DNA from: an uncultured Gemmatimonadales bacterium
GTDB lineage: Bacteria; Gemmatimonadota; Gemmatimonadetes; Longimicrobiales; Gaopeijiaceae
NCBI GenBank assembly: GCA_937919655.1
Contig: CALFPJ010000068.1
Coordinates: forward strand, 1 to 64,000
Length of the DNA stretch: 64,000 bases
Direction of reading: 5' to 3'
Shown here: positions 1 to 64,000 of the stretch, one piece after another
Position numbering within the stretch: the stretch's first letter is position 1
How the letters are laid out: each line of letters opens with the position of its first letter
Translations under genes and position numbers: made by a program
The notes under the pieces: generated by a model
Databases searched by the model: none
What the model was told of the DNA's origin: nothing
The model's input: the letters and a program-made list of their open reading frames with translations, nothing else

Positions 1-148
1 CTTCATGTACTTCGTCGCGACACCCGACGGCGCTCACGTCTTCACGCGCACCCTCGCCGAGCACAACCTGGCCAAAGCGGCCGCTCGACGGGCATGGGAC
101 GAGCTTGGCGCCCGTCAGGCCAAGGCCGCGGACCGCGAGGGACGTTGA
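1..148 (+). CDS. mltG: Endolytic transglycosylase MltG, C-terminal end (partial)
   Basis: Only the last 49 residues lie in the window, read in frame from base 2 to the TGA at 146-148. They contain a Tyr-Phe-Val-Ala stretch, then Asp-Gly-Ala-His-Val-Phe and Leu-Ala-Glu-His-Asn, which is the conserved C-terminal signature of the YceG/MltG lytic transglycosylase family. The protein would cleave nascent peptidoglycan glycan strands at the inner membrane. Its stop codon overlaps the TTG start of thiE in a TTGA, so the two genes are probably translated from one mRNA. The catalytic domain is upstream of the window and cannot be checked. Confidence 0.8.
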   Translation, partial: FMYFVATPDGAHVFTRTLAEHNLAKAAARRAWDELGARQAKAADREGR

Positions 149-783
149 ACAACGCAGAACTCGCCGCGTACCTCAGGGTGATCGTGATCGTAGAGAGGCG
201 GCTCGCCGCACCACGCTCCGTCGTTGAGATCGTGCACGCCGCGCTACAAGGCGGCGCGACAGCGTTTCAGCTGCGCAACAAGGGCGACACGGCTAGGGAA
301 CTCCTGGAGGTGGCCCATGAACTACGCCCACTGACTCGCGACATGGGGGCCCTGCTCTTCATCAATGATCGACTAGATGTTGCGATGGCTGCAGGTGCGG
401 ACGGAGTCCATCTTGGTCCGGACGACATGCCGGTGGAGGCGGCCCGTGCCGCCGCGCCCCGCGAATTTCTGATCGGCCGCTCCACTGACGACCCGGCGAT
501 CGCCCGCGATGCGGTGTTGGCCGGAGCATCATATATCGGGTGCGGCACCGTATTCGCCACCACCACCAAGACCGACGCCGGCGACGTGATCGGTCTTGAG
601 GGACTTCGACTTGTGACTCAGGCGGTCGAAGTCCCGGTAGTCGGAATCGGCGGAATCACGCCTGGCAGAGCAGCCTCCGTGATCGCTGCCGGTGCCGCCG
701 GCGTGGCAGTCGTGGGGGCGATCATGCAGGCGTCAGATCCCGCCGCCGTCGTGCGCTCGATGCTGGGTTCCCTCCGAGCCTGA
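145..783 (+). CDS. thiE: Thiamine-phosphate synthase ThiE
   Basis: 212 residues, the usual size for the family. ThiE condenses HMP-pyrophosphate with thiazole phosphate to make thiamine monophosphate in the cytosol. The TIM-barrel signatures appear in order: an AFQLRNK pyrophosphate-binding strand, FINDR, DGVHLGPDDMP, GRST, YIGCGTVFATTTK, then VVGIGGI and a C-terminal GVAVVGAI phosphate-binding turn. A longer ATG reading frame opens at 94, but that start lies inside mltG. I chose the TTG at 145, which overlaps the mltG stop (TTGA) and has a GAGG-type ribosome site just upstream. Another thiamine gene, thiD, lies about 45 kb away. No TPP riboswitch fits upstream because the start sits inside mltG. 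Confidence 0.93.
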   Translation: MNNAELAAYLRVIVIVERRLAAPRSVVEIVHAALQGGATAFQLRNKGDTARELLEVAHELRPLTRDMGALLFINDRLDVAMAAGADGVHLGPDDMPVEAARAAAPREFLIGRSTDDPAIARDAVLAGASYIGCGTVFATTTKTDAGDVIGLEGLRLVTQAVEVPVVGIGGITPGRAASVIAAGAAGVAVVGAIMQASDPAAVVRSMLGSLRA

Positions 784-796
784 AGCCGGGCCAATT

Positions 797-811
797 CCCC
801 GCGCCGCGGGG
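797..811. terminator. Short GC hairpin between convergent genes
   Basis: A six-base-pair stem (CCCCGC / GCGGGG) with a three-base loop sits in the 35-bp gap between the converging thiE and lipoprotein genes. There is no T-tract on either strand, so it is at best a weak bidirectional terminator. Confidence 0.35.
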
Positions 812-818
812 TCCGGTG

Positions 819-1766
819 CTAACGCCTGTACCAGCGCTCCAGCAGCAAACGATGGTGCATCAAAAAGCTGATCTTTCCCTTACCCGACGCAGAGGGGAAC
901 ACGCCACCCGCGATGAAGTCGTGGTCGAAGTAGCAGACCCCCCCGCCGTTCATCACGTCATCGGTGCAAGAGGGCGCCCACAAATAGGCGCCCCACCCCT
1001 GCCAGACCCCGCCAACCGAAGTGTGATTCGCCAGCCAAGAATTGACCGCATGTCCCTCCTCGTAGCTGAGCGGCTCACCCCGCCCTGGTGTCGTCGCAAA
1101 GCCCCCATAGCTGCGCGAGGACGTGTAGGCCGCTTGGAGGTTCGGGAAGAACTGATTCACGCGCGTTGAGAACGTCGTGAGGTTGTCGTACAGGGCCTGA
1201 TAGTCGGAATCCAAGTGAGGATACGAGGGAAGTGGGGAACCGTCCTGCGTCGTGGTCCTCCGGTTGGCGGCTTTGTGATAGACCACACGAATCTGGTCGA
1301 GGCGGAGGCCCACATAGGGCAGGACCAGATCGAGACAGAGATCCCATAGGTCGACTTCATAATCAGGATCGTTCCAATCCTCGATGCCGTAACCGAACCG
1401 CCCACAGTTGACGACCACCACTTGCTCGGCCACTTCGCCGATCCAGTGGCTGGAAATGCGTGCAACGAAGTCACCGCACTCGCCCGCCCCATCGCTCATG
1501 CCGACACACAGCACCCCGACGATGCCATCCACTGGCGTCACCGTCGGCTCACCGTTGTCGACCAACCGCAACCACATGCCTTTGTACTTGCCGGGCGTTC
1601 CGACGCCGTCGTCGCCGCGGTCGATGGGGAACGGGGTGGCCAGGTCTAGGCCCGGAGGAGACCCGTCGTCCGGAGTCGGGTCCAAACCCGAATCACAGCC
1701 CGCCACAAATACGAGCAGCAACACGGCCAAAAGCGCAGCGTGTGCGGGGTAGGCGCGAAAGTGCAT
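819..1766 (-). CDS. Secreted lipoprotein with a GMSD motif, possibly SGNH-hydrolase-like
   Basis: 315 residues from the ATG at 1766. The open frame extends to 2009, but its first 81 codons have no signal peptide and I treat them as untranslated. The chosen start gives a hydrophobic stretch ending in Val-Ala-Gly-Cys (Cys24), a good lipobox. After a Pro/Asp/Gly linker comes a strand with Cys-Val-Gly-Met-Ser-Asp, placed like the nucleophile block of SGNH/GDSL esterases. It is followed by VVVNCGRFGYG and a tryptophan-rich C-terminal half with paired cysteines. A complete SGNH set (Ser, Gly, Asn, Asp-x-x-His) is not clear, so hydrolase activity is inference. The gene is divergent from the large FG-GAP lipoprotein starting at 2014. 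Confidence 0.6.
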   Translation of the reverse strand: MHFRAYPAHAALLAVLLLVFVAGCDSGLDPTPDDGSPPGLDLATPFPIDRGDDGVGTPGKYKGMWLRLVDNGEPTVTPVDGIVGVLCVGMSDGAGECGDFVARISSHWIGEVAEQVVVVNCGRFGYGIEDWNDPDYEVDLWDLCLDLVLPYVGLRLDQIRVVYHKAANRRTTTQDGSPLPSYPHLDSDYQALYDNLTTFSTRVNQFFPNLQAAYTSSRSYGGFATTPGRGEPLSYEEGHAVNSWLANHTSVGGVWQGWGAYLWAPSCTDDVMNGGGVCYFDHDFIAGGVFPSASGKGKISFLMHHRLLLERWYRR

Positions 1767-2013
1767 GGACGGAGGGGTTAAGGGCTGTCTGGACAGTGGG
1801 TGAGCCACTTCCGCTGGAGGCGTTCTGACATCTGTACGCCACTCACGGCGATCCGTGTCCAAACTGTGGTGCGGCACGATGACCGGGGCAAGGACCCACC
1901 CCACCCTGGGTCGGTGGGAGACACGCGCCGACTCCCCGTCTTTCAGTCTGGGGTTGCGTCCTTTCGCGCTCGGTTTCTCCTTTCGGAACCCCCATCCCTC
2001 GTTAGCCATCCGA

Positions 2014-5000
2014 ATGTCCCAACCTCACGAATCACTTACTCGATCAGGCACTCTCTCTATGTGTGCCCTCTTGGGCGCTATCCTGGGGTCTGCCTGTGCA
2101 GAAAGTGCCCCGGAGTGGCACGAAACCGGATCCGTCAGATGGCGGGAATTGACGGTCCGAGGGGCGTCGACTCCCGGGTTCACATCCTTGGACGCCGGCC
2201 GTACCGGGGTTTCCTTCGTGAACGATCCGAGCGAAGAAATGACCAGGCTCAACCAACACCTCGCCAACGGCGCGGGGGTGGCCTTGGGTGACGTCAACGG
2301 TGACGCCTTGGTGGATATTCTCCTGACCAACACGCGTGGAGCCAACGGACTCTATTTGAACCGCGGGGGCTTTCGTTTCGATGAAGTGGGTGCGACTGCC
2401 GGGTTACACCTTCCCGACCGGCACCCTACGGGCGTCGCACTCGTAGACTTGGACGGCGACGGTGACCTGGATGCGCTGATGTCCTCGATGGGTGCCCCCG
2501 TCGCGTATCTGGAGAACGCGGGCGATGGCACCTTCCAGGATCGCTCGGCGGCGGCGGGCTTCGCGACGACCCGGGCCGGAAGTACGATGACCCTTGCCGA
2601 CATCGACGCGGACGGAGACCTGGATCTCTACGCAGCGAACTACCGCCTGTACCGGGCGGCGGACGCGTTCTCACCTGCCGACCGACGCGAGACTCCTGTC
2701 CTAGAGGAGCGGGCCGGTACCTGGGTCGTCAACGAGAAGTATCGCGAATACTACGAGGTCGTTCTGAGCCCCGAAGGCGTCCTGAGTTGGGAGTTCGGAG
2801 AAGAGGACGATCTGTATATCAACGACGGGAGCGGCACCTTCGCTCGAATTCCAGTGATGGGGGACCGATTCAGGGACAGCTCCGGGACGCCTCTTGCCAA
2901 AGAGCCACAGGAATGGGGCCTGAGCGCCCGCTTTCGCGATCTGAACGATGACGGCGCACCTGACCTCTACGTGGCCAACGATTTCGAGAGCCCTGACCAT
3001 GTGTGGATCAATGACGGCGACGGCTCCTTTCAGTTGCTCGGGGCCCCGGACCTCACGAAGACGAGTCACGCGTCCATGTCGGTGGCCTTTGCCGACGTCG
3101 ATGCCAACGGCACCACAGACATCTTCGTGGCGGACATGTTGCCCGTTTCGACCCGCCTGAGAAAAACGCAAAGGTCGACGCTGATGGAACGCCGCCCCAT
3201 GCAGGGTGACCTCACGTCGACCATGCAGGTGAACCGAAACACGCTGCTCATGCGCGCGCCGGGCGGAGGCTACACGGAGGTTGCTCAGCAGGCCCACCTC
3301 GATGCCTCAGGATGGACCTGGGGCACCGAGTTCGTTGACGTGGACTTAGACGGTCTTCCGGATCTTCTGGCGGCAACCGGACACCGTTGGAACGCGCTCG
3401 ATGCGGATACGGGGGACCGGCTTCGCAGGACCCCGGCTACCGCGGGGGCCGAGTGGCACGACGTGATCGACCTATTCCCGGAACTCCGTCTGCCAAACAG
3501 GGCCTTCCGCAATAAGGGCGACGGTACGTTTGACCCTGTCGTAGGGGCCTGGGGGCTCGATGTGGGATCCGACATTTCCCATGGATTGGCTACAGGGGAC
3601 CTGGATGGTGACGGGGACCTGGATGTCGTGATCAACCGAATGGGGGATCCTGCCCTGGTCCTCCGCAACGACTCTAACGCCGGACGAATCGGCGTGAGGC
3701 TGCGCGGTTTGGCCCCGAACACAGGAGCCGTCGGAGCGGTCATTCACGTCCGCGGCGGCCCGGTCGAGCAGGCGCGTGAGGTCGGCGCGGGTGGCCTCTA
3801 CCTTTCACATTCTGACGGACTGCAGGTGTTCGCTACGGGCGGAGCGCAGCAGCTCACCATCGAGGTACGCTGGCCGTCGGGAGGCGTCACGCTGATCGGG
3901 GATGCATCCCCGAACCGATTGTACGAGATCAGCGAGACGGGTGAAGAGCCGGCGGTCGACACATCGACGGCTTCTGCCGAGCCCGGCCCACTGTTTGAAG
4001 ATCGATCCGCTTGGCTCGGGCACATACATACGGATCTGCCCTTTGTGTCTGAGGCGGGCCAGCCTCTCCTTCCCCGTCATCTGAGTCAGCTCGGGCCAGG
4101 GATCGCATGGACGGACTCGGACGGGGACGGAGATCCAGACCTGGTGGTCGGCGCCGGTGCCGGTGGGTCATTGACCACGTTCCAAAACGTGGACGGTCGA
4201 CTCCGGGCCGGTGGAGCGTCAGCACGTCTCGAATACGACGCGACCACCATCCTCCCGGGAATCGACGGCCGCACCTTACTGGTCGGCGTAGCAAACTACG
4301 AAGCCCCTTCCCCCGAGGTGGCCCGCGCGGTCGCGCCAGCGTGGTCGGTTCGGATCGGGACCGCGGGGCTGGGACCACTCACACCGGCCCTGTCGTCTGA
4401 CGGTGGATCGACGGGACCGCTCGCCTCTGCGGACGTCGATGGGGACGGTGACCTTGACGTCTTCGTGGGTGGACGGGCCTACCAAAGTGCTTATCCCATT
4501 GTGCCGACATCGAGACTCTTCCTGCGGGAGGATGACGGCACTTTGGTCTACGACTCCGTCCGGTCTGCTCCTCTTTCTCGGGTAGGCCTGGTCTCCGGAG
4601 CGACGTTCACGGACATCGATGGTGACGCAGACTCTGATCTTGTGCTGGCCATAGATTGGGGGCCGCCACGCCTCTTCATTAACGAAGGAGGGAGGTTCTT
4701 CGATCAGACCCGCGACTGGGGGCTCGCCCCCTACCAGAGTTGGTGGAACGGGGTCACGACCGGAGACCTAGACGGGGACGGCCGGACCGACTTGGTACTC
4801 ACGTCTTGGGGGCGCAACACGGGATTGTCCCCCACCGCGGACCGGCCGCTCCTGGGGTATTGGGGTGACTTCGACCGGAGCGGTACGTTGGACTTCCTGT
4901 TGGGCACGTTCGATGACCGGATCGGTGCCGTCGCGCCGATATCCGACTTGGTCAGCCTCTCCCGTGGGCTCCCCTTCGTGCGCACGCAGACTACGACGAC

Positions 5001-5721
5001 GTTCGAGGCCTACGCGGATGCGTCGATGGCCCAACTCCTCGGACCCTCTATGGGGGCCGCGACGGTGAACCAGATCATGACGCTCGACCACATGGTCTTC
5101 TTCAACCGGGGCGATCACTTCGAGGCGGTACCCTTGCCCGCCCCCTCCCAGGTCGCACCAGCCCACGGAGTGGCCGTCGCCGACTTCAACGGGGATGGAG
5201 CCGAAGACGTGCTTCTGGCACAGAACTTCTTCCCTAATGCGCTGGGGGCGGAGCGCCACGATGCGGGCCGCGGACTCCTCCTGCTTGGGGACGGCGCGGG
5301 CGGACTGCGCGCGTTGACCCCGGCCGAGTCTGGCATCTCGCTTGCGGGTGATCAGCGTGGCCTCGCGCTCGCAGACTTTGACGCCGATGGTCGCGTGGAC
5401 GTGGCGATCGGTCAGAACTCCGGGCCGACCGCGCTGCTCCACAACCTTGGCGCTACGCCCGGTCTGAGAGTGCGCCTTGAAGGCGGCCCCAAGAACCCGG
5501 TTGGCGTCGGTGCGAGTATTCGGGTGGTCTATGAAGATGGCACGGGGCCCTTCCGAGAGGTGCGACTGGGATCCGGATTTTGGTCATCCGACGATCCCGT
5601 GCAGGTGCTCGGGCTGCGTGCACTGGCTCAAGCGATAGAGGTACGCTGGCCTTCGGGAGAGCTCCAACGTGTGCCTGTCGCCGCCGGCGCCACGGAAATC
5701 ACCGTCAGGCGCGAGTTCTAG
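2014..5721 (+). CDS. Giant FG-GAP/VCBS lipoprotein with two ASPIC/UnbV domains (paralogue 1)
   Basis: 1,235 residues from the ATG at 2014; a longer frame opens at 1855 but has no export signal. The N-terminus is a hydrophobic signal ending in Gly-Ser-Ala-Cys (Cys28), a somewhat atypical lipobox. A conserved WHE...RWREL block follows, then two halves. Each half has several Asp-rich calcium-binding loops (DGDGDLD, DLDGDG) typical of integrin-like beta-propellers, and each ends in an ASPIC/UnbV domain, near residues 560-640 and 1150-1225. The second has REVRLGSG then EVRWPSG. It is full-length kin of the genes at 18491 and 39294. Such proteins are expected on the outer-membrane surface and usually bind ligands; no catalytic residues are recognisable. 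A degenerate 15-bp repeat follows its stop codon. Confidence 0.88.
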   Translation: MSQPHESLTRSGTLSMCALLGAILGSACAESAPEWHETGSVRWRELTVRGASTPGFTSLDAGRTGVSFVNDPSEEMTRLNQHLANGAGVALGDVNGDALVDILLTNTRGANGLYLNRGGFRFDEVGATAGLHLPDRHPTGVALVDLDGDGDLDALMSSMGAPVAYLENAGDGTFQDRSAAAGFATTRAGSTMTLADIDADGDLDLYAANYRLYRAADAFSPADRRETPVLEERAGTWVVNEKYREYYEVVLSPEGVLSWEFGEEDDLYINDGSGTFARIPVMGDRFRDSSGTPLAKEPQEWGLSARFRDLNDDGAPDLYVANDFESPDHVWINDGDGSFQLLGAPDLTKTSHASMSVAFADVDANGTTDIFVADMLPVSTRLRKTQRSTLMERRPMQGDLTSTMQVNRNTLLMRAPGGGYTEVAQQAHLDASGWTWGTEFVDVDLDGLPDLLAATGHRWNALDADTGDRLRRTPATAGAEWHDVIDLFPELRLPNRAFRNKGDGTFDPVVGAWGLDVGSDISHGLATGDLDGDGDLDVVINRMGDPALVLRNDSNAGRIGVRLRGLAPNTGAVGAVIHVRGGPVEQAREVGAGGLYLSHSDGLQVFATGGAQQLTIEVRWPSGGVTLIGDASPNRLYEISETGEEPAVDTSTASAEPGPLFEDRSAWLGHIHTDLPFVSEAGQPLLPRHLSQLGPGIAWTDSDGDGDPDLVVGAGAGGSLTTFQNVDGRLRAGGASARLEYDATTILPGIDGRTLLVGVANYEAPSPEVARAVAPAWSVRIGTAGLGPLTPALSSDGGSTGPLASADVDGDGDLDVFVGGRAYQSAYPIVPTSRLFLREDDGTLVYDSVRSAPLSRVGLVSGATFTDIDGDADSDLVLAIDWGPPRLFINEGGRFFDQTRDWGLAPYQSWWNGVTTGDLDGDGRTDLVLTSWGRNTGLSPTADRPLLGYWGDFDRSGTLDFLLGTFDDRIGAVAPISDLVSLSRGLPFVRTQTTTTFEAYADASMAQLLGPSMGAATVNQIMTLDHMVFFNRGDHFEAVPLPAPSQVAPAHGVAVADFNGDGAEDVLLAQNFFPNALGAERHDAGRGLLLLGDGAGGLRALTPAESGISLAGDQRGLALADFDADGRVDVAIGQNSGPTALLHNLGATPGLRVRLEGGPKNPVGVGASIRVVYEDGTGPFREVRLGSGFWSSDDPVQVLGLRALAQAIEVRWPSGELQRVPVAAGATEITVRREF

Positions 5722-5739
5722 GCACCTTCGGCCAGCGGC

Positions 5740-5829
5740 GCACCGGGTAACCACGCACTGGCCAACCCCGCACCGCCTAACCACGCACCGGGCAACCTGG
5801 CGCCGAGCAACTAGGCACCGGGTCGGGGC
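5740..5829. repeat. Degenerate 15-bp tandem repeat, about six units
   Basis: Units start at 5740, 5755, 5770, 5785, 5800 and 5815 and follow the pattern GCACCGGGYAACCAC with substitutions but constant 15-base spacing. The array fills most of the 119-bp gap between two convergent genes. It is in frame with the upstream gene after its TAG at 5719-5721, and translation past that stop would stay open until a TAG at 5812-5814. There are no unique spacers, so it is not a CRISPR array. Confidence 0.75.
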
Positions 5830-5840
5830 TCCGCAACCGG

Positions 5841-7985
5841 CTAGCGCCGCAGCCGCACAAAGGGCCTTTTCGCGCGATAGAGGTCGCGCCTGGCCATAAG
5901 GTCGGGTAGGCGCTCGGTCTCCCCGCGGAGCCGTGACTCGGCGATTGCTTGGTCGACCAGCGATACCGCGTCCAGGAAGCGTCCCGAGGCGGCGAAGGCG
6001 GCGGCTTGCACGTCGAGAACCGCAGGGTGCGGTCCCGTGATCTCGCTCACCTGTCCCGCGAGATCGGCGGCGAGGTCAGGACGCCGAAATGCTTCGTTCG
6101 GCTCGGTCGCCAGCGCCCAGCCCACCGCGAGCGCCGCCTGCACGTTGGCGCCGTCCAACGACAGTGCGCGGTTGAGCTCAAGCAGTGCCTCTTCGCCCTG
6201 ACCCAACGACACCAAAAGGAGGGAGAGGTTGAAACGAGCCGGTGCGAAGTCAGGGGCGGCAAGGATGGACGCGCGATAGTGGCGCTCGGCATCGGCTACC
6301 ATTCCTAATTCGCTGAGCACGCTGCCAAGATTGTTCTGAGCCTCGACGTGCGTCGAGTCGGCCGCGACGGCTCGCTCAAGAGCCGCGCGGGCGCCCGTCA
6401 GGTCGCCCTCCCCTGCCCGCAATCGACCGAGGTTGCTCCAGGCGGCGGGGTACTGCGGCAGGGACGCGACCGCGCGCTCGTAAAGTCGTGCGGCTGCGGG
6501 GGCCTCGCCCTCCTCCTCCCGAATCAACCCGGTGTTGTAGAGCACCTGAGCGTAGTCGGGTTGCACAGCCAACGCGCGCGAATAAAGAGCGAGCGCCTCT
6601 TCATAATTTCCCCGCGCCTGGGCCTCACTTCCGAGTCCAAAAAGAGACTCTGGGTCCGAGGGATTCATGGCAAGGAGATGGCGCCAACCGGCCACCCGGT
6701 CTCGCCCGTGTTTCGCCGCAAGAGCCTGCGAGAGCTGCGCCCCGTCCGACGGCGAATCCGGGAGCACTTGGAGCCAGAATTCCGCCATCTCGTCGCCAGA
6801 CGTAGGGCCGTATACGATTCGACGTGGGGACTCGAACGGATTGAGCGGATTTTCATCAGAGTTGTCGAACGTGTAACGCATTTTCAGGACGGTGCCCGCC
6901 GGCAGGCGGATGCCCGCGGCGTAACGATAAGCGTCCTGCCAATTGAAGTCCCAGCGAGGGATGTCCAGCAGCGGTATGGAGTCCCCCTCGGGCGTCACCC
7001 CCCAAGCGTCCATTTCCCGCCCCAGATAGTGCGCGTGCGGATACACGCCGAGGGCGCTCACACTGACCGGGAGCACAAGCTCGTCGAGGACCTCGTACTC
7101 GGCCTCCCCCGCTGGGATGTCCATCTCCTGCCCCCCGAGGCGCACGATGAGCGGCATTTCGGTGGGTGCTACGTCCGTGAAGTACAGTCCTAATTCCACG
7201 GAGGCTTCTGCAGGGTCCCCGGTGGGCCGTAGGTGGAGTTGAACCACCAAGTCTGCCCCCGGCTCAAGGCTCCAGGCCATGCCGTTCGAATACGGCGTGG
7301 CCAGGCGGCCCGGGGTCCACCCCAGAAAGAAGCCACCGGGGGGTCGCGCCTCGGTCCTGGAGAACATGTCATCGAAGCCCGGAAGCGTGTCCCGCGCGTC
7401 TGCCAAGCGCGACGCCGACGTGCGATCCACGCGAATCGTGGCGTGATGAACCACTTGCGGATTGCCGGGGCGAAGCTCGATGGCACGGACCCAACGAGGT
7501 CGGTCTACGTTGGCCGGCAACACCAGGTTTCGGAAGATCTCACCACCCTCTGCTGGGACCTGGAACACGTCCCCGCTCGAGACGACGAGGTCGGGCTCGC
7601 CCAAGGCCCAACCGCTCGGCCATACCGGCGGCACCGGAGCCTTGTTCGGATTACCCTCGGGCGCACCCGCGGCGGCCCATGCCACGATCAAGTCGATTTG
7701 TTCAGGAGTGAGAAGCCTCGGGTCAGCCATATGCGGCCCATCGGGCGACGGCAGCCAAGGCGGCATCGTCCGCGCGGAGACCATCTCGGCGAGATCTTCC
7801 GCACGCCGGGCGGCGCCCTCGTAGCGGAGCAGTGAGAAAGGCCCCGGTCCTTGGGGCCGATGGCAGCCTGCACATTCCGCATGCACCAGCTCCCCGACAC
7901 CGTTCGACCACGTGGGTGGCCCGGAAGGACCGCAGGCAGCGAGCAGGGACAGCGCACCCACAGTAGCGACCGTCCACCGCGACAT
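5841..7985 (-). CDS. Cytochrome c / copper type II monooxygenase-like / TPR fusion lipoprotein
   Basis: 714 residues from the ATG at 7985, chosen for an AGGTAG ribosome site and a lipobox signal (Leu-Ala-Ala-Cys, Cys18). Residues 30-115 form a c-type heme domain with Cys38-x-x-Cys41-His42 and an MPPW motif. Residues 120-410 resemble the copper type II ascorbate-dependent monooxygenases (PHM/DBM). Candidate CuH ligands are His180-His181 and His251; candidate CuM ligands are His317-x-His319 and Met400 in a SGDEM motif. Residues 445-700 are TPR repeats. The ORF starting at 8045 adds 20 residues overlapping the upstream gene and is less likely. It is the last gene of a five-gene operon, 4 bp after the preceding stop. 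Family chemistry is copper-dependent hydroxylation; substrate and electron donor are not known, though the fused heme could replace ascorbate. Confidence 0.85.
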   Translation of the reverse strand: MSRWTVATVGALSLLAACGPSGPPTWSNGVGELVHAECAGCHRPQGPGPFSLLRYEGAARRAEDLAEMVSARTMPPWLPSPDGPHMADPRLLTPEQIDLIVAWAAAGAPEGNPNKAPVPPVWPSGWALGEPDLVVSSGDVFQVPAEGGEIFRNLVLPANVDRPRWVRAIELRPGNPQVVHHATIRVDRTSASRLADARDTLPGFDDMFSRTEARPPGGFFLGWTPGRLATPYSNGMAWSLEPGADLVVQLHLRPTGDPAEASVELGLYFTDVAPTEMPLIVRLGGQEMDIPAGEAEYEVLDELVLPVSVSALGVYPHAHYLGREMDAWGVTPEGDSIPLLDIPRWDFNWQDAYRYAAGIRLPAGTVLKMRYTFDNSDENPLNPFESPRRIVYGPTSGDEMAEFWLQVLPDSPSDGAQLSQALAAKHGRDRVAGWRHLLAMNPSDPESLFGLGSEAQARGNYEEALALYSRALAVQPDYAQVLYNTGLIREEEGEAPAAARLYERAVASLPQYPAAWSNLGRLRAGEGDLTGARAALERAVAADSTHVEAQNNLGSVLSELGMVADAERHYRASILAAPDFAPARFNLSLLLVSLGQGEEALLELNRALSLDGANVQAALAVGWALATEPNEAFRRPDLAADLAGQVSEITGPHPAVLDVQAAAFAASGRFLDAVSLVDQAIAESRLRGETERLPDLMARRDLYRAKRPFVRLRR

Positions 7986-7989
7986 GCTA

Positions 7990-10900
7990 CTACCTGCTCG
8001 TTGGTCGGGGAACGCCGGCAAGCGGTGCCGGAGGTGCAGGCTCACGCGTGTGGTATAGACCTATCAACTCCGGGTACGGATATGCTTCCCCCGGGCCGTA
8101 GGGATATTGGGTCATCGCGTGGAAAGGCAACGGCTCGACCCTCCATCCGTCCGCAGTATTGAGGTCGGCGTCCTTGATCCAGCCCTCAGTGTATATGAGG
8201 AAGTCACGCGTCCAACCGTCAGGAAGCTCTGGCGCGTTGGCCGCATCGAAGTGGATGGCAAGCTCGTCACCCGGACCCATGATCGGATAACGATCATCCG
8301 CCTCGGTTAGTAACGGAAGCACGTCGCCGTACCGGGTGTACGTGCCCTGGATGGCCCTCCACGGCGACTCGGTGGTGACCGTCTGATAGTCGAACCAATG
8401 AGGGCCGAATCGTCCTCCTTTTCGGTATTGACGAGAGAACCCCCGGTAGCGGAAGTCCGCCGTCTCAGGCTCGAGCCGAGTCACCATGACCGGAGCGTCT
8501 GTGCTCCCCACCGAAAGGAAGGCTTCGTCCCAATAGATGTTCATATTCGTGCGCAACCGGACCCGGTGATCGGCGGTTGCGAACAAGCCGGTCAGGTCCT
8601 GGATCACCGTCTTGTTCTTCCCAGACGGAAAACTGAGCATGGGGACCACCGTCTCCCACTGCCCCGCCGCGTTTATCGCCTCCAAATACGGCATGATCGT
8701 ACCGAGGGCATCGGATTGTGACAAAGCAACATTGATGCTCGCATCCGTCGGGAAGATCCAACCCCGTAGGTAGAGTTGGACCGCTTCGTTAGCTCCGAAG
8801 TCGCCCAAGTCCAGAATCAGGTCGTGGACCTCACTCACGCCCTGATAGCGCCCAGGCTCGAAGTCACTGACATAGACGTCGTCCGAGGCGGACAGGGCCG
8901 GCAGGACGTCGCGCCCACGGTGATCCACCGCAGACAACGGACGGCGGCGCGCCGACAACTGATGCAAGCGGAGGGGTGCATCGGGCTCAGCGAAAACGAA
9001 CCGTTCATCGACGAATACGTCGATTGAATCCGGGTGGTCTATCATGAGGAGATCCACCTCATCGATGAAAAACACCTCCCACAGTTCGCCGGTGACGCGA
9101 ATTTCGTATCGGCCGTCCCGCAGCTGTAGCGCATCGCCTGGAATCCGAAGGTATTCCTGAGATGGTGCCGGGGGCGCGTACTCTGCGTCACCCTGGGCCA
9201 TGAGGCCCATGGGCATGCCAAGAGCGCTCTTCCACATGAGGTCTGTCACGAACTCGAAGCGTTCACCGTTCCACGCGTAGAGGAAGGGGCACGATCCTTT
9301 TAGGATCTGCTCCTCAACCACCGATTGGTCGGCACCAGGATAGAAGAGGTTCTGAGGGACACCGTTCGGCCACCGCACGCGCACGACGTCGGCGCGGGCG
9401 CGTCGGCCAAGGCCAACATGAATGTCCGGTCCTGTGACGACTCGGGACTGGTAAAGACCTCCCGCGCGGACCTCGATCTTGGCCCCAAGACCGAAGTAGT
9501 TGTTTTTCCCGCTGCCCGTGGACAGGCCGACGAGTCGCATCTTCAGATAGCGATTTCCATTGCCGCCGTCGTTGCGAAGCAGCCTTACGGATCCGTCGCT
9601 GGTGGACACGAAAATGTCGAGATCGCCGTCATCACCGAAGTCTGAAATCGCCACCCGACGGAGGGGCGGCAGCGCCGGGACAAGGTGAGACACGTCGTCG
9701 AAGCGGCCGGCGTCCGCATTGCGGAAGAGTTTGACCGCGCCGACCCCATCGGCCGACTCGCCAACCAACAGCACATCCAGCCAACCATCATTGTCAAAGT
9801 CGACCAAGGCCGCATCGTAGATCGCGAGTTCGGTGGCAGCGCGCAGAAGGCCACTGGGCCGCTGGTCCACATCGAAGCGCAGGCCGCCGCTGCTTAGGTG
9901 CAGCGTGACCCCGACCTCCCCGCGTGAGGCGGTCAGCAGGTCTAGGAACCCGTCGTTGTTGTAGTCGCCGATGGAGAGAACTCCCCGCCCTCGCCGGTCG
10001 AGCCCTCGTGCGTCGGCACGATCCGCCATGCGTCCCAGACGTTCGTTGTCGTAAAGGCGTAAACCCTGATCGGTGGATACCACGAAGTCGAGGTCGTCGT
10101 CGTCGTCGAGGTCACCGAAGGCCGATGAGCCGCCCAAGCCAGCTGGTGCAGTCACACCGGCGCGCGCGCTGACGTCGGTGAACGAGCCGTCCAGATTATT
10201 GCGCAACATCACACCGGCCGCGGTTCCGGCGACGGTTAGATCGAGATCACCATCCTGATCGAAATCCAGGAAGAGCGGCGTCCCTTCGGGTAAGGGGACG
10301 CCGAGGGCGTCCGTCACGTCTTCGAAAGTGCCGTTCCCATGATTTCTAAACAGGAGTCCGCTTCCCCCGAGGGCGACATAAAGATCGAGCGCCCCATCGT
10401 TGTCGTAGTCGCCGAATATTGCGGCGGTCGGCTCCCCGGCAGGCAGTCCGGCGGCTGTTGTAATGTCCGCGAACCCCGTGATGTCGTTCTGGAGAAGACG
10501 GCCATCGACGTAAATGTCATCGTCACGGTCTCCGTCAATGTCGGCCAGCGCGAGCACACTCGTGCCCCCGAGCGTGGTCCCCCCTGGGATGCCCACAATT
10601 TCCGTCGCGTCTGTGAAACGCAGCGCGGCGAGGACCGTCTCGACATCGCGAACATCCGCGCCAACCGCCTGACTGAACGTCACCACCGGGAATCCCACCA
10701 GAACGCCACCCGGGCCACGAAGGTCAATGAGGCCTTGCTGGTAGGCAGGAGTCGTCCGCATGACGTTATGGAAGGCCAGTGCGGGTCCACGGGCCCGAGC
10801 TACGTCACCGGCGCGAGCGGCCTCAAGTGCGACCGCAAAGAGATCCTGACCCTCGACAGGGAAGTCCGGGACTAGCTGACGGAGGACCTCCAACTGGATC

Positions 10901-11478
10901 GCGGCGCCTTGGGGGTCATCGGTGGCCAAGAGTGCGTTCACATACTCTACACGCGCAGCGACGTTGCCCTGCTGAAGGTCAACCAAGGACCCCAAAGCGG
11001 CGGCCCGGCGCGCCGGCGCCGAGGGTTCAGCATTATCCGAGCCCAGTGAGGCCAATGCGTAAAGAGTCTTTACGTGGTCCGCGTTCGCAGCCAGCCCGAG
11101 TTCCAACTCGGTGCGCGCCTCTTCCGGGCGGTCCTGGGCCAGGAGGATCTCACTGAGAATCAGGTGTACATCCGGATCTTCGGGAACGAGGGCAAGGGCG
11201 CCGCGAACCTCAGCCTCCGCCTCATCGAGGCGCCCCATACGCAGGTAGGTCAGGCCAAGGTTGGCGTACCCGAGGGGCTCATCCGGCGTCATGTCGATAA
11301 GCCGCCTAAACTCGGTCGCGGCCTCCTCGAGTCGATTCTCTTCAAGAAACGCGAGCCCAACCGTCCGGATCGTGAGCAGATCCGCAGGATCTGGGGGCGG
11401 CCCGGCATCGCGGCACGACGTCATCACGGCCGCGCCAACGACACAGCAAAAAGCCCCTATCCACGGGCGTACGTTCAT
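7990..11478 (-). CDS. TPR / FG-GAP / ASPIC-UnbV lipoprotein with a large C-terminal domain
   Basis: 1,162 residues from the ATG at 11478, whose ATGA overlaps the stop of the upstream gene. An N-terminal signal ends at Cys22 (Met-Thr-Ser-Cys). Residues 30-180 are TPR repeats. From about 300 to 640 there are repeated Asp-rich FG-GAP loops such as DIDGDRDDD and DFDQDGDLD. An ASPIC/UnbV domain lies at about 645-720, with GLGAKIEVR and RVRWPNG. It continues into a ~430-residue C-terminal domain opening with GSCPFLYAWNGERFEF, seen in some CRTAC1/ASPIC proteins and of unknown function. It is the fourth gene of the redox operon. I infer a periplasmic or surface scaffold for the cytochrome and copper proteins encoded beside it. 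Confidence 0.85.
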   Translation of the reverse strand: MNVRPWIGAFCCVVGAAVMTSCRDAGPPPDPADLLTIRTVGLAFLEENRLEEAATEFRRLIDMTPDEPLGYANLGLTYLRMGRLDEAEAEVRGALALVPEDPDVHLILSEILLAQDRPEEARTELELGLAANADHVKTLYALASLGSDNAEPSAPARRAAALGSLVDLQQGNVAARVEYVNALLATDDPQGAAIQLEVLRQLVPDFPVEGQDLFAVALEAARAGDVARARGPALAFHNVMRTTPAYQQGLIDLRGPGGVLVGFPVVTFSQAVGADVRDVETVLAALRFTDATEIVGIPGGTTLGGTSVLALADIDGDRDDDIYVDGRLLQNDITGFADITTAAGLPAGEPTAAIFGDYDNDGALDLYVALGGSGLLFRNHGNGTFEDVTDALGVPLPEGTPLFLDFDQDGDLDLTVAGTAAGVMLRNNLDGSFTDVSARAGVTAPAGLGGSSAFGDLDDDDDLDFVVSTDQGLRLYDNERLGRMADRADARGLDRRGRGVLSIGDYNNDGFLDLLTASRGEVGVTLHLSSGGLRFDVDQRPSGLLRAATELAIYDAALVDFDNDGWLDVLLVGESADGVGAVKLFRNADAGRFDDVSHLVPALPPLRRVAISDFGDDGDLDIFVSTSDGSVRLLRNDGGNGNRYLKMRLVGLSTGSGKNNYFGLGAKIEVRAGGLYQSRVVTGPDIHVGLGRRARADVVRVRWPNGVPQNLFYPGADQSVVEEQILKGSCPFLYAWNGERFEFVTDLMWKSALGMPMGLMAQGDAEYAPPAPSQEYLRIPGDALQLRDGRYEIRVTGELWEVFFIDEVDLLMIDHPDSIDVFVDERFVFAEPDAPLRLHQLSARRRPLSAVDHRGRDVLPALSASDDVYVSDFEPGRYQGVSEVHDLILDLGDFGANEAVQLYLRGWIFPTDASINVALSQSDALGTIMPYLEAINAAGQWETVVPMLSFPSGKNKTVIQDLTGLFATADHRVRLRTNMNIYWDEAFLSVGSTDAPVMVTRLEPETADFRYRGFSRQYRKGGRFGPHWFDYQTVTTESPWRAIQGTYTRYGDVLPLLTEADDRYPIMGPGDELAIHFDAANAPELPDGWTRDFLIYTEGWIKDADLNTADGWRVEPLPFHAMTQYPYGPGEAYPYPELIGLYHTREPAPPAPLAGVPRPTSR

Positions 11479-13217
11479 CGATTTTCTCCCATGGTGACGA
11501 ATTCCCCAGCGGCCACGGTGCCCACCCTGCTCGTAGTGCCAGAGCGTGGCCACCGCACGACGACGCTGTCCGCTGCAGCCTCACCCCCGAGGCCGAAACG
11601 CAGCGGCGTTGCCGCGGACTGCGAAAGGTAAGAGGAGCCGGTGCCGACGAAGCGGCGCTGCACACGCTCACCCGTGAACACAGTCACCAAAGCTCCCAGT
11701 CCGGTGCGATTCGGTTCCAGGCCTTCAAGGCGAACGCCGATTGATGCAGCCCCCTCGAGGTCGTTCCGGAACAGACGGGGCGAACCGCCGTTGACCGTTA
11801 ATAGAAGGTCAAGATCGCCGTCCCCATCGATGTCCGCGGTCGCGATGCCTCGCCCCACCACAGGTTGAGCAAACCCGTCGCCAAGTTGATCGCTCACGTC
11901 TGCGAAGCGCCCGCTGCCGTCCCCCAGGAACATCTGGGGACGCTGCGCGAAGGTCTGATCTTGCTGCACCGCGGCGACGCCTGGCTCGATGTGTCCGTTG
12001 GCGCTCACCAGATCGGGGACCCCATCAAGATCGAAGTCGGCGAAGAGAACGCCGAAGGTGAGCGGAACGAGCGTCGATCTCGTGAGCCGGGCCGCGCCAG
12101 CTCGATCCTGGAAAAGATCTTCTCCGATCTGCGTGAAAAGGGCGACGGGCTCATGCGCGAAGTTGCCGATCGCGATCGACCACTGGCCCTCACCGGTCAG
12201 ATCTGCCACGTCCACGCCCATTCCAGCGCGTGCTCGACCGGCCTCGTCAAATGCGACGCCCGCCCGCACGGCGATGTCTGTGAAAGTGCCGTCCCCATCA
12301 TTTCGGTAAAGAAAATTGCGCTGGGTGTCGTTCGCGACCACGAGATCGGGCCAGCCGTCGTCATTGATGTCGGCGACAGCTACGCCGAGCGATTTCCCTT
12401 CGGGATTGAATACCCCGGCAGCCTCCGTGACATCGGAGAAACGCCCGTTGCCGGTGTTGCGATAGAGCCGGCATGAGTCACCCGAATACTGCTGCGGCGT
12501 GGCATAGGACTTCGTGGAGCCATCGATGGTGGCGAAGAGATCCGTCTCGGGGCTCCAGCGCACATAGTTGCAAACATAAAGATCCACCCACCCATCCAGA
12601 TCTATGTCGACCCAGACGGCCCCGGTCGACCACGACGCGTCACCGCCAGCGCGCTGACCACTCACACCGGCGAATGCGGTCACGTCCGTGAACCGGCCTC
12701 CATCGTTGCGAAGGAGCAGGTTCGGTCCAACCGCCGTCAGGTAGACGTCCACGTCACCGTCTCCATCATAGTCCGCGGCGGTGACCCCCATGCCGTAGAG
12801 CGAAAGGTCGAGCCCAGCTGCCACTGTCACGTCTTCAAATCGTCCGTCACCCAAATTCCGGTACAACCGCTGCGTCGGCCGCGCCCTCTCATACACCTGA
12901 CCCTTCCACCAATCTGAGTTCACAAGCAACAAATCCGCGTCACCGTCGCCGTCGTAATCGAAGAAGGCCGCGCCGCTTCCCACGGTCTCGGGCATCCACT
13001 TTTCGCCCAACGCGCCGGTCGCGTGTTGGAAGTCGATCCCTGCATCGACGGAGATCTCGGTGAAACGGAGCGCCGTCGACGAGCCGGCGCCGGCGCCGGA
13101 GGCATAGGCGGGCCCCGAATACTCCGGGGCGTCTCGAGGGACCTCTTCGGCACCACCGCATGCGGCGAGCAGAACGACAAGTCCCGAACCTACCTGCAAA
13201 TAACGACGGAAGATCAT
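11475..13217 (-). CDS. CRTAC1-like lipoprotein (FG-GAP repeats plus ASPIC/UnbV)
   Basis: 580 residues. The signal peptide ends in Leu-Ala-Ala-Cys (Cys20). The mature part opens with a DAGIDFQHATG block, followed by repeated motifs of the type DYDGDGD...DVYL and LYRN.GDGRF.DVT, each a blade-like calcium-binding unit. An ASPIC/UnbV domain occupies about 490-560, with GLGALVTVF and VVRWPRSG. This matches the CRTAC1 architecture used by many environmental bacteria for secreted or surface proteins. Start and stop both overlap their neighbours by 4 bp (ATGA), so it is the third gene of a translationally coupled operon between a multiheme cytochrome and a TPR/ASPIC protein. It probably binds calcium and protein or polysaccharide partners; no active site is evident. 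Confidence 0.88.
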   Translation of the reverse strand: MIFRRYLQVGSGLVVLLAACGGAEEVPRDAPEYSGPAYASGAGAGSSTALRFTEISVDAGIDFQHATGALGEKWMPETVGSGAAFFDYDGDGDADLLLVNSDWWKGQVYERARPTQRLYRNLGDGRFEDVTVAAGLDLSLYGMGVTAADYDGDGDVDVYLTAVGPNLLLRNDGGRFTDVTAFAGVSGQRAGGDASWSTGAVWVDIDLDGWVDLYVCNYVRWSPETDLFATIDGSTKSYATPQQYSGDSCRLYRNTGNGRFSDVTEAAGVFNPEGKSLGVAVADINDDGWPDLVVANDTQRNFLYRNDGDGTFTDIAVRAGVAFDEAGRARAGMGVDVADLTGEGQWSIAIGNFAHEPVALFTQIGEDLFQDRAGAARLTRSTLVPLTFGVLFADFDLDGVPDLVSANGHIEPGVAAVQQDQTFAQRPQMFLGDGSGRFADVSDQLGDGFAQPVVGRGIATADIDGDGDLDLLLTVNGGSPRLFRNDLEGAASIGVRLEGLEPNRTGLGALVTVFTGERVQRRFVGTGSSYLSQSAATPLRFGLGGEAAADSVVVRWPRSGTTSRVGTVAAGEFVTMGENR

Positions 13218-16120
13218 CTACGAATCGGAAGTCGGTGAATCGGAATGGGTTGGGCCATGATGTTGGCACCCTCGTCTTGAGCCCGATACGCTCGCGTGAT
13301 CTCCTGCGCGGCCTCATCGATGCCGTAGTAGAGATACGCCGCCTCAGCGAGGTCGGCTTCCGCGTTCCTCCCGAGTGCCCGCAGGGAGAGCATGCGGTGA
13401 TAGTGGGCCACCCGATCTTCGGGGTCGATGTTCAGGACCTCCTGGAGCGCCGCAAGCGCATCGTCGTATTGTTGATCCAGATAGCGGGTGCGCCCTAGTG
13501 CACGCCATGTAGCTCGGTCGCCCGGGAAGTCCTCCAGAACACGCGTGTACGCCTGGCCCGCCTCGGCATACCGCCCGTCTTCTTGCAGCACCTGCCCCCA
13601 CACCCACGCGGCCTGAGCGTTCGCCGACTCCAAGGCCTCGACCCGCGCCAGGGCTTCATAGGCCGACAGCAGGTTCCCTTCAGCGAAAGCTGTGCGAGCC
13701 AGGTTGAGGGGGCCATCTAGCGATGTCGGTCGAAGGGCCTCGACGCGGGCAAAAGCCCCCGCAGCGCCACGGGTGTCGCCCTCCAAGAGGAGTCCGATTC
13801 CGTAGTCGTTGTAGCGCATCCACTCGCTTTCGGCCGGAACGGCCTCGCCGGCGCTGCCGGTCCCCGCGGCGGTCACGGTTAAGACTACGGAGTCCCTGGC
13901 CACCTCCGTGATCGGCAGATCCGGCACGGCAGTGAAGGCGCGAAATCCCTCGGGGTTGGCGTTGTACGCAAACTCCGTGTAAGCGCGGTCGAACTTCCGC
14001 CACAGGAGCCGGACAGCAACAGTGACTCTCCCACCTGCCAACTCAGAGGGAAGCGTGAATTCGTAGTGGGCGAGATCTGCCGTCCCGGGGCCGATCACGT
14101 TCTGGTACACGGTAACATGAATGTCCTGAGCATTCCGCTGCTGAATCGGGTTGCCGTTCTTGTCGACGATGACCGCCTTGAACGTGTGCGCCATGGGGTC
14201 CAGGTACCCGTCGGCGCCCACCAAACCACTCGCCACCAACTGGGCTCCGGTCGAGTCCGTGACGGTGAACTCCAACCAGCCTTCGTTAGAGTCGTTCGTC
14301 CCCCCAGGAAAGGTGTGCCCGACCCCAAGGTTGCGGACAACGACGTCGACCGTGAGCGACGTTCCGGAGGGGATCGACGATGACGCCTTCGCCAAAGGCA
14401 TCGCAGTCTCCCTGCCGGCAACTCGCACCGCAATAACATCTACCCGCAGCTTTTCCGCCTGAAGGAAATCCTCGACGCGGCGAAGCGTTGAGGTGTCCCC
14501 TCGCAAAAACGGCAAGGCGGTATTCGCCGCCACAAACCTGTGTGACCGAACCATCCCGTTGTCGGCGGCCACGTCGCCGCGAGGCGCCGGCTCGGGCGGC
14601 ATGTGACAGTCCTGACACACACGGCGCGCGGGCGGAAGGTAGAAGGTCCGTGAAGCGTTCAGAGACACCCCGCTGTCATCCCAGTTGTCGAACTCGTTCT
14701 GGCCGCGCAGCCACCGGTATCCGTTGACGGGTTCCGAAAGACTCACTTTGTGGCAGGTGGCGCAGTACCCGCTTTCTTTGAAGAACGGCTTCAGGAGCTG
14801 CGCCTTGTGAACCGCCGGCCGCGCCTTGAGCGCGAGGTCGTGCAGATACCGGCTCGCGGACCCGACCGGAGAGTCGGAGAACAAGTACGGGTCCTCCTGC
14901 GCGTCCGCGATATTGTAGTTGCCGTTGCCGGTTTGGTCGTGGATCTGGTCGATCGCGTGGCACGCGAGGCAGGTAAGCCCGGCCTGAGCCTCGACGGAGC
15001 CCCGATCGATATCTCGCCCCATTGTACCCGCCAGCATGAGCGCTGGATCATGACAACCGCTGCACCACTTGCTCTTGGCTTCCCCCACTCCTGCCACATC
15101 GCCCCCGAGCGCCTCTATGTGCTCTGCCACCCACGGGTTGGGTTCGAGTGCGCTTTCGCGCATACTCCGGATCGTGGCTTCGTAGAACGGGTTATTGAAC
15201 GAAGCGAAGCGGTGCGCGGAGGCCGCCCATTGATCGACGACATCGGGGTGACATGCCTCACACGTCTCGGCCCCAATGCGGGATTCACGGACGAAGCCGC
15301 TCTGCTCGACCTCGGCCCTTACCGTCGCGGCAGGAGTGCCCCAGCCGGGCTGGGTAAGAATGCGAGCCGCCAAGTACCCACCAGTAGTCGTGGTCGCCGC
15401 AGACGGAAAGAACGGACTTTCCGGTGGCACCGCGCCAACCGGAACCCACCCGGCGTCCCCGAAACGGCCTCGCATGAGTATGGACACGTCGCGGTTCGGA
15501 CTTCCCGGGCCAGTGGAAGCCAGTCCGCCGGCCACCACCGGGGAGGACACACCCAGCGCGCCGTGCAGCATGAACATCGCCAGGCCGGACGCGGCCACGA
15601 TTCCCAAGAAGCGGGCGATCCGCACCACCTCAGGGCGCGTGTAGCTCACCAAGCGGTGAGCGACGTAGGCCACCACGACGAACAAGCCGCCACCCACGTG
15701 CAGCCACCACGCCCACCGGTTCTCCCTACTCGCTGCAGCCGACAGAATGAAGAGCCCGCTCACCACGAGTAGGGCACCGAGCAGCGCGTAGGGGACACCC
15801 GTCCACACCGCGCCCGCATGGTACCGGCGCCACACCGCGGGCAAATGAGCGACGAGGAAGCCCAGCATGAGCGCCGCCAAGACCAGCCCAACGCCAGTGT
15901 GGCCCAGGAGCATGACCTGGTAAAACCGCGGCAGCGTCGCCGCCCCTAAGGCAAAGGGCGCCAAACCGACCGCGTCCGCCAACCGGACCAACACGAGATA
16001 GACGGTGTCGGCGAGCATGAAGGCCGAGCCCACCAGCAGGACAGACAGAGATCGCTTCAACCATTTGGGTAGAAGCGAAGGCAGCCGCGGCCTGCGCGGA
16101 GATTCTGCCGGTTCGGTCAC
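13214..16120 (-). CDS. Membrane cytochrome b-like domain fused to pentaheme cytochrome c and TPRs
   Basis: 968 residues with a GTG start whose GTGA overlaps the upstream stop. Five hydrophobic segments fill residues 25-190. Histidines at 74/92 and 141/155 lie within two helices, a pattern suited to b-heme ligation, with one more at 186. The exported part holds five CxxCH sites at Cys287, 353, 384, 453 and 502, in a layout like the cytochrome c554 and multiheme superfamily. Residues 555-770 are beta-rich. Residues 790-930 are TPR repeats. I infer a quinol-oxidising module passing electrons through c hemes to periplasmic partners; the nearest partner is the copper monooxygenase-like protein at 5841. 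It lies second in the operon. Which electron acceptor is used is not visible. Confidence 0.85.
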   Translation of the reverse strand: MTEPAESPRRPRLPSLLPKWLKRSLSVLLVGSAFMLADTVYLVLVRLADAVGLAPFALGAATLPRFYQVMLLGHTGVGLVLAALMLGFLVAHLPAVWRRYHAGAVWTGVPYALLGALLVVSGLFILSAAASRENRWAWWLHVGGGLFVVVAYVAHRLVSYTRPEVVRIARFLGIVAASGLAMFMLHGALGVSSPVVAGGLASTGPGSPNRDVSILMRGRFGDAGWVPVGAVPPESPFFPSAATTTTGGYLAARILTQPGWGTPAATVRAEVEQSGFVRESRIGAETCEACHPDVVDQWAASAHRFASFNNPFYEATIRSMRESALEPNPWVAEHIEALGGDVAGVGEAKSKWCSGCHDPALMLAGTMGRDIDRGSVEAQAGLTCLACHAIDQIHDQTGNGNYNIADAQEDPYLFSDSPVGSASRYLHDLALKARPAVHKAQLLKPFFKESGYCATCHKVSLSEPVNGYRWLRGQNEFDNWDDSGVSLNASRTFYLPPARRVCQDCHMPPEPAPRGDVAADNGMVRSHRFVAANTALPFLRGDTSTLRRVEDFLQAEKLRVDVIAVRVAGRETAMPLAKASSSIPSGTSLTVDVVVRNLGVGHTFPGGTNDSNEGWLEFTVTDSTGAQLVASGLVGADGYLDPMAHTFKAVIVDKNGNPIQQRNAQDIHVTVYQNVIGPGTADLAHYEFTLPSELAGGRVTVAVRLLWRKFDRAYTEFAYNANPEGFRAFTAVPDLPITEVARDSVVLTVTAAGTGSAGEAVPAESEWMRYNDYGIGLLLEGDTRGAAGAFARVEALRPTSLDGPLNLARTAFAEGNLLSAYEALARVEALESANAQAAWVWGQVLQEDGRYAEAGQAYTRVLEDFPGDRATWRALGRTRYLDQQYDDALAALQEVLNIDPEDRVAHYHRMLSLRALGRNAEADLAEAAYLYYGIDEAAQEITRAYRAQDEGANIMAQPIPIHRLPIRR

Positions 16121-18303
16121 GCTCCCTCCCCGCCCAAGACAAACGGCCCTCGCTGCACCACTTCGACTCGCCCGCTCCCCTCGTCGATGCGGTACTCTGC
16201 GTCGGGAGTCACGCCGTCAATCACATCCACCACACCGGAAGTAGGCCACGACACAGTCACCGATACGGCGCCGATCGCGGCCCCAAGCCCGATGTCGAGC
16301 CTTAGCGGGTTCCCACCAAAGGAACTCCCGCTCGTTACCGTGCGGTGCAGCACCCGGCGCAGACCCCCATCGTCAAACTCCACTGACACGCGGGCACCGA
16401 TCGCAGATCGATTCGAGTCCTGACCGACGAGACGAAGAGAGACCCAGTGATTCCCGTGCCCAGGGTTCTCGAAAAGCACGTTGCGACCCAGGTCCCCCTC
16501 ATATGCCCCACCCATGGCGGCAAACACGTCTTGGTCTCCGTCATGGTCTATGTCCCCGAACGCGACGCCATGACCCTTTTCGATCAAGCCGAAGCCGCCC
16601 GAAGTCGTCACGTCTTGGAAGCCCTGGCCACGGTCATTCCTAAACATCCGATTGGGCATCAACGCTTGAAAGTAGGCGTCCCCGGTCCCGAGGTACAGAT
16701 CAAGCCAACCATCGTTATCGAGATCCCCAAAGTTGGATCCCATAGAAAACTGGATCCGATCGAGGTGCACACGCTCAGTTACGTCTTCGAAGGTGCCATC
16801 GGTTCGGTTGCGATACAGGCGAGGAGGCTCGGACGTGTGCGGCAGACCGAGGTACTCGGCAGCCACATCGCCAAAATTAGTGCGATACCCGGCCACATAG
16901 ATGTCCAGCCAGCCGTCGTTGTCGTAGTCCCAGAACCAAGTGGGGAAGGCGTCGACCGGTTCCCCTACACCGGCATGGTCGGTCCGGTCACTAAAATGCC
17001 ACGCACCATCAGATCCCACCCCCTCGTTTCGCAGCAAGACATTGGGCGCGCCTGTGCGTGACACGTACAGGTCGGGACGGCCGTCGTTGTCGTAGTCGCC
17101 AGAAGCGACCCCCTTCACGATTCCCACTACGGCGGCCCCTACCTCAGGCGCGACATCGCGGAACGTGCCGTCCCCAAGATTCGCGAAAAGTTGGCTCGGA
17201 TGCGGGGTCACCCCGAACGTCTCGTTTCCCACGAATAGGTCCAGGAGTCCGTCGCCATCGAAGTCCAACCAGGTCGCGGTCTGCGTGGGGTAGGTCGGCA
17301 TCAAGAGGCCCGCTGCTTCGGTCACGTCTTCGAAGGTGCCGTCTCCCCTGTTTTTCAAGAGAGAATTGGGCTGACCGTCAGCGAGCCATCCGCCGCGCAT
17401 GACGAACACATCCAAGGCGCCGTCGTTGTCGTAGTCCGCCTGCACCAGGTTTCCGCCACCCCACAGCCCTTCAAGGCCGGCCGAGCCGGTCCTGTGTTCA
17501 AACGTGCCGTCACCGCGGTTCCGGTGGAAACGAATCGGGTCACGTAATTGCCACGATGTCGCCATCAAATCCAGAAGCCCGTCCCCATCGAAGTCGTCCA
17601 TCACGGCGCCCCCAACATGACCGACCTCGTTCACGCCTAGCACGCCGGCCACCTCCTGGAATCTCCCGATCTGATACTCAGAGTCGAATACCTCCGGTGG
17701 GATACGCCACGCGACAGGGACTTCGGCTGGGTAGGTGCCGACCATCATATGGCTGAGATTGAGCATCCACCGCACGCCTATACTCGTCGGATCCAACTCG
17801 AGTAGCTCTCCGTACACCCGAGCGGCCAACACTGCGCCCTCGACGTCTGCGGAGATCCCCTCTGAAGGCACGGGCACGAGACAAGCCACCGGGCCGACAC
17901 CGTCGATACAGTTTTTCCGCTCACCAGAGCGAAAGTAGGCGATCGCGAGGAAGTCCAGAATCGAGTATTCGAACGTCGGAGGCGCCTGGTCAGCGGGAGA
18001 CGCCGTCTGCTGGTAGGCCACTAGATCGCTACGCAAAGACTCAAGATCGCGAATCGCCTCGTCGAGCCGACCGGCGTAGAGCCTCTGCTCCGCCAACGCC
18101 AGGCGAAAGAGGAGCGCCTCCCTTTCGGTCTGTCGGGGAGGCAAGGCCTCCATGGCAGACACCATTGCGCTGTTCGCAAAACGATTTCGCATCGGGTCGA
18201 CAGTCTCAGCCAACTGATCCAGGCGTTCGACCATCGAGGGGCCGCTGCCGGCAGCGGGGCCGTCAACGCACGCGGCCATTGAAAGCAACAACACCCCCCA
18301 CAT
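16117..18303 (-). CDS. CRTAC1-like lipoprotein with helical N-terminal region (first gene of redox operon)
   Basis: 728 residues from the ATG at 18303. I chose this start because AGGAG lies seven bases upstream and it gives a short signal ending in Met-Ala-Ala-Cys (Cys12). The longer frame to 18504 would overlap the next gene and lacks an export signal. Residues 20-200 are helical and TPR-like (AEQRLYAGRLDEAI). Residues 210-610 carry FG-GAP calcium loops (DFDGDGLLD, DYDNDGRPD, DIDHDGDQD), and residues 620-700 an ASPIC/UnbV domain. The stop overlaps the GTG of the pentaheme cytochrome gene. A shrunken relative lies at 42977. Role is inferred as surface binding or assembly with the redox proteins. 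Confidence 0.87.
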   Translation of the reverse strand: MWGVLLLSMAACVDGPAAGSGPSMVERLDQLAETVDPMRNRFANSAMVSAMEALPPRQTEREALLFRLALAEQRLYAGRLDEAIRDLESLRSDLVAYQQTASPADQAPPTFEYSILDFLAIAYFRSGERKNCIDGVGPVACLVPVPSEGISADVEGAVLAARVYGELLELDPTSIGVRWMLNLSHMMVGTYPAEVPVAWRIPPEVFDSEYQIGRFQEVAGVLGVNEVGHVGGAVMDDFDGDGLLDLMATSWQLRDPIRFHRNRGDGTFEHRTGSAGLEGLWGGGNLVQADYDNDGALDVFVMRGGWLADGQPNSLLKNRGDGTFEDVTEAAGLLMPTYPTQTATWLDFDGDGLLDLFVGNETFGVTPHPSQLFANLGDGTFRDVAPEVGAAVVGIVKGVASGDYDNDGRPDLYVSRTGAPNVLLRNEGVGSDGAWHFSDRTDHAGVGEPVDAFPTWFWDYDNDGWLDIYVAGYRTNFGDVAAEYLGLPHTSEPPRLYRNRTDGTFEDVTERVHLDRIQFSMGSNFGDLDNDGWLDLYLGTGDAYFQALMPNRMFRNDRGQGFQDVTTSGGFGLIEKGHGVAFGDIDHDGDQDVFAAMGGAYEGDLGRNVLFENPGHGNHWVSLRLVGQDSNRSAIGARVSVEFDDGGLRRVLHRTVTSGSSFGGNPLRLDIGLGAAIGAVSVTVSWPTSGVVDVIDGVTPDAEYRIDEGSGRVEVVQRGPFVLGGEGA

Positions 18304-18490
18304 CCAAGGGCTCCTAGGCCGGTGGCGCGGCGCCGTCTCACCACCACCACAAGGCAGTCCGAACGACTGGGCACCGTCGGGGAGTCTTGCCAACACGCCG
18401 TTTTCGCTCGTGGAAAAGGGGATTCGCCCGACTGGGACCAAAAAGAAGAGGGGTGGGGCGCCAGGAACATGCCCGGGCGCTACTACACGA

Positions 18491-21400
18491 TCAAGACGGC
18501 TCAAATTGGATTACGACCTCAAGGGCCCCTGCGAGGACGGGCGTTTCGGTGACGACGCCTCCTGGCCAGCGCACGCGGACCGCTCGTGGCGTGCCAGAAA
18601 GACCAAGGACTTGAACGGTATCATCACTCGACCAATACCCCGATCCCGAGTGGACTTCCCGGGCGGGGCCAACCGCGGAATCGTAGAGAATCTGCACAAC
18701 CGCACCCACGCCGACGGGATTGAGTACGGGCCCTTCGAGGCGGACTCTGAGCCCCGGCTTCGCTCCCACATTGTGAAAAAGCTTCGTCTCGGATCCGTGC
18801 TGCGCTAGGGCGAAATCAATGCGACCATCGGAGTCATAATCGGCGAACGCAGCCCCCCGCTGGTCGCCGTAAGCGATCAAACCGGACACGTCCCCCCCCA
18901 AGGGACGCATCCCTCCGTCCCCCTCTCCGAGCAGGATTAGGCCGCGGCCGGCGTCGTAGCGCGGGGTGAAGCCATCTGTAGGGAAGAAGTTCTGTGTCAG
19001 GAGCAGGTCCTCGACTCCGTCACCATCGACGTCCGCCACACCTACGTGCGAGGCCGGGGCAAGCTGGGCCAGGTCCGGGAGCGGCCGCGACTCGAACGAT
19101 GTACCCATGTTGAAGAACGCCGTATGAGCAAGCGTGGCGACCTGGAGTTGGAAGAGCCGACTGGGATCGATACCGAGCACCTCCCCGAGCGTGGCCTGGC
19201 TGTATGCATCGAACGCCCCGATCCTCCCTCGCAATGAAGGAAGGCCTGCCCGCATCTGTTCGAATCTGGCCAACGGGTACAACGGCCCTCGGGGCGCGCG
19301 CGCTCGAGAGAGCGCGACTTCCCAAGATCCACTCTGGTCGACGTCCCCATGCACGAGCGTCAGGGGTCGGTCCGGGGACGTGGCCAGACGAGTGTTCAAT
19401 CCCTCGTTGGTCGCGACGAGGTCCATTCTCCCGTCCCCGTTCAGATCCCCTGCGGCTATGCCATTCCAGAGCCCCGTTAAGGCGGCGAGTCCCCATTCTT
19501 CTGAAACGTCCCGGAAGCCTCCGCCTTCGTTTAGGAACAGGCGTATCGGCCCCCATTCCAGAGCCAACGCCAGATCGGGGTCACCGTCTGCGTCGATGTC
19601 CGTAAACACGGCACTCGAGACCAGGCCAACATCGCTGAACGGTGAGCGTGTACCCTCTGGCGTCCCGCGGTACGACCCGCCCTCGTTCATGAGGAGGCGC
19701 GACGTGGCAGGCAACGGGTAGTAGGCGGGGACCGATCGTCCGCCCACGAACAGGTCCAAGTCGCCGTCGCCGTCCACGTCCGCTTGAGCGAGAGGGCCCA
19801 CGGAAGTCAGATGCGGCCCCACGATGGGCACGGACCCGCTTCCGCCGGTCGAGGCCATCCCAATGACACCCGGCACCGCACGAGCCTCGTCCGGCGTCGA
19901 GGAGTCGTAGCTCGTCTGACCCACAATCAGTGACGCCCCGGCCCCACCCCACACCGGCAGTACCGTCGTCTGGTCGTGTGTGCCCGTCGAGCCCTCCAGC
20001 TTCGAAAAGCGTGCTCCGTCGTTTCGCATCGTGACACGCGCCGCGCCAGAACCGGCTGCGACGACCAGGTCGGCATCCCCATCACCCTCGATGTCTGCCC
20101 AAGTCACCCCAGGCCCAAGACGGGAGAGCTGATACGGGAGGAGCGGTTGCCGAGCAAAATCTGCGAAGGCCTGGTCTTCGTGGGTGTGATCAAGAAGCCC
20201 TGATGAATCTTCGAACAAGATCGTGGCCGCTGTTTCGACCTCGCTCGGGGCGAGTGCGGTCGCCCCATCTTCCTGAATCTCGTAGAGCCGATTCGCTGAG
20301 GCCGGCACCCGGCTGACGAGACCACTGCGCCACACGACCTCCAGGGTCATCTCCGACGACTCCGCCCCCGCCGCAAACGTCACGAGGGGCTCCGACCCAG
20401 ACAGGTATAGCCCCGCTGCGCGCATCTCCTTGTCTTGAACGGGCAGCGCGCCGCCGAGCAGACGCACCCGGGCGCCCACGCCCCAAGAGTTCGGGGGCCG
20501 GCCCACCAGCCGGACGGCAACACGCGCAGCCGTCGCTTCATTTCGTAACAGAGAAGCGGTCATATTGAGTCTGTTCACCACCGCGTCCAGATCACCGTCT
20601 CCGTCAAAGTCCCCGAGCGCGATGCCGTGAGAGACGTCTGGGTCGTCGCCGAAACCCCAGGCCTGCCCGACCTCTTCGAACGTCAGATCTCCCCTGTTGC
20701 GGAAGGCGAGGTTCTTCGTCGGCAAGTCCGGATACAGCGACTTGGCATCATCCCACGTCATGGACCCGCGTAGACTCGAGATGCGCTCGAAGGCGTCTCC
20801 GTCTCGCATGTCACGGCCGTGCCCGTTGACCGTGAGGAGGTCCTCATACCCGTCGAGGTCGACGTCCAAGAAGACGCTGCCCCAGGTCCACTCGGACCCG
20901 TCGACGCCGGCCATCTCGGCCATCTGCGCCCACGTGCCGTCACCACGAGAGAGGAAGAGCGTGTTGCGCCCGACCTGGAGGCGATCGCTCCACCGACCAA
21001 TCGGTTTTTCAATCGAGGCATGCAGCGGAACCTGAGCGAGCCGCTTGGCTGGGTCAGCGCTGAGCATGTCCGCGACAAAGAAGTCCACATGGCCGTCGCG
21101 ATCAATGTCCGAGAAGTCCACGGCCATGGAGGCGTGGCTCGTCGTGCGCAGCGCGAGAAGGTCTGCGGCGCGAAAGAAGCCCGTTCCGTCGTTGAGCCAC
21201 AGCTGATCCGGGTCATCAAAGTCGTTGCAGACATAAAGATCGGGGTCTCCGTCGCCATCCACGTCGTGGAAGCCAACGGCCAAGCCGAAATCGTCCAGAT
21301 CGCGCGTGAGCGGCTGGCCATTCGACTGCAGAAAACGCCCACCATCCCATGGCACCGGCTCAAACACGCCGGCCCCATCGTTTAGGTAGAGACGATCCGG

Positions 21401-22162
21401 ATCCGCCTGTTCGACCGCCACATCCACCCCTCCTCGCGACTCGATGCGAAAATGCTCCCGAAATGGCTCCGCGATGGACGGGCCGTCGGGGCCATCGACG
21501 ACAAGCTCGACGGACGCATTTTCGTAAGGGCGTAGGACATCGGCAGCACTTTCGACCTTGTAGGCAGCCACATAGAGGTCGAGGTCGCCGTCACCGTCAA
21601 TGTCTGCGAACGCGGCGCTGGTGCTCCCCAGGTTCGAAGCCAGGCCGGAGGCATCGGTGACTTCTTCAAAGCGACCGTTCCCCAAATTTCTATAGAGTGC
21701 GTTCGGGCCGCCCAGCGAAGTGACAAAAAGGTCTAGCCACCCATCTCCGTCGACGTCCGCAAATGCCGCGCCTGTCGAATATCGGTCGGGGGCGGCCACC
21801 CCCGCGATCGCCGTCACGTCTTCGAATGACCACCCACCTAGGTTGCGGTAGAGCGCATTGTCGCCTTCAAGGCGGGAAAAGTAGATATCGGGAAGGCCGT
21901 CCCCATCGAAGTCAGCCACGGCAGCGCCGGACCCAATAAGCAAATGATCGTGCGCAATGGCGGTTTCCCGCGCGAGCACATTTGCGAAGTCGATACCGGT
22001 CCGGCGAGCAGGGACGGAGGTAAACCCGGGTCCACCTCGGGACGCTACTGCCACCTCGCGCCAGCGGTACGTGCCCTCCTCGTGCCACGTCGTCGGCTGC
22101 TCGGGGACGCACCCCGAAAGGGCGAAGATCAACCCCGCCACCACAGGCCAACGCAACATCAT
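18491..22162 (-). CDS. Giant FG-GAP/VCBS lipoprotein with two ASPIC/UnbV domains (paralogue 2)
   Basis: 1,223 residues from the ATG at 22162, giving a signal peptide that ends in Leu-Ser-Gly-Cys (Cys18). The open frame to 22258 adds 32 residues unlikely to be translated. It aligns along its whole length with the proteins at 2014 and 39294: the WHE.GTYRWRE opening, the first propeller half, an ASPIC domain near 546-630, an FEDSSGLLDHTHE linker, the second half, and a final ASPIC domain near 1136-1215 with REVHSGSGYWSSDD and RVRWPGG. It lies 187 bp upstream of the redox operon in the same direction and is divergent from a TonB-receptor remnant. Co-transcription with the operon is possible but not shown. 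Confidence 0.88.
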   Translation of the reverse strand: MMLRWPVVAGLIFALSGCVPEQPTTWHEEGTYRWREVAVASRGGPGFTSVPARRTGIDFANVLARETAIAHDHLLIGSGAAVADFDGDGLPDIYFSRLEGDNALYRNLGGWSFEDVTAIAGVAAPDRYSTGAAFADVDGDGWLDLFVTSLGGPNALYRNLGNGRFEEVTDASGLASNLGSTSAAFADIDGDGDLDLYVAAYKVESAADVLRPYENASVELVVDGPDGPSIAEPFREHFRIESRGGVDVAVEQADPDRLYLNDGAGVFEPVPWDGGRFLQSNGQPLTRDLDDFGLAVGFHDVDGDGDPDLYVCNDFDDPDQLWLNDGTGFFRAADLLALRTTSHASMAVDFSDIDRDGHVDFFVADMLSADPAKRLAQVPLHASIEKPIGRWSDRLQVGRNTLFLSRGDGTWAQMAEMAGVDGSEWTWGSVFLDVDLDGYEDLLTVNGHGRDMRDGDAFERISSLRGSMTWDDAKSLYPDLPTKNLAFRNRGDLTFEEVGQAWGFGDDPDVSHGIALGDFDGDGDLDAVVNRLNMTASLLRNEATAARVAVRLVGRPPNSWGVGARVRLLGGALPVQDKEMRAAGLYLSGSEPLVTFAAGAESSEMTLEVVWRSGLVSRVPASANRLYEIQEDGATALAPSEVETAATILFEDSSGLLDHTHEDQAFADFARQPLLPYQLSRLGPGVTWADIEGDGDADLVVAAGSGAARVTMRNDGARFSKLEGSTGTHDQTTVLPVWGGAGASLIVGQTSYDSSTPDEARAVPGVIGMASTGGSGSVPIVGPHLTSVGPLAQADVDGDGDLDLFVGGRSVPAYYPLPATSRLLMNEGGSYRGTPEGTRSPFSDVGLVSSAVFTDIDADGDPDLALALEWGPIRLFLNEGGGFRDVSEEWGLAALTGLWNGIAAGDLNGDGRMDLVATNEGLNTRLATSPDRPLTLVHGDVDQSGSWEVALSRARAPRGPLYPLARFEQMRAGLPSLRGRIGAFDAYSQATLGEVLGIDPSRLFQLQVATLAHTAFFNMGTSFESRPLPDLAQLAPASHVGVADVDGDGVEDLLLTQNFFPTDGFTPRYDAGRGLILLGEGDGGMRPLGGDVSGLIAYGDQRGAAFADYDSDGRIDFALAQHGSETKLFHNVGAKPGLRVRLEGPVLNPVGVGAVVQILYDSAVGPAREVHSGSGYWSSDDTVQVLGLSGTPRAVRVRWPGGVVTETPVLAGALEVVIQFEPS

Positions 22163-22460
22163 GTCATTCTCAACTGTCTTTCCGCGTACAGGGTATCTGG
22201 GCGAGGACACAACTGATACCGACTGCGGTTCGCCTGCGAAAGGTCGCTGTATGAGCACGTACGGTCCGGAATTCGGTATCTAAGGTCAGCGCGGCGATGA
22301 CGCCGCTGCGTGGCCACCGAAGTAGCTCAGGAGAAAGCTGAGCAGCCAACGAATCGAGAGATTCCTGATCGCATGTGCCCTGAACTACCGCGCGCGCCCA
22401 CATGTACGCCGCAACGTTCAAGGGGCCGCCAAATCACCGCCCGGAAAAGATAGCGTCCAT
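22163..22460. other. Divergent intergenic region, paralogue 2 / TonB receptor remnant
   Basis: 298 bases between two divergent starts. It must have held promoters in both directions. I could not identify a convincing -35/-10 pair, operator or RNA element in it. Confidence 0.4.
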
Positions 22461-24171
22461 ATGAAGCCCACCCATCGTTGGCCAATCACCGGGGCCACAA
22501 CCCTGGCCGTTGTGATGACACTCCTACTGGGCGGCAAGGAGCTTTTCGCCCAATCCCAGACAAGTTATGCGGTCCGGAGGGTCGTTCTCCGGGCGGGAGA
22601 TTCTTCGATTATCGGGGCGACGGTGGTTCTCCGCCACGTGCCCAGCGGGGTCGAGAAGGGCGCACTCACGAACGGGGACGGGCGCTTTATTCTCCTGTTG
22701 TTGCAACCCGGCGGACCCTACGAGTTAACGGCCTCCCACCTAGGGTACGGCGACCTCCGCCTCGAGGGCATCCAGCTGCAGGTGGGTGAGACGCAGACCC
22801 GCGTGTTCAATCTCACGGAGGCTGCCATCGCGGTCGAGGGCATCGCGGTGAATGTGGAACGGAATGAGATCTTCAATCCCAGTCAGGTCGGACCCGCCAC
22901 GTTGCTGAACGAGCGTGGGATGGAGTCGATTCCGATTCTGTCTCGCGACGTCATGGAGTTGGCGAACCTATCGCCTCTCGTGAAAACGACCGAGAACGGG
23001 GGCTTCTCCATCGCGGGCCAGAACGACCGCTACAACCAAGTGCTCATTGACGGAGTCACCAACAAGGACGTATCCGGGCTGACTGCGGGCGGGGTGCCGG
23101 GCGGCCAGGCCGGGGCGAAGATGCTCCCCATTGATGCCGTGACGCAGTATGAAGTCTTGATCGCGCCATTCGACGTCAGGCTTTCCGGCTTCACGGGCGG
23201 CGTGATGAACGCTGTGACCAAATCAGGCACCAAAGACTGGCGCTTACGCGGGTTCGGGGTGGGTCGCCACGAGGCACTCATGGGCGACCTGAGCCTCCCC
23301 ACGGGACTCGTGAATGCGTCTGGCGTGGACCGATCGCTGTTCGGCTTCACCGCCGGGGGTCCGATCATCCGGGACCGAGCTCACTTCTTCGTTGCCACCG
23401 AATTTGAGCAGCGGCAGCAGCCCCCGTCCGGCTTCAATCTCGCCCGCGACGACGTGTCGCTGGTCCAGGTTACGCAGGAGAGCTTGCACGGGTTTCAGGA
23501 TCTGTTTGAGGGCGCCTTTGGTGTGGAGACCGGACTCGGCGGTCCGTATCCGCTCCGCCAAGACCTCGCCAACATCTTCGCATGTGTGGACGCGACGCTT
23601 GTCGATGGACATCGGATCACCGTCCGCAACGTTTTTGCTCAAGCAGAAAACGAGGAGGCGCCGAACCGAACCGCCTTCGAACCCTACGGGCTCTCGTCCA
23701 ACGCCGTGCTTCGTGCCTCCACCACCAACACGACATCCGTTCAACTCTTTTCCGAGATGGGTGGCGGGGGTGGCAATGAACTCGAGCTCTCCGTCCAGCG
23801 AACCCACGACGAAACCAATCCCGCTTCTGATTGGCCCCAAGTCGAGGTGGCATTGATCGGAGGTGCGGTTCGAGGGGGATATGATCAACGTTCTGAACCT
23901 GATCAATTCCAGATGGGGCACCATCCAGTCCATCAGAAGCAACGTGCCGCTGTTGGAACCAGCGGACAGAGCAGAGAGCCTGGGGAGCATACCCGGGGAG
24001 TTGTTCTCGAGATGGGCGGGGGGTGCGCTGCCAGCAAGAGACTCGAACGGTCGGTTGGTGCCACCGGAGCCTTGGTCTGTGCTGACGCCCGACTCACAGT
24101 GGCAGGCACAACTTGGCGTGCGCATTATATTTGGGGGAAATCGTAGCCAGAAAATGAAGGAGATCGTATGA
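22461..24171 (+). pseudogene. TonB-dependent receptor with internal deletion and frameshift
   Basis: Reading from 22461 gives a signal peptide ending in FAQ, a carboxypeptidase-regulatory-like domain (residues ~30-110) and a Plug domain (LSRDVMELANLSP, ILIDGVTNKD-like, VTQYEVLIAPFDVRLSGFTGGVMNAVTKSGT), then the first barrel strands to about residue 465. After about 23855 that frame loses all similarity and stops at 24146. The frame from 23863 encodes a typical receptor C-terminus (FEGDMINVLNLINSRWGT, then QAQLGVRIIFG) ending at 24171. Several hundred barrel residues are therefore missing and the two parts are out of frame. Intact relatives are about 1,000 residues long. An assembly collapse is an alternative to true gene decay. 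The TGA overlaps the start of the next gene. Confidence 0.8.
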
Positions 24172-25046
24172 ACACGTTCTTATCCTTCGTCGCGGAAAGT
24201 TTGCGAAGCGCAGCCGGAGCCGTGGCTTTGACGACCCTCGTCGTCGCCAATGTCGCCGCGCACACGCCCGAACGCGCCGCCAACCTCCTCGGCCACGTGC
24301 TTGACGAGATGACCGGCCGCCCCATCCCCGGAGCATCGGTAGAACTCGAGTCCATGTCGACAACCAGGGTCACGAGCGCACTCGGGTCCTTCGCGTTCAG
24401 CGACGTCCCTTTGGGCGTGCACTTCTTGAGAATTGAAGCCGTCGGTTACGCGGAGCGCCGGCTGCAAGTGCGCTTGTCCTCGGACGAGAGCTACGAGACC
24501 GAGGTGCATCTTTCGCAGCAGGCGGTCGAACTCGAAGGCCTCGAAGTCACTGTGATGAACAGAAAAACGTTCAACGAGATGAGAGATCTCGATCTTCGCC
24601 TGGAACGAGGGTCAGGCCAGTTCCTTCTCCGAACAGAGATGGCGCAACGTGGCGGTAACCTCATCAACTTGCTTCAGGGTCTGCGCGGGGTTCGCGTTCA
24701 CGGAGGAGGGGGCACAACGAGCGGCCGCAGTGTCCAGCTCCGTCGCGCAGCGCACATTACGTCGAGCGCACCGGGCGTGAACACGATAACCGATTGTTTT
24801 CCGGCCATTTTCGTGGACGGGCGACGCTTCAGCCGCCGCGCCTCACTTGGAGACCAGGCAACAGACCTCACTGAGTTCCATGGCTCCGACCTAGAGGCCG
24901 TCGAGATCTATTCTGGGTCATCCGTACCGGCAATGTTCGGAGGCGGTGCCGCAGCCTGCGGGGCGATTCTCATCTGGATGCGACGAGGCCCCGCCCGCCG
25001 GAGCCCTAATGACCTTCCAAACGAAGAGACCCGAGGCGAGCGTTAG
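24168..25046 (+). CDS. Carboxypeptidase-regulatory-like plus Plug protein without a barrel
   Basis: 292 residues, starting in an ATGA overlap with the receptor remnant. A signal sequence (VVANVAA) is followed by a carboxypeptidase-D regulatory-like beta-sandwich (~40-120, GRPIPGASVELES...VGYAERRL). A Plug-like domain then has LINLLQGLRGVRV, FVDGRR and LEAVEIYSGSSVPAMFGGGAAACG. Two cysteines (CFPAIFVDG and AACGAI) may form a disulfide. The protein ends where a TonB receptor would begin its barrel. Such stand-alone proteins are frequent in Gemmatimonadota-like genomes. It may interact with a receptor in trans or recognise a substrate; the function is unknown. Confidence 0.8.
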   Translation: MNTFLSFVAESLRSAAGAVALTTLVVANVAAHTPERAANLLGHVLDEMTGRPIPGASVELESMSTTRVTSALGSFAFSDVPLGVHFLRIEAVGYAERRLQVRLSSDESYETEVHLSQQAVELEGLEVTVMNRKTFNEMRDLDLRLERGSGQFLLRTEMAQRGGNLINLLQGLRGVRVHGGGGTTSGRSVQLRRAAHITSSAPGVNTITDCFPAIFVDGRRFSRRASLGDQATDLTEFHGSDLEAVEIYSGSSVPAMFGGGAAACGAILIWMRRGPARRSPNDLPNEETRGER

Positions 25047-25065
25047 CGCTCTCCCAGGCAGGGCC

Positions 25066-25587
25066 TCAAGTGCAGCGGCGAATCTCCCAGCCTTCGGGTC
25101 CTCTCACCAGCGAGCACCCGTAGTGGTACCACGTAGCCTGGTTCTCTCGAAGCGTCGCGGAGACGCGGGCTAGATTCGGCGTCACCCAGGTCGGTCGGCT
25201 GAGGCCCAGCACGATGGCCCGCTGTCCTGTGTCCGCGAGAACCTCCGAGAGGTCGTCCCCGTAGACGCAGTCCGAAATTGGTCGCACCGAGGGCCTCACG
25301 TTCCGAAGCCTGGCTAGCAAGCTAGCCGGAGGATCCTGTTCTTTGGTGCGCGCGCTCTGCGCCGCCGCAGCCACGACCCCGCGCCCTACCGCGTCACCAA
25401 CCACAAGACAGATCGCCTGTGGGTCGCCCAGGAATCCGGACGGTTTGTAGTTGGCCGCTAGCCAACGCACTGTCGCTCCCTGCACCGCTTGGGTTTCGCT
25501 CTCGGGCGTGCGACCGCCCCAAACTTCTGTCGTGGTCGCACACGCAGAGAGTGCGAGCACAGCCAATACGAGTAATCGTCTCATCAA
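25066..25587 (-). CDS. Hypothetical lipoprotein, 173 aa
   Basis: The first 16 residues form a clean lipoprotein signal (Leu-Ser-Ala-Cys, Cys16) with two arginines. The mature part has three further cysteines (CLVVGD, DCVYGDD, YHYGCSLV) and ends in GPEGWEIRRCT, which resembles the tail of small periplasmic proteins that end in a Trp-containing strand. I recognise no family. It is the last gene of a minus-strand group with the HEAT-cyclophilin gene, 54 bp downstream of it, and converges with the Plug gene 19 bp away. Confidence 0.7.
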   Translation of the reverse strand: MMRRLLVLAVLALSACATTTEVWGGRTPESETQAVQGATVRWLAANYKPSGFLGDPQAICLVVGDAVGRGVVAAAAQSARTKEQDPPASLLARLRNVRPSVRPISDCVYGDDLSEVLADTGQRAIVLGLSRPTWVTPNLARVSATLRENQATWYHYGCSLVRGPEGWEIRRCT

Positions 25588-25641
25588 TTCGTCCCCGGTG
25601 TGTCTTCGTCCTTCATACGCCGGGACTCTGAAGAAAGTTGC

Positions 25642-27597
25642 CTACCCTGGAACGACCCTGACCCGTTCGAGGACGTCAAAGAACTCAATCTGGTCCAGAA
25701 TATCCATCCCATTGATGATCCACCCGAAGGCGGTGAATTCCCCCTCCAACTCAAGTGTCCGGGAATGTGTAATCAGGAGCTGAGACGACTGCGAGTCCGG
25801 AGTCCCACGGTTCGCCATTCCCAGGACCCCGGGCCCAAAGTCGAGTTGTGTGCGCTCAATCGGGATAGTGAATCCCGGGTCCCCGGAGCCATCGCCCGCC
25901 ACATAGTCACCTGTCTGCACAACGAAGTTGGGCACGACTCGATGGAAGGGCACGCCGTCATAGACGCCAGCTGCGGCCAATCTCGTGACGGTCTGCACGG
26001 TCAGAGGTGCCTCCTCCGGCAGGAGACGAACGACGATGGTCCCGCGCGATGTTTGCAGTTCTAACGTCGGTCGGGTCCCTAACCCCGCCAAATATGTCCA
26101 ATCCACTGAGGCGGCGACCGTGGGTGGCGCCCCCGACGTGGACACGGCCGACGTCGCTCTCTCGACGGGGTCCACCGAGAGGCCGGCATCCAGGGCGCGC
26201 CCTCGCAGTTCGTCCCCCGACAAAAGGCGACGCGCGACGTCGAAGACATGGGCCGTGGGATGCGTGGACGCAGTCACGAACACATCGAAATAGATGTCGT
26301 GTGTCTCCACCGTTGCACGATCTCGATCCCATCGCGTTTCCAGCGACCGCAAGGCCGAGGCCACGACCTTCGGGGCAGGATCGCTCAGTGCGCTGGCGAG
26401 CGCGCGCACGGCTGCCTCTCCGCCCACAAAGCTGAGCGCTTCAATGCCGACGCCCCACCGAATGTCGTCGCCAGGAGGAATCGCGGCGACCCAAGCGAAA
26501 ACGGCCTCGGGCCGCTCTAGCTGGGCCAGTTGCACCAATAACGGCGCTACCACCCCCAGCTTCCCCGGATTCGTCGCGATCCACTCCTCGATCGGGGGCG
26601 CGATAGATTGGGCGAGCGCCTCGCGGCTGAGGCGGTTCGCGGCCGCCACCGCCACATTCACGCTCGGATCGTCCAGAGCGTCAATAAGGATCTGGGCGCT
26701 CGGCGTCATCGGATCGAGCCCCCCCATGGCATCGGCCCGAATGCGCCAGTCCGTCCCCTCACTGGCCCACACCCGGATCCGGGAGGCGTTCATAAAATCC
26801 TCAAACAAACCCAAGCCGTGCACCAGGTGCATCGCAGCTGGGTCATCCCGCTCGTAGGAATCGAGCGCGAGTCGCAGATAAGCCGCACGACTCACCCACT
26901 GGCGCAGGCCGCCCTGGTACCTGAAAAAGTGGGATGAGGCCAACCGGACCGCAGGATCGTCATGTGTGAGCCCTTCAATCAAACGGTCCCGCAAGCCGTC
27001 GTGAACGACACCTTCAAGGGCCCCCAGCCGAGACAACGCGTACGCTCGGTCTGGCTCCTCTTGAGCGGACAGATCGGCAGACAAAAGAACGTCCGCCGAC
27101 GTAGGTGACCCCAAGTGACCCAAAGCGTCCAGGATGCGCGATCGAACCCCAAGGTTCTTCTCGCCAGCCAAAGCTTCGCCAAGCATCGGCACGACCTGCA
27201 CATCACCGATGCTTCCCAAGGCAAACGCGACGTCTGCTCGCACGGTCGGGTCCGCATCGCCGAGCTTCGCCGAGAGCGCATCAACGGATTCCAAGGCAGC
27301 CAAAGACGCCAACGCGAAGGCGGCTCGGGCTCGCACGACCCCCTGATCAGACTCTAGCGCGTCGATCAACCCATACATGTCCCCGGCGACCTGGAGGTCC
27401 ACCACGGCCTGGAGTGCAGGCGAGTCCAGAATCCCGTCGGACGGCCGCACTGGCGGGTCCGGGACAGCGCCCTGATCACATCCAGCCAGCGCAAACGCGA
27501 CGATGGCGATCCCCTCCACGCCCACGCGACTTCTCTTGAACCAACGTCGTGTCTTCATGATTTCGTCGGATGCCCGCGTACGCACCTTCATACGCAT
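25642..27597 (-). CDS. HEAT-repeat / cyclophilin-type peptidyl-prolyl isomerase lipoprotein
   Basis: 651 residues. The start at 27597 follows the php stop immediately and has AGGTGG seven bases upstream; an ATG at 27558 is an alternative. A signal ends in Leu-Ala-Gly-Cys. Residues ~60-450 are HEAT/PBS-lyase-like repeats (VRARAAFALASLA, VRADVAFALGSIG). Residues ~505-650 are a cyclophilin domain: FHRVVPNFVVQTGD keeps the catalytic Arg and Gln, followed by LGMANRGTPDSQSSQLLIT and EGEFTAFGWI. It would assist folding of exported proteins near the membrane. It shares an operon with php. The fusion of a helical solenoid to a PPIase on a lipid anchor suggests a client-docking surface (inference). Confidence 0.88.
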   Translation of the reverse strand: MRMKVRTRASDEIMKTRRWFKRSRVGVEGIAIVAFALAGCDQGAVPDPPVRPSDGILDSPALQAVVDLQVAGDMYGLIDALESDQGVVRARAAFALASLAALESVDALSAKLGDADPTVRADVAFALGSIGDVQVVPMLGEALAGEKNLGVRSRILDALGHLGSPTSADVLLSADLSAQEEPDRAYALSRLGALEGVVHDGLRDRLIEGLTHDDPAVRLASSHFFRYQGGLRQWVSRAAYLRLALDSYERDDPAAMHLVHGLGLFEDFMNASRIRVWASEGTDWRIRADAMGGLDPMTPSAQILIDALDDPSVNVAVAAANRLSREALAQSIAPPIEEWIATNPGKLGVVAPLLVQLAQLERPEAVFAWVAAIPPGDDIRWGVGIEALSFVGGEAAVRALASALSDPAPKVVASALRSLETRWDRDRATVETHDIYFDVFVTASTHPTAHVFDVARRLLSGDELRGRALDAGLSVDPVERATSAVSTSGAPPTVAASVDWTYLAGLGTRPTLELQTSRGTIVVRLLPEEAPLTVQTVTRLAAAGVYDGVPFHRVVPNFVVQTGDYVAGDGSGDPGFTIPIERTQLDFGPGVLGMANRGTPDSQSSQLLITHSRTLELEGEFTAFGWIINGMDILDQIEFFDVLERVRVVPG

Positions 27598-28416
27598 TTA
27601 GAGACCACCTGAGGCAAGGAGCTCTTCGACCTCTCGTCCTTCTACGTAGAAACCGCCCAACGTGCGCCCGGCGTCCGGCGTATGCCAATCAGACCCGCCG
27701 CTCATGAGAAGGCCCGCCGTGCGACAGATCTTCTCGTAACGGAGGACGTCATGACGTTTGTGCGACGGCCGGAATACCTCAATGCCCCTCAATCCACTTC
27801 GGATCAACATCGGGAGGAGCGCGTCGACCATGTCCCCAGGCGGATGCGCCCACACCGGAATGCCCCCGGCTTTCAAGATCACCTCCACCGCGTCTGTTGG
27901 GGTCGCGAGGAGTGTGGGGACGAAGGCGGGGCTATCGTCTCCGATGAGCGAATTGAAGGCCTCGGGGACGGACGACACATGCCCCAGACCCACCAGCGCT
28001 CGCGCCAAGTGTGGCCGTCCTAGATTGACGTGGTTGGGGCCGGCCGCCTCTAACACATGATCGAGGGTCACCTCGATGCCATCTGCGGAAAGCAGAGCGA
28101 TCATCTCGCGCATCCGTTCCGCGCGTCGGTCCCCTGCCCGGCGGCCGTGCTCGACCATCGCGTTCGAATCGGGATCCACAAAGTAGCCCAGGATATGGAT
28201 GTCCCTTCCCTCATGGGTCGAGCTAACCTCGATGCCAGGAATGACCTGAACTCGCAGGTCGTGCCCCGCCGCCGCCGCTTCCGCAAAGCCAGCGATGGTG
28301 TCGTGATCCGTAATCGCGATCACGTCGAGCCCTCCCTGCGCCGCCCCTCGAACAACGGCTTCAGGTGTCCACGCCCCGTCAGACTTGGTCGTGTGAATGT
28401 GGAGATCGACTCGCAT
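27598..28416 (-). CDS. PHP-domain phosphoesterase (TrpH/YciV-like)
   Basis: 272 residues from the ATG at 28416, which gives the family opening RVDLHIHTTKSDG; a TTG at 28431 is possible. Metal-binding motifs are intact: HIHT, AITDHDT, IPGIEVSS, the HILGY strand and a final GGSDWH. This is the arrangement of the YciV/TrpH group, which includes 3',5'-nucleoside bisphosphate phosphatases and 5'-3' exoribonucleases (RNase AM). The precise substrate cannot be told from sequence alone. The gene begins just after the terminator of the atp operon and is directly followed by the HEAT-cyclophilin gene with a one-codon junction. Confidence 0.9.
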   Translation of the reverse strand: MRVDLHIHTTKSDGAWTPEAVVRGAAQGGLDVIAITDHDTIAGFAEAAAAGHDLRVQVIPGIEVSSTHEGRDIHILGYFVDPDSNAMVEHGRRAGDRRAERMREMIALLSADGIEVTLDHVLEAAGPNHVNLGRPHLARALVGLGHVSSVPEAFNSLIGDDSPAFVPTLLATPTDAVEVILKAGGIPVWAHPPGDMVDALLPMLIRSGLRGIEVFRPSHKRHDVLRYEKICRTAGLLMSGGSDWHTPDAGRTLGGFYVEGREVEELLASGGL

Positions 28417-28429
28417 ACCACCCCAGTTC

Positions 28430-28468
28430 AATGAAAGAGGCGGGAAGAGCGCAGCTCGTCCCGCCTCC
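28430..28468 (-). terminator. Rho-independent terminator of the atp operon
   Basis: On the minus strand a GAGGCGGGA arm pairs with TCCCGCCTC, continued by a second four-base-pair segment across one mismatch, with a three-base loop. A TTTCATT stretch follows. It lies between the atpC stop and php, so it should end the ATP synthase transcript. Confidence 0.7.
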
Positions 28469-28497
28469 TAGTATTACGCAGGACTGAGCCGCGGATA

Positions 28498-28818
28498 TCA
28501 GTCTTCGACGTCCTCAGGGAAGACGATCGCCTCAGCTGGAATCGACGCGGGAGGCTCGCTGCCAGCATACTCGGTCAGCAGAGTCACCGTGTTGCCCTCT
28601 ACCTTCAGCACACCGCCAGCAACCTGAAACGTATCGCTTCCGCCACCGGATCGATCAATACTCAACTCTCCGGCCCCGATCAACGCCAGCATCGGAGCGT
28701 GTCCAGGTAAGATTCCCACCTGTCCATCCCACGCAGGTGCAACCACAGCCGACGCCCCGCCCTGAAAAACAATGCGCGCGGGCGAAACCACCCTGACGTC
28801 TAGGGAGCCACCGGACAT
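28498..28818 (-). CDS. atpC: ATP synthase F1 epsilon subunit (short form)
   Basis: 106 residues. The N-terminal beta-sandwich is clear: LDVRVVSPARIVFQG, a GQVGILPGHAPMLALIGAG block, and VAGGVLKVEGNTVTLL. The C-terminal helical hairpin found in the ~135-residue E. coli protein is absent. That hairpin is the part that inhibits ATP hydrolysis in many bacteria, so this enzyme should lack epsilon-type inhibition (inference). Two bases separate it from atpD, and a terminator follows. Confidence 0.93.
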   Translation of the reverse strand: MSGGSLDVRVVSPARIVFQGGASAVVAPAWDGQVGILPGHAPMLALIGAGELSIDRSGGGSDTFQVAGGVLKVEGNTVTLLTEYAGSEPPASIPAEAIVFPEDVED

Positions 28819-28820
28819 CG

Positions 28821-30266
<1,446 letters not shown>

Positions 30267-31127
30267 CTACTCGAGCGCAGCGGAGCCGCCGACGATCTCG
30301 GCGATCTCCTGCGTGATCTGGGCCTGTCGGGCCCGGTTATAGGTGCGCGTGAGATGTTCGAGAACATCCCCGGCATTGTCTGTAGCGCTTTTCATCGCGG
30401 AACGACGAGCACCATGCTCGGCCGCCGCGTTTTCTACTAGTGCCGTATACACGGCATTCCGGATATACACCGGGAGAATCCGCTCGAGGATCATGTCCCC
30501 GCTCGGGGACAGAATGAAGACATCTGCTGACGCGGTCCCAGCCTCACCCTTGATGGGAAGGAGGTCTCTCGTGTGCGGTGGCGTCGACATCGCTGACTTG
30601 AACTTTGAACTCACCAGGTACACGGAATCCACGGCGCCGGTCTCGAAGCGATCTCGGATCGGACCCACGATCGATTCGGCGTCTTCGACCGTGGGATGAT
30701 CGCCAACGTCAGTGCGAGCCGTGAGAACGGGCTCACCCCGAAAACGGAAATATGCGATCCCTTTCTTGCCCACGACGTGTAGCTCGGCCTCAATTCCTCT
30801 CTTCCTCAGACTGTCTAGGAGAAGACGGGCCTGCTTGATGAGGTTGGCGTTGAAGCCACCCGCCAAGCCCCGGTTCGCTGTGCACAACAGGACGGCTGCC
30901 CGCTTCTCTTGCTCAGGGCGCCGCAAAATTGGGTACTTCTCCGACAACGCCGGTGAGTACAACCCCGCGACGATCTCATGCAGCGCCTCGGAATACGGAC
31001 GGGTCGCGTACACGCGATCGGTAGCACGCTTAAGCTTTGATGTCGCTACGAGCTCCATCGTGCGCGTGATCTGCCGGGTATTCTCTACCGTCTTGATCCG
31101 CCGTTTTACGTCCCGAGAACCAGCCAC
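30267..31127 (-). CDS. atpG: ATP synthase F1 gamma subunit
   Basis: 286 residues. The N-terminal helix (RDVKRRIKTVENTRQITRTM, then MVATSKLKRA-like) and the C-terminal helix (ARQAQITQEIAEIVGGSAAL) that form the rotating coiled coil are typical. The central domain has LLCTANRGLAGGFN. It couples proton flow to conformational change in the alpha-beta hexamer. It lies 22 bp downstream of atpA. Confidence 0.97.
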   Translation of the reverse strand: MAGSRDVKRRIKTVENTRQITRTMELVATSKLKRATDRVYATRPYSEALHEIVAGLYSPALSEKYPILRRPEQEKRAAVLLCTANRGLAGGFNANLIKQARLLLDSLRKRGIEAELHVVGKKGIAYFRFRGEPVLTARTDVGDHPTVEDAESIVGPIRDRFETGAVDSVYLVSSKFKSAMSTPPHTRDLLPIKGEAGTASADVFILSPSGDMILERILPVYIRNAVYTALVENAAAEHGARRSAMKSATDNAGDVLEHLTRTYNRARQAQITQEIAEIVGGSAALE

Positions 31128-31149
31128 GTTTTGTCCTCTTCCTCGTCAG

Positions 31150-32715
31150 CTAGGCGGAGGCGCCGGCAGGTGCATGCTCGGCGTCGAAAGACTCATTGTA
31201 TGCCTTGATCGCGTTCACAAGCCTTTCCGTCAAGCTGTCGGTGAGCGCACCACCCGTTCGCAGTTCGTCGAGAACGTCCTGGTGTCTCGCAGACATGTCC
31301 TGGTGGAAGCCGAGCTCCCACACACGAACCTTGTCAACATCGACCTTGTCGAGGTATCCGTTGGTTACGGCGTAGATCACCGCGACCTGATTCTCCACAG
31401 GCATCGGCTGATACTGCGGCTGCTTCAGCATCTCAACGGTACGTGCACCGCGCGCGAGCTGCCGCTGGGTGGCCGCATCGAGGTCGGACCCAAACTGGGC
31501 GAACGCCTCAAGCTCCCGGTACTGGGCAAGGTCGAGACGAAGACGCCCCGCGACCTTCTTCATGGCCTTGATCTGCGCCGCACCGCCGACTCGGGACACC
31601 GAAATACCTACGTTCACCGCCGGTCGCACGCCTGAGTAGAACAGGTTCGGCTCAAGGAAGATCTGGCCGTCCGTAATCGAGATCACGTTGGTCGGGATGT
31701 ATGCCGAAACGTCGCCGCCCTGAGTCTCGATGATCGGAAGTGCGGTCAGTGATCCACCGCCATTCGCATCCGAGAGCTTGGACGCACGCTCGAGTAGACG
31801 CGAGTGCAGATAGAAGACGTCGCCCGGATAGGCCTCGCGACCCGGAGGGCGGCGCAGAATCAAGGAGAGCTGGCGATACGCCTGGGCCTGCTTGGAAAGG
31901 TCATCGTACACGACCAGTGTGTGCTTACCCTGCCACATGAAGTACTCGGCAAGCGCGGTGGCCGCATAGGGCGCGATGTACTGCATCGGCGCCGGGTCCG
32001 ACGCGTTGGAAGTGACGATGATGGTGTACTCCATCGCACCGTGCTCGCGCAGCGTCTCCACTACGCTCCGGACCTTGCCTGCACGCTGACCGATCGCGCA
32101 GTAGATGCAAATCACACCCGTATTTTTTTGATTGATGATCGTGTCGATGGCGACGGCGCTCTTGCCTGTACCGCGGTCACCAATGATCAACTCTCGCTGT
32201 CCACGCCCGATCGGGATCATCGAGTCGATCGCCTTCAACCCCGTCTGCATCGGCTCGCCCACCGGCTGCCGCGCCACGATCCCCGGCGCGACGATGTCGA
32301 TCTGTCGAGAACCGTCGAGTCCGTCGATCGGGCCGTTGCCGTCCTGCGGCTCACCCAGAGAATCCACCACGCGGCCGAGGTATCCCGGACCGACCGGGAT
32401 GTCCAGGACGCGGCCCGTGCGACGAACTTGGTCGCCCTCGTGGAGTTGGGTCCAATCACCCAAGATCACGGCGCCGATATTGTCCTCTTCGAGGTTCAGC
32501 GCGAGGGCGGTAACAGATTCGCCCCCACCTGAGGGGGTGATCTCGAGCATCTCCGAAGCCATCGCCTTGGTGAGGCCGTAGATGCGCGCGATACCGTCTT
32601 TAACCTCAAGAACTTCGCCGATCTCTTCCGCCTGCAGATCCTCCTCGTACTTCTCAATCTCGTTGAGAAGAACATCCTTGATCTCGCTGGCGCGGAGTTG
32701 GGAGTCGTTGGCCAT
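31150..32715 (-). CDS. atpA: ATP synthase F1 alpha subunit
   Basis: 521 residues. The regulatory nucleotide site P-loop [14 protein letters not shown] is intact, as are the [14 protein letters not shown] segment and the signature [17 protein letters not shown]. It alternates with AtpD in the F1 ring. The gene follows atpH by 32 bp and precedes atpG. Confidence 0.98.
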
Positions 32716-32747
32716 CGTCTATTTGGTCCTAAAGTGTGGGGATCAGG

Positions 32748-33323
32748 TCAGGCGCTGGCGGAGTCACTGGTCGCGTCGGGCAATTCTGTCCGAAGCATCC
32801 TGCGACGCATACCGTCAAGCTTTCTGCGCACTGATCCGTCGTAGATCGTGTCACCGGTCCGAACCACAAGGCCCCCGAGAATCTCCGGTTTCACCCGAAT
32901 ATGGGGGATCGCGTTCTTGCCGAGTGCCTTTGTCAGACCTTCGGCGATCATATCCTTGGTCGCGTCGTCGACTTCACGTGCGACCGTTACTTCTACGTGC
33001 TCTCGACCCCTGTGCTCGTCGAGGAGCAAGTCGTATCCACGGGAAATGCCCCGCAAGAGTCGCTGCCTGCGCTTGTCGATCGTGACCATAACAAAACTGA
33101 CCACGTGCTTCGGAAGCGAGCCACCCAAAACGCGTCGCAAGACGTCCTTCTTTTCCGCGTCGTCAATACGCGGCGTCTCCAAGAACGCGCGAAAGCGGGC
33201 GTCTCCATCAAGGAGCTTCGCGACTGTCCCCATGGCCTCGCCATAAGCGTCGAGGCTGTCCTCTCGGCGCGCGAGTTCAAAAAGCGTCTCCGCGTAGTTC
33301 TTCGCCACGGTCTCGTCTCTCAC
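32748..33323 (-). CDS. atpH: ATP synthase F1 delta subunit
   Basis: 191 residues with a GTG start overlapping the atpF stop (GTGA). The N-terminal helical domain has VAKNYAETLFELA, and the C-terminal part the typical LGGLVVRTGDTIYDGSVRRKL. It forms the peripheral-stalk cap that holds the F1 head to the b subunits. Coupled translation with atpF fits their stoichiometric partnership. Confidence 0.95.
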   Translation of the reverse strand: MRDETVAKNYAETLFELARREDSLDAYGEAMGTVAKLLDGDARFRAFLETPRIDDAEKKDVLRRVLGGSLPKHVVSFVMVTIDKRRQRLLRGISRGYDLLLDEHRGREHVEVTVAREVDDATKDMIAEGLTKALGKNAIPHIRVKPEILGGLVVRTGDTIYDGSVRRKLDGMRRRMLRTELPDATSDSASA

Positions 33324-33916
33324 GCCTGTGCCCCAGAGCCCTTGCCGAGGTCACTCAAATACCGCTCCACCAATGCGCGGTCCTTCGGCTGATCAAGACT
33401 CTCAGAGATCAACTTAGACGCGGCAGCCAGCGCCAACTCAACAGCCTCCTTACGAAGCATGTCGAGGGCGGCGTCGCGCTCCCGCTCAATCTCGACTCGG
33501 GCGCGCTCAACGATCGCCTGCCCCTCTGCACGCGCTTTCTCTTCGACATCCTTGCGAACCGTCTCGCCAGCGGCCTTTCCACTCGCGATCAATTCATTGG
33601 CCTGACGGCGCGCATCCGACAGCTGTGCACGGTGTTCATCAAGCAAACGAGCGGCTTCAGCGTTCTGCGCTGCCGCCCCATCTATGGCCGCCTGGATGCC
33701 TTTCTCACGCGCATCGACAGCCGCGAGGATCGGGCCCCATGCGTACTTGCTAAGTACGAAGAACAACACGGCGAACACAATCAGTGTCCACGTGCTCAAC
33801 CCCGTATTGATATCGAAGAGCCCACCACCGCCTTCACCGCCACCCTGGGCCCAGACTGTGTCTGGTAGGGCGACCATCAAGGCGAGCGTGGCCGGCACAA
33901 TCCGACTCGCTCTCAT
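33320..33916 (-). CDS. atpF: ATP synthase F0 b subunit
   Basis: 198 residues from the ATG at 33916, which has GGAG six bases upstream; a longer frame to 33964 is less likely. Residues 1-26 resemble a signal peptide (VALPDTVWAQ), followed by a glycine-rich stretch. The true membrane anchor is the segment STWTLIVFAVLFFVLSKYAW. The rest is a long charged coiled coil that forms the peripheral stalk. A cleaved or extra N-terminal segment occurs in b subunits of some Bacteroidota- and Gemmatimonadota-like groups. The stop overlaps atpH. Confidence 0.93.
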   Translation of the reverse strand: MRASRIVPATLALMVALPDTVWAQGGGEGGGGLFDINTGLSTWTLIVFAVLFFVLSKYAWGPILAAVDAREKGIQAAIDGAAAQNAEAARLLDEHRAQLSDARRQANELIASGKAAGETVRKDVEEKARAEGQAIVERARVEIERERDAALDMLRKEAVELALAAASKLISESLDQPKDRALVERYLSDLGKGSGAQA

Positions 33917-34024
33917 AATCACTCCATCAGTTCTTCGAAAGTCTCCGAAGCCCGATCGAGCCACCGGACGGCGGCCCCGGGATCCGGGTCTGGCAGTCGC
34001 AGCACAGCGACCGACGAGAATGAC

Positions 34025-34330
<306 letters not shown>

Positions 34331-34363
34331 CTAACGACGGGATGAAATCAACGAAACAAACTG

Positions 34364-35296
34364 TTAATGCGCGTGACGAATAAGCCCGATGAACACGGCG
34401 GTCAGCATCGCAAAAATGTACGCCTGCAAAAGTGCCACAAAGACCTCAAGAAGCATGATCGCGATCACCATGGTCACTGAGGCGACCGCTACTCCACTGG
34501 CCACGATCATCCCCGCACTCGCAAACATGAAGATCATGCCTAACAGCGAGAGGACGAGTGTGTGCCCAGCCAACATGTTCGCGAACAAACGAATCATAAG
34601 CGCGAACGGCTTCGTGAGCTTCCCAAGGAACTCGACCGGGGTCAGGATAATCAGCATGATCACCTGGCCGACGGGGTTCAGTCCCTCCGGGGCGTAGAAT
34701 ATGGTCCGCATGTATCCCTGAAAGCCCAGGGCACGCATGCCGGAAATCTCCACGACAACCAACGTCACGAGCGCCAGAGCGCCGGTCACCATGAAATTGC
34801 CGGACGGGGTCGAGCCAAACGGCACGAGTCCGAGCACGTTCATGGACAAGATGAAGAAGAACAGCGTCAGGATGTAGCCGGTGTAGGCGTCGGCGCCGTG
34901 GCCGATGTTCCTACGGACAACCTCATCGCGGAAGTAGACCACCATCGCCTCCATCGCATTCGCCATCCCGTGGGGTGCACGGTCCTTGTACTTCCCTTTC
35001 ATGGCCCGGCCGACGGGCAAGAACACCGCCAAACACAGGATTGCCGCCAAGAACAAGAAAACGATGTGCTTGGTCGGAGAGAAGTCGATGGTAAACTGGC
35101 CGAGGTGGACCGGGGGTATCGCGTACTTGGTGAGGTCGATCGTGAAGCCTCTCCCTAGCACCTCGAACTCAATTTCATTGCTGTCGAGCAGGTGGTGTAG
35201 GAGCATGCCCTTGAGGTCAGGTGCCGCCTCCGGTGCATGATCCTGGGCCGCGACTCCGGCGCCCTGCAGCATTTTCAGCATTCCGAGGAGCTTCAT
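34364..35296 (-). CDS. atpB: ATP synthase F0 a subunit
   Basis: 310 residues. An extended N-terminal region (~90 residues before the first membrane helix), with HHLLDSNEIEFEVLG, resembles the long a subunits of Bacteroidota and relatives. Helices follow, with the essential Arg in the segment FALMIRLFANMLAGHTL. The C-terminal helix ends with QAYIFAMLTAVFIGLIRHAH. It forms the ion half-channels beside the c ring. The start directly abuts the stop of the atpI-like gene (TAGATG). Confidence 0.96.
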   Translation of the reverse strand: MKLLGMLKMLQGAGVAAQDHAPEAAPDLKGMLLHHLLDSNEIEFEVLGRGFTIDLTKYAIPPVHLGQFTIDFSPTKHIVFLFLAAILCLAVFLPVGRAMKGKYKDRAPHGMANAMEAMVVYFRDEVVRRNIGHGADAYTGYILTLFFFILSMNVLGLVPFGSTPSGNFMVTGALALVTLVVVEISGMRALGFQGYMRTIFYAPEGLNPVGQVIMLIILTPVEFLGKLTKPFALMIRLFANMLAGHTLVLSLLGMIFMFASAGMIVASGVAVASVTMVIAIMLLEVFVALLQAYIFAMLTAVFIGLIRHAH

Positions 35297-35665
35297 CTAC
35301 GCCGTTTCATTGGGCTCTGGCCGAAAAAAGATCGGCTCGAGCAACAAAAGTCCGAAGAAAAATCCCGCGAGAGCCAAGAGCATCGGTACTGCTCCCTCAG
35401 CCCTCGACCGAATCGCAAAACCCGCAACGATGGCCACGATCACCATCCGTACTAGCGTCCCCCCAACCCACACCGCCAAAAAGCCGTTCAATTGACCACG
35501 AAAGCGGACTAGTGCCGCAAAGGCGATCACCTGGATCGGAAGAGCGACAGCTCCTGCAGTCAGAACTCCACGGCGCCCGGCCGAATCCAAGAAAGGCCAC
35601 AAGGCTAACGTCACAAGCGCGACAATCGCCAGTCCACTGGCTGCATACTTGGTCGCGGCGCTCAT
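35297..35665 (-). CDS. AtpI-like small membrane protein
   Basis: 122 residues with four predicted membrane segments, at roughly 8-25, 37-54, 63-85 and 92-110. The position between atpZ and atpB and the size match the ATP synthase subunit I (AtpI) group, which helps c-ring assembly or Mg2+ supply in other bacteria. The sequence itself is not decisive. Its ATG overlaps the atpZ stop by 4 bp and its TAG abuts atpB. Confidence 0.65.
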   Translation of the reverse strand: MSAATKYAASGLAIVALVTLALWPFLDSAGRRGVLTAGAVALPIQVIAFAALVRFRGQLNGFLAVWVGGTLVRMVIVAIVAGFAIRSRAEGAVPMLLALAGFFFGLLLLEPIFFRPEPNETA

Positions 35666-35913
35666 TTCGGGTCTTGTTTCCGCTTCTTCGGTTCAATCAC
35701 GATGTGGTAGTAAAGACTATAGAACCCCGCCGCTGCTCCTACGGACGCGCCCAGCACCATCAGAAACGGCGCGGTGTGGAATTTCGCATCCAACCAAGCG
35801 CCTCCACCCATAAAGAGAAGGACCGCGAGTGCCAGGGTTAGGCCATGGCCCATGAACTGGCCGGAGGCCCGCATTACGGCTCGGGGGTCGCCCCCCTTTT
35901 GATCTCCTGCCAC
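35662..35913 (-). CDS. AtpZ/AtpI-family F0F1 accessory protein
   Basis: 83 residues from a GTG at 35913 that has GGAGAG about nine bases upstream; an ATG at 35874 would give 70 residues, and the open frame reaches 36009. Two membrane segments (GLTLALAVLLFMGGGAWLD and a second with GASVGAAAGFYSLYYH) and a short basic tail are typical of AtpZ, usually the first gene of atp operons. It is the first gene here and overlaps the next by 4 bp. Confidence 0.7.
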   Translation of the reverse strand: MAGDQKGGDPRAVMRASGQFMGHGLTLALAVLLFMGGGAWLDAKFHTAPFLMVLGASVGAAAGFYSLYYHIVIEPKKRKQDPK

Positions 35914-36232
35914 TGGTCCCGCTCTCCAGAATCCGGCAGGCACGCACCCTTTTTGAGCACACCACCCGCCAAAGACAGAATAAGCTACCGCTTGTGAAAA
36001 AAAGCGCAAGCCAGTTTTGGACGTGTAAGAACGGCACGATGGGCGCTTGACGGCTGGAAAAATGACGGTCTATCTTCGCCCCGGTTTCCTGCGTTGCGGA
36101 AAGGCGCCGGCCAGATTTCCTCGGGTAGGATCTGCGCGCAGGAAGTTGTGTATCTTACCACCCCACAAATCAACCAGCCTTCCGGACTCTCGGCCTTGTT
36201 CGAGCGACCGCGATGCCAGGAACCGAAACTGT
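35914..36232. other. Divergent intergenic region between atp operon and moxR
   Basis: 319 bases. It carries a good plus-strand promoter for moxR (separate entry). The minus strand must hold the atp promoter; an AT-rich patch near 35980-36005 is a candidate but no well-spaced -35/-10 pair is convincing. Confidence 0.5.
36047..36076 (+). promoter_or_regulatory. Probable sigma-70-type promoter for moxR
   Basis: TTGACG at 36047-36052 and TATCTT at 36071-36076 are separated by 18 bases. Transcription would begin near 36083, leaving a leader of about 150 bases before moxR. Confidence 0.55.
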
Positions 36233-37249
<1,017 letters not shown>

Positions 37250-37343
37250 ATCGAAGTTCGGAGGGAAGCGACCACCCTCCGAGTAGACGCCGCGAGTCGG
37301 CGACGCTCGCAGCCTGTCCGAGAACTCTTCTGAGAGGCACACC

Positions 37344-38609
37344 TTGACCGGGGCGCTCCTCGGCCTTGTTGGCCTTCTGCTCTTCCTGTCGGCCGTTCTC
37401 ACAGCCGCTCATACCGCGGCCTTCCAGCTTCGGCCGTCGCGCGTACGCACCCTCCAGGATGAGGGCTTCAAAGGCGCCGAGGCCCTGGCCGAGGTCCGCA
37501 GGTCAGAGATCCAAGTAAGGACCAGCGTACGCCTGGTGACCGCGGTCCTCGACCTGACCGCGATCGGACTCGGCGTGGGATCTGGCTCCCTGACGTTGGG
37601 GGTCGGGGGCCCGTGGGCGGACGTCCTGGTCGGTGTGGTACTCGTGATCGCCGTGGCAGATGTGTTGCCCAAGGTGATCGCTGCGCGAAACCCGGTGAGG
37701 CTGGCGCTGTCGTCCGCGCCGGCCCTCCTCATCGTGACTCGCTTCACCAGGCTCGTTGCGGTCCCGGTGTCCCGCATCGAAGAGGGCCGCGGCGGCAACG
37801 GAGACGAGGAGCGAGCGCAGTCCGAACGGGAACTGCGGGAGATCCAAACGCTCGGGCAGGAGGCCGGAATTCTCGAGGAATCGGAGAACGTCCTCGTCGA
37901 ACGCGCGTTCAGGCTCGACGACCTCACGGCCTGGGAGGTGATGGTGCCACGGGTCGACATCTTCGCGTGGCAAGAAGACCTAGCCCTCAGCGAGATCCAT
38001 GATTCCCTGAGGACCGTGCCGTACAGCCGGGTCCCGGTCTACGGAGAGTCCATCGATGACGTCACAGGGACCGTCTACGTGCGGGAAGTATATGAGCGGC
38101 TCGCGGACGGGCAGCGTGAGGTCACACTCAAGGAATTGGCCCGGGAGGCGTTCTTCGTTCCCGGTTCGCGTTCGTGCGCCCAGTTACTGAGAGACTTCCA
38201 AGCCCGCCGAATCCACCTAGGAATCGTGGCCGATGAATTTGGGGGAACGGACGGACTCGTGACCCTTGAGGATGTCCTCGAGGAGCTCGTTGGCGAAATC
38301 CAAGACGAAACCGATATCGAGGCGGAGGAATTGGTCCGGCTCTCGGACGATCAGATCGAATGCGACGCGGGCGCCGATCTTCGAGACATCAACGAAGCAC
38401 TGAGGGTTTCTCTCCCACAGGGTGAGCACCGTTCGCTCAACGGGTTCGTCCTCGAAGAGCTCGGTCATGTACCCCCTGAGGGCGAGAGCTTCGAGCGGGT
38501 CGGCGTCCGCATCGACATCATCGCGGCAACCGAGACGCAGGTGCTGCGCGCGCGCCTGACGCGCCTGACGCGCCTGAGCGACGGCGTGCCGGAAGCCGAG
38601 GAGGGCTAG
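37344..38609 (+). CDS. CNNM/CorC-HlyC-like membrane protein with CBS pair
   Basis: 421 residues from a TTG start preceded by GAGAGG. Residues 1-135 form a DUF21/CNNM membrane domain with three or more helices. A charged linker leads to two CBS domains (~190-310; VMVPRVDIFAW, YSRVPVYGESIDDVTGTVYV, HLGIVADEFGGTDGLVTLEDVLEELVG read in parts). A CorC/HlyC-type C-terminal domain occupies ~330-400. Relatives are implicated in Mg2+/Co2+ efflux and sense nucleotides. Near the end three 9-bp units (38553-38579) encode a short Arg-Leu-Thr repeat. The gene precedes the gamma-carbonic-anhydrase-like gene by 5 bp. Confidence 0.9.
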   Translation: MTGALLGLVGLLLFLSAVLTAAHTAAFQLRPSRVRTLQDEGFKGAEALAEVRRSEIQVRTSVRLVTAVLDLTAIGLGVGSGSLTLGVGGPWADVLVGVVLVIAVADVLPKVIAARNPVRLALSSAPALLIVTRFTRLVAVPVSRIEEGRGGNGDEERAQSERELREIQTLGQEAGILEESENVLVERAFRLDDLTAWEVMVPRVDIFAWQEDLALSEIHDSLRTVPYSRVPVYGESIDDVTGTVYVREVYERLADGQREVTLKELAREAFFVPGSRSCAQLLRDFQARRIHLGIVADEFGGTDGLVTLEDVLEELVGEIQDETDIEAEELVRLSDDQIECDAGADLRDINEALRVSLPQGEHRSLNGFVLEELGHVPPEGESFERVGVRIDIIAATETQVLRARLTRLTRLSDGVPEAEEG

Positions 38610-38614
38610 TCCCG

Positions 38615-39157
38615 ATGGCGCTGATCCTGTCATTCAACGGACAGACACCACGCGTCCATCCGTCGGCGTTTCTTGCCCCCACGGCAGTGCTGATCGGCAA
38701 CGTCACGGTAGGGGAAGAGTCCAGCGTTTGGTTCGGCGCGGTGTTGCGAGGAGATGACCCAGACAACGGCATCATTGTGGGTCCGCGCACGAGCGTTCAA
38801 GACAACTGTGTCGTCCACGTAGGCGCGTGGGGCCCGACCATTATCGGCGCGGACGTCACCGTCGGGCACGGCGCGAAGTTCGAGAGTTGCACCATCGGCG
38901 ACCGCACGGTCGTCGGCATGAACGCCATCATCTTGCAACGGGCGAAGATCGGCCACGAGTGCGTTCTGGCCGCAAACACCGTCATCCTCGAGGGGGCCCA
39001 GATTCCCAGCCGCAGCGTAGTGGCCGGCGTCCCCGGTGTGGTCAAGAAGAGCATCGAGGGCTCTGCCGCGAAGTGGATCGAAGGGGGAGGATCCCACTAC
39101 GTGGCGCTCTCCCGGGACTACCTGGCCCAGGGAATCGGTCGCCCACATACCGACTGA
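38615..39157 (+). CDS. Gamma-carbonic-anhydrase-like hexapeptide protein
   Basis: 180 residues of left-handed beta-helix repeats (IGNVTVGEESSVWFGAVLRGD, then IIVGPRTSVQDNCVVHVG, read in parts). In the gamma-CA family three histidines bind the metal. Here His68 and His85 are present, but the third position, five residues after His85, is Glu90 (GHGAKFES instead of GHGAxLHG). The enzyme may therefore have altered metal binding or serve another role, as for YrdA/PaaY-type relatives. It is co-transcribed with the CNNM gene and overlaps the next small gene by one base. Confidence 0.87.
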   Translation: MALILSFNGQTPRVHPSAFLAPTAVLIGNVTVGEESSVWFGAVLRGDDPDNGIIVGPRTSVQDNCVVHVGAWGPTIIGADVTVGHGAKFESCTIGDRTVVGMNAIILQRAKIGHECVLAANTVILEGAQIPSRSVVAGVPGVVKKSIEGSAAKWIEGGGSHYVALSRDYLAQGIGRPHTD

Positions 39158-39297
39158 TGGCCGACCGCCCAGATCCACCACCGGTTCCACCCGCGCCCGA
39201 GTCGACCTGCGACCTCTGCGGGGGAAAGATGACCGACCGCCATTGCAAATTGGTGTGCCAACAGTGCGGATATCAGCGCGACTGCTCTGACCCCTAG
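39157..39297 (+). CDS. 46-aa zinc-ribbon protein
   Basis: The ATG overlaps the preceding TGA (TGATG). After a Pro-rich N-terminus the protein has CDLCGGKM, then HCKLVCQQCGYQRDCSDP at its C-terminus, so two CxxC knuckles suited to one Zn2+. Similar tiny proteins ending in RDCSDP occur in diverse bacteria without known function. Its TAG lies in a CTAG palindrome that also supplies the stop of the convergent gene at 39294. Confidence 0.75.
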   Translation: MADRPDPPPVPPAPESTCDLCGGKMTDRHCKLVCQQCGYQRDCSDP

Positions 39298-42200
39298 CGC
39301 CCTGCCCCTGGCTGCGAAATCGTGACCTCCCCGGCCCCCGGGGAAATTTCCGTGACGGATTCGGATCCGTCTGGCCAACGGACGTGAACGCCGATGGCAC
39401 CCTGGATGCCTCCAAGGACCTGTAATGGCCCGTCCACGGACCAGTAGCCTGAGCCCAAGCGAACCTCACGGGCGGGGCCCCTGTGATCCTCGTAGACAAG
39501 GCGCATCACCGCCCCAATCGCGACCGGGTTGGGGCCGGTGCCCCTCAGCCGCACGCGCAGCCCCGGCACGCCGCCCACGTTTTCGAAGAGACGCGTGGCG
39601 GCACCGTTCTGAGCCACCGCGAGATCCACCCGGCCGTCGCCATTAAAATCGGCGAGACCGGCACCGCGGGCGTCGCCCCAAACCTGCACGCCGGACCGCT
39701 GGCCGGACACGCTTACCAACCCTCCGAGTCCATCCCCACGCATCCACAGTGAACGCCCGGCGTCGAGGCGTGAAGAACCTCGCGCCGTGGGGAAAAAATT
39801 CTGCGTGATGAAGAGGTCCTCATTTCCGTCGCCGTCAAAGTCGGCGACCCCCGCATAAAACGCCGGCGCAAACTGTGCCTCACTGGGCAGAGGGACGCCC
39901 TCGAAACGCCCCCCTCGGTTCAGGTAGAGCATGTGGTCGTAGGTCTCGGCCTCGTAACGACCCGCGGCGGCGAGACTCGGGCCGAAGAGATCCTGGAGCG
40001 TCGCGCCTGCAAAAGCGGAGATGCTCGGCACCCTCTGGGCAAGGGATGGAATCCCAGCCGCCAGTCTCGAGAACCCGTCCAACGGCACGAGCTGGTCGAG
40101 GGCGGTGTCCCGCTGCGCTTGGATCAGGTCTAGCGACCCGTTGCGATCGAGATCTCCGAAATAGAGAATCAGGGGTCGCGCCGCCTCTGGGCGGAATGCG
40201 GTGTTCCGTCCCCAGTTCGTGGCGACGATGTCGAGACGACCGTCTCCGTCGAAATCTCCAGTCGTCACACCGTTCCAACGCCCCGACACGCCTAGGCCCC
40301 ATTCATCTCCGGCGCGAACAAACCGCCCCCCTTCGTTTAGGAGCAACACCAGCGGGCCCCACTCAATCGCCGCCAAGAGGTCGGGATCGCCGTCACCATC
40401 GACATCAGAGAAAGTCGCAGCGGACACCATTCCGAGCGATCCAAGAATTGAGGTGTTCAAGCCGTCGCGAACGTAGGCGTCGCCCTCATTCAGATAGATC
40501 CGGGAACTTCCCCCTATGGGGTATGCGGCAGGTACCACGCGCGCCCCAACGAAGACATCTAAGTCGCCGTCACCGTCGACATCAGCCGAGGCGAGCTGCC
40601 CCACGCTGGAGGTGTCCCCGGGCAACACTTCCAAGGGGGTGCCCCGCGGACCAGCCGCAACAACGGACGGCAACCGGAGCGCCTGCGCCGGACTCTCGGC
40701 CTCGTAGCTCGACTGGCCCAGCAGCACCTGCGTCCCCCCTCTCCCGTCAGGGACCGGAAGCGCGGTGGTCTGATCGCCCTCGGTACGGACCGATGACGCG
40801 CCCACTCGCCTGAAGCCGACGGCCAGATTTCTAAAATGCGCGAGGGCTCCGCCTCGCCCAGACGGCACGAGCAGGTCTTCTCTACCATCTCCGTCAACGT
40901 CGTACCAGCTCACGCCGGGCCCGAACCGGCTCAACTCATTGGGGAGGAGGCTCTGTCGGGCGCGTTCGTCATAGTCGGTTTCTGTGTGCTCGTGTCCGAT
41001 CAACGCCGATACGTCTTCAAAATATGGCGGGGGCGCAACCGTGGCAGGCACGATCCCCGTCAGCGTGACCGTGGCCGGACCCTCCGTTTGGCGGATCTCA
41101 TAAAGTCGATTGGCCCGCACGGCCTCGACGTGGGAGCGTGTACCGTCTCGCCACCGCACTTCCAGAGACGCCGTGGCATCCGTGTCCAATGCGAACGTGA
41201 GGCCCCCGTCCGACCCTGAGAGATACATCCCTCCAGAGGTGACCTCTTTTTGCTGAAGAAGGGCACCATCTCGCTCCAGCCGGACAACCGTTCCAATGCC
41301 CCCGGAGTTGGGTAGCGCCCCGATGAGCCGGACCGAGACGCGTGGCGCGGACGTCTCATTGCGCAGAAGCAGCGGCGGCGCGTCCAGGCGAGTAACGACG
41401 ATATCGATGTCACCATCTTGGTCCAGGTCGGCGGACGCGATACCGTGCGAGATATCCGGATCCACGCCGAAGCCCCACCGACTTCCGACCTCCTCGAAGG
41501 TAAGATCGCCACGATTGCGGAAGGCACGATTGGGGCTATTCAGTCCCGGGAAGAGCAGGAACTCTTCACGCCAATCGTAATCCAGCGTACCAAGTCGGCG
41601 CTGAGTGTCGGCGTCCATAATGTCCCAGGCATGCCCGGTGGTGACCAAAATGTCCTCATAGCCGTCGAGATCCACATCCAAGAACATCGTGCCCCAAGAC
41701 CAACCAGAAGCCCGCACATCCGCGAACTCTGCGATCTGCGCGAAACTCTCATCACCCCGGTTCAGAAAGAGCGTATTTCGCATCATCTGAGGGCGGTTCG
41801 CGATCGCTCCAATCACCTTTGGAAGGTCCGTGTGTGTGGGCACCTGACGCATGCGCACGGCGCGGTCCATGCTCAACATGTCGACCTCAAAGAAGTCCAC
41901 GTCGCCGTCCCGGTCGATATCCGAGAAGTCGATCGCCATGCCGGCGTTACTCGTCGCCCGCAGTGAGAGGTCCGGCGCAGCTCGGAAACCACCCGCGCCG
42001 TCGTTCAACCAAAAATGATCGGGATCCTCGAAATCGTTGGCGACGAACAAATCAGGCGCGCCGTCTCCGTTCACGTCATGGAAGCGCGCCGTCATTCCGA
42101 AAAAATCTGGTTCCTCGGTGAGCGCTTCACCTTCGGAATCCACGAAACGACCCGACGTGAAGGAAACCCGCGTAAAGTCCCCTTCCCCATCATTGATGTA

Positions 42201-42977
42201 AAACGCATCAGGCTCGGCGCGCTGCACGTAGCCAACCGCGCCGAGGTCGGGCCTTTCGAAGACGCGAAAATCCTTTTCCATCCCCGGCGTGATCCGGAAT
42301 CGTCCGTCGTCTTCCCGGACGATCCGGTCGAAGGTGCGCTCTTCAGGCGGATAGATGTCCAACGCTGAGCGCGCCTTGTAGTTGGTGACGTAGAGATCCA
42401 GGTCTCCGTCCCCATCCACGTCGGCCAACGTCATCGTGGTGGAACCTGTCGAATCCTGGGCACTTCCCAGGATGCGTTCCGCGAACACACCGGTGCCATC
42501 GTTGATGAAGACCGAGTTCGCAGATCCGAGCGCGGACAACAGCAGGTCTAGATCTCGATCCCCGTCCACGTCCGCGAGTACGGCGCCCGTGCTACGTCTG
42601 TCAGGTGCCCCTACGCCAGCGTGCAGCGTCACGTCTTCAAAACGCCAGCCGCCGAGGTTCCGGTACAATACGTTGGGCCCGTCTAGGCGGGCGAAGAAAA
42701 TATCGACAAGACCGTCTCCGTCCATGTCGCCCAGAGCGACCCCGGATCCATGCGTGAGATGTCGATTCAGTAGGGCGGCGGCCCGCTCGGGCGAGTTAGA
42801 AAACCCGACACCCGAACGGCGACCCGCTACGGCTTCGAAGCCAGAGCGCCCCCGGGTCGGGACGACCAATTCGCGCCAGCGATACCCATCTTCACCGTGC
42901 CACTCGGGAAGCGCTGGGTCGCCACAAGCCGTAAACACCGCGGCTCCAAGACAGAACGCGGTCTTCACCCAGCGCAT
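39294..42977 (-). CDS. Giant FG-GAP/VCBS lipoprotein with two ASPIC/UnbV domains (paralogue 3)
   Basis: 1,227 residues from the ATG at 42977; a TTG one codon earlier is possible. The signal ends in Phe-Thr-Ala-Cys. The opening WHGEDGYRWREL, the two halves rich in DxDGDGxxD loops, an ASPIC domain near 545-630 and a final ASPIC domain near 1137-1215 (REVRLGSGYWSVDG, HVRWPDG) match the proteins at 2014 and 18491. Here the paralogue follows a shrunken CRTAC1-like gene (TGATG junction), prepilin peptidase and a SpoU methyltransferase. Like its relatives it is likely a surface lipoprotein of unknown ligand. Confidence 0.88.
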   Translation of the reverse strand: MRWVKTAFCLGAAVFTACGDPALPEWHGEDGYRWRELVVPTRGRSGFEAVAGRRSGVGFSNSPERAAALLNRHLTHGSGVALGDMDGDGLVDIFFARLDGPNVLYRNLGGWRFEDVTLHAGVGAPDRRSTGAVLADVDGDRDLDLLLSALGSANSVFINDGTGVFAERILGSAQDSTGSTTMTLADVDGDGDLDLYVTNYKARSALDIYPPEERTFDRIVREDDGRFRITPGMEKDFRVFERPDLGAVGYVQRAEPDAFYINDGEGDFTRVSFTSGRFVDSEGEALTEEPDFFGMTARFHDVNGDGAPDLFVANDFEDPDHFWLNDGAGGFRAAPDLSLRATSNAGMAIDFSDIDRDGDVDFFEVDMLSMDRAVRMRQVPTHTDLPKVIGAIANRPQMMRNTLFLNRGDESFAQIAEFADVRASGWSWGTMFLDVDLDGYEDILVTTGHAWDIMDADTQRRLGTLDYDWREEFLLFPGLNSPNRAFRNRGDLTFEEVGSRWGFGVDPDISHGIASADLDQDGDIDIVVTRLDAPPLLLRNETSAPRVSVRLIGALPNSGGIGTVVRLERDGALLQQKEVTSGGMYLSGSDGGLTFALDTDATASLEVRWRDGTRSHVEAVRANRLYEIRQTEGPATVTLTGIVPATVAPPPYFEDVSALIGHEHTETDYDERARQSLLPNELSRFGPGVSWYDVDGDGREDLLVPSGRGGALAHFRNLAVGFRRVGASSVRTEGDQTTALPVPDGRGGTQVLLGQSSYEAESPAQALRLPSVVAAGPRGTPLEVLPGDTSSVGQLASADVDGDGDLDVFVGARVVPAAYPIGGSSRIYLNEGDAYVRDGLNTSILGSLGMVSAATFSDVDGDGDPDLLAAIEWGPLVLLLNEGGRFVRAGDEWGLGVSGRWNGVTTGDFDGDGRLDIVATNWGRNTAFRPEAARPLILYFGDLDRNGSLDLIQAQRDTALDQLVPLDGFSRLAAGIPSLAQRVPSISAFAGATLQDLFGPSLAAAGRYEAETYDHMLYLNRGGRFEGVPLPSEAQFAPAFYAGVADFDGDGNEDLFITQNFFPTARGSSRLDAGRSLWMRGDGLGGLVSVSGQRSGVQVWGDARGAGLADFNGDGRVDLAVAQNGAATRLFENVGGVPGLRVRLRGTGPNPVAIGAVMRLVYEDHRGPAREVRLGSGYWSVDGPLQVLGGIQGAIGVHVRWPDGSESVTEISPGAGEVTISQPGAGR

Positions 42978-43906
42978 CAAGTATCCATGCCGGACCCGCC
43001 GCAGAGCGTGAACCCTAGGCTCTCAAGCCGCTGGAGTTCATCCCGATCCTCGGAGACTCGATACACGGAGTCCATCCCCACCTCCGAGAACCGTTGGGCT
43101 CGACCGCTCGTCGGCCAGGTGATCTCCGGTGGGCGGGCGGAAGTCGCATTGCCCAAGCCAATTTCAAGCTGGAGGCTGTTGGCGCCGAAACTACTTCCGC
43201 CGCTCACATGTGCGTACACCGTGCGCTCGACCCCGTCGTCGATTACGGTCGCGCGGACCCGGGCCCCGAGTGCCGCCCGATTGCTGCTCACGCCTTCAAG
43301 TTGGATATGGCCGAATCCGCCGGACACTGTGACTTCTTCGAACGCCGACCGCGGCATGTCCACAAACGTCTCATTTCGTTGATTCCGGTAGAGTCGCGGG
43401 AACTCTCCCTTGGCTGAACGGTCGAAAATTTCGGCGGCGATATCGCCCACCTGCGCTCGATATCCCGCCACGTGCAGATCCAACCAACCATCGTTGTCGT
43501 AGTCCCAGAGCCATACGACAAAATTGGCCGCTGGGGCACGAACACCGGCACGCTCCGTCACATCTGTAACCCTACGACCCTCGGGAGTCTCCGCGGGGTC
43601 GTTCCGGAAGAGGCGGTTCCCGGCACCCATGACCGAGACGTAGAGGTCCTGGTCACCGTCGTAGTCGCCCCAGGTGACACCCTTCACGAACGCCACGACG
43701 TCCACACCCGGGTCACGGGCCACGTCAGTGAACGTCCCGTCTTGGTTGTTTCGAAAGAGTTGACTCGGCGTGTCCCGCCCTGACCCCGCTTCGTTGCCTA
43801 CAGGTTCGTCCAGATCGGCTGCAGGCGCCCGCTCCGTCGGCGCGTCATTGCACGCCGTAAGGGGGGTGAGCGCGAATACGAGACGCCGCCTGGCAAGAGC
43901 GGTCAT
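42977..43906 (-). CDS. Shrunken CRTAC1-like lipoprotein (internally deleted)
   Basis: 309 residues from the ATG at 43906, which gives a lipoprotein signal (Leu-Thr-Ala-Cys); the open frame to 43963 overlaps pilD. It matches the C-terminal half of the protein at 16117, beginning at PSQLFRNNQDGTFTDVA. It lacks the helical N-terminal region and about half the FG-GAP blades. Two in-frame joins are visible: one where TFVDMPRSAFEEV runs straight into TVSGGFGHI, and one where that runs straight into LEGVSSNRAALGARV. One calcium loop reads DYDGDQDLY, a residue short. A complete propeller could not form, so it is probably a decaying copy, although the reading frame is intact. Confidence 0.75.
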   Translation of the reverse strand: MTALARRRLVFALTPLTACNDAPTERAPAADLDEPVGNEAGSGRDTPSQLFRNNQDGTFTDVARDPGVDVVAFVKGVTWGDYDGDQDLYVSVMGAGNRLFRNDPAETPEGRRVTDVTERAGVRAPAANFVVWLWDYDNDGWLDLHVAGYRAQVGDIAAEIFDRSAKGEFPRLYRNQRNETFVDMPRSAFEEVTVSGGFGHIQLEGVSSNRAALGARVRATVIDDGVERTVYAHVSGGSSFGANSLQLEIGLGNATSARPPEITWPTSGRAQRFSEVGMDSVYRVSEDRDELQRLESLGFTLCGGSGMDT

Positions 43907-43943
43907 GGGCCCCGGGTCGCTTGAAGGGAAGCAGTGACCCCCG

Positions 43944-44756
43944 TCATGCTGGGAGCCCGACAACCTGAGTCAAATACCACGACACCATCTGCGGACCCCA
44001 GCCATAGGCGATTGCAGCAGCCGCGGCCAAGAATACCCCCAGCGGAATCAGCCGCTTGGACAGAGACGCGATGGGACCAAAGACGACGAGGGCCAAAACA
44101 GACCCGAGGAAGATCGTCAGCCCAACCCCCCAGGCTCCGACAAAGGACCCCACCATCATCATCATTTTGATGTCACCGCCACCCATGGCTTGATCGACCC
44201 CTGCCTCTTCCAAACGCCCGGGCGACATCTTCTTGATCAGCCATGTTCCACCCGCACCCACCAACCACAAGACGCCGTACCCTGTGGCTGCGCCAATGAG
44301 CGACGCACGCCACTCGATGCCCCCCGGGAAGAACGACATACCCACGCCGATCACGGCACCCCCAACCGAGAACTGATCGGGGATGATATAGAAGCGCGCG
44401 TCAGAGACTGAGATTCCGAACAGCATCGTCAAGAAGACCGCGCCGCGGAGGGCTTCGAGCGTAGGGCCATGTGCAGCGAAGACCCCCGCCCACATCACTC
44501 CGGTAGCGAGTTCAACCAGGGGGTATTGAATCGAGATCGGTTCGGCGCAGAAACGGCATTTTGCCCTAAGCACAAGCCAGCTCAGCACCGGAATGTTGTC
44601 GAACCACCGCACCGGCGCGTCGCACTTCGGGCAGTGCGAGCCAGGAGAAACGATGGACTCGTCCTGTGGCCAGCGGAGCGTGCACACGTTGAGGAATGAC
44701 CCAAAAAGCAGACCAAAGAGGCCGGCCACCAAGGGGACGAGCCAAACTTCCATCAC
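43944..44756 (-). CDS. pilD: Prepilin peptidase (type IV leader peptidase, A24A)
   Basis: 270 residues with a GTG start overlapping the preceding stop and GGAGG upstream; an ATG follows at once. The N-terminal domain has the zinc-type CPKC...CRFC pairs, and a methyltransferase-like FGSFLNVCTLRWP region. The two catalytic aspartates are in SVSDARFYIIPD and GGGDIKMM. Six to eight membrane segments are evident. It processes prepilins or pseudopilins of type IV pili or type II secretion, though no pilin genes lie in this window. Confidence 0.92.
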   Translation of the reverse strand: MMEVWLVPLVAGLFGLLFGSFLNVCTLRWPQDESIVSPGSHCPKCDAPVRWFDNIPVLSWLVLRAKCRFCAEPISIQYPLVELATGVMWAGVFAAHGPTLEALRGAVFLTMLFGISVSDARFYIIPDQFSVGGAVIGVGMSFFPGGIEWRASLIGAATGYGVLWLVGAGGTWLIKKMSPGRLEEAGVDQAMGGGDIKMMMMVGSFVGAWGVGLTIFLGSVLALVVFGPIASLSKRLIPLGVFLAAAAAIAYGWGPQMVSWYLTQVVGLPA

Positions 44757-45538
44757 GTGAGCGCCTCCTGCGTGAGCTCAAAGAGCAAAACGGAACCTGC
44801 CATGCCAACGTTCAATGACTCGGCCGGGCCAGACATCGGCACCGACACGGTGCCCGAAGCCATCATCCTGACGGCCTCGCGCACACCCGCGCCTTCGTTT
44901 CCGAGGACGAGCGCGAACGTACCTCGATGCACGCAGCCCCGTACGCTGGCGCCGCCTGCATCGGCCACCAATATCGGCAATCCAGAGTCTCTGAGCATCC
45001 GCTCCGCATCAGGCCACGCGGCTCCGACAACCGGAATTCTAAACACCGCCCCTGCCGATGCGCGTACCGCCTTGGGGCTCCAGGGGTCCACGGTCCCGTC
45101 GAGCGCGATGACACCGTCGATTGAAAAGGCGACGGCTGCACGGATGAGCGTGCCGACGTTTCCCGGGTCCTGCACGCCGTCCAACACAAGACAGTGAGGG
45201 CCACGAGCGACGTCTTCCAATTCACTCACAGGTTGGGCGACCACCAGCATCACACCTTGATGTCGCTCCGTGTCGGAGATTTCGGCGAGTTCCTGGTCAC
45301 TGAGCAACACCATGTCCGTCCCCGCGGCCGACAGGCGGTGCAGAAGAGCGTCTCCCTCGGGCGCCACGGAGAGGCGCGCGGCGGCAACTCCAAATCGCAC
45401 CGGCGTTCCACAGTCAAGAACTTCGCCCACGGCTCGGACCCCCTCCACGAGGACCAGTCCCTCCCGAACACGGGTCTTTCGAGCCCGCAATCTCCCGATC
45501 AGCTTCCGGCGCTCTTGGCTCAAGCCCACGGGTTGCAC
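44753..45538 (-). CDS. SpoU/TrmH-family RNA 2'-O-methyltransferase
   Basis: 261 residues from a GTG. The N-terminal substrate-binding part is followed by the knotted SPOUT domain. Motif 1 is VQDPGNVGTLIRAA, motif 2 LVLGNEGAGV and motif 3 VPMSGPAESLNVGMAGSVLLFEL read in parts. Such enzymes use AdoMet to methylate ribose in 23S rRNA (RlmB-like) or tRNA; the exact target cannot be told. It is divergent from thiD across 35 bp. Confidence 0.9.
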   Translation of the reverse strand: MQPVGLSQERRKLIGRLRARKTRVREGLVLVEGVRAVGEVLDCGTPVRFGVAAARLSVAPEGDALLHRLSAAGTDMVLLSDQELAEISDTERHQGVMLVVAQPVSELEDVARGPHCLVLDGVQDPGNVGTLIRAAVAFSIDGVIALDGTVDPWSPKAVRASAGAVFRIPVVGAAWPDAERMLRDSGLPILVADAGGASVRGCVHRGTFALVLGNEGAGVREAVRMMASGTVSVPMSGPAESLNVGMAGSVLLFELTQEALT

Positions 45539-45573
45539 GACCTTTTCGCAGACACAACCCGGACTGGAGCATC

Positions 45574-46371
45574 ATGGACGGCCAAGCCATTCCCGTCGCG
45601 TTGACCATCGCAGGCAGCGATAGTGGCGGAGGCGCAGGGATTCAAGCGGACCTCAAGACATTCCACCAATTCGGCGTCTTCGGCACCAGCGTGGTCACTG
45701 CCGTGACTGCGCAGAATACAGTCGGCGTGCAGAAGATCCACACGGTTCCCATGGATGACGTGCGAGCCCAACTCGACGCCGTCTCCACGGACCTGAGGTC
45801 GGCGGCCTTCAAGACCGGCATGTTGGGAAGCGCCGCACTCATCAGGTGTGTGGCCGCCGGGATCCGTGAACATGCCCTCCTGAACTACGTCATGGACCCG
45901 GTGATGGTCGCGACCAGTGGTGATCGATTGCTTGAGGAAGACGCCGTCGCGCAGCTGATTGAAGAACTCCTCCCGCTCGCAACCCTCGTGACCCCGAATC
46001 TCCACGAAGCCGAAATCTTGACCGGCACGCCCGTGACGACCCTCTCTGACATGCGGCGAGCCGCCCACAGCCTCGTGGAAGACGGAGTGAACGCGGCGCT
46101 GATCAAAGGCGGCCACTTGGAAGGGGACGCAGTTGATCTCCTGTGGGACGGGCACCGAGAACAAATCTGGCGCCGCCCCCGCCTCGCCACAGACCAAACG
46201 CACGGCACCGGCTGCACGCTGTCTGCAGCGATCACCGCCGGGCTCGCGCACGGCAGCGAGCTGTACGCCGCCGTGGACCGCGCGGTCGGCTTCGTCCACC
46301 GAGCGATCGCAACCGCGCCAGGTCTGGGCAAAGGCCACGGACCCGTGAATCACTTCGTTCCAACCGATTGA
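45574..46371 (+). CDS. thiD: Hydroxymethylpyrimidine/phosphomethylpyrimidine kinase ThiD
   Basis: 265 residues. It phosphorylates HMP and HMP-phosphate to the pyrophosphate used by ThiE. Signature segments are LTIAGSDSGGGAGIQAD, AVTAQNT, FKTGMLG, VMDPVMVATSGD, TPNLHEAE and the ribokinase-family THGTGCTLSAAI with the catalytic-region Gly and Cys. The last 22 bases overlap the 3' end of the convergent PNP gene. No TPP riboswitch is visible in the 35-bp upstream gap. Confidence 0.96.
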   Translation: MDGQAIPVALTIAGSDSGGGAGIQADLKTFHQFGVFGTSVVTAVTAQNTVGVQKIHTVPMDDVRAQLDAVSTDLRSAAFKTGMLGSAALIRCVAAGIREHALLNYVMDPVMVATSGDRLLEEDAVAQLIEELLPLATLVTPNLHEAEILTGTPVTTLSDMRRAAHSLVEDGVNAALIKGGHLEGDAVDLLWDGHREQIWRRPRLATDQTHGTGCTLSAAITAGLAHGSELYAAVDRAVGFVHRAIATAPGLGKGHGPVNHFVPTD

Positions 46372-47189
46372 CTGGCACCATCTAGAGCGCCGATCAGTCC
46401 GGCGAGCACAAGGCCCAACCGAGCGCCCACCGTCCTCCCGACCTGCATGACCTCGTTGTGCCCTATCGGTTCACTACCGAGCCCGGTGCCCTTGTTCGTG
46501 ACCATAGAAAAACCCATGCAACGAAGACCGGCCGCGCGTCCGACGAGGACCTCCGGCACGGTGGACATCCCGACGACGTTTGCGCCCATGTTCGCGAGCA
46601 TTTTCACTTCGGCTGCCGTCTCGTAGGACGGGCCGGTAACCGCGGCATACGTGCCACGGCTCAACGGGATCCCCAGGCTCTCGGCCACTTCCATGGCGAG
46701 GGCCTGCAGTTCGGGATCGTAGGGACAGCTCATGTCCGGGAAACGCACCTCCCCTGGCTTCACGGGCCCAATCAGCGGGCTTCTGAACATCATGTTGATG
46801 TGGTCGTCCAGAAGTACGAGGTCGCCGGGACCCAAGACTCCATCGATACCTCCTGCGGCATTCGTGAGGATCAACACGTCGACACCCAGCGCCGCCAATA
46901 CCCGCACGGGCGCCACCACTACATCCAGGGGGTGCCCCTCGTAAACATGGTAGCGGCCGGCCTGGAATAGGACTTCGCCACCCCCCTGGAGGCGCCCGGC
47001 CACGAACCTCCCGTCGTGTCCCTTCACGCCTGAGTGGATGAAGCCAGGAATCTCCTTGAACGGTACCACCGTCGCGTCTTCGACTTCGTCTGCAATGTGG
47101 CCGAGACCCGAACCGAGAACGACCGCCACCCTCGGCACCGACGGCAGTCTGGCCCGGAGCGATTCGGCGGCCTCTGAGATATTGATCAT
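46350..47189 (-). CDS. Purine nucleoside phosphorylase (trimeric type)
   Basis: 279 residues. VVLGSGLGHIADEV (phosphate-binding loop), FQAGRYHVYEGHPL, LTNAAGGI, TYAAVTGPSYETAAE with the purine-binding Glu, GANVVGMSTVPEV and the Asn of MVTNKGTG are all typical. It splits purine nucleosides with phosphate. It lies 17 bp downstream of a concentrative nucleoside transporter in the same direction, so uptake and phosphorolysis are co-transcribed. Confidence 0.95.
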   Translation of the reverse strand: MINISEAAESLRARLPSVPRVAVVLGSGLGHIADEVEDATVVPFKEIPGFIHSGVKGHDGRFVAGRLQGGGEVLFQAGRYHVYEGHPLDVVVAPVRVLAALGVDVLILTNAAGGIDGVLGPGDLVLLDDHINMMFRSPLIGPVKPGEVRFPDMSCPYDPELQALAMEVAESLGIPLSRGTYAAVTGPSYETAAEVKMLANMGANVVGMSTVPEVLVGRAAGLRCMGFSMVTNKGTGLGSEPIGHNEVMQVGRTVGARLGLVLAGLIGALDGASQSVGTK

Positions 47190-47206
47190 CGAAGATGAGC
47201 CCTTGC

Positions 47207-48685
47207 TCAGAGGATCATCCCTGCGACGGTCGCTGTCATGAAGGCCGCGATCGACCCCCCAACCATCGCCCGTAACCCGAGTCGGGATAGGTCATGTCTG
47301 CGAGACGGCGCGATTCCGCCAATCCCACCCAATTGAATCGCTATCGACGAGAAGTTCGCGAAACCAGAGAGCGCGTATGTGGCGATAATGATGGAGCGCG
47401 GCTGAAGGCTATGCGCTCCGCCCAGCATGCCGGCCAATTGGAAATATGCGAAGAACTCGTTCAGGACGGTCTTCACTCCCATGAGCGATCCGACCGCTGG
47501 GGCGTCCACCCACGGGACCCCCATCAGCCACGCCAGCGGTGACAGAACCCAGCCCAGAATCAACTCGAAGCTCAGCGCTTCGAAACCAAAGAGGCCACCG
47601 GCCCAGCCGAGCATCCCATCCATCATGTAGACCAGTGCGATGAAGGCCAGGAGCATCGCGCCCACGTTGAGGGCTAGGAACAACCCCTCCGAGGCACCTC
47701 GTGCAGCCGCGTCGATCACGTTCACGTCCGGTCGCTCAATGTCGACTTCGAGGGTTCCGGCCGTCTCTGGGACCGAGTCCTCGGGGTACATCAACTTGGC
47801 CACAACGAGCGCTGCAGGAGCCGACATCACAGAGGCGGCCATGAGGTGCCCTGCGATGTCTGGAAAATAGACGAGGAGAATCCCGACGTAGGCTGCCAAC
47901 ACCCCTCCAGCCACCGTAGCAAAACCGCCTGTCATCACCGCCATCAGTTCAGAGTTCGTCATGCGATCTACGAACGGCTTGATGAGGAGCGGAGCCTCGG
48001 TCTGACCCACGAAGATGTTCCCAGCCGCCGACAGTGTCTCAGCTCCGGAAGTCCTCATGGTGCGCTGCATCACGAACGCCACACCCTTCACCGCAATCTG
48101 CATGACCCCCAGGTGATAGAGCACCGTCATTAGTGATGAAAAGAAGATGATTGTCGGCAGGACGTTGAACGCAAACATGGCACCTGTATTCGCCACCCGC
48201 CCCGGAAGAGCCACGAAGTCACCCTGCCCGGCTGGTCCTGCCCCCACGGGGACGTTGTTATGCACGAGGTTGCCGAAGATGAACTCAGCGCCATCAACGG
48301 TGAATCCCAGCAGTGCGACCACAACGGTGTTCATGAAGCTGAAGACACCTTCTCCGATCGGGGTCTTCAAAATGAACACGGCAAAAATCAACTGGAGCGA
48401 AATGCCCCAGATGACCACGCGCCAGGGGATGTTCTTGCGATCGACGCTGAGCAACCAGGCGATGAACGTCAGCGCAAAGAGTCCCAGTAGAGATCTCAAT
48501 CGTTCCAAGAGCGGTGTACCCAACGCACCCTGCGGTACTCGGATCTGGGTCACGGACTGCACCACACCTATGGAGTCCGCTAGCGACACAGGGGTGCCGG
48601 CACCCAGAGAATGCACAGCCCCGGTGACCATGAGCAGCGCGGCCATCGCCCAGAGGGCGGTGACGAAGGGCCTAGGTCGCTTCAT
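47207..48685 (-). CDS. Concentrative nucleoside transporter (CNT/NupC family)
   Basis: 492 residues from the ATG at 48685; the open frame to 48766 is unlikely. About ten membrane segments are present. CNT signatures include GTGAMFAFNVLPTII-like gate, SAAGNIFVGQTEAPLLIKPF, SVMSAPAALV and NEFFAYFQL. It imports nucleosides with H+ or Na+ into the cytosol, where the adjacent PNP acts. An N-terminal hydrophobic segment (ALWAMAALLMVTGAV) precedes the conserved core and may be an extra helix or a signal sequence. Confidence 0.95.
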   Translation of the reverse strand: MKRPRPFVTALWAMAALLMVTGAVHSLGAGTPVSLADSIGVVQSVTQIRVPQGALGTPLLERLRSLLGLFALTFIAWLLSVDRKNIPWRVVIWGISLQLIFAVFILKTPIGEGVFSFMNTVVVALLGFTVDGAEFIFGNLVHNNVPVGAGPAGQGDFVALPGRVANTGAMFAFNVLPTIIFFSSLMTVLYHLGVMQIAVKGVAFVMQRTMRTSGAETLSAAGNIFVGQTEAPLLIKPFVDRMTNSELMAVMTGGFATVAGGVLAAYVGILLVYFPDIAGHLMAASVMSAPAALVVAKLMYPEDSVPETAGTLEVDIERPDVNVIDAAARGASEGLFLALNVGAMLLAFIALVYMMDGMLGWAGGLFGFEALSFELILGWVLSPLAWLMGVPWVDAPAVGSLMGVKTVLNEFFAYFQLAGMLGGAHSLQPRSIIIATYALSGFANFSSIAIQLGGIGGIAPSRRHDLSRLGLRAMVGGSIAAFMTATVAGMIL

Positions 48686-49043
48686 AGGTGGCGGTCCTCG
48701 AAACTGGGGAATCGCGACGTGGACGGGCCAATATCTGTAGCCAGAGCCGTCACCACCACCCACCACCCGTACGACGCTGCGCCGGCGCGATCTCCCACGG
48801 CGCCACGGTTCGTACTCCGAATCATGCCATTATGGCACACGTCTCTCGAAAAAGCCGCCATTGCGGCGGGATTCCCCCTCCATTCCTCGGCATAGGGATT
48901 GCACTTCTCGTGCTGCAACTGCGGGGCTTGGCGCACAACACCAGCATCCGCACGTCGGTGCAATCCGGCGTTGTACATAGATACTGTCCGTCGGCACTGA
49001 AACGCGCCGTCGGACCACTACCACGAAACGTAAAGAGGAGCAC
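48686..49043. other. Divergent intergenic region between nupC-type gene and dnaK
   Basis: 358 bases without a supported gene. It includes a 13-base palindrome TGCCAT-T-ATGGCA at 48825-48837 and a nested inverted repeat TTGCA...TGCAA at 48899-48918. No CIRCE (TTAGCACTC-N9-GAGTGCTAA) or HAIR element is visible, so HrcA or HspR control is not supported. A GAGG-type ribosome site precedes dnaK. Confidence 0.5.
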
Positions 49044-50987
49044 ATGGGCAAAGTCATCGGGATCGACCTCGGTACCACCAACTCTGTGGTGGCGGTCATG
49101 GAGGGCGGTGAGCCCGTCGTGATCCCCAACTCTGAAGGCGGACGGACCACACCCTCGGTCGTTGCACACACGAAGGACGGTGAACGACTCGTAGGCCAGG
49201 TGGCGCGCCGCCAAGCGATCACAAACCCGGAGAACACAGTTTTCTCCATCAAGCGGTTTATGGGTCGCAAACAGGACGAGGTCTCGCAGGAAGAGAAGCT
49301 CGTTCCTTATGACGTCGATCATGACGGCCAAGGTCGCGTCACCGTGAAGATCCCGAACGTGGACAAGGCGTTCACGCCGCCGGAGATCAGCGCGATGATC
49401 CTCCAGAAGATGAAACAGACCGCCGAAGACTACCTGGGAACCAAGGTGACCCAGGCGGTCATTACTGTCCCGGCTTACTTCAACGATGCGCAGCGTCAAG
49501 CCACCAAGGACGCGGGCAAGATCGCCGGACTCGAAGTGCTTCGGATCATCAACGAGCCGACGGCCGCCGCCCTCGCGTACGGCCTCGACAAGAAGGCTGA
49601 AGAGAAGATCGCGGTCTTCGACCTCGGTGGTGGTACGTACGACATCTCCATCCTCGAACTCGGAGACGGCGTCTTCGAGGTAAAGTCGACGAACGGGGAC
49701 ACGCATCTAGGTGGAGACGACTACGATCAGCGCGTGATCAATTGGCTGGTTGATGAGTTCAAGAAGGACCAAGGCATCGACCTGTCCAAGGACTCGATGG
49801 CGCTGCAGCGACTCAAGGAGTCCGCAGAGAAGGCGAAGATGGAGTTGTCGACTACGATGACGTCTGACATCAATCTTCCGTTCATCACGGCGACCCAGGA
49901 CGGTCCGAAGCACCTGAACTACAGCCTGACTCGGGCCAAGTTCGAACAGCTGGTGGACGACCTGAATCAGCGCACGATCCCGCCGATGGCGGCCGCACTG
50001 AAAGACGCAGGCCTGACGACAGCCGACATAGATGAAGTCATTCTGGTCGGTGGATCGACTCGTATGCCGAGGATCCAGGAGATCGTAAAGGAGTTCTTTG
50101 GTAAGGAGCCGCACCGTGGGGTGAACCCAGATGAGGTCGTGGCGGTTGGAGCTGCGATTCAGGGTGGTGTTCTCTCAGGTGAGGTGACCGACGTACTGCT
50201 ACTCGACGTCATTCCACTCTCGCTCGGAATCGAGACTCTGGGCGGCGTGATGACTTCGCTCATCGAGCGGAACACCACGATCCCGACCAAGAAGGCGGAG
50301 GTATTCTCCACCGCGGAGGACAGCCAGACCACGGTCGAGATTCACGTCCTGCAGGGTGAACGCAAGATGGCGCTGGACAACAAGACCATCGGCAAGTTCC
50401 AGCTGACGGGCATTCCGCCAGCACCGCGCGGCATGCCGCAAGTCGAGGTCACGTTTGATATCGACGCAAACGGCATCCTGCACGTGTCTGCGAAGGACCG
50501 CGCCACTGCAAAGGAACAGAAGATTCGCATCGAAGCCTCGAGTGGGCTGTCCGATGCCGAAATCGACAAGATGGTGAAGGACGCGGAGGCGCACGCAGGT
50601 GAGGACGAAGCCAAGCGTGAGAAGGTCGAGGCTCGCAATCAACTCGACTCTCTCGTCTATCAGGTGGAGAAAGACACGGCCGAGTGGGGAGACAAGGTCG
50701 GTGAGGAGACTCGTTCGCGGCTCACCGCAGCGGTCGAAGCCGCCAAGGAAGCCCTCAAGGGCGACGACACCGAGCGGCTGACGGGGGCTCGTGACGAATT
50801 GATGCAGGCGTTCAGCGCGGCTGGCGCAGAGATGTACCAGGGCCAGGTCGCCTCGGAAGAGGGAGACGACGACGCTGAAAGCGCGGGTGAGTCCGACAGT
50901 GCAGATGAGACAGCCAGCGACGCCGGGGCCGCATCTGCGGACGACGATGTGGTCGAGGCCGACTACGAAATCGTCGACGAGAAGTAG
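49044..50987 (+). CDS. dnaK: Chaperone protein DnaK (Hsp70)
   Basis: 647 residues. The ATPase domain opens with [17 protein letters not shown] and contains the [13 protein letters not shown] and [11 protein letters not shown] motifs. The peptide-binding domain carries [17 protein letters not shown], and the C-terminal acidic tail ends in [10 protein letters not shown]. It folds cytosolic proteins with DnaJ and GrpE, which are not in this window. A strong hairpin follows the stop, so it probably forms a single-gene unit. The next gene is an HtrA protease. Confidence 0.98.
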
Positions 50988-51016
50988 GCGTTCCAGGACG
51001 CTTGTGACGGTGCACG

Positions 51017-51047
51017 CGGGAGGTGCCGGGCAACCCGGCACCTCCCG
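51017..51047 (+). terminator. Strong hairpin after dnaK
   Basis: A perfect 14-bp stem (51017-51030 with 51034-51047) encloses a three-base loop. No T-tract follows, but the stem is very stable and lies 30 bp past the dnaK stop. It may terminate transcription or protect the dnaK 3' end. Confidence 0.7.
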
Positions 51048-51168
51048 TAGTGCGTCCCAACCAAGTGTAGAAGGTCACGACAGACTCGACCTTCGTGTAT
51101 GATTGGTGCGTCAGGATCGTACGCAGATCCTACTGACATAGACCGAAATTGCTCGGGAGGCCGCCACG

Positions 51169-52722
51169 ATGTACGACCCCCTTCGCGCTAAGGCCAAAGT
51201 GGTCTTCTATAGCGCACTCGCGTTTGTCTTTGGAATCGGGATGGCCAGCGGGCTCGGATGGACGAGCCCTAGCTACGCGATGCCTGTCATCAACGAGCTG
51301 CCCCAGGTCTCCGCGGAAGCGGTTCAGCCTGCGCTCGACCTCAGCGCGGCATTCACGAATCTGGCCGACGCGGTGACCCCGGCGGTCGTCCGCATCGAGA
51401 GCAGGCGGCCCGTAACCACGGCGAGGGAGCGGGTGCCTGAAGCGCTGCGTCAGTTTTACGACCTCCCACAGGGACGTGACCTGCCTCCGTCGCAAGGTGA
51501 GATCGCCGGTGGAAGTGGGTTCATCGTCTCTCCCGACGGCTACATCATGACGAACAACCACGTCGTCGAGGGCGCCGACCAGGTCACGGTGTACTTCGCC
51601 GACCGACGGGTGTTCGACGCGGTGATCGTCGGGTCCGATCCGTTTACCGACGTAGCGATCATCAAGATCGATGCGGGCGAGTCGCTCGCTCACATGTCGA
51701 TTGGCAACTCCGATGAGACCAAGGTGGGCGAGTGGATTCTCGCGGTCGGCAACCCAGGATTCGGGCGATCGGCGCAGTTAGACTTCACAGTGACCGCCGG
51801 GATCATCAGCGCACGCGGTCGAGGACTGCGACTGTTGCAGAACGACTTGGCCAATGACCCACGTTATGGCCCCGCTGCTGCCGGCTTCGCGATCGAGGAT
51901 TTCATCCAGACCGACGCGGTGATCAACCCCGGAAACTCGGGGGGCCCGATGGTCAACCTCAAGGGCCAGGTTGTAGGCATCAATTCCGCGATCGCGTCCA
52001 CGACGGGTGCTTACCAGGGTTACGGCTTTGCGATTCCGATTAATTTGGCACGTCGGGTCATGGAAGACTTGGTGGCCTACGGTCACGTAAAGCGCCCGCG
52101 CATTGGCGTCGGGATCGAAGACGCCAACCCTGAGGACGCAGAGGTTTATGGCCTCCCCTCAGTATCTGGCATTCTGGTGCAGACGGTCGAAGTTGACGGT
52201 CCGTCGTCGGGCCGCCTGCGCATTGAGGACGTGATTGTCGGGTTGGACGGCGAAGCTGTCGGGTACGTGGCGGAACTCCAGGCGAAAATCGCGCAACACC
52301 GACCTGGCGACCGAGTGAACTTGACCGTTTATAGAGACCGCCGGCCGGTCGATGTCGAGATCCGACTGGATGCGGCACCCATCAACGAGATCCCGACCGT
52401 TGTCGCGGAAAGCACAGTTCATTCCGAAGACCGCCTCGGGATCAAGGTCGAAACGTTGGATGCCGACCTCGCCATGGAGGCGAACTGGGAGGCACCGGGC
52501 GGCGTCATCCTCACGGACGTCTCCCGCGGTAGCGCAGCAGACCGACGGCAGGCCGCCGGCTACCTCGGTCAGAAGTTGGTCCAAGTGCAGGAGACGCGGA
52601 TCACTACTCCAGAGGATGTCCGGGAGGCACTCGACGGCGTGGAGGGTGGTGCCGTAGTGTCGCTGCACTTTGAAGACCGACAGGGTGACGTTCGGGTGGT
52701 GAACGTCCGCATGCCACGTTAA
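51169..52722 (+). CDS. HtrA/DegP-type periplasmic serine protease with PDZ domains
   Basis: 517 residues; GGGAGG lies nine bases before the ATG. An N-terminal signal or anchor segment precedes a trypsin-like domain with the triad His (MTNNHVV), Asp (DPFTDVAIIKID) and Ser (NPGNSGGPM). Two PDZ domains follow: the first has GVGIEDANPEDAEVYGL and a carboxylate-binding-type VSGILVQTVE; the second, near 420-517, is more divergent. It degrades or refolds misfolded envelope proteins. Proximity to dnaK, lon and clp genes places it in a proteostasis block. Confidence 0.93.
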   Translation: MYDPLRAKAKVVFYSALAFVFGIGMASGLGWTSPSYAMPVINELPQVSAEAVQPALDLSAAFTNLADAVTPAVVRIESRRPVTTARERVPEALRQFYDLPQGRDLPPSQGEIAGGSGFIVSPDGYIMTNNHVVEGADQVTVYFADRRVFDAVIVGSDPFTDVAIIKIDAGESLAHMSIGNSDETKVGEWILAVGNPGFGRSAQLDFTVTAGIISARGRGLRLLQNDLANDPRYGPAAAGFAIEDFIQTDAVINPGNSGGPMVNLKGQVVGINSAIASTTGAYQGYGFAIPINLARRVMEDLVAYGHVKRPRIGVGIEDANPEDAEVYGLPSVSGILVQTVEVDGPSSGRLRIEDVIVGLDGEAVGYVAELQAKIAQHRPGDRVNLTVYRDRRPVDVEIRLDAAPINEIPTVVAESTVHSEDRLGIKVETLDADLAMEANWEAPGGVILTDVSRGSAADRRQAAGYLGQKLVQVQETRITTPEDVREALDGVEGGAVVSLHFEDRQGDVRVVNVRMPR

Positions 52723-52846
52723 AAAACTGCTGACGAAGTGCGGATGCGGAGTTGCTGGGGGCCCGTGAGCCATCCGCACCTCGACATTGGACCGCATCCG
52801 ATCACGTTATGTACGCTGCTCGGCGCTGGGCTTATCTTTCCCCGTC

Positions 52847-52931
52847 TGCGAGAGTGGCGGAATTGGTAGACGCGCGGGATTTAGGATCCCGTGGCTTCGT
52901 GCCGTGGGGGTTCGAGTCCCCCCTTTCGCAT
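52847..52931 (+). tRNA. tRNA-Leu (anticodon TAG)
   Basis: 85 bases with a seven-pair acceptor stem (TGCGAGA with TTTCGCA, one G-T pair), a D-arm containing AATTGGTAGACGC, an anticodon arm CGGGA-TTTAGGA-TCCCG that exposes TAG, a long variable arm (class II) and a T-arm with GGTTCGAGTCC. The 3' CCA is not encoded. Reads CUN leucine codons. It sits between htrA and tig. Confidence 0.95.
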
Positions 52932-52992
52932 TTCACATCCCTGAACGTGTTGATGGGATTCCTTTTTTAGAAAATTTGCTCCGCGTGAGGGT

Positions 52993-54267
52993 ATGACTTT
53001 AGACCCATCGAATCTCCAGATTTCCGTGACCGAGCACGAACGGTGGCGCCGCAGCATGAGCGTGACCGTGCCGGCCTCCGTCGTCCACCAGGAAGAGAAG
53101 AAGGCGGCGGTTCACTTAGCTGGGCGCTCCAGACTCAAGGGTTTCAGAAAGGGGCACGTGCCGCCGAAACTGATTGAGTCCCGCTTTGGCGACTCGCTCC
53201 GGAAGGAGGCCCTGGACCGGCTGATCGGCGAGGCCTATCGCAGTGCCCTCGTGACACAAGAACTCCGCCCGATCAGCGAAGGTCAAATTCAGGAGGTCAC
53301 TTACGAGCCTGATCAGGATCTCGTCTTCTCCATCGAGTTTGATGTCCAACCGGTCATTGAACTCGAGAAGCTCGGCGGTTTTGTTGTCGAGCGGCCCTCC
53401 GCCGACGTGAACGAGGAGCATATCGCTCAGGTGATCCAGCGCGTCAGAGAGCAAAATGGCGAGTGGAAGCCCGCTGAAGACGGCCATGCCAAAGACGGCG
53501 ACGTGGTTTCGGTCCGGATCATGAAAGTGGACGACGAAGCTGGGGATGAAGGCAAGGAGTACGAGTTCCTACTCGGGCAGGGCGATGCCCTTCCCGATAT
53601 CGAGGCGGCCATTAGGACGCTCGACATCGGCGCTTCCGGCGAATTCGACGTGGCGTTTCCAGACGACTTTCCTGACGAGAGCCGCCGAGGCGATTCCGAG
53701 CGTATTCAGATTACTGTGCTCGGCCGCAAGGAACTCGAGTTGCCCCCGCTCGACGATGATTTGGCGAAAAAGGTTGGTGACTTCGAGACCCTGGCCGATC
53801 TTGAGGCGAGAATCAAGGAAGACCTTGAGAAGGACGCCAAGGAACAATCGGAGTCAGTGGTGAGGGGCCGGTTGTTGGATTTCTTGCTGGAAGCCAACCC
53901 GTTTGAAGTGCCCTTGTCGATGGTCGACCGGTACGCGGAGGGCGTCATTGGTGAACAGCAGGGCGAACTGGAGCCTGAGCGCCTCAAGGAAGTCAAGGAG
54001 TCGATCCGTCCGGAGGCTGAGCGGGCGGTCCAGCGGATCCTCATGGTCGAGCACGTGGCCCACACGCAGACGTTGACAGCCAACGACGACGACATTGATG
54101 TGAGGGTCCAAGAAATTGCGGAGAAGAACAACAGCACCGCTGCCCAGGTATATGCTAGTCTACAGAAGGCCGGGCGCCTGGAGATGATTGAACGCGAGAT
54201 CACCGAAACCCGGGTTTTCGAGTTCTTGAAAGGACAATCCGAGATCACCGACGCGACGGCCACCTGA
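52993..54267 (+). CDS. tig: Trigger factor
   Basis: 424 residues. The ribosome-binding domain carries the signature FRKG in [21 protein letters not shown], read in parts. The PPIase domain (~150-240) includes [11 protein letters not shown], and the C-terminal helical arms are typical. It binds nascent chains at the ribosome exit. It heads the tig-clpP-clpX-lon order, with 19 bp before clpP. Confidence 0.96.
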
Positions 54268-54286
54268 CCGCCGAAAAAAGAGCGAT

Positions 54287-54916
54287 ATGACGATTTATCC
54301 CCCATATGTGATCGAACGCACGAGCCGAGGCGAGCGGAGCTACGACATTTTCAGTCGGCTCCTTATGGATCGCATCGTATTTTTGGGAACGGCGATCGAC
54401 GACAACGTCGCCAATATCATCTTGGCCCAGCTGCTCTTCCTCGATGCGGAAGATCCTGAGCGAGACATCTTCATGTATATCAATTCGCCAGGCGGGGAAG
54501 TTTACGCCGGCATGGCGATTTATGACACGATGCAGCATATACGGGCGCCGGTCTCGACATTCTGCGTCGGTATGGCGGCTTCGATGGGTGCGGTCCTGCT
54601 CGCCGCGGGCGCGGAGGGCAAGCGCAATGCGCTTCCGAACGCGCGTATCATGATCCACCAGCCGTCCGGTGGCTCGCGCGGAACGGCGTCAGACATCGAG
54701 ATCGCGGCAAGAGAGATTCTGCATATTCGAGAGAGATTGAACGGCATTGTGTCTAAGCACACCGGGCGATCTGTCGAGCAGATTCAGGAAGACGTCGACC
54801 GCGATCGGTTCATGAGTCCGAAGGAGGCCGTCGAGTACGGCCTGATCGACAGAGTAGTTGAGGGCCCGGTCCAGACGACGACTGGGAAGCCGACCGACTC
54901 AGACAGTGGCGAATAG
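54287..54916 (+). CDS. clpP: ATP-dependent Clp protease proteolytic subunit
   Basis: 209 residues. The catalytic Ser is in [14 protein letters not shown], the His in [11 protein letters not shown] and the Asp in the [13 protein letters not shown] region. The N-terminal [14 protein letters not shown] and INSPGG motifs are typical. It forms the double heptamer that is fed by ClpX, whose gene begins 15 bp downstream. Confidence 0.97.
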
Positions 54917-54931
54917 CAAGAGAGGCCGTCT

Positions 54932-56164
54932 ATGACCAGCGACAAACACCTGCGCTGCAGCTTCTGCGGGAAGTCCAAAGAGAGCGTCAAGAAGTTCATC
55001 TCTGGACCCAACGTCTACATCTGCAATGAGTGCATCTCGCTCTGCAACGAGATCCTCGCAGAAGAAGAAGAGCGCGAAGCCCAGGAAAAGGTCGTTCCCA
55101 GCCCGACACCAGAGGAAATCAAGACCCTCCTTGATCAGTACGTGATTGGGCAGGAACAGGCGAAGAAGGCGCTCGCGGTATCGGTCTATAACCATTACAA
55201 GCGCGTGAATCACAACGGCGTGCTCGACGACGTCGAGATCGACAAAGCCAACATCCTGCTCGTCGGTCCGACCGGTGTCGGGAAGACCCTGCTCGCGCAG
55301 ACGCTGGCACGGATGCTTCACGTGCCGTTCACGATCGCGGACGCCACCACGCTCACCGAGGCCGGATACGTGGGTGAGGACGTGGAGAACATTCTCGTCC
55401 GCTTGCTTCAAGCGGCAGACTTCAACGTTGCCGAATGTGAACGGGGGATTGTGTACATCGACGAGATGGACAAGATCGCGCGCAAATCGGAGAACCCTTC
55501 CATCACACGCGACGTCTCCGGTGAGGGGGTTCAGCAGGCGCTCCTAAAGATCCTTGAGGGGACCGTCGCCAGCGTTCCGCCCCAGGGCGGAAGGAAGCAT
55601 CCACAGCAGGAATACATCCAGATCAACACCCGCAACATTCTCTTCATTTGTGGGGGCGCCTTCGACGGACTCGAAAAGATCGTCGAGGGACGCCTTGGGA
55701 GTAGGCGCATCGGGTTCGATGGGGACGACACCGAACGCAAGGAAGGCAACCTGATGCAGTGGATGGAGCCGGAAGATCTGCAGCGCTTTGGGCTCATCCC
55801 TGAGTTGGTGGGCCGCCTGCCGGTGAGCGTCCACTTGGACGAGCTCGACGAAGATACATTGGTGCGGATCCTTGAAGAGCCCAAAAACGCCCTCGCCAAG
55901 CAGTACAAGAAGATGTTTGAGCTGGAGGGCATCGGCCTCACCTTCGATCGTGAAGCGATCCGAGCGATCGCCAAGAAGACGCTCGAGCGGAAGACGGGCG
56001 CGCGCGGACTCCGGTCGATCATCGAGAGCGTGATGCGCGAGGTCATGTTTGAGATTCCCTCTCGCAATGACGTCCGTGAGGTGGTCGTGACCGCCGAGAG
56101 CATCGAGCGCGGGGTCCCCCCTCTCCTTGTGCTCCACCCCGAGGAGCGCAAACTCGAGGCCTAG
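54932..56164 (+). CDS. clpX: ATP-dependent Clp protease ATP-binding subunit ClpX
   Basis: 410 residues. An N-terminal zinc finger has CSFCGK and [10 protein letters not shown]. The AAA+ module has Walker A GPTGVGKT, Walker [10 protein letters not shown], a [10 protein letters not shown] segment and the ClpP-contact IGF-type loop IGFDGDD near residue 275. It unfolds tagged substrates for ClpP. A palindrome lies after its stop, before lon. Confidence 0.97.
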
Positions 56165-56199
56165 CCTCGAGCCTTCTACTCGACCCCTTCTGGACTTCC

Positions 56200-56223
56200 G
56201 TGTTGTCGCCCAGGCGACAACAC
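56200..56223. repeat. 24-base perfect palindrome between clpX and lon
   Basis: GTGTTGTCGCC (56200-56210) is followed by two loop bases and the exact complement GGCGACAACAC (56213-56223). There is no T-tract. It could be a protein operator for lon or a transcript hairpin after clpX. It is not CIRCE or HAIR. Confidence 0.75.
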
Positions 56224-56343
56224 GCTCGCCCGCGCGAATCGCCGAGCGCGTTCTCTGTCGCCCAAGGCATTGAGCGCGTACGATTGGCGCCGACGAGTTT
56301 CTCCCCTCCGCGACGGAACGATGGCCGACGCTGGACACTCCGT

Positions 56344-58755
56344 ATGGCGACGCTAATTCGAGCAGACGACCAGGTCGATATTCCTGATCGCCTCCCGGTG
56401 ATCGCGCTCAAGGACCTCGTCTTCTTTCCGTATATCGTCCTCCCGCTGCTCATTGGGCGAGAACGATCCGTCGCAGCCCTCACAGAGGCTCGTGAGGACG
56501 ACGACCTGGTCCTCTTGTTGACGCAGAAGGATCCCTCCGTAGATGACCCCGGCGCATCTGACCTTTATCGCGTCGGTACGGTTGCGCGGGTCGTGCAGGT
56601 GTCTCGACTACCCGACGGGACCTCTCGCGTCGTGCTTGAAGGGTTGGGCCGCGCCAAGATCAAGAGACTCGTGACCACCACGGTCGCCTTGAGGGCCTCT
56701 ATCGAGCTCCTTACGGGCCGGGAGGCGGAGAGCGGCGCCCCACCACCGGAACGGGTGAAGTCGCTGATTCGGACCGTCGTGAGCCTCTACGCAGAGTATG
56801 CCCGCCTACACGAGCGCATTCCAGAGGAACTCTCGGGTATTCTGTCGGCAGAGGGGGACCGTGTGCGGTTCTCCCATTTGGTGGGCGGGCACTTGATCTT
56901 GCCGTCCGTTGAGAAGCAAGAACTCCTTGAAACCACAGACCTCCCCGCTCAGCTCGACCTCCTAAGAGAGTTGCTCGTTCGCGAGCTTGAGATTCTGAGA
57001 ATTGAGGCGAAGCTCGACCAGCAGATCCACCTCCAGTTGGTCGGAAAGCGAGAACCCAACTTCGGTCCTGGCTTCAAAACGCTTCACCGCGAGCCTGCAC
57101 AAGACGAGCCCGAAGAGTGGCAGGAGATCGATGACGCCGTGAGAGGGGCCGACCTTCCCCCTCATGCCCGCGAGCGGGCTCACAAAGAACTGGGCCGCCT
57201 GAAGAAGCTCAATCCGATCGCACCTGAGGCCGCGGTCATCCGCACTCATCTGGATTGGCTCGTTTCGCTTCCGTGGGCTGGCCGCTCGGAGGACAACCTC
57301 TCGGTGGCCCACGCTTCAGGGATCCTGGATGCTGAACACTTCGGCCTAGGTGAAGTAAAGGAGCGCATCCTAGACCACGTGGCTGTGCTCTCGTTGGTCC
57401 GCGAGATGCGCGGTCCCATTTTGTGCCTCGTCGGGCCGCCAGGCGTGGGGAAGACCTCGTTGGGCCGGAGCATATCCCTGGCCCTGGGACGAGAGTTCGT
57501 ACGCGTCTCCTTAGGTGGCATTCGGGACGAAGCCGAGATCCGCGGACACCGTCGCACCTACGTAGGGGCGCTCCCCGGGCGCATCATTCAGGGTATGCGC
57601 AAGTCCGGAACGAAGAACCCTGTGTTCCTGCTCGATGAAGTCGACAAGTTGGCCCATGACTTCCACGGAGATCCAGGTGCGGCACTCCTGGAAGTGCTGG
57701 ACCCCGAACAAAATCGCGCGTTCACGGACCACTATCTGGAGTTGGAGTACGACCTTTCCGAGGTGCTCTTCATCACGACCGCCAACACGCTCCAGGACAT
57801 CCCGGGGCCGCTCCGCGACCGCATGGAGGTGATTCGCCTGTCCGGCTACCTCGATACCGAAAAGAGGGAAATCGCTACGCGATTTTTGTGGCCGAGGCAA
57901 GCAGAACGCCACGGACTGGGCATCGACCAGGTCACGCTGGATGCTTCCGCTATTCATCACGTGATCGCCCGTTATACGCGTGAGGCCGGGGTTCGTGAAC
58001 TAGAACGACGCTTGTCACGGGTCGCTCGCAAGGTCGCGCGGTCTATCGCCGATGGCGTGTCGTTCCAAGCTTGTATCGACGCGGACGGGCTGAAAGAACT
58101 CCTCGGTCCTCCCCCCTACTCGCCTGTGGATCGTGACGAGGATACCGAACGTGTGGGCATCGCCAACGGACTGGCTTGGACTGCCGCCGGAGGCGAGGTG
58201 TTGGATGTGGAAGTGGCGGTGGTGGCTGGTAGCGGAAATCTCAGGCTCACGGGCACGCTCGGCGAGGTCATGAAGGAATCAGCCCAGGCCGCGGTGACCT
58301 ATGCCCGGTCTCGCTCGGAGTTGCTTGGCCTCGATCCACATTTCCATGAGAAGATCGACGTTCACATTCATATTCCTGAAGGGGCCACGCCCAAAGATGG
58401 ACCGTCTGCAGGCATCACAATCGCTACCGCGCTCATCTCGGCGCTCGTGAATACCCCGACGCGTGGTGACGTGGCAATGACTGGCGAGATCACCCTGAGG
58501 GGACGAGTCCTCGCGGTGGGCGGGATAAAGGAGAAGGCGGTGGCGGCGCTGCGCGCGGGGATGCGCAGGGTGGTACTCCCCGCTGCCAACGCGACAGACA
58601 TCGAATTGTTACCTGAAGAGGTGAGACTAAACGTGGCTTTCGATCTCGTGCGTACCATGGACGAGGTGATGGATGCGGTCTTGATCCAGAGCCCATTGCG
58701 ACGACGGCCCCCGCCGCCGGGCATGGGCGCCGAACTCCCGATTTCGCACGGATGA
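56344..58755 (+). CDS. lon: Lon protease
   Basis: 803 residues from the ATG at 56344; a longer frame from 56200 runs through the palindrome and is unlikely. An N-terminal substrate-recognition domain (PVIALKDLVFFPYIVLPLLIGRE read in parts) precedes the AAA+ module with Walker A GPPGVGKTSL and Walker B VFLLDEVDK. The protease domain has the Ser688-Lys731 dyad in DGPSAGI and GGIKEKA. It degrades misfolded and regulatory proteins. Its stop overlaps the engB start by 4 bp. Confidence 0.97.
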   Translation: MATLIRADDQVDIPDRLPVIALKDLVFFPYIVLPLLIGRERSVAALTEAREDDDLVLLLTQKDPSVDDPGASDLYRVGTVARVVQVSRLPDGTSRVVLEGLGRAKIKRLVTTTVALRASIELLTGREAESGAPPPERVKSLIRTVVSLYAEYARLHERIPEELSGILSAEGDRVRFSHLVGGHLILPSVEKQELLETTDLPAQLDLLRELLVRELEILRIEAKLDQQIHLQLVGKREPNFGPGFKTLHREPAQDEPEEWQEIDDAVRGADLPPHARERAHKELGRLKKLNPIAPEAAVIRTHLDWLVSLPWAGRSEDNLSVAHASGILDAEHFGLGEVKERILDHVAVLSLVREMRGPILCLVGPPGVGKTSLGRSISLALGREFVRVSLGGIRDEAEIRGHRRTYVGALPGRIIQGMRKSGTKNPVFLLDEVDKLAHDFHGDPGAALLEVLDPEQNRAFTDHYLELEYDLSEVLFITTANTLQDIPGPLRDRMEVIRLSGYLDTEKREIATRFLWPRQAERHGLGIDQVTLDASAIHHVIARYTREAGVRELERRLSRVARKVARSIADGVSFQACIDADGLKELLGPPPYSPVDRDEDTERVGIANGLAWTAAGGEVLDVEVAVVAGSGNLRLTGTLGEVMKESAQAAVTYARSRSELLGLDPHFHEKIDVHIHIPEGATPKDGPSAGITIATALISALVNTPTRGDVAMTGEITLRGRVLAVGGIKEKAVAALRAGMRRVVLPAANATDIELLPEEVRLNVAFDLVRTMDEVMDAVLIQSPLRRRPPPPGMGAELPISHG

Positions 58756-59393
58756 AGATCCATACCGTAGAGTACGTGGGCACGATCGCCAAACCGGATG
58801 GTCCTTCTCCAGCCAAGGGCTTACCGCAGATCGCCTTCTCCGGCCGTTCAAACGTCGGCAAGTCCTCGCTGATCAATACCCTCCTCAGGCGGACGCGGCA
58901 CAAGATCGCGAGGGTGTCTGCGACCCCAGGGAAGACCCGCGCAATCAACTTCTTCTGCGTGAACGACCAATTCTATCTCGTGGACCTTCCGGGGTATGGC
59001 TACGCCAAGGTCCCTACGAACATGCGGGACGAGTGGTCTGAACTGATCGAGTGGTACCTGGGCTCATCGGGTACGGTGGATGGCCTGGTCCACCTTATGG
59101 ACGCCCGCCGCGACGCGACGCCCCACGACCTGCAGATGATCTCCTATCTGGGTGACGTTGGAGTACCGGCGATCGTGGTACTGACCAAGATGGACAAGCT
59201 GAAGGCGCTTGAGCGAGAGAAGGCGATTCGGAGGACGTCACAGGAATTGTCGCTCGACGAAGACCAAATCGTGCCATTCTCCTCAAAGACAGGAGAGGGT
59301 CGAGAAACGCTTCTCGCCGCCCTCGAGGAATTGGTCCGAGCCCCAGAACCTGACACCCTTGATGCGTTGGTGCGCGGGCCGGAAGCCGAATAA
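58752..59393 (+). CDS. engB: Ribosome-biogenesis GTPase EngB/YsxC
   Basis: 213 residues. G1 is SGRSNVGKSSL, G2/G3 include TPGKTRAINFF and VDLPGYGYAKV, G4 is LTKMDK and G5 SSKTG. It helps assemble the large ribosomal subunit. It starts in an ATGA overlap with lon and ends in a TAATG overlap with the next gene. Confidence 0.96.
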   Translation: MKIHTVEYVGTIAKPDGPSPAKGLPQIAFSGRSNVGKSSLINTLLRRTRHKIARVSATPGKTRAINFFCVNDQFYLVDLPGYGYAKVPTNMRDEWSELIEWYLGSSGTVDGLVHLMDARRDATPHDLQMISYLGDVGVPAIVVLTKMDKLKALEREKAIRRTSQELSLDEDQIVPFSSKTGEGRETLLAALEELVRAPEPDTLDALVRGPEAE

Positions 59394-59995
59394 TGCGCGG
59401 TCCGCCTATCATCCTGCTCGCCGTTTCCGCCATCACGAGCGCATGTGCTGTCCCTCTCGGCATGCAGAACACCACCGGACCCTCAGCCGGTGAGACGGTC
59501 ACAGGCCTTCCTCTTCCGGGATATGGGACCCTCCGCCAAGAGGAGGTATCCATCGCGCTGACCAGCGGGGACCTCCGGTTGTTGGTGACACCGTTGGAGG
59601 AATCCGTGACGCTTGTTACGGCGCCCGACACCTACCGTCGACTCTCGACCCTGGCGGCGGCCCACCAAGTCACTGCGGGAGTGGGTGCAACGCTCTTCCT
59701 TGTGCAGTTCTTTTCTGAACGCCCCGACGTGCGCTTCGTACCAGAAGAAGTTCAGCTGGTCTCGAGGAGCCTCCGGGTGCGGCCGAGCCGCATCATCCCA
59801 GTCACGCCGACCTGGGGTGAGAGACGACTGAAGCAACGAGAGACCGAGATGGCGGTCTACGCCTTTGAAGCAGGGATCGATCTGGAGTCTGACTTGACCT
59901 TGGTTTACGGCCTCGATCAGACCACGGCCTGGAATGTGATCCTCACCCGCGTTCAAGCGGAGCGGGCGCGGGCACGAGCGAGAGGACGCTTCTAG
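59393..59995 (+). CDS. Hypothetical lipoprotein, 200 aa
   Basis: A short signal ends in Thr-Ser-Ala-Cys (Cys18). The mature part has a region SIALTSGDLRLLVTPLEESVT, a helical AAAHQVTAGVG stretch and a basic C-terminal tail rich in Arg and Ala (AERARARARGRF). No family is recognised. It lies at the end of the clpX-lon-engB group, with a one-base overlap at its start, and converges with the sigma-54 activator. Confidence 0.7.
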   Translation: MRGPPIILLAVSAITSACAVPLGMQNTTGPSAGETVTGLPLPGYGTLRQEEVSIALTSGDLRLLVTPLEESVTLVTAPDTYRRLSTLAAAHQVTAGVGATLFLVQFFSERPDVRFVPEEVQLVSRSLRVRPSRIIPVTPTWGERRLKQRETEMAVYAFEAGIDLESDLTLVYGLDQTTAWNVILTRVQAERARARARGRF

Positions 59996-60028
59996 GGCGG
60001 AAGCGCCGTGCTCTGCGCACGACGGTGG

Positions 60029-60053
60029 AGGGCAGTCTTAGGGAGCCTGCCCT
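60029..60053. terminator. Weak hairpin between convergent genes
   Basis: AGGGCAG (60029-60035) pairs with CTGCCCT (60047-60053) across an 11-base loop, followed on the plus strand by AAATTT. It overlaps the stop of the minus-strand gene. A bidirectional terminator is possible. Confidence 0.35.
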
Positions 60054-61683
60054 AAATTTCGTCCAGGTCGTACTTGGAGATCTTTCTGTACAGCGTTCGT
60101 TCTCCGATCCCAAGAAGATCGGCCGCTTTTCTCCGATTCCCGTTCACCGAGGCGAGAGCGGCGACGATCGCTTGGGCCTCCATCTCGTCCATGGTCATAC
60201 CCGGCCTGAACACCACGACGTGTTCCAGGTCTTGCCCGAGACCTTTTTGAGGAGGGTCGGTAACGACGGCTTCTTCCACAGCTTCATCCGACTCTCTCGG
60301 CGAATAGGCACCAATTTCGATTCCGCCGGCAGCCGCACTCCCGCTCCCGCCGGCCCTACCGAGCATCGTTTCCGTCACTCGAGCGCTGACCGGAAACGTC
60401 ACACCCTGACCGTGCCGGTAGTGCTCGAACTCACGTCGCAGGTCGTCCATGTCGACTCGGAGATCAACCAAAGTCCGAAACACGAACTCGAGTTCCGGAC
60501 GCAAGCCCTTGGAGTCTCTAGCTTGTCCGCTACCTCTGAGAGACACGGGGACAGGCAGTAGGGAAGGTCCGCGCCCGGTCCGCACGTCGTCCGGGATGTC
60601 CTCGGGACGAATCACTCTGCCAGGAGCCAGCACGACCATGGACTCGACGAGGTTCCGGAGTTCGCGAACGTTTCCAGGCCAAGCGTGGTTGATCAAGATC
60701 TCCATGGCCTCGGTAGAGATTCCAGGGAAGTCTCGATCGTGGAGCTGCGACACCTCCTTCACGAACGCCGCGACCAAGAGTCCGATGTCGGCCTTTCGAT
60801 TCCGGAGTGCCGGCAACTGGATGCCCAGAACGTTCAACCGAAAGTATAGATCTCGCCGAAACTCGCCGATGGCCACGAGCTGGCGTAGGTCCTGATTCGT
60901 TGCCGCGACAATGCGGACATCGACTTTAATGCTCTTCTCGCCACCCACACGATGGAACTCGCGTTGCTCAAGCACACGTAGGAGTTTCGTCTGAGTCGCG
61001 AGAGGCATCTCGCCGATCTCATCAAGGAAGATCGTGCCACTGTGCGCCAGCTCGAAGAGACCTTTTCGCGCATCTATGGCCCCTGTGAATGCACCCTTCT
61101 CATGCCCGAAAAGCTCGGACTCGAGAAGCGTCTCGGACAACGCTGCAACGTTGACGGCGATGAACGGCTTGTGACGCCGAGGGGAGAGCCCATGGATCCC
61201 TCGAGCAATGAGTTCTTTCCCAGTCCCCGATTCACCCGTCACGAGCACGGTGGAGGCCACCGGCGCGATCTGAACGACCCGCTCTAGGACCTCCCGCATC
61301 TCGTCCGTCTCTCCCACGATACCTGTGATGCGCTGCAACCGTTGTCGCTCGATTTGGCGGCTCCCGATAAGCACGACGTCGTCGTCGGGAGCACCCTTCG
61401 CGAACACTTCGTCGAAGCCGGGCCTGAGTGCTGGGCTGAGGGAGTCTTGAGCCGCAATCGCGAAAACTGGAATGTGCAGCGTCTCGCGCGCCTGACGGGC
61501 CAGACCCGCGGCACCTCCGTCCGCGCCGCCTGTGAGCACCAGGAGCACGGCACCGTCGTTCGCCAAGAGATGCTCGTCGTGGGTAACGAGATCCGTGCCG
61601 TAACCTGCCGCGGTAAAGCCCTTTCGTAACCGACCAGCGCGAGCCAGATCGTGGGTCGAGATGAGGACGCGATCGTCCTTCAT
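60052..61683 (-). CDS. Sigma-54-dependent transcriptional activator with degenerate receiver
   Basis: 543 residues. The AAA+ core (~145-380) has Walker [12 protein letters not shown], the sigma-54 contact loop GAFTGA, Walker [11 protein letters not shown] and the R-finger-containing [10 protein letters not shown] region. A Fis-type helix-turn-helix closes the protein ([20 protein letters not shown]). The N-terminal ~115 residues fold like a receiver, but the strand where the phospho-Asp is expected reads AVLLVLTGG, with no Asp. It is therefore probably not controlled by a histidine kinase in the usual way. Its start overlaps mogA by 4 bp. Targets are unknown. Confidence 0.92.
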
Positions 61684-62177
61684 ACCGAGCCGGTCCCGGC
61701 TGCGTGTTCGGTGCGCCCCTGGAGCAATGCGACCGCATGGTCGACGACCCGGGACAAGACTTCCACTCCGTCGCTGACTCCCCTCGGGCTTCCGGGCAGG
61801 TTGACGACCAGGGTCTTGCCTCTTGTTCCTGAGATGCCCCGCGACAGACAGGCGAACGGCGTGCTCGACGCGCCAAACCTGCGAATCTCCTCACTGATCC
61901 CCGGGGCCTCCCGGTCGATCACCGCGCGTGTAGCTTCGGGGGTTACGTCGCGATCGGTCAGTCCTGTACCGCCTGTGGTCAAGATGAGGTCGAGCGCCCG
62001 GCCGTCGGCCCACTCCAGCAGAGTACGCGTGATTTCCACCCGGTCATCCGGCACAACGTGACGAACGATGGGCGTGTCACCGCGCGTCGTACACCACTGC
62101 TCGATCAGTAAGCCGCTGGTGTCCTCGCGGACGCCCTGAGCGCAGCCGTCACTCACCGTGAGGATCCCGATTCGCAT
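61680..62177 (-). CDS. mogA: Molybdopterin adenylyltransferase (MogA/MoaB family)
   Basis: 165 residues from the ATG at 62177, which opens with [10 protein letters not shown]; a TTG at 62189 is an alternative. Signature motifs are [17 protein letters not shown] and NLPGSPRG. It activates molybdopterin by adenylylation before molybdenum insertion. It lies between gcvT and the sigma-54 activator gene, overlapping the latter. Assignment to MogA rather than MoaB is uncertain. Confidence 0.88.
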
Positions 62178-62192
62178 TCGTCGACTCAAGCG

Positions 62193-63302
62193 CTACCGCT
62201 TGATGGATCCACTGGTGTAGAACGGCGGGCGCTGGACCACCACGTCAAGGAGCCGTCCGCGTAGGTCGACCTGGAGTCGCGTGTCTGGCTTGGCCGACTC
62301 GGTCGGTACGTAGCCCATGGCGATCCCGATGCCCAACGAGGGACTCACGGTTCCGCTCGTGAGCTTCCCCACCGTCTCACCCTCGGAGACGACGTCGTAG
62401 CCGGGGCGAGGGAACCCCTTCCCTTCGAGTCGCATGCCCACCAGCCGACGCAGCACGCCGGCTTCCTTCTGCGCTGCGAGTGCATCTCTCCCCACGAAAT
62501 CGCCCTTGTCGAATTTCGTGACCCAGCCCAGGCCGGACTCTAGCGAGGTGTGCGATTCGTCGAGGTCATTCCCATAGAGCGCGTATCCCATTTCAAGGCG
62601 GAGCGAGTCACGGGCTCCAAGTCCCGCGGGAATCAAACCCCTGTCCGCCCCCGCAGCCAAAATGGAGTCCCAAAGGGCCGGGGAGTCTTTCGCCGCCACG
62701 TAAAGCTCGAATCCGTCCTCTCCGGTGTACCCGGTGCCACTGATTACCGCAGGCACCCCCGCGATATGGCCTTCGGCAAATCGGTAGTACTTCACCGCAT
62801 CGATATCGAGGTCTGCGAGCGGCTTGAGAATCTCCCTCGCCGCCGGCCCCTGGAGCGCGAGCAAACCTGTAGCATCGGAAACGTCTTCAACGGTGACGTC
62901 GAAGCGCGCGGCGTGCTTCTGGATCCAGGCCAGATCCTTGCCCAGATTCGACGCATTCACGACCAGCATGTACCGATCGGCGAAGCGATAGATGAGTAGA
63001 TCGTCGATGACGCACCCCGACTCCAAACACATCGCCGAGTACTGGGCCTGGCCGACCTCGATTTTCGCCGCGTCGTTGACCGACACGTATTGGATCAAGT
63101 CGAGCGCCTGAGGACCGCGGACCATGAACTCGCCCATATGCGAGACGTCAAAGAGCCCCGCTGTTTCCCTCACTGCCTTGTGCTCCGCGGTGATTCCCGT
63201 GGCGTATTGAACAGGCATCTCGAAGCCCGCGAACGGGACGATCTTACCACCGGCCGCGACGTGTTTCTCGTACAAGGCGGTGCGCTTCAACGCTTCGGTC
63301 AT
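62193..63302 (-). CDS. gcvT: Glycine cleavage system T protein (aminomethyltransferase)
   Basis: 369 residues. It transfers the methylene group from the aminomethyl-lipoyl H protein to tetrahydrofolate. Signatures are GGKIVPFAGFEMPVQY, FDVSHMGEF, GYTGEDGFELYV, DSLRLEMGYALYGND and the C-terminal TSGTVSPSLGIGIAMGYV. Its ATG overlaps the argF stop (ATGA) and no gcvH or gcvP is nearby. No glycine riboswitch can fit because it is internal to the operon. Confidence 0.97.
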   Translation of the reverse strand: MTEALKRTALYEKHVAAGGKIVPFAGFEMPVQYATGITAEHKAVRETAGLFDVSHMGEFMVRGPQALDLIQYVSVNDAAKIEVGQAQYSAMCLESGCVIDDLLIYRFADRYMLVVNASNLGKDLAWIQKHAARFDVTVEDVSDATGLLALQGPAAREILKPLADLDIDAVKYYRFAEGHIAGVPAVISGTGYTGEDGFELYVAAKDSPALWDSILAAGADRGLIPAGLGARDSLRLEMGYALYGNDLDESHTSLESGLGWVTKFDKGDFVGRDALAAQKEAGVLRRLVGMRLEGKGFPRPGYDVVSEGETVGKLTSGTVSPSLGIGIAMGYVPTESAKPDTRLQVDLRGRLLDVVVQRPPFYTSGSIKR

Positions 63303-64000
63303 CCCATCAACTCCAGGAGGATGGCTTTCTGAACATGCAGGCGGTTTTCCGCCTCAGTGAAAATGCGAGACTGCGGTCCATCAATGACACTGGCAGACAC
63401 CTCTTCCCCACGATGCGCTGGCAAACAGTGGAGGAAGATCGCCTGCGCCTGGGCACGTCCCATAAGCGCGTCATCCACGATGTACCCAGCGAACGCTGCC
63501 ATGCGTGCTTGAGCCTCATCCTCCTGCCCCATCGACGCCCACACATCCGTGGTGACGACATCCGCACCCTCGACGGCCTCTTTCGGGTCACGAGTCAACA
63601 GAACGTTGGCCGCCCCCTGAGCACGGGCCAAGATTTCCGGATCTGGATCATATCCGACCGGGCACGCGAGCCGGAGGGAAAAACCAAGCCGATATGCGGC
63701 ATTCAGCCACGAATTTGCCATGTTATTTCCGTCCCCGATCCAGGCCACAGTGCGGGCGTCGTGGTCGGGTCCGAAATCCTCCGCGATGGTCTGGAGGTCA
63801 GCTACGATCTGGCAAGGATGGAGAAGATCAGTGAGCGCGTTGATGACCGGCACGGACGCGTGCCGCGCCAATTCTTCAACCTCGGCATGGGCGAACGTGC
63901 GGACCATGATGCCGTCTACGAAACGGGAAAGCACTTTCGCCGTGTCATGGATCGTCTCTCCGCGTCCGAACTGACTGTCCCGGTCGGATAGAAAGATCGC
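63299..64000 (-). CDS. argF: Ornithine carbamoyltransferase, 5' end beyond window (partial)
   Basis: 233 residues are visible; the frame stays open to the window edge. The first visible residues include SDRDSQFGRGETIHDTA and VLSRFVDGI. The carbamoyl-phosphate and ornithine-site motifs VINALTDLLHPCQ, WIGDGNNMANSW, DVWASMGQE and FLHCLPAHRGEEV follow. The FLHCLPA motif marks ornithine, not aspartate, carbamoyltransferases. It makes citrulline in arginine synthesis. Its stop overlaps gcvT, so amino-acid genes head the minus-strand operon. Confidence 0.95.
   Translation of the reverse strand, partial: AIFLSDRDSQFGRGETIHDTAKVLSRFVDGIMVRTFAHAEVEELARHASVPVINALTDLLHPCQIVADLQTIAEDFGPDHDARTVAWIGDGNNMANSWLNAAYRLGFSLRLACPVGYDPDPEILARAQGAANVLLTRDPKEAVEGADVVTTDVWASMGQEDEAQARMAAFAGYIVDDALMGRAQAQAIFLHCLPAHRGEEVSASVIDGPQSRIFTEAENRLHVQKAILLELMG

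Follow-up and report, generated by a model that had tools for sequence, protein, structure and literature searches.

Five genes, here called A to E, follow one another closely on the minus strand of the window, the whole 64,000-nucleotide stretch of DNA that was analyzed, which belongs to a 3.77 Mb genome in 114 contigs. Gene A (16117-18303) encodes a 728-residue FG-GAP/ASPIC lipoprotein, and gene B (13214-16120) a 968-residue protein with a transmembrane region, five CXXCH motifs, an Ig-like domain, and a C-terminal TPR region. Gene C (11475-13217) encodes a CRTAC1-like FG-GAP/ASPIC lipoprotein of 580 residues. Gene D (7990-11478) encodes a lipoprotein of 1162 residues in which TPR, FG-GAP, and ASPIC segments precede a C-terminal domain of about 420 residues, and gene E (5841-7985) a 714-residue lipoprotein that combines one CXXCH motif, a PHM/DBH-like ligand pattern, and TPRs. 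FG-GAP repeats and an ASPIC/UnbV domain score above the Pfam cut-off in A, C, and D, and likewise in a sixth product, F. Gene F (18491-22258) encodes a large double-ASPIC FG-GAP protein and adjoins A upstream on the same strand, so the five-gene boundary drawn in the first-pass annotation, real as those genes are, is too narrow. The start of A at 18303 is uncertain, because the frame stays open upstream to a TTG at 18504 and reaches the end of F, and because related loci also permit starts near the F stop codon.

The coordinates of the open reading frames confirm the junctions given for A to E in that annotation. Stop and start codons overlap as GTGA between A and B (16117-16120), as ATGA between B and C (13214-13217), and as ATGA between C and D (11475-11478, a junction that varies in relatives), while D and E are separated by a 4-bp gap (7986-7989). 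Operon structure and an envelope location are supported. A, C, D, E, and F each show a lipobox-type start. A scan for promoters and terminators returned sites no more numerous than in shuffled sequence. Bacterial operons commonly contain four-base gene overlaps, so that these mean little on their own. More than chance is involved, however, in the recurrence of the B/C overlap across phyla: many B-C loci have a 4-bp RTGA overlap at this junction, among them loci from Gemmatimonadota, Latescibacterota, Phycisphaerae, other Planctomycetota, and a Burkholderiales MAG.

B is a predicted multiheme cytochrome with its own membrane domain. Its CXXCH motifs lie at residues 287, 353, 384, 453, and 502, and all five are invariant among 36 sequences, together with four histidines in two pairs (H74 and H92, H141 and H155). 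The AlphaFold2 model (pLDDT 83, pTM 0.81) opens with five long helices spanning residues 19-51, 65-99, 102-128, 132-157, and 165-189. These spans place the four invariant histidines in helices 2 and 4, an arrangement that resembles diheme b cytochromes, with putative membrane insertion and heme pairing. The invariant histidines and heme motifs support the earlier proposal of a membrane cytochrome, one for which electron exchange with quinone is conceivable.

The heme stretch of B is followed in the model by a beta-sandwich, and among solved structures Foldseek ranks 5ze8, a penta-heme cytochrome c552, as the best match (E=7.5e-8, with a TM-score of 0.63 by target). The B sequence profile also finds 5ze8, though weakly (E=5.5e-4), aligning both the heme and the Ig-like stretches. 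A 2025 study groups this c552, from Thermochromatium tepidum, with Geobacter ExtKL and the Ig-like-bearing pentaheme cytochromes of cable bacteria, and relates the group to an archaeal cytochrome nanowire (PMC11976967). Like ExtKL/Gsu2801, the cable-bacteria sPHC and lPHC, and T. tepidum c552, B has five c-heme motifs followed by an Ig-like domain in the fold of the family. The structural match and this grouping make B look like a membrane-anchored, TPR-bearing branch of the pentaheme ExtKL/c552 fold. It is not an ExtKL orthologue, as the NCBIfam ExtKL model NF040886 scores only 24.8 bits against a cut-off of 250; the two share a related fold. What sets B apart from these cytochromes is a membrane domain of five helices that bears the four invariant histidines, a TPR region at the C terminus, and co-encoding with a CRTAC1 protein; no porin gene lies nearby.

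By sequence, C is related to human CRTAC1 (E=3.7e-19), and the architecture of FG-GAP repeats with an ASPIC/UnbV domain in A, C, D, and F resembles that of human CRTAC1 (9etn) and ASPIC-UnbV proteins. Unlike the human protein, these bacterial proteins are lipoproteins genetically tied to a cytochrome. Eukaryotic CRTAC1 is not known to have a redox role. A further likeness is to hydrazine-synthase-like alpha and beta-gamma clusters, in which a CRTAC1 family gene adjoins multiheme proteins, some with cytochrome c554 domains (PMC12758564). A difference is that those clusters are defined by HZS homologues.

Among 298 genomes of the phylum, about 27 encode a relative of B that is full-length or nearly so. 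A wider scan gave 215 candidate stretches encoding a B relative, of which 80 named loci were kept. Their records are named Gemmatimonadota, KSB1, Calditrichota, Bacteroidota (and Rhodothermaceae), Neomarinimicrobiota, Latescibacterota, Planctomycetota, and Pseudomonadota, and the B of the window groups in the B tree with records named Gemmatimonadetes. The available sequence extends 1.5 kb or more beyond B in 63 loci; 60 of these have a C gene downstream on the same strand, 51 of them within 300 bp. The B and C trees of 59 loci share 33 of 56 splits, and their distances correlate at r=0.88, against a highest value of 0.29 in 500 permutations. By these measures B is co-inherited with C in at least eight phyla, a count that follows MAG record names, which can be wrong. 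One B-C contig (G086; L042/L129) appears to be the public record Gammaproteobacteria SB0662_bin_11; its B groups with Palauibacter-type sequences, against the Gammaproteobacteria name, and mis-binning is probable. In the Bacteroidota isolates Lutimonas saemankumensis and Lutibacter citreus, the B-C pair stands alone.

Judged by neighborhoods and trees, the core of the locus is therefore the B-C pair and not the set of five genes. The earlier idea that propeller lipoproteins are partners of a membrane cytochrome draws support from the same pairing and tree congruence, and conservation of gene order in relatives, expected of a five-gene unit, holds for this pair. Antisense frames of GC-rich DNA swamped an all-against-all search for further conserved neighbors, which yielded nothing usable beyond genes that close relatives share.

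A second, diverged version of the pair, B2-C2-D, is carried by several families. B2 is about 27-28% identical to B and keeps the membrane and heme domains, with CX3CH as its first heme motif, but lacks the TPR region. C2, at 35-37% identity to C, has a CRTAC1 region followed by TPRs. Five genomes (G120, G125, G116, G220, and G226) carry both versions. The presence of the TPR region on C2 instead of on B suggests that the B and C products act as one complex. This relocation could also be coincidental shuffling, since propellers and TPRs are common modules.

D is the most frequent companion of the pair. The conserved, beta-rich C-terminal domain of about 420 residues has no Pfam match. It is predicted to fold well (pTM 0.81), and its model gave nothing significant against solved structures (best E=4.5e-3). 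The domain served as a specific probe for D, which was found in 63 of the 298 genomes. D is present in 37 of the 40 genomes with B or B2 and in 26 of the other 258 (Fisher p about 1e-26, a value that ignores shared ancestry). No more than 12 kb separates D from B or B2 in 29 genomes; of the remaining eight with both, the genes are on separate contigs in seven and 53 kb apart in G050. This distribution indicates that D is the usual third partner of B-C in Gemmatimonadota, and the scattering in relatives that would mark a chance neighbor applies to D only weakly. The 26 genomes that carry D without a detected B-type gene imply that its role is not confined to the B-C unit.

Insertions between C and D occur in some relatives and are kept out of the core because they are lineage-specific. 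In family f7, an FG-GAP_2/LVIVD propeller gene lies at this position (L045, 13332-15875). In genus g108 (L055, 2500-6340; L038), genes resembling asparagine synthase, radical-SAM enzymes, and tryptophan halogenase follow C, with D after them in L055; this insert resembles a small biosynthetic cluster placed into the locus.

A and F are recurrent accessories, less frequent than D in the loci sampled. The order F-A-B-C-D is kept in three related genomes (G287, G116, and G118) and in a KSB1 locus (L110), and both genes also accompany B-C-D in G220 and L064 with altered orientation or order. A does scatter in relatives in part, as its relatives of about 50% identity lie mostly away from B.

In E, the motifs CXXCH, HH, H, HxH, and DEM occupy invariant positions in 12 relatives. 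Equally invariant in these are the residues that, by motif, we take to be the PHM-type copper ligands, namely H156, H157, and H227 for CuH and H293, H295, and M376 for CuM (A2 numbering). The Pfam model PF03712 matches E below its cut-off (E=0.0049 to 0.012) and is found in seven of the 12 relatives (best E=9.6e-4). A PDB sequence search with E and its relatives returned TPR matches only or none, and no solved relative. From its ligand pattern, it is plausible that E is a copper monooxygenase of the PHM/DBH type. The HH, H, HxH, and Met motifs match those of PHM and dopamine beta-hydroxylase; in contrast to these enzymes, E also has a c-type heme domain and TPRs in the same chain. Outside this genus, one E relative adjoins a different FG-GAP lipoprotein (L168, 8912-13961), so E-type proteins may have paired with propellers more than once.

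We consider it rather likely that the locus encodes a quinone-linked membrane electron-transfer unit, in which five c-hemes relay electrons to a partner docked by CRTAC1 propellers and E is an optional client. Two b hemes of B would mediate electron exchange with the quinone pool, and its five c hemes would carry the electrons out into the periplasm. The TPR surface may hold the propeller protein C, along with D, A, and F where these are present, and C may dock the substrate or redox partner on the periplasmic or the outer side. E, which was added at the end of the operon in this genus, would be one possible client.

B may instead be a periplasmic reductase or oxidase in its own right, turning over an oxyanion or another small molecule at one open-site heme, with C and D as structural or calcium-dependent stabilizers and no long-range electron export. 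The pentaheme family is placed among potentially catalytic cytochromes in the work on cable bacteria (PMC11976967), and the Geobacter ext cluster with ExtKL is tied through the porin ExtI to selenite and tellurite reduction (PMC5877670). The occurrence of B-C alone in Bacteroidota also fits such an enzyme. However, a conserved propeller partner without a catalytic motif fits docking equally well, and the open heme is putative; we regard this explanation as doubtful.

The first-pass annotation had read all five proteins as one envelope complex, with B feeding c-heme electrons to E and E hydroxylating an exported or captured substrate at copper. All five genes are tightly coupled in the window, the order F-A-B-C-D-E recurs in G287 and also in G116, where D and E overlap by 4 bp, and the heme motif of E sits next to a complete, invariant PHM-type ligand set. 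The window and these two genomes are, however, the only three in which E joins the operon. The close relative G118 (L033) has F-A-B-C-D without E, and the 12 other E relatives that were retrieved all lack A-D and F in their surroundings, so gene order, kept for B-C, breaks down for E. By this distribution E is a recent, optional, lineage-specific add-on at the operon end. Copper-dependent hydroxylation agrees with the ligand pattern, but the PHM fold is drawn from that pattern and a sub-threshold Pfam match, and the activity would concern at most three sampled genomes. A fixed complex centered on it is not borne out, and we judge the five-protein reading improbable.

It is very unlikely that the locus specifies an extracellular electron conduit of the porin-cytochrome type in the outer membrane. 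The pentaheme domain of B is related to ExtKL, whose genes sit with a porin gene in Geobacter, yet no recurring porin gene was seen in the B-C neighborhoods, the pair stands by itself in Bacteroidota, and B carries a membrane anchor of its own instead of being exported. That unrelated envelope genes are merely co-transcribed, as the variation of A, E, and F between relatives might suggest, is hardly tenable overall and already disfavored for B-C, given the pairing, junction overlap, and congruent trees across phyla and the independent B2-C2-D version.

The electron-transfer reading also admits a broader and more tentative form. The locus may represent a class of quinone-linked respiratory complexes that spans phyla and has so far escaped description. 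In such complexes, a membrane protein of the diheme-b/pentaheme-c type would be served by a CRTAC1 beta-propeller lipoprotein of its own, which would dock the electron partner on the outer periplasmic side or at the cell surface, and interchangeable propeller and enzyme modules (A, D, F, and E) would set the substrate lineage by lineage. The literature search, which covered open-licence papers, found no description of a cytochrome-CRTAC1-TPR system; the nearest case is the CRTAC1 gene of the hydrazine-synthase-like clusters (PMC12758564). A possible tie to the enediyne genes unbV and unbU found no backing among these papers. The B-C heart of the set does not appear to have been described previously. 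CRTAC1/ASPIC proteins are common in environmental bacteria, and we found no bacterial function described for them. Their strict genetic link to a membrane multiheme cytochrome offers a first testable role, and since cultured marine Bacteroidota have the pair by itself, work on it need not rely on uncultured Gemmatimonadota.

Further relatives of these genes occur outside the operon. One, at G000:C99:3027-5138 of this genome, is a second, intact A-like gene with 54% identity to A. Within the window, an A-like FG-GAP/ASPIC frame of 328 residues (42977-43963, minus strand) matches A in separate pieces and is apparently a shortened remnant; it is overlapped by a third F-like double-ASPIC gene (42980-39294). 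Upstream of F, a TonB-receptor-like gene (22461-24146, plus strand) is 71-77% identical to relatives up to position 23855, where the match ends, which suggests a truncation, a rearrangement, or a break in the assembly at that point. A second F-like double-ASPIC gene (1855-5721, plus strand) is convergent with the operon, and an F-like gene occupies the same convergent position in four other loci (L031, L032, L033, and L054).
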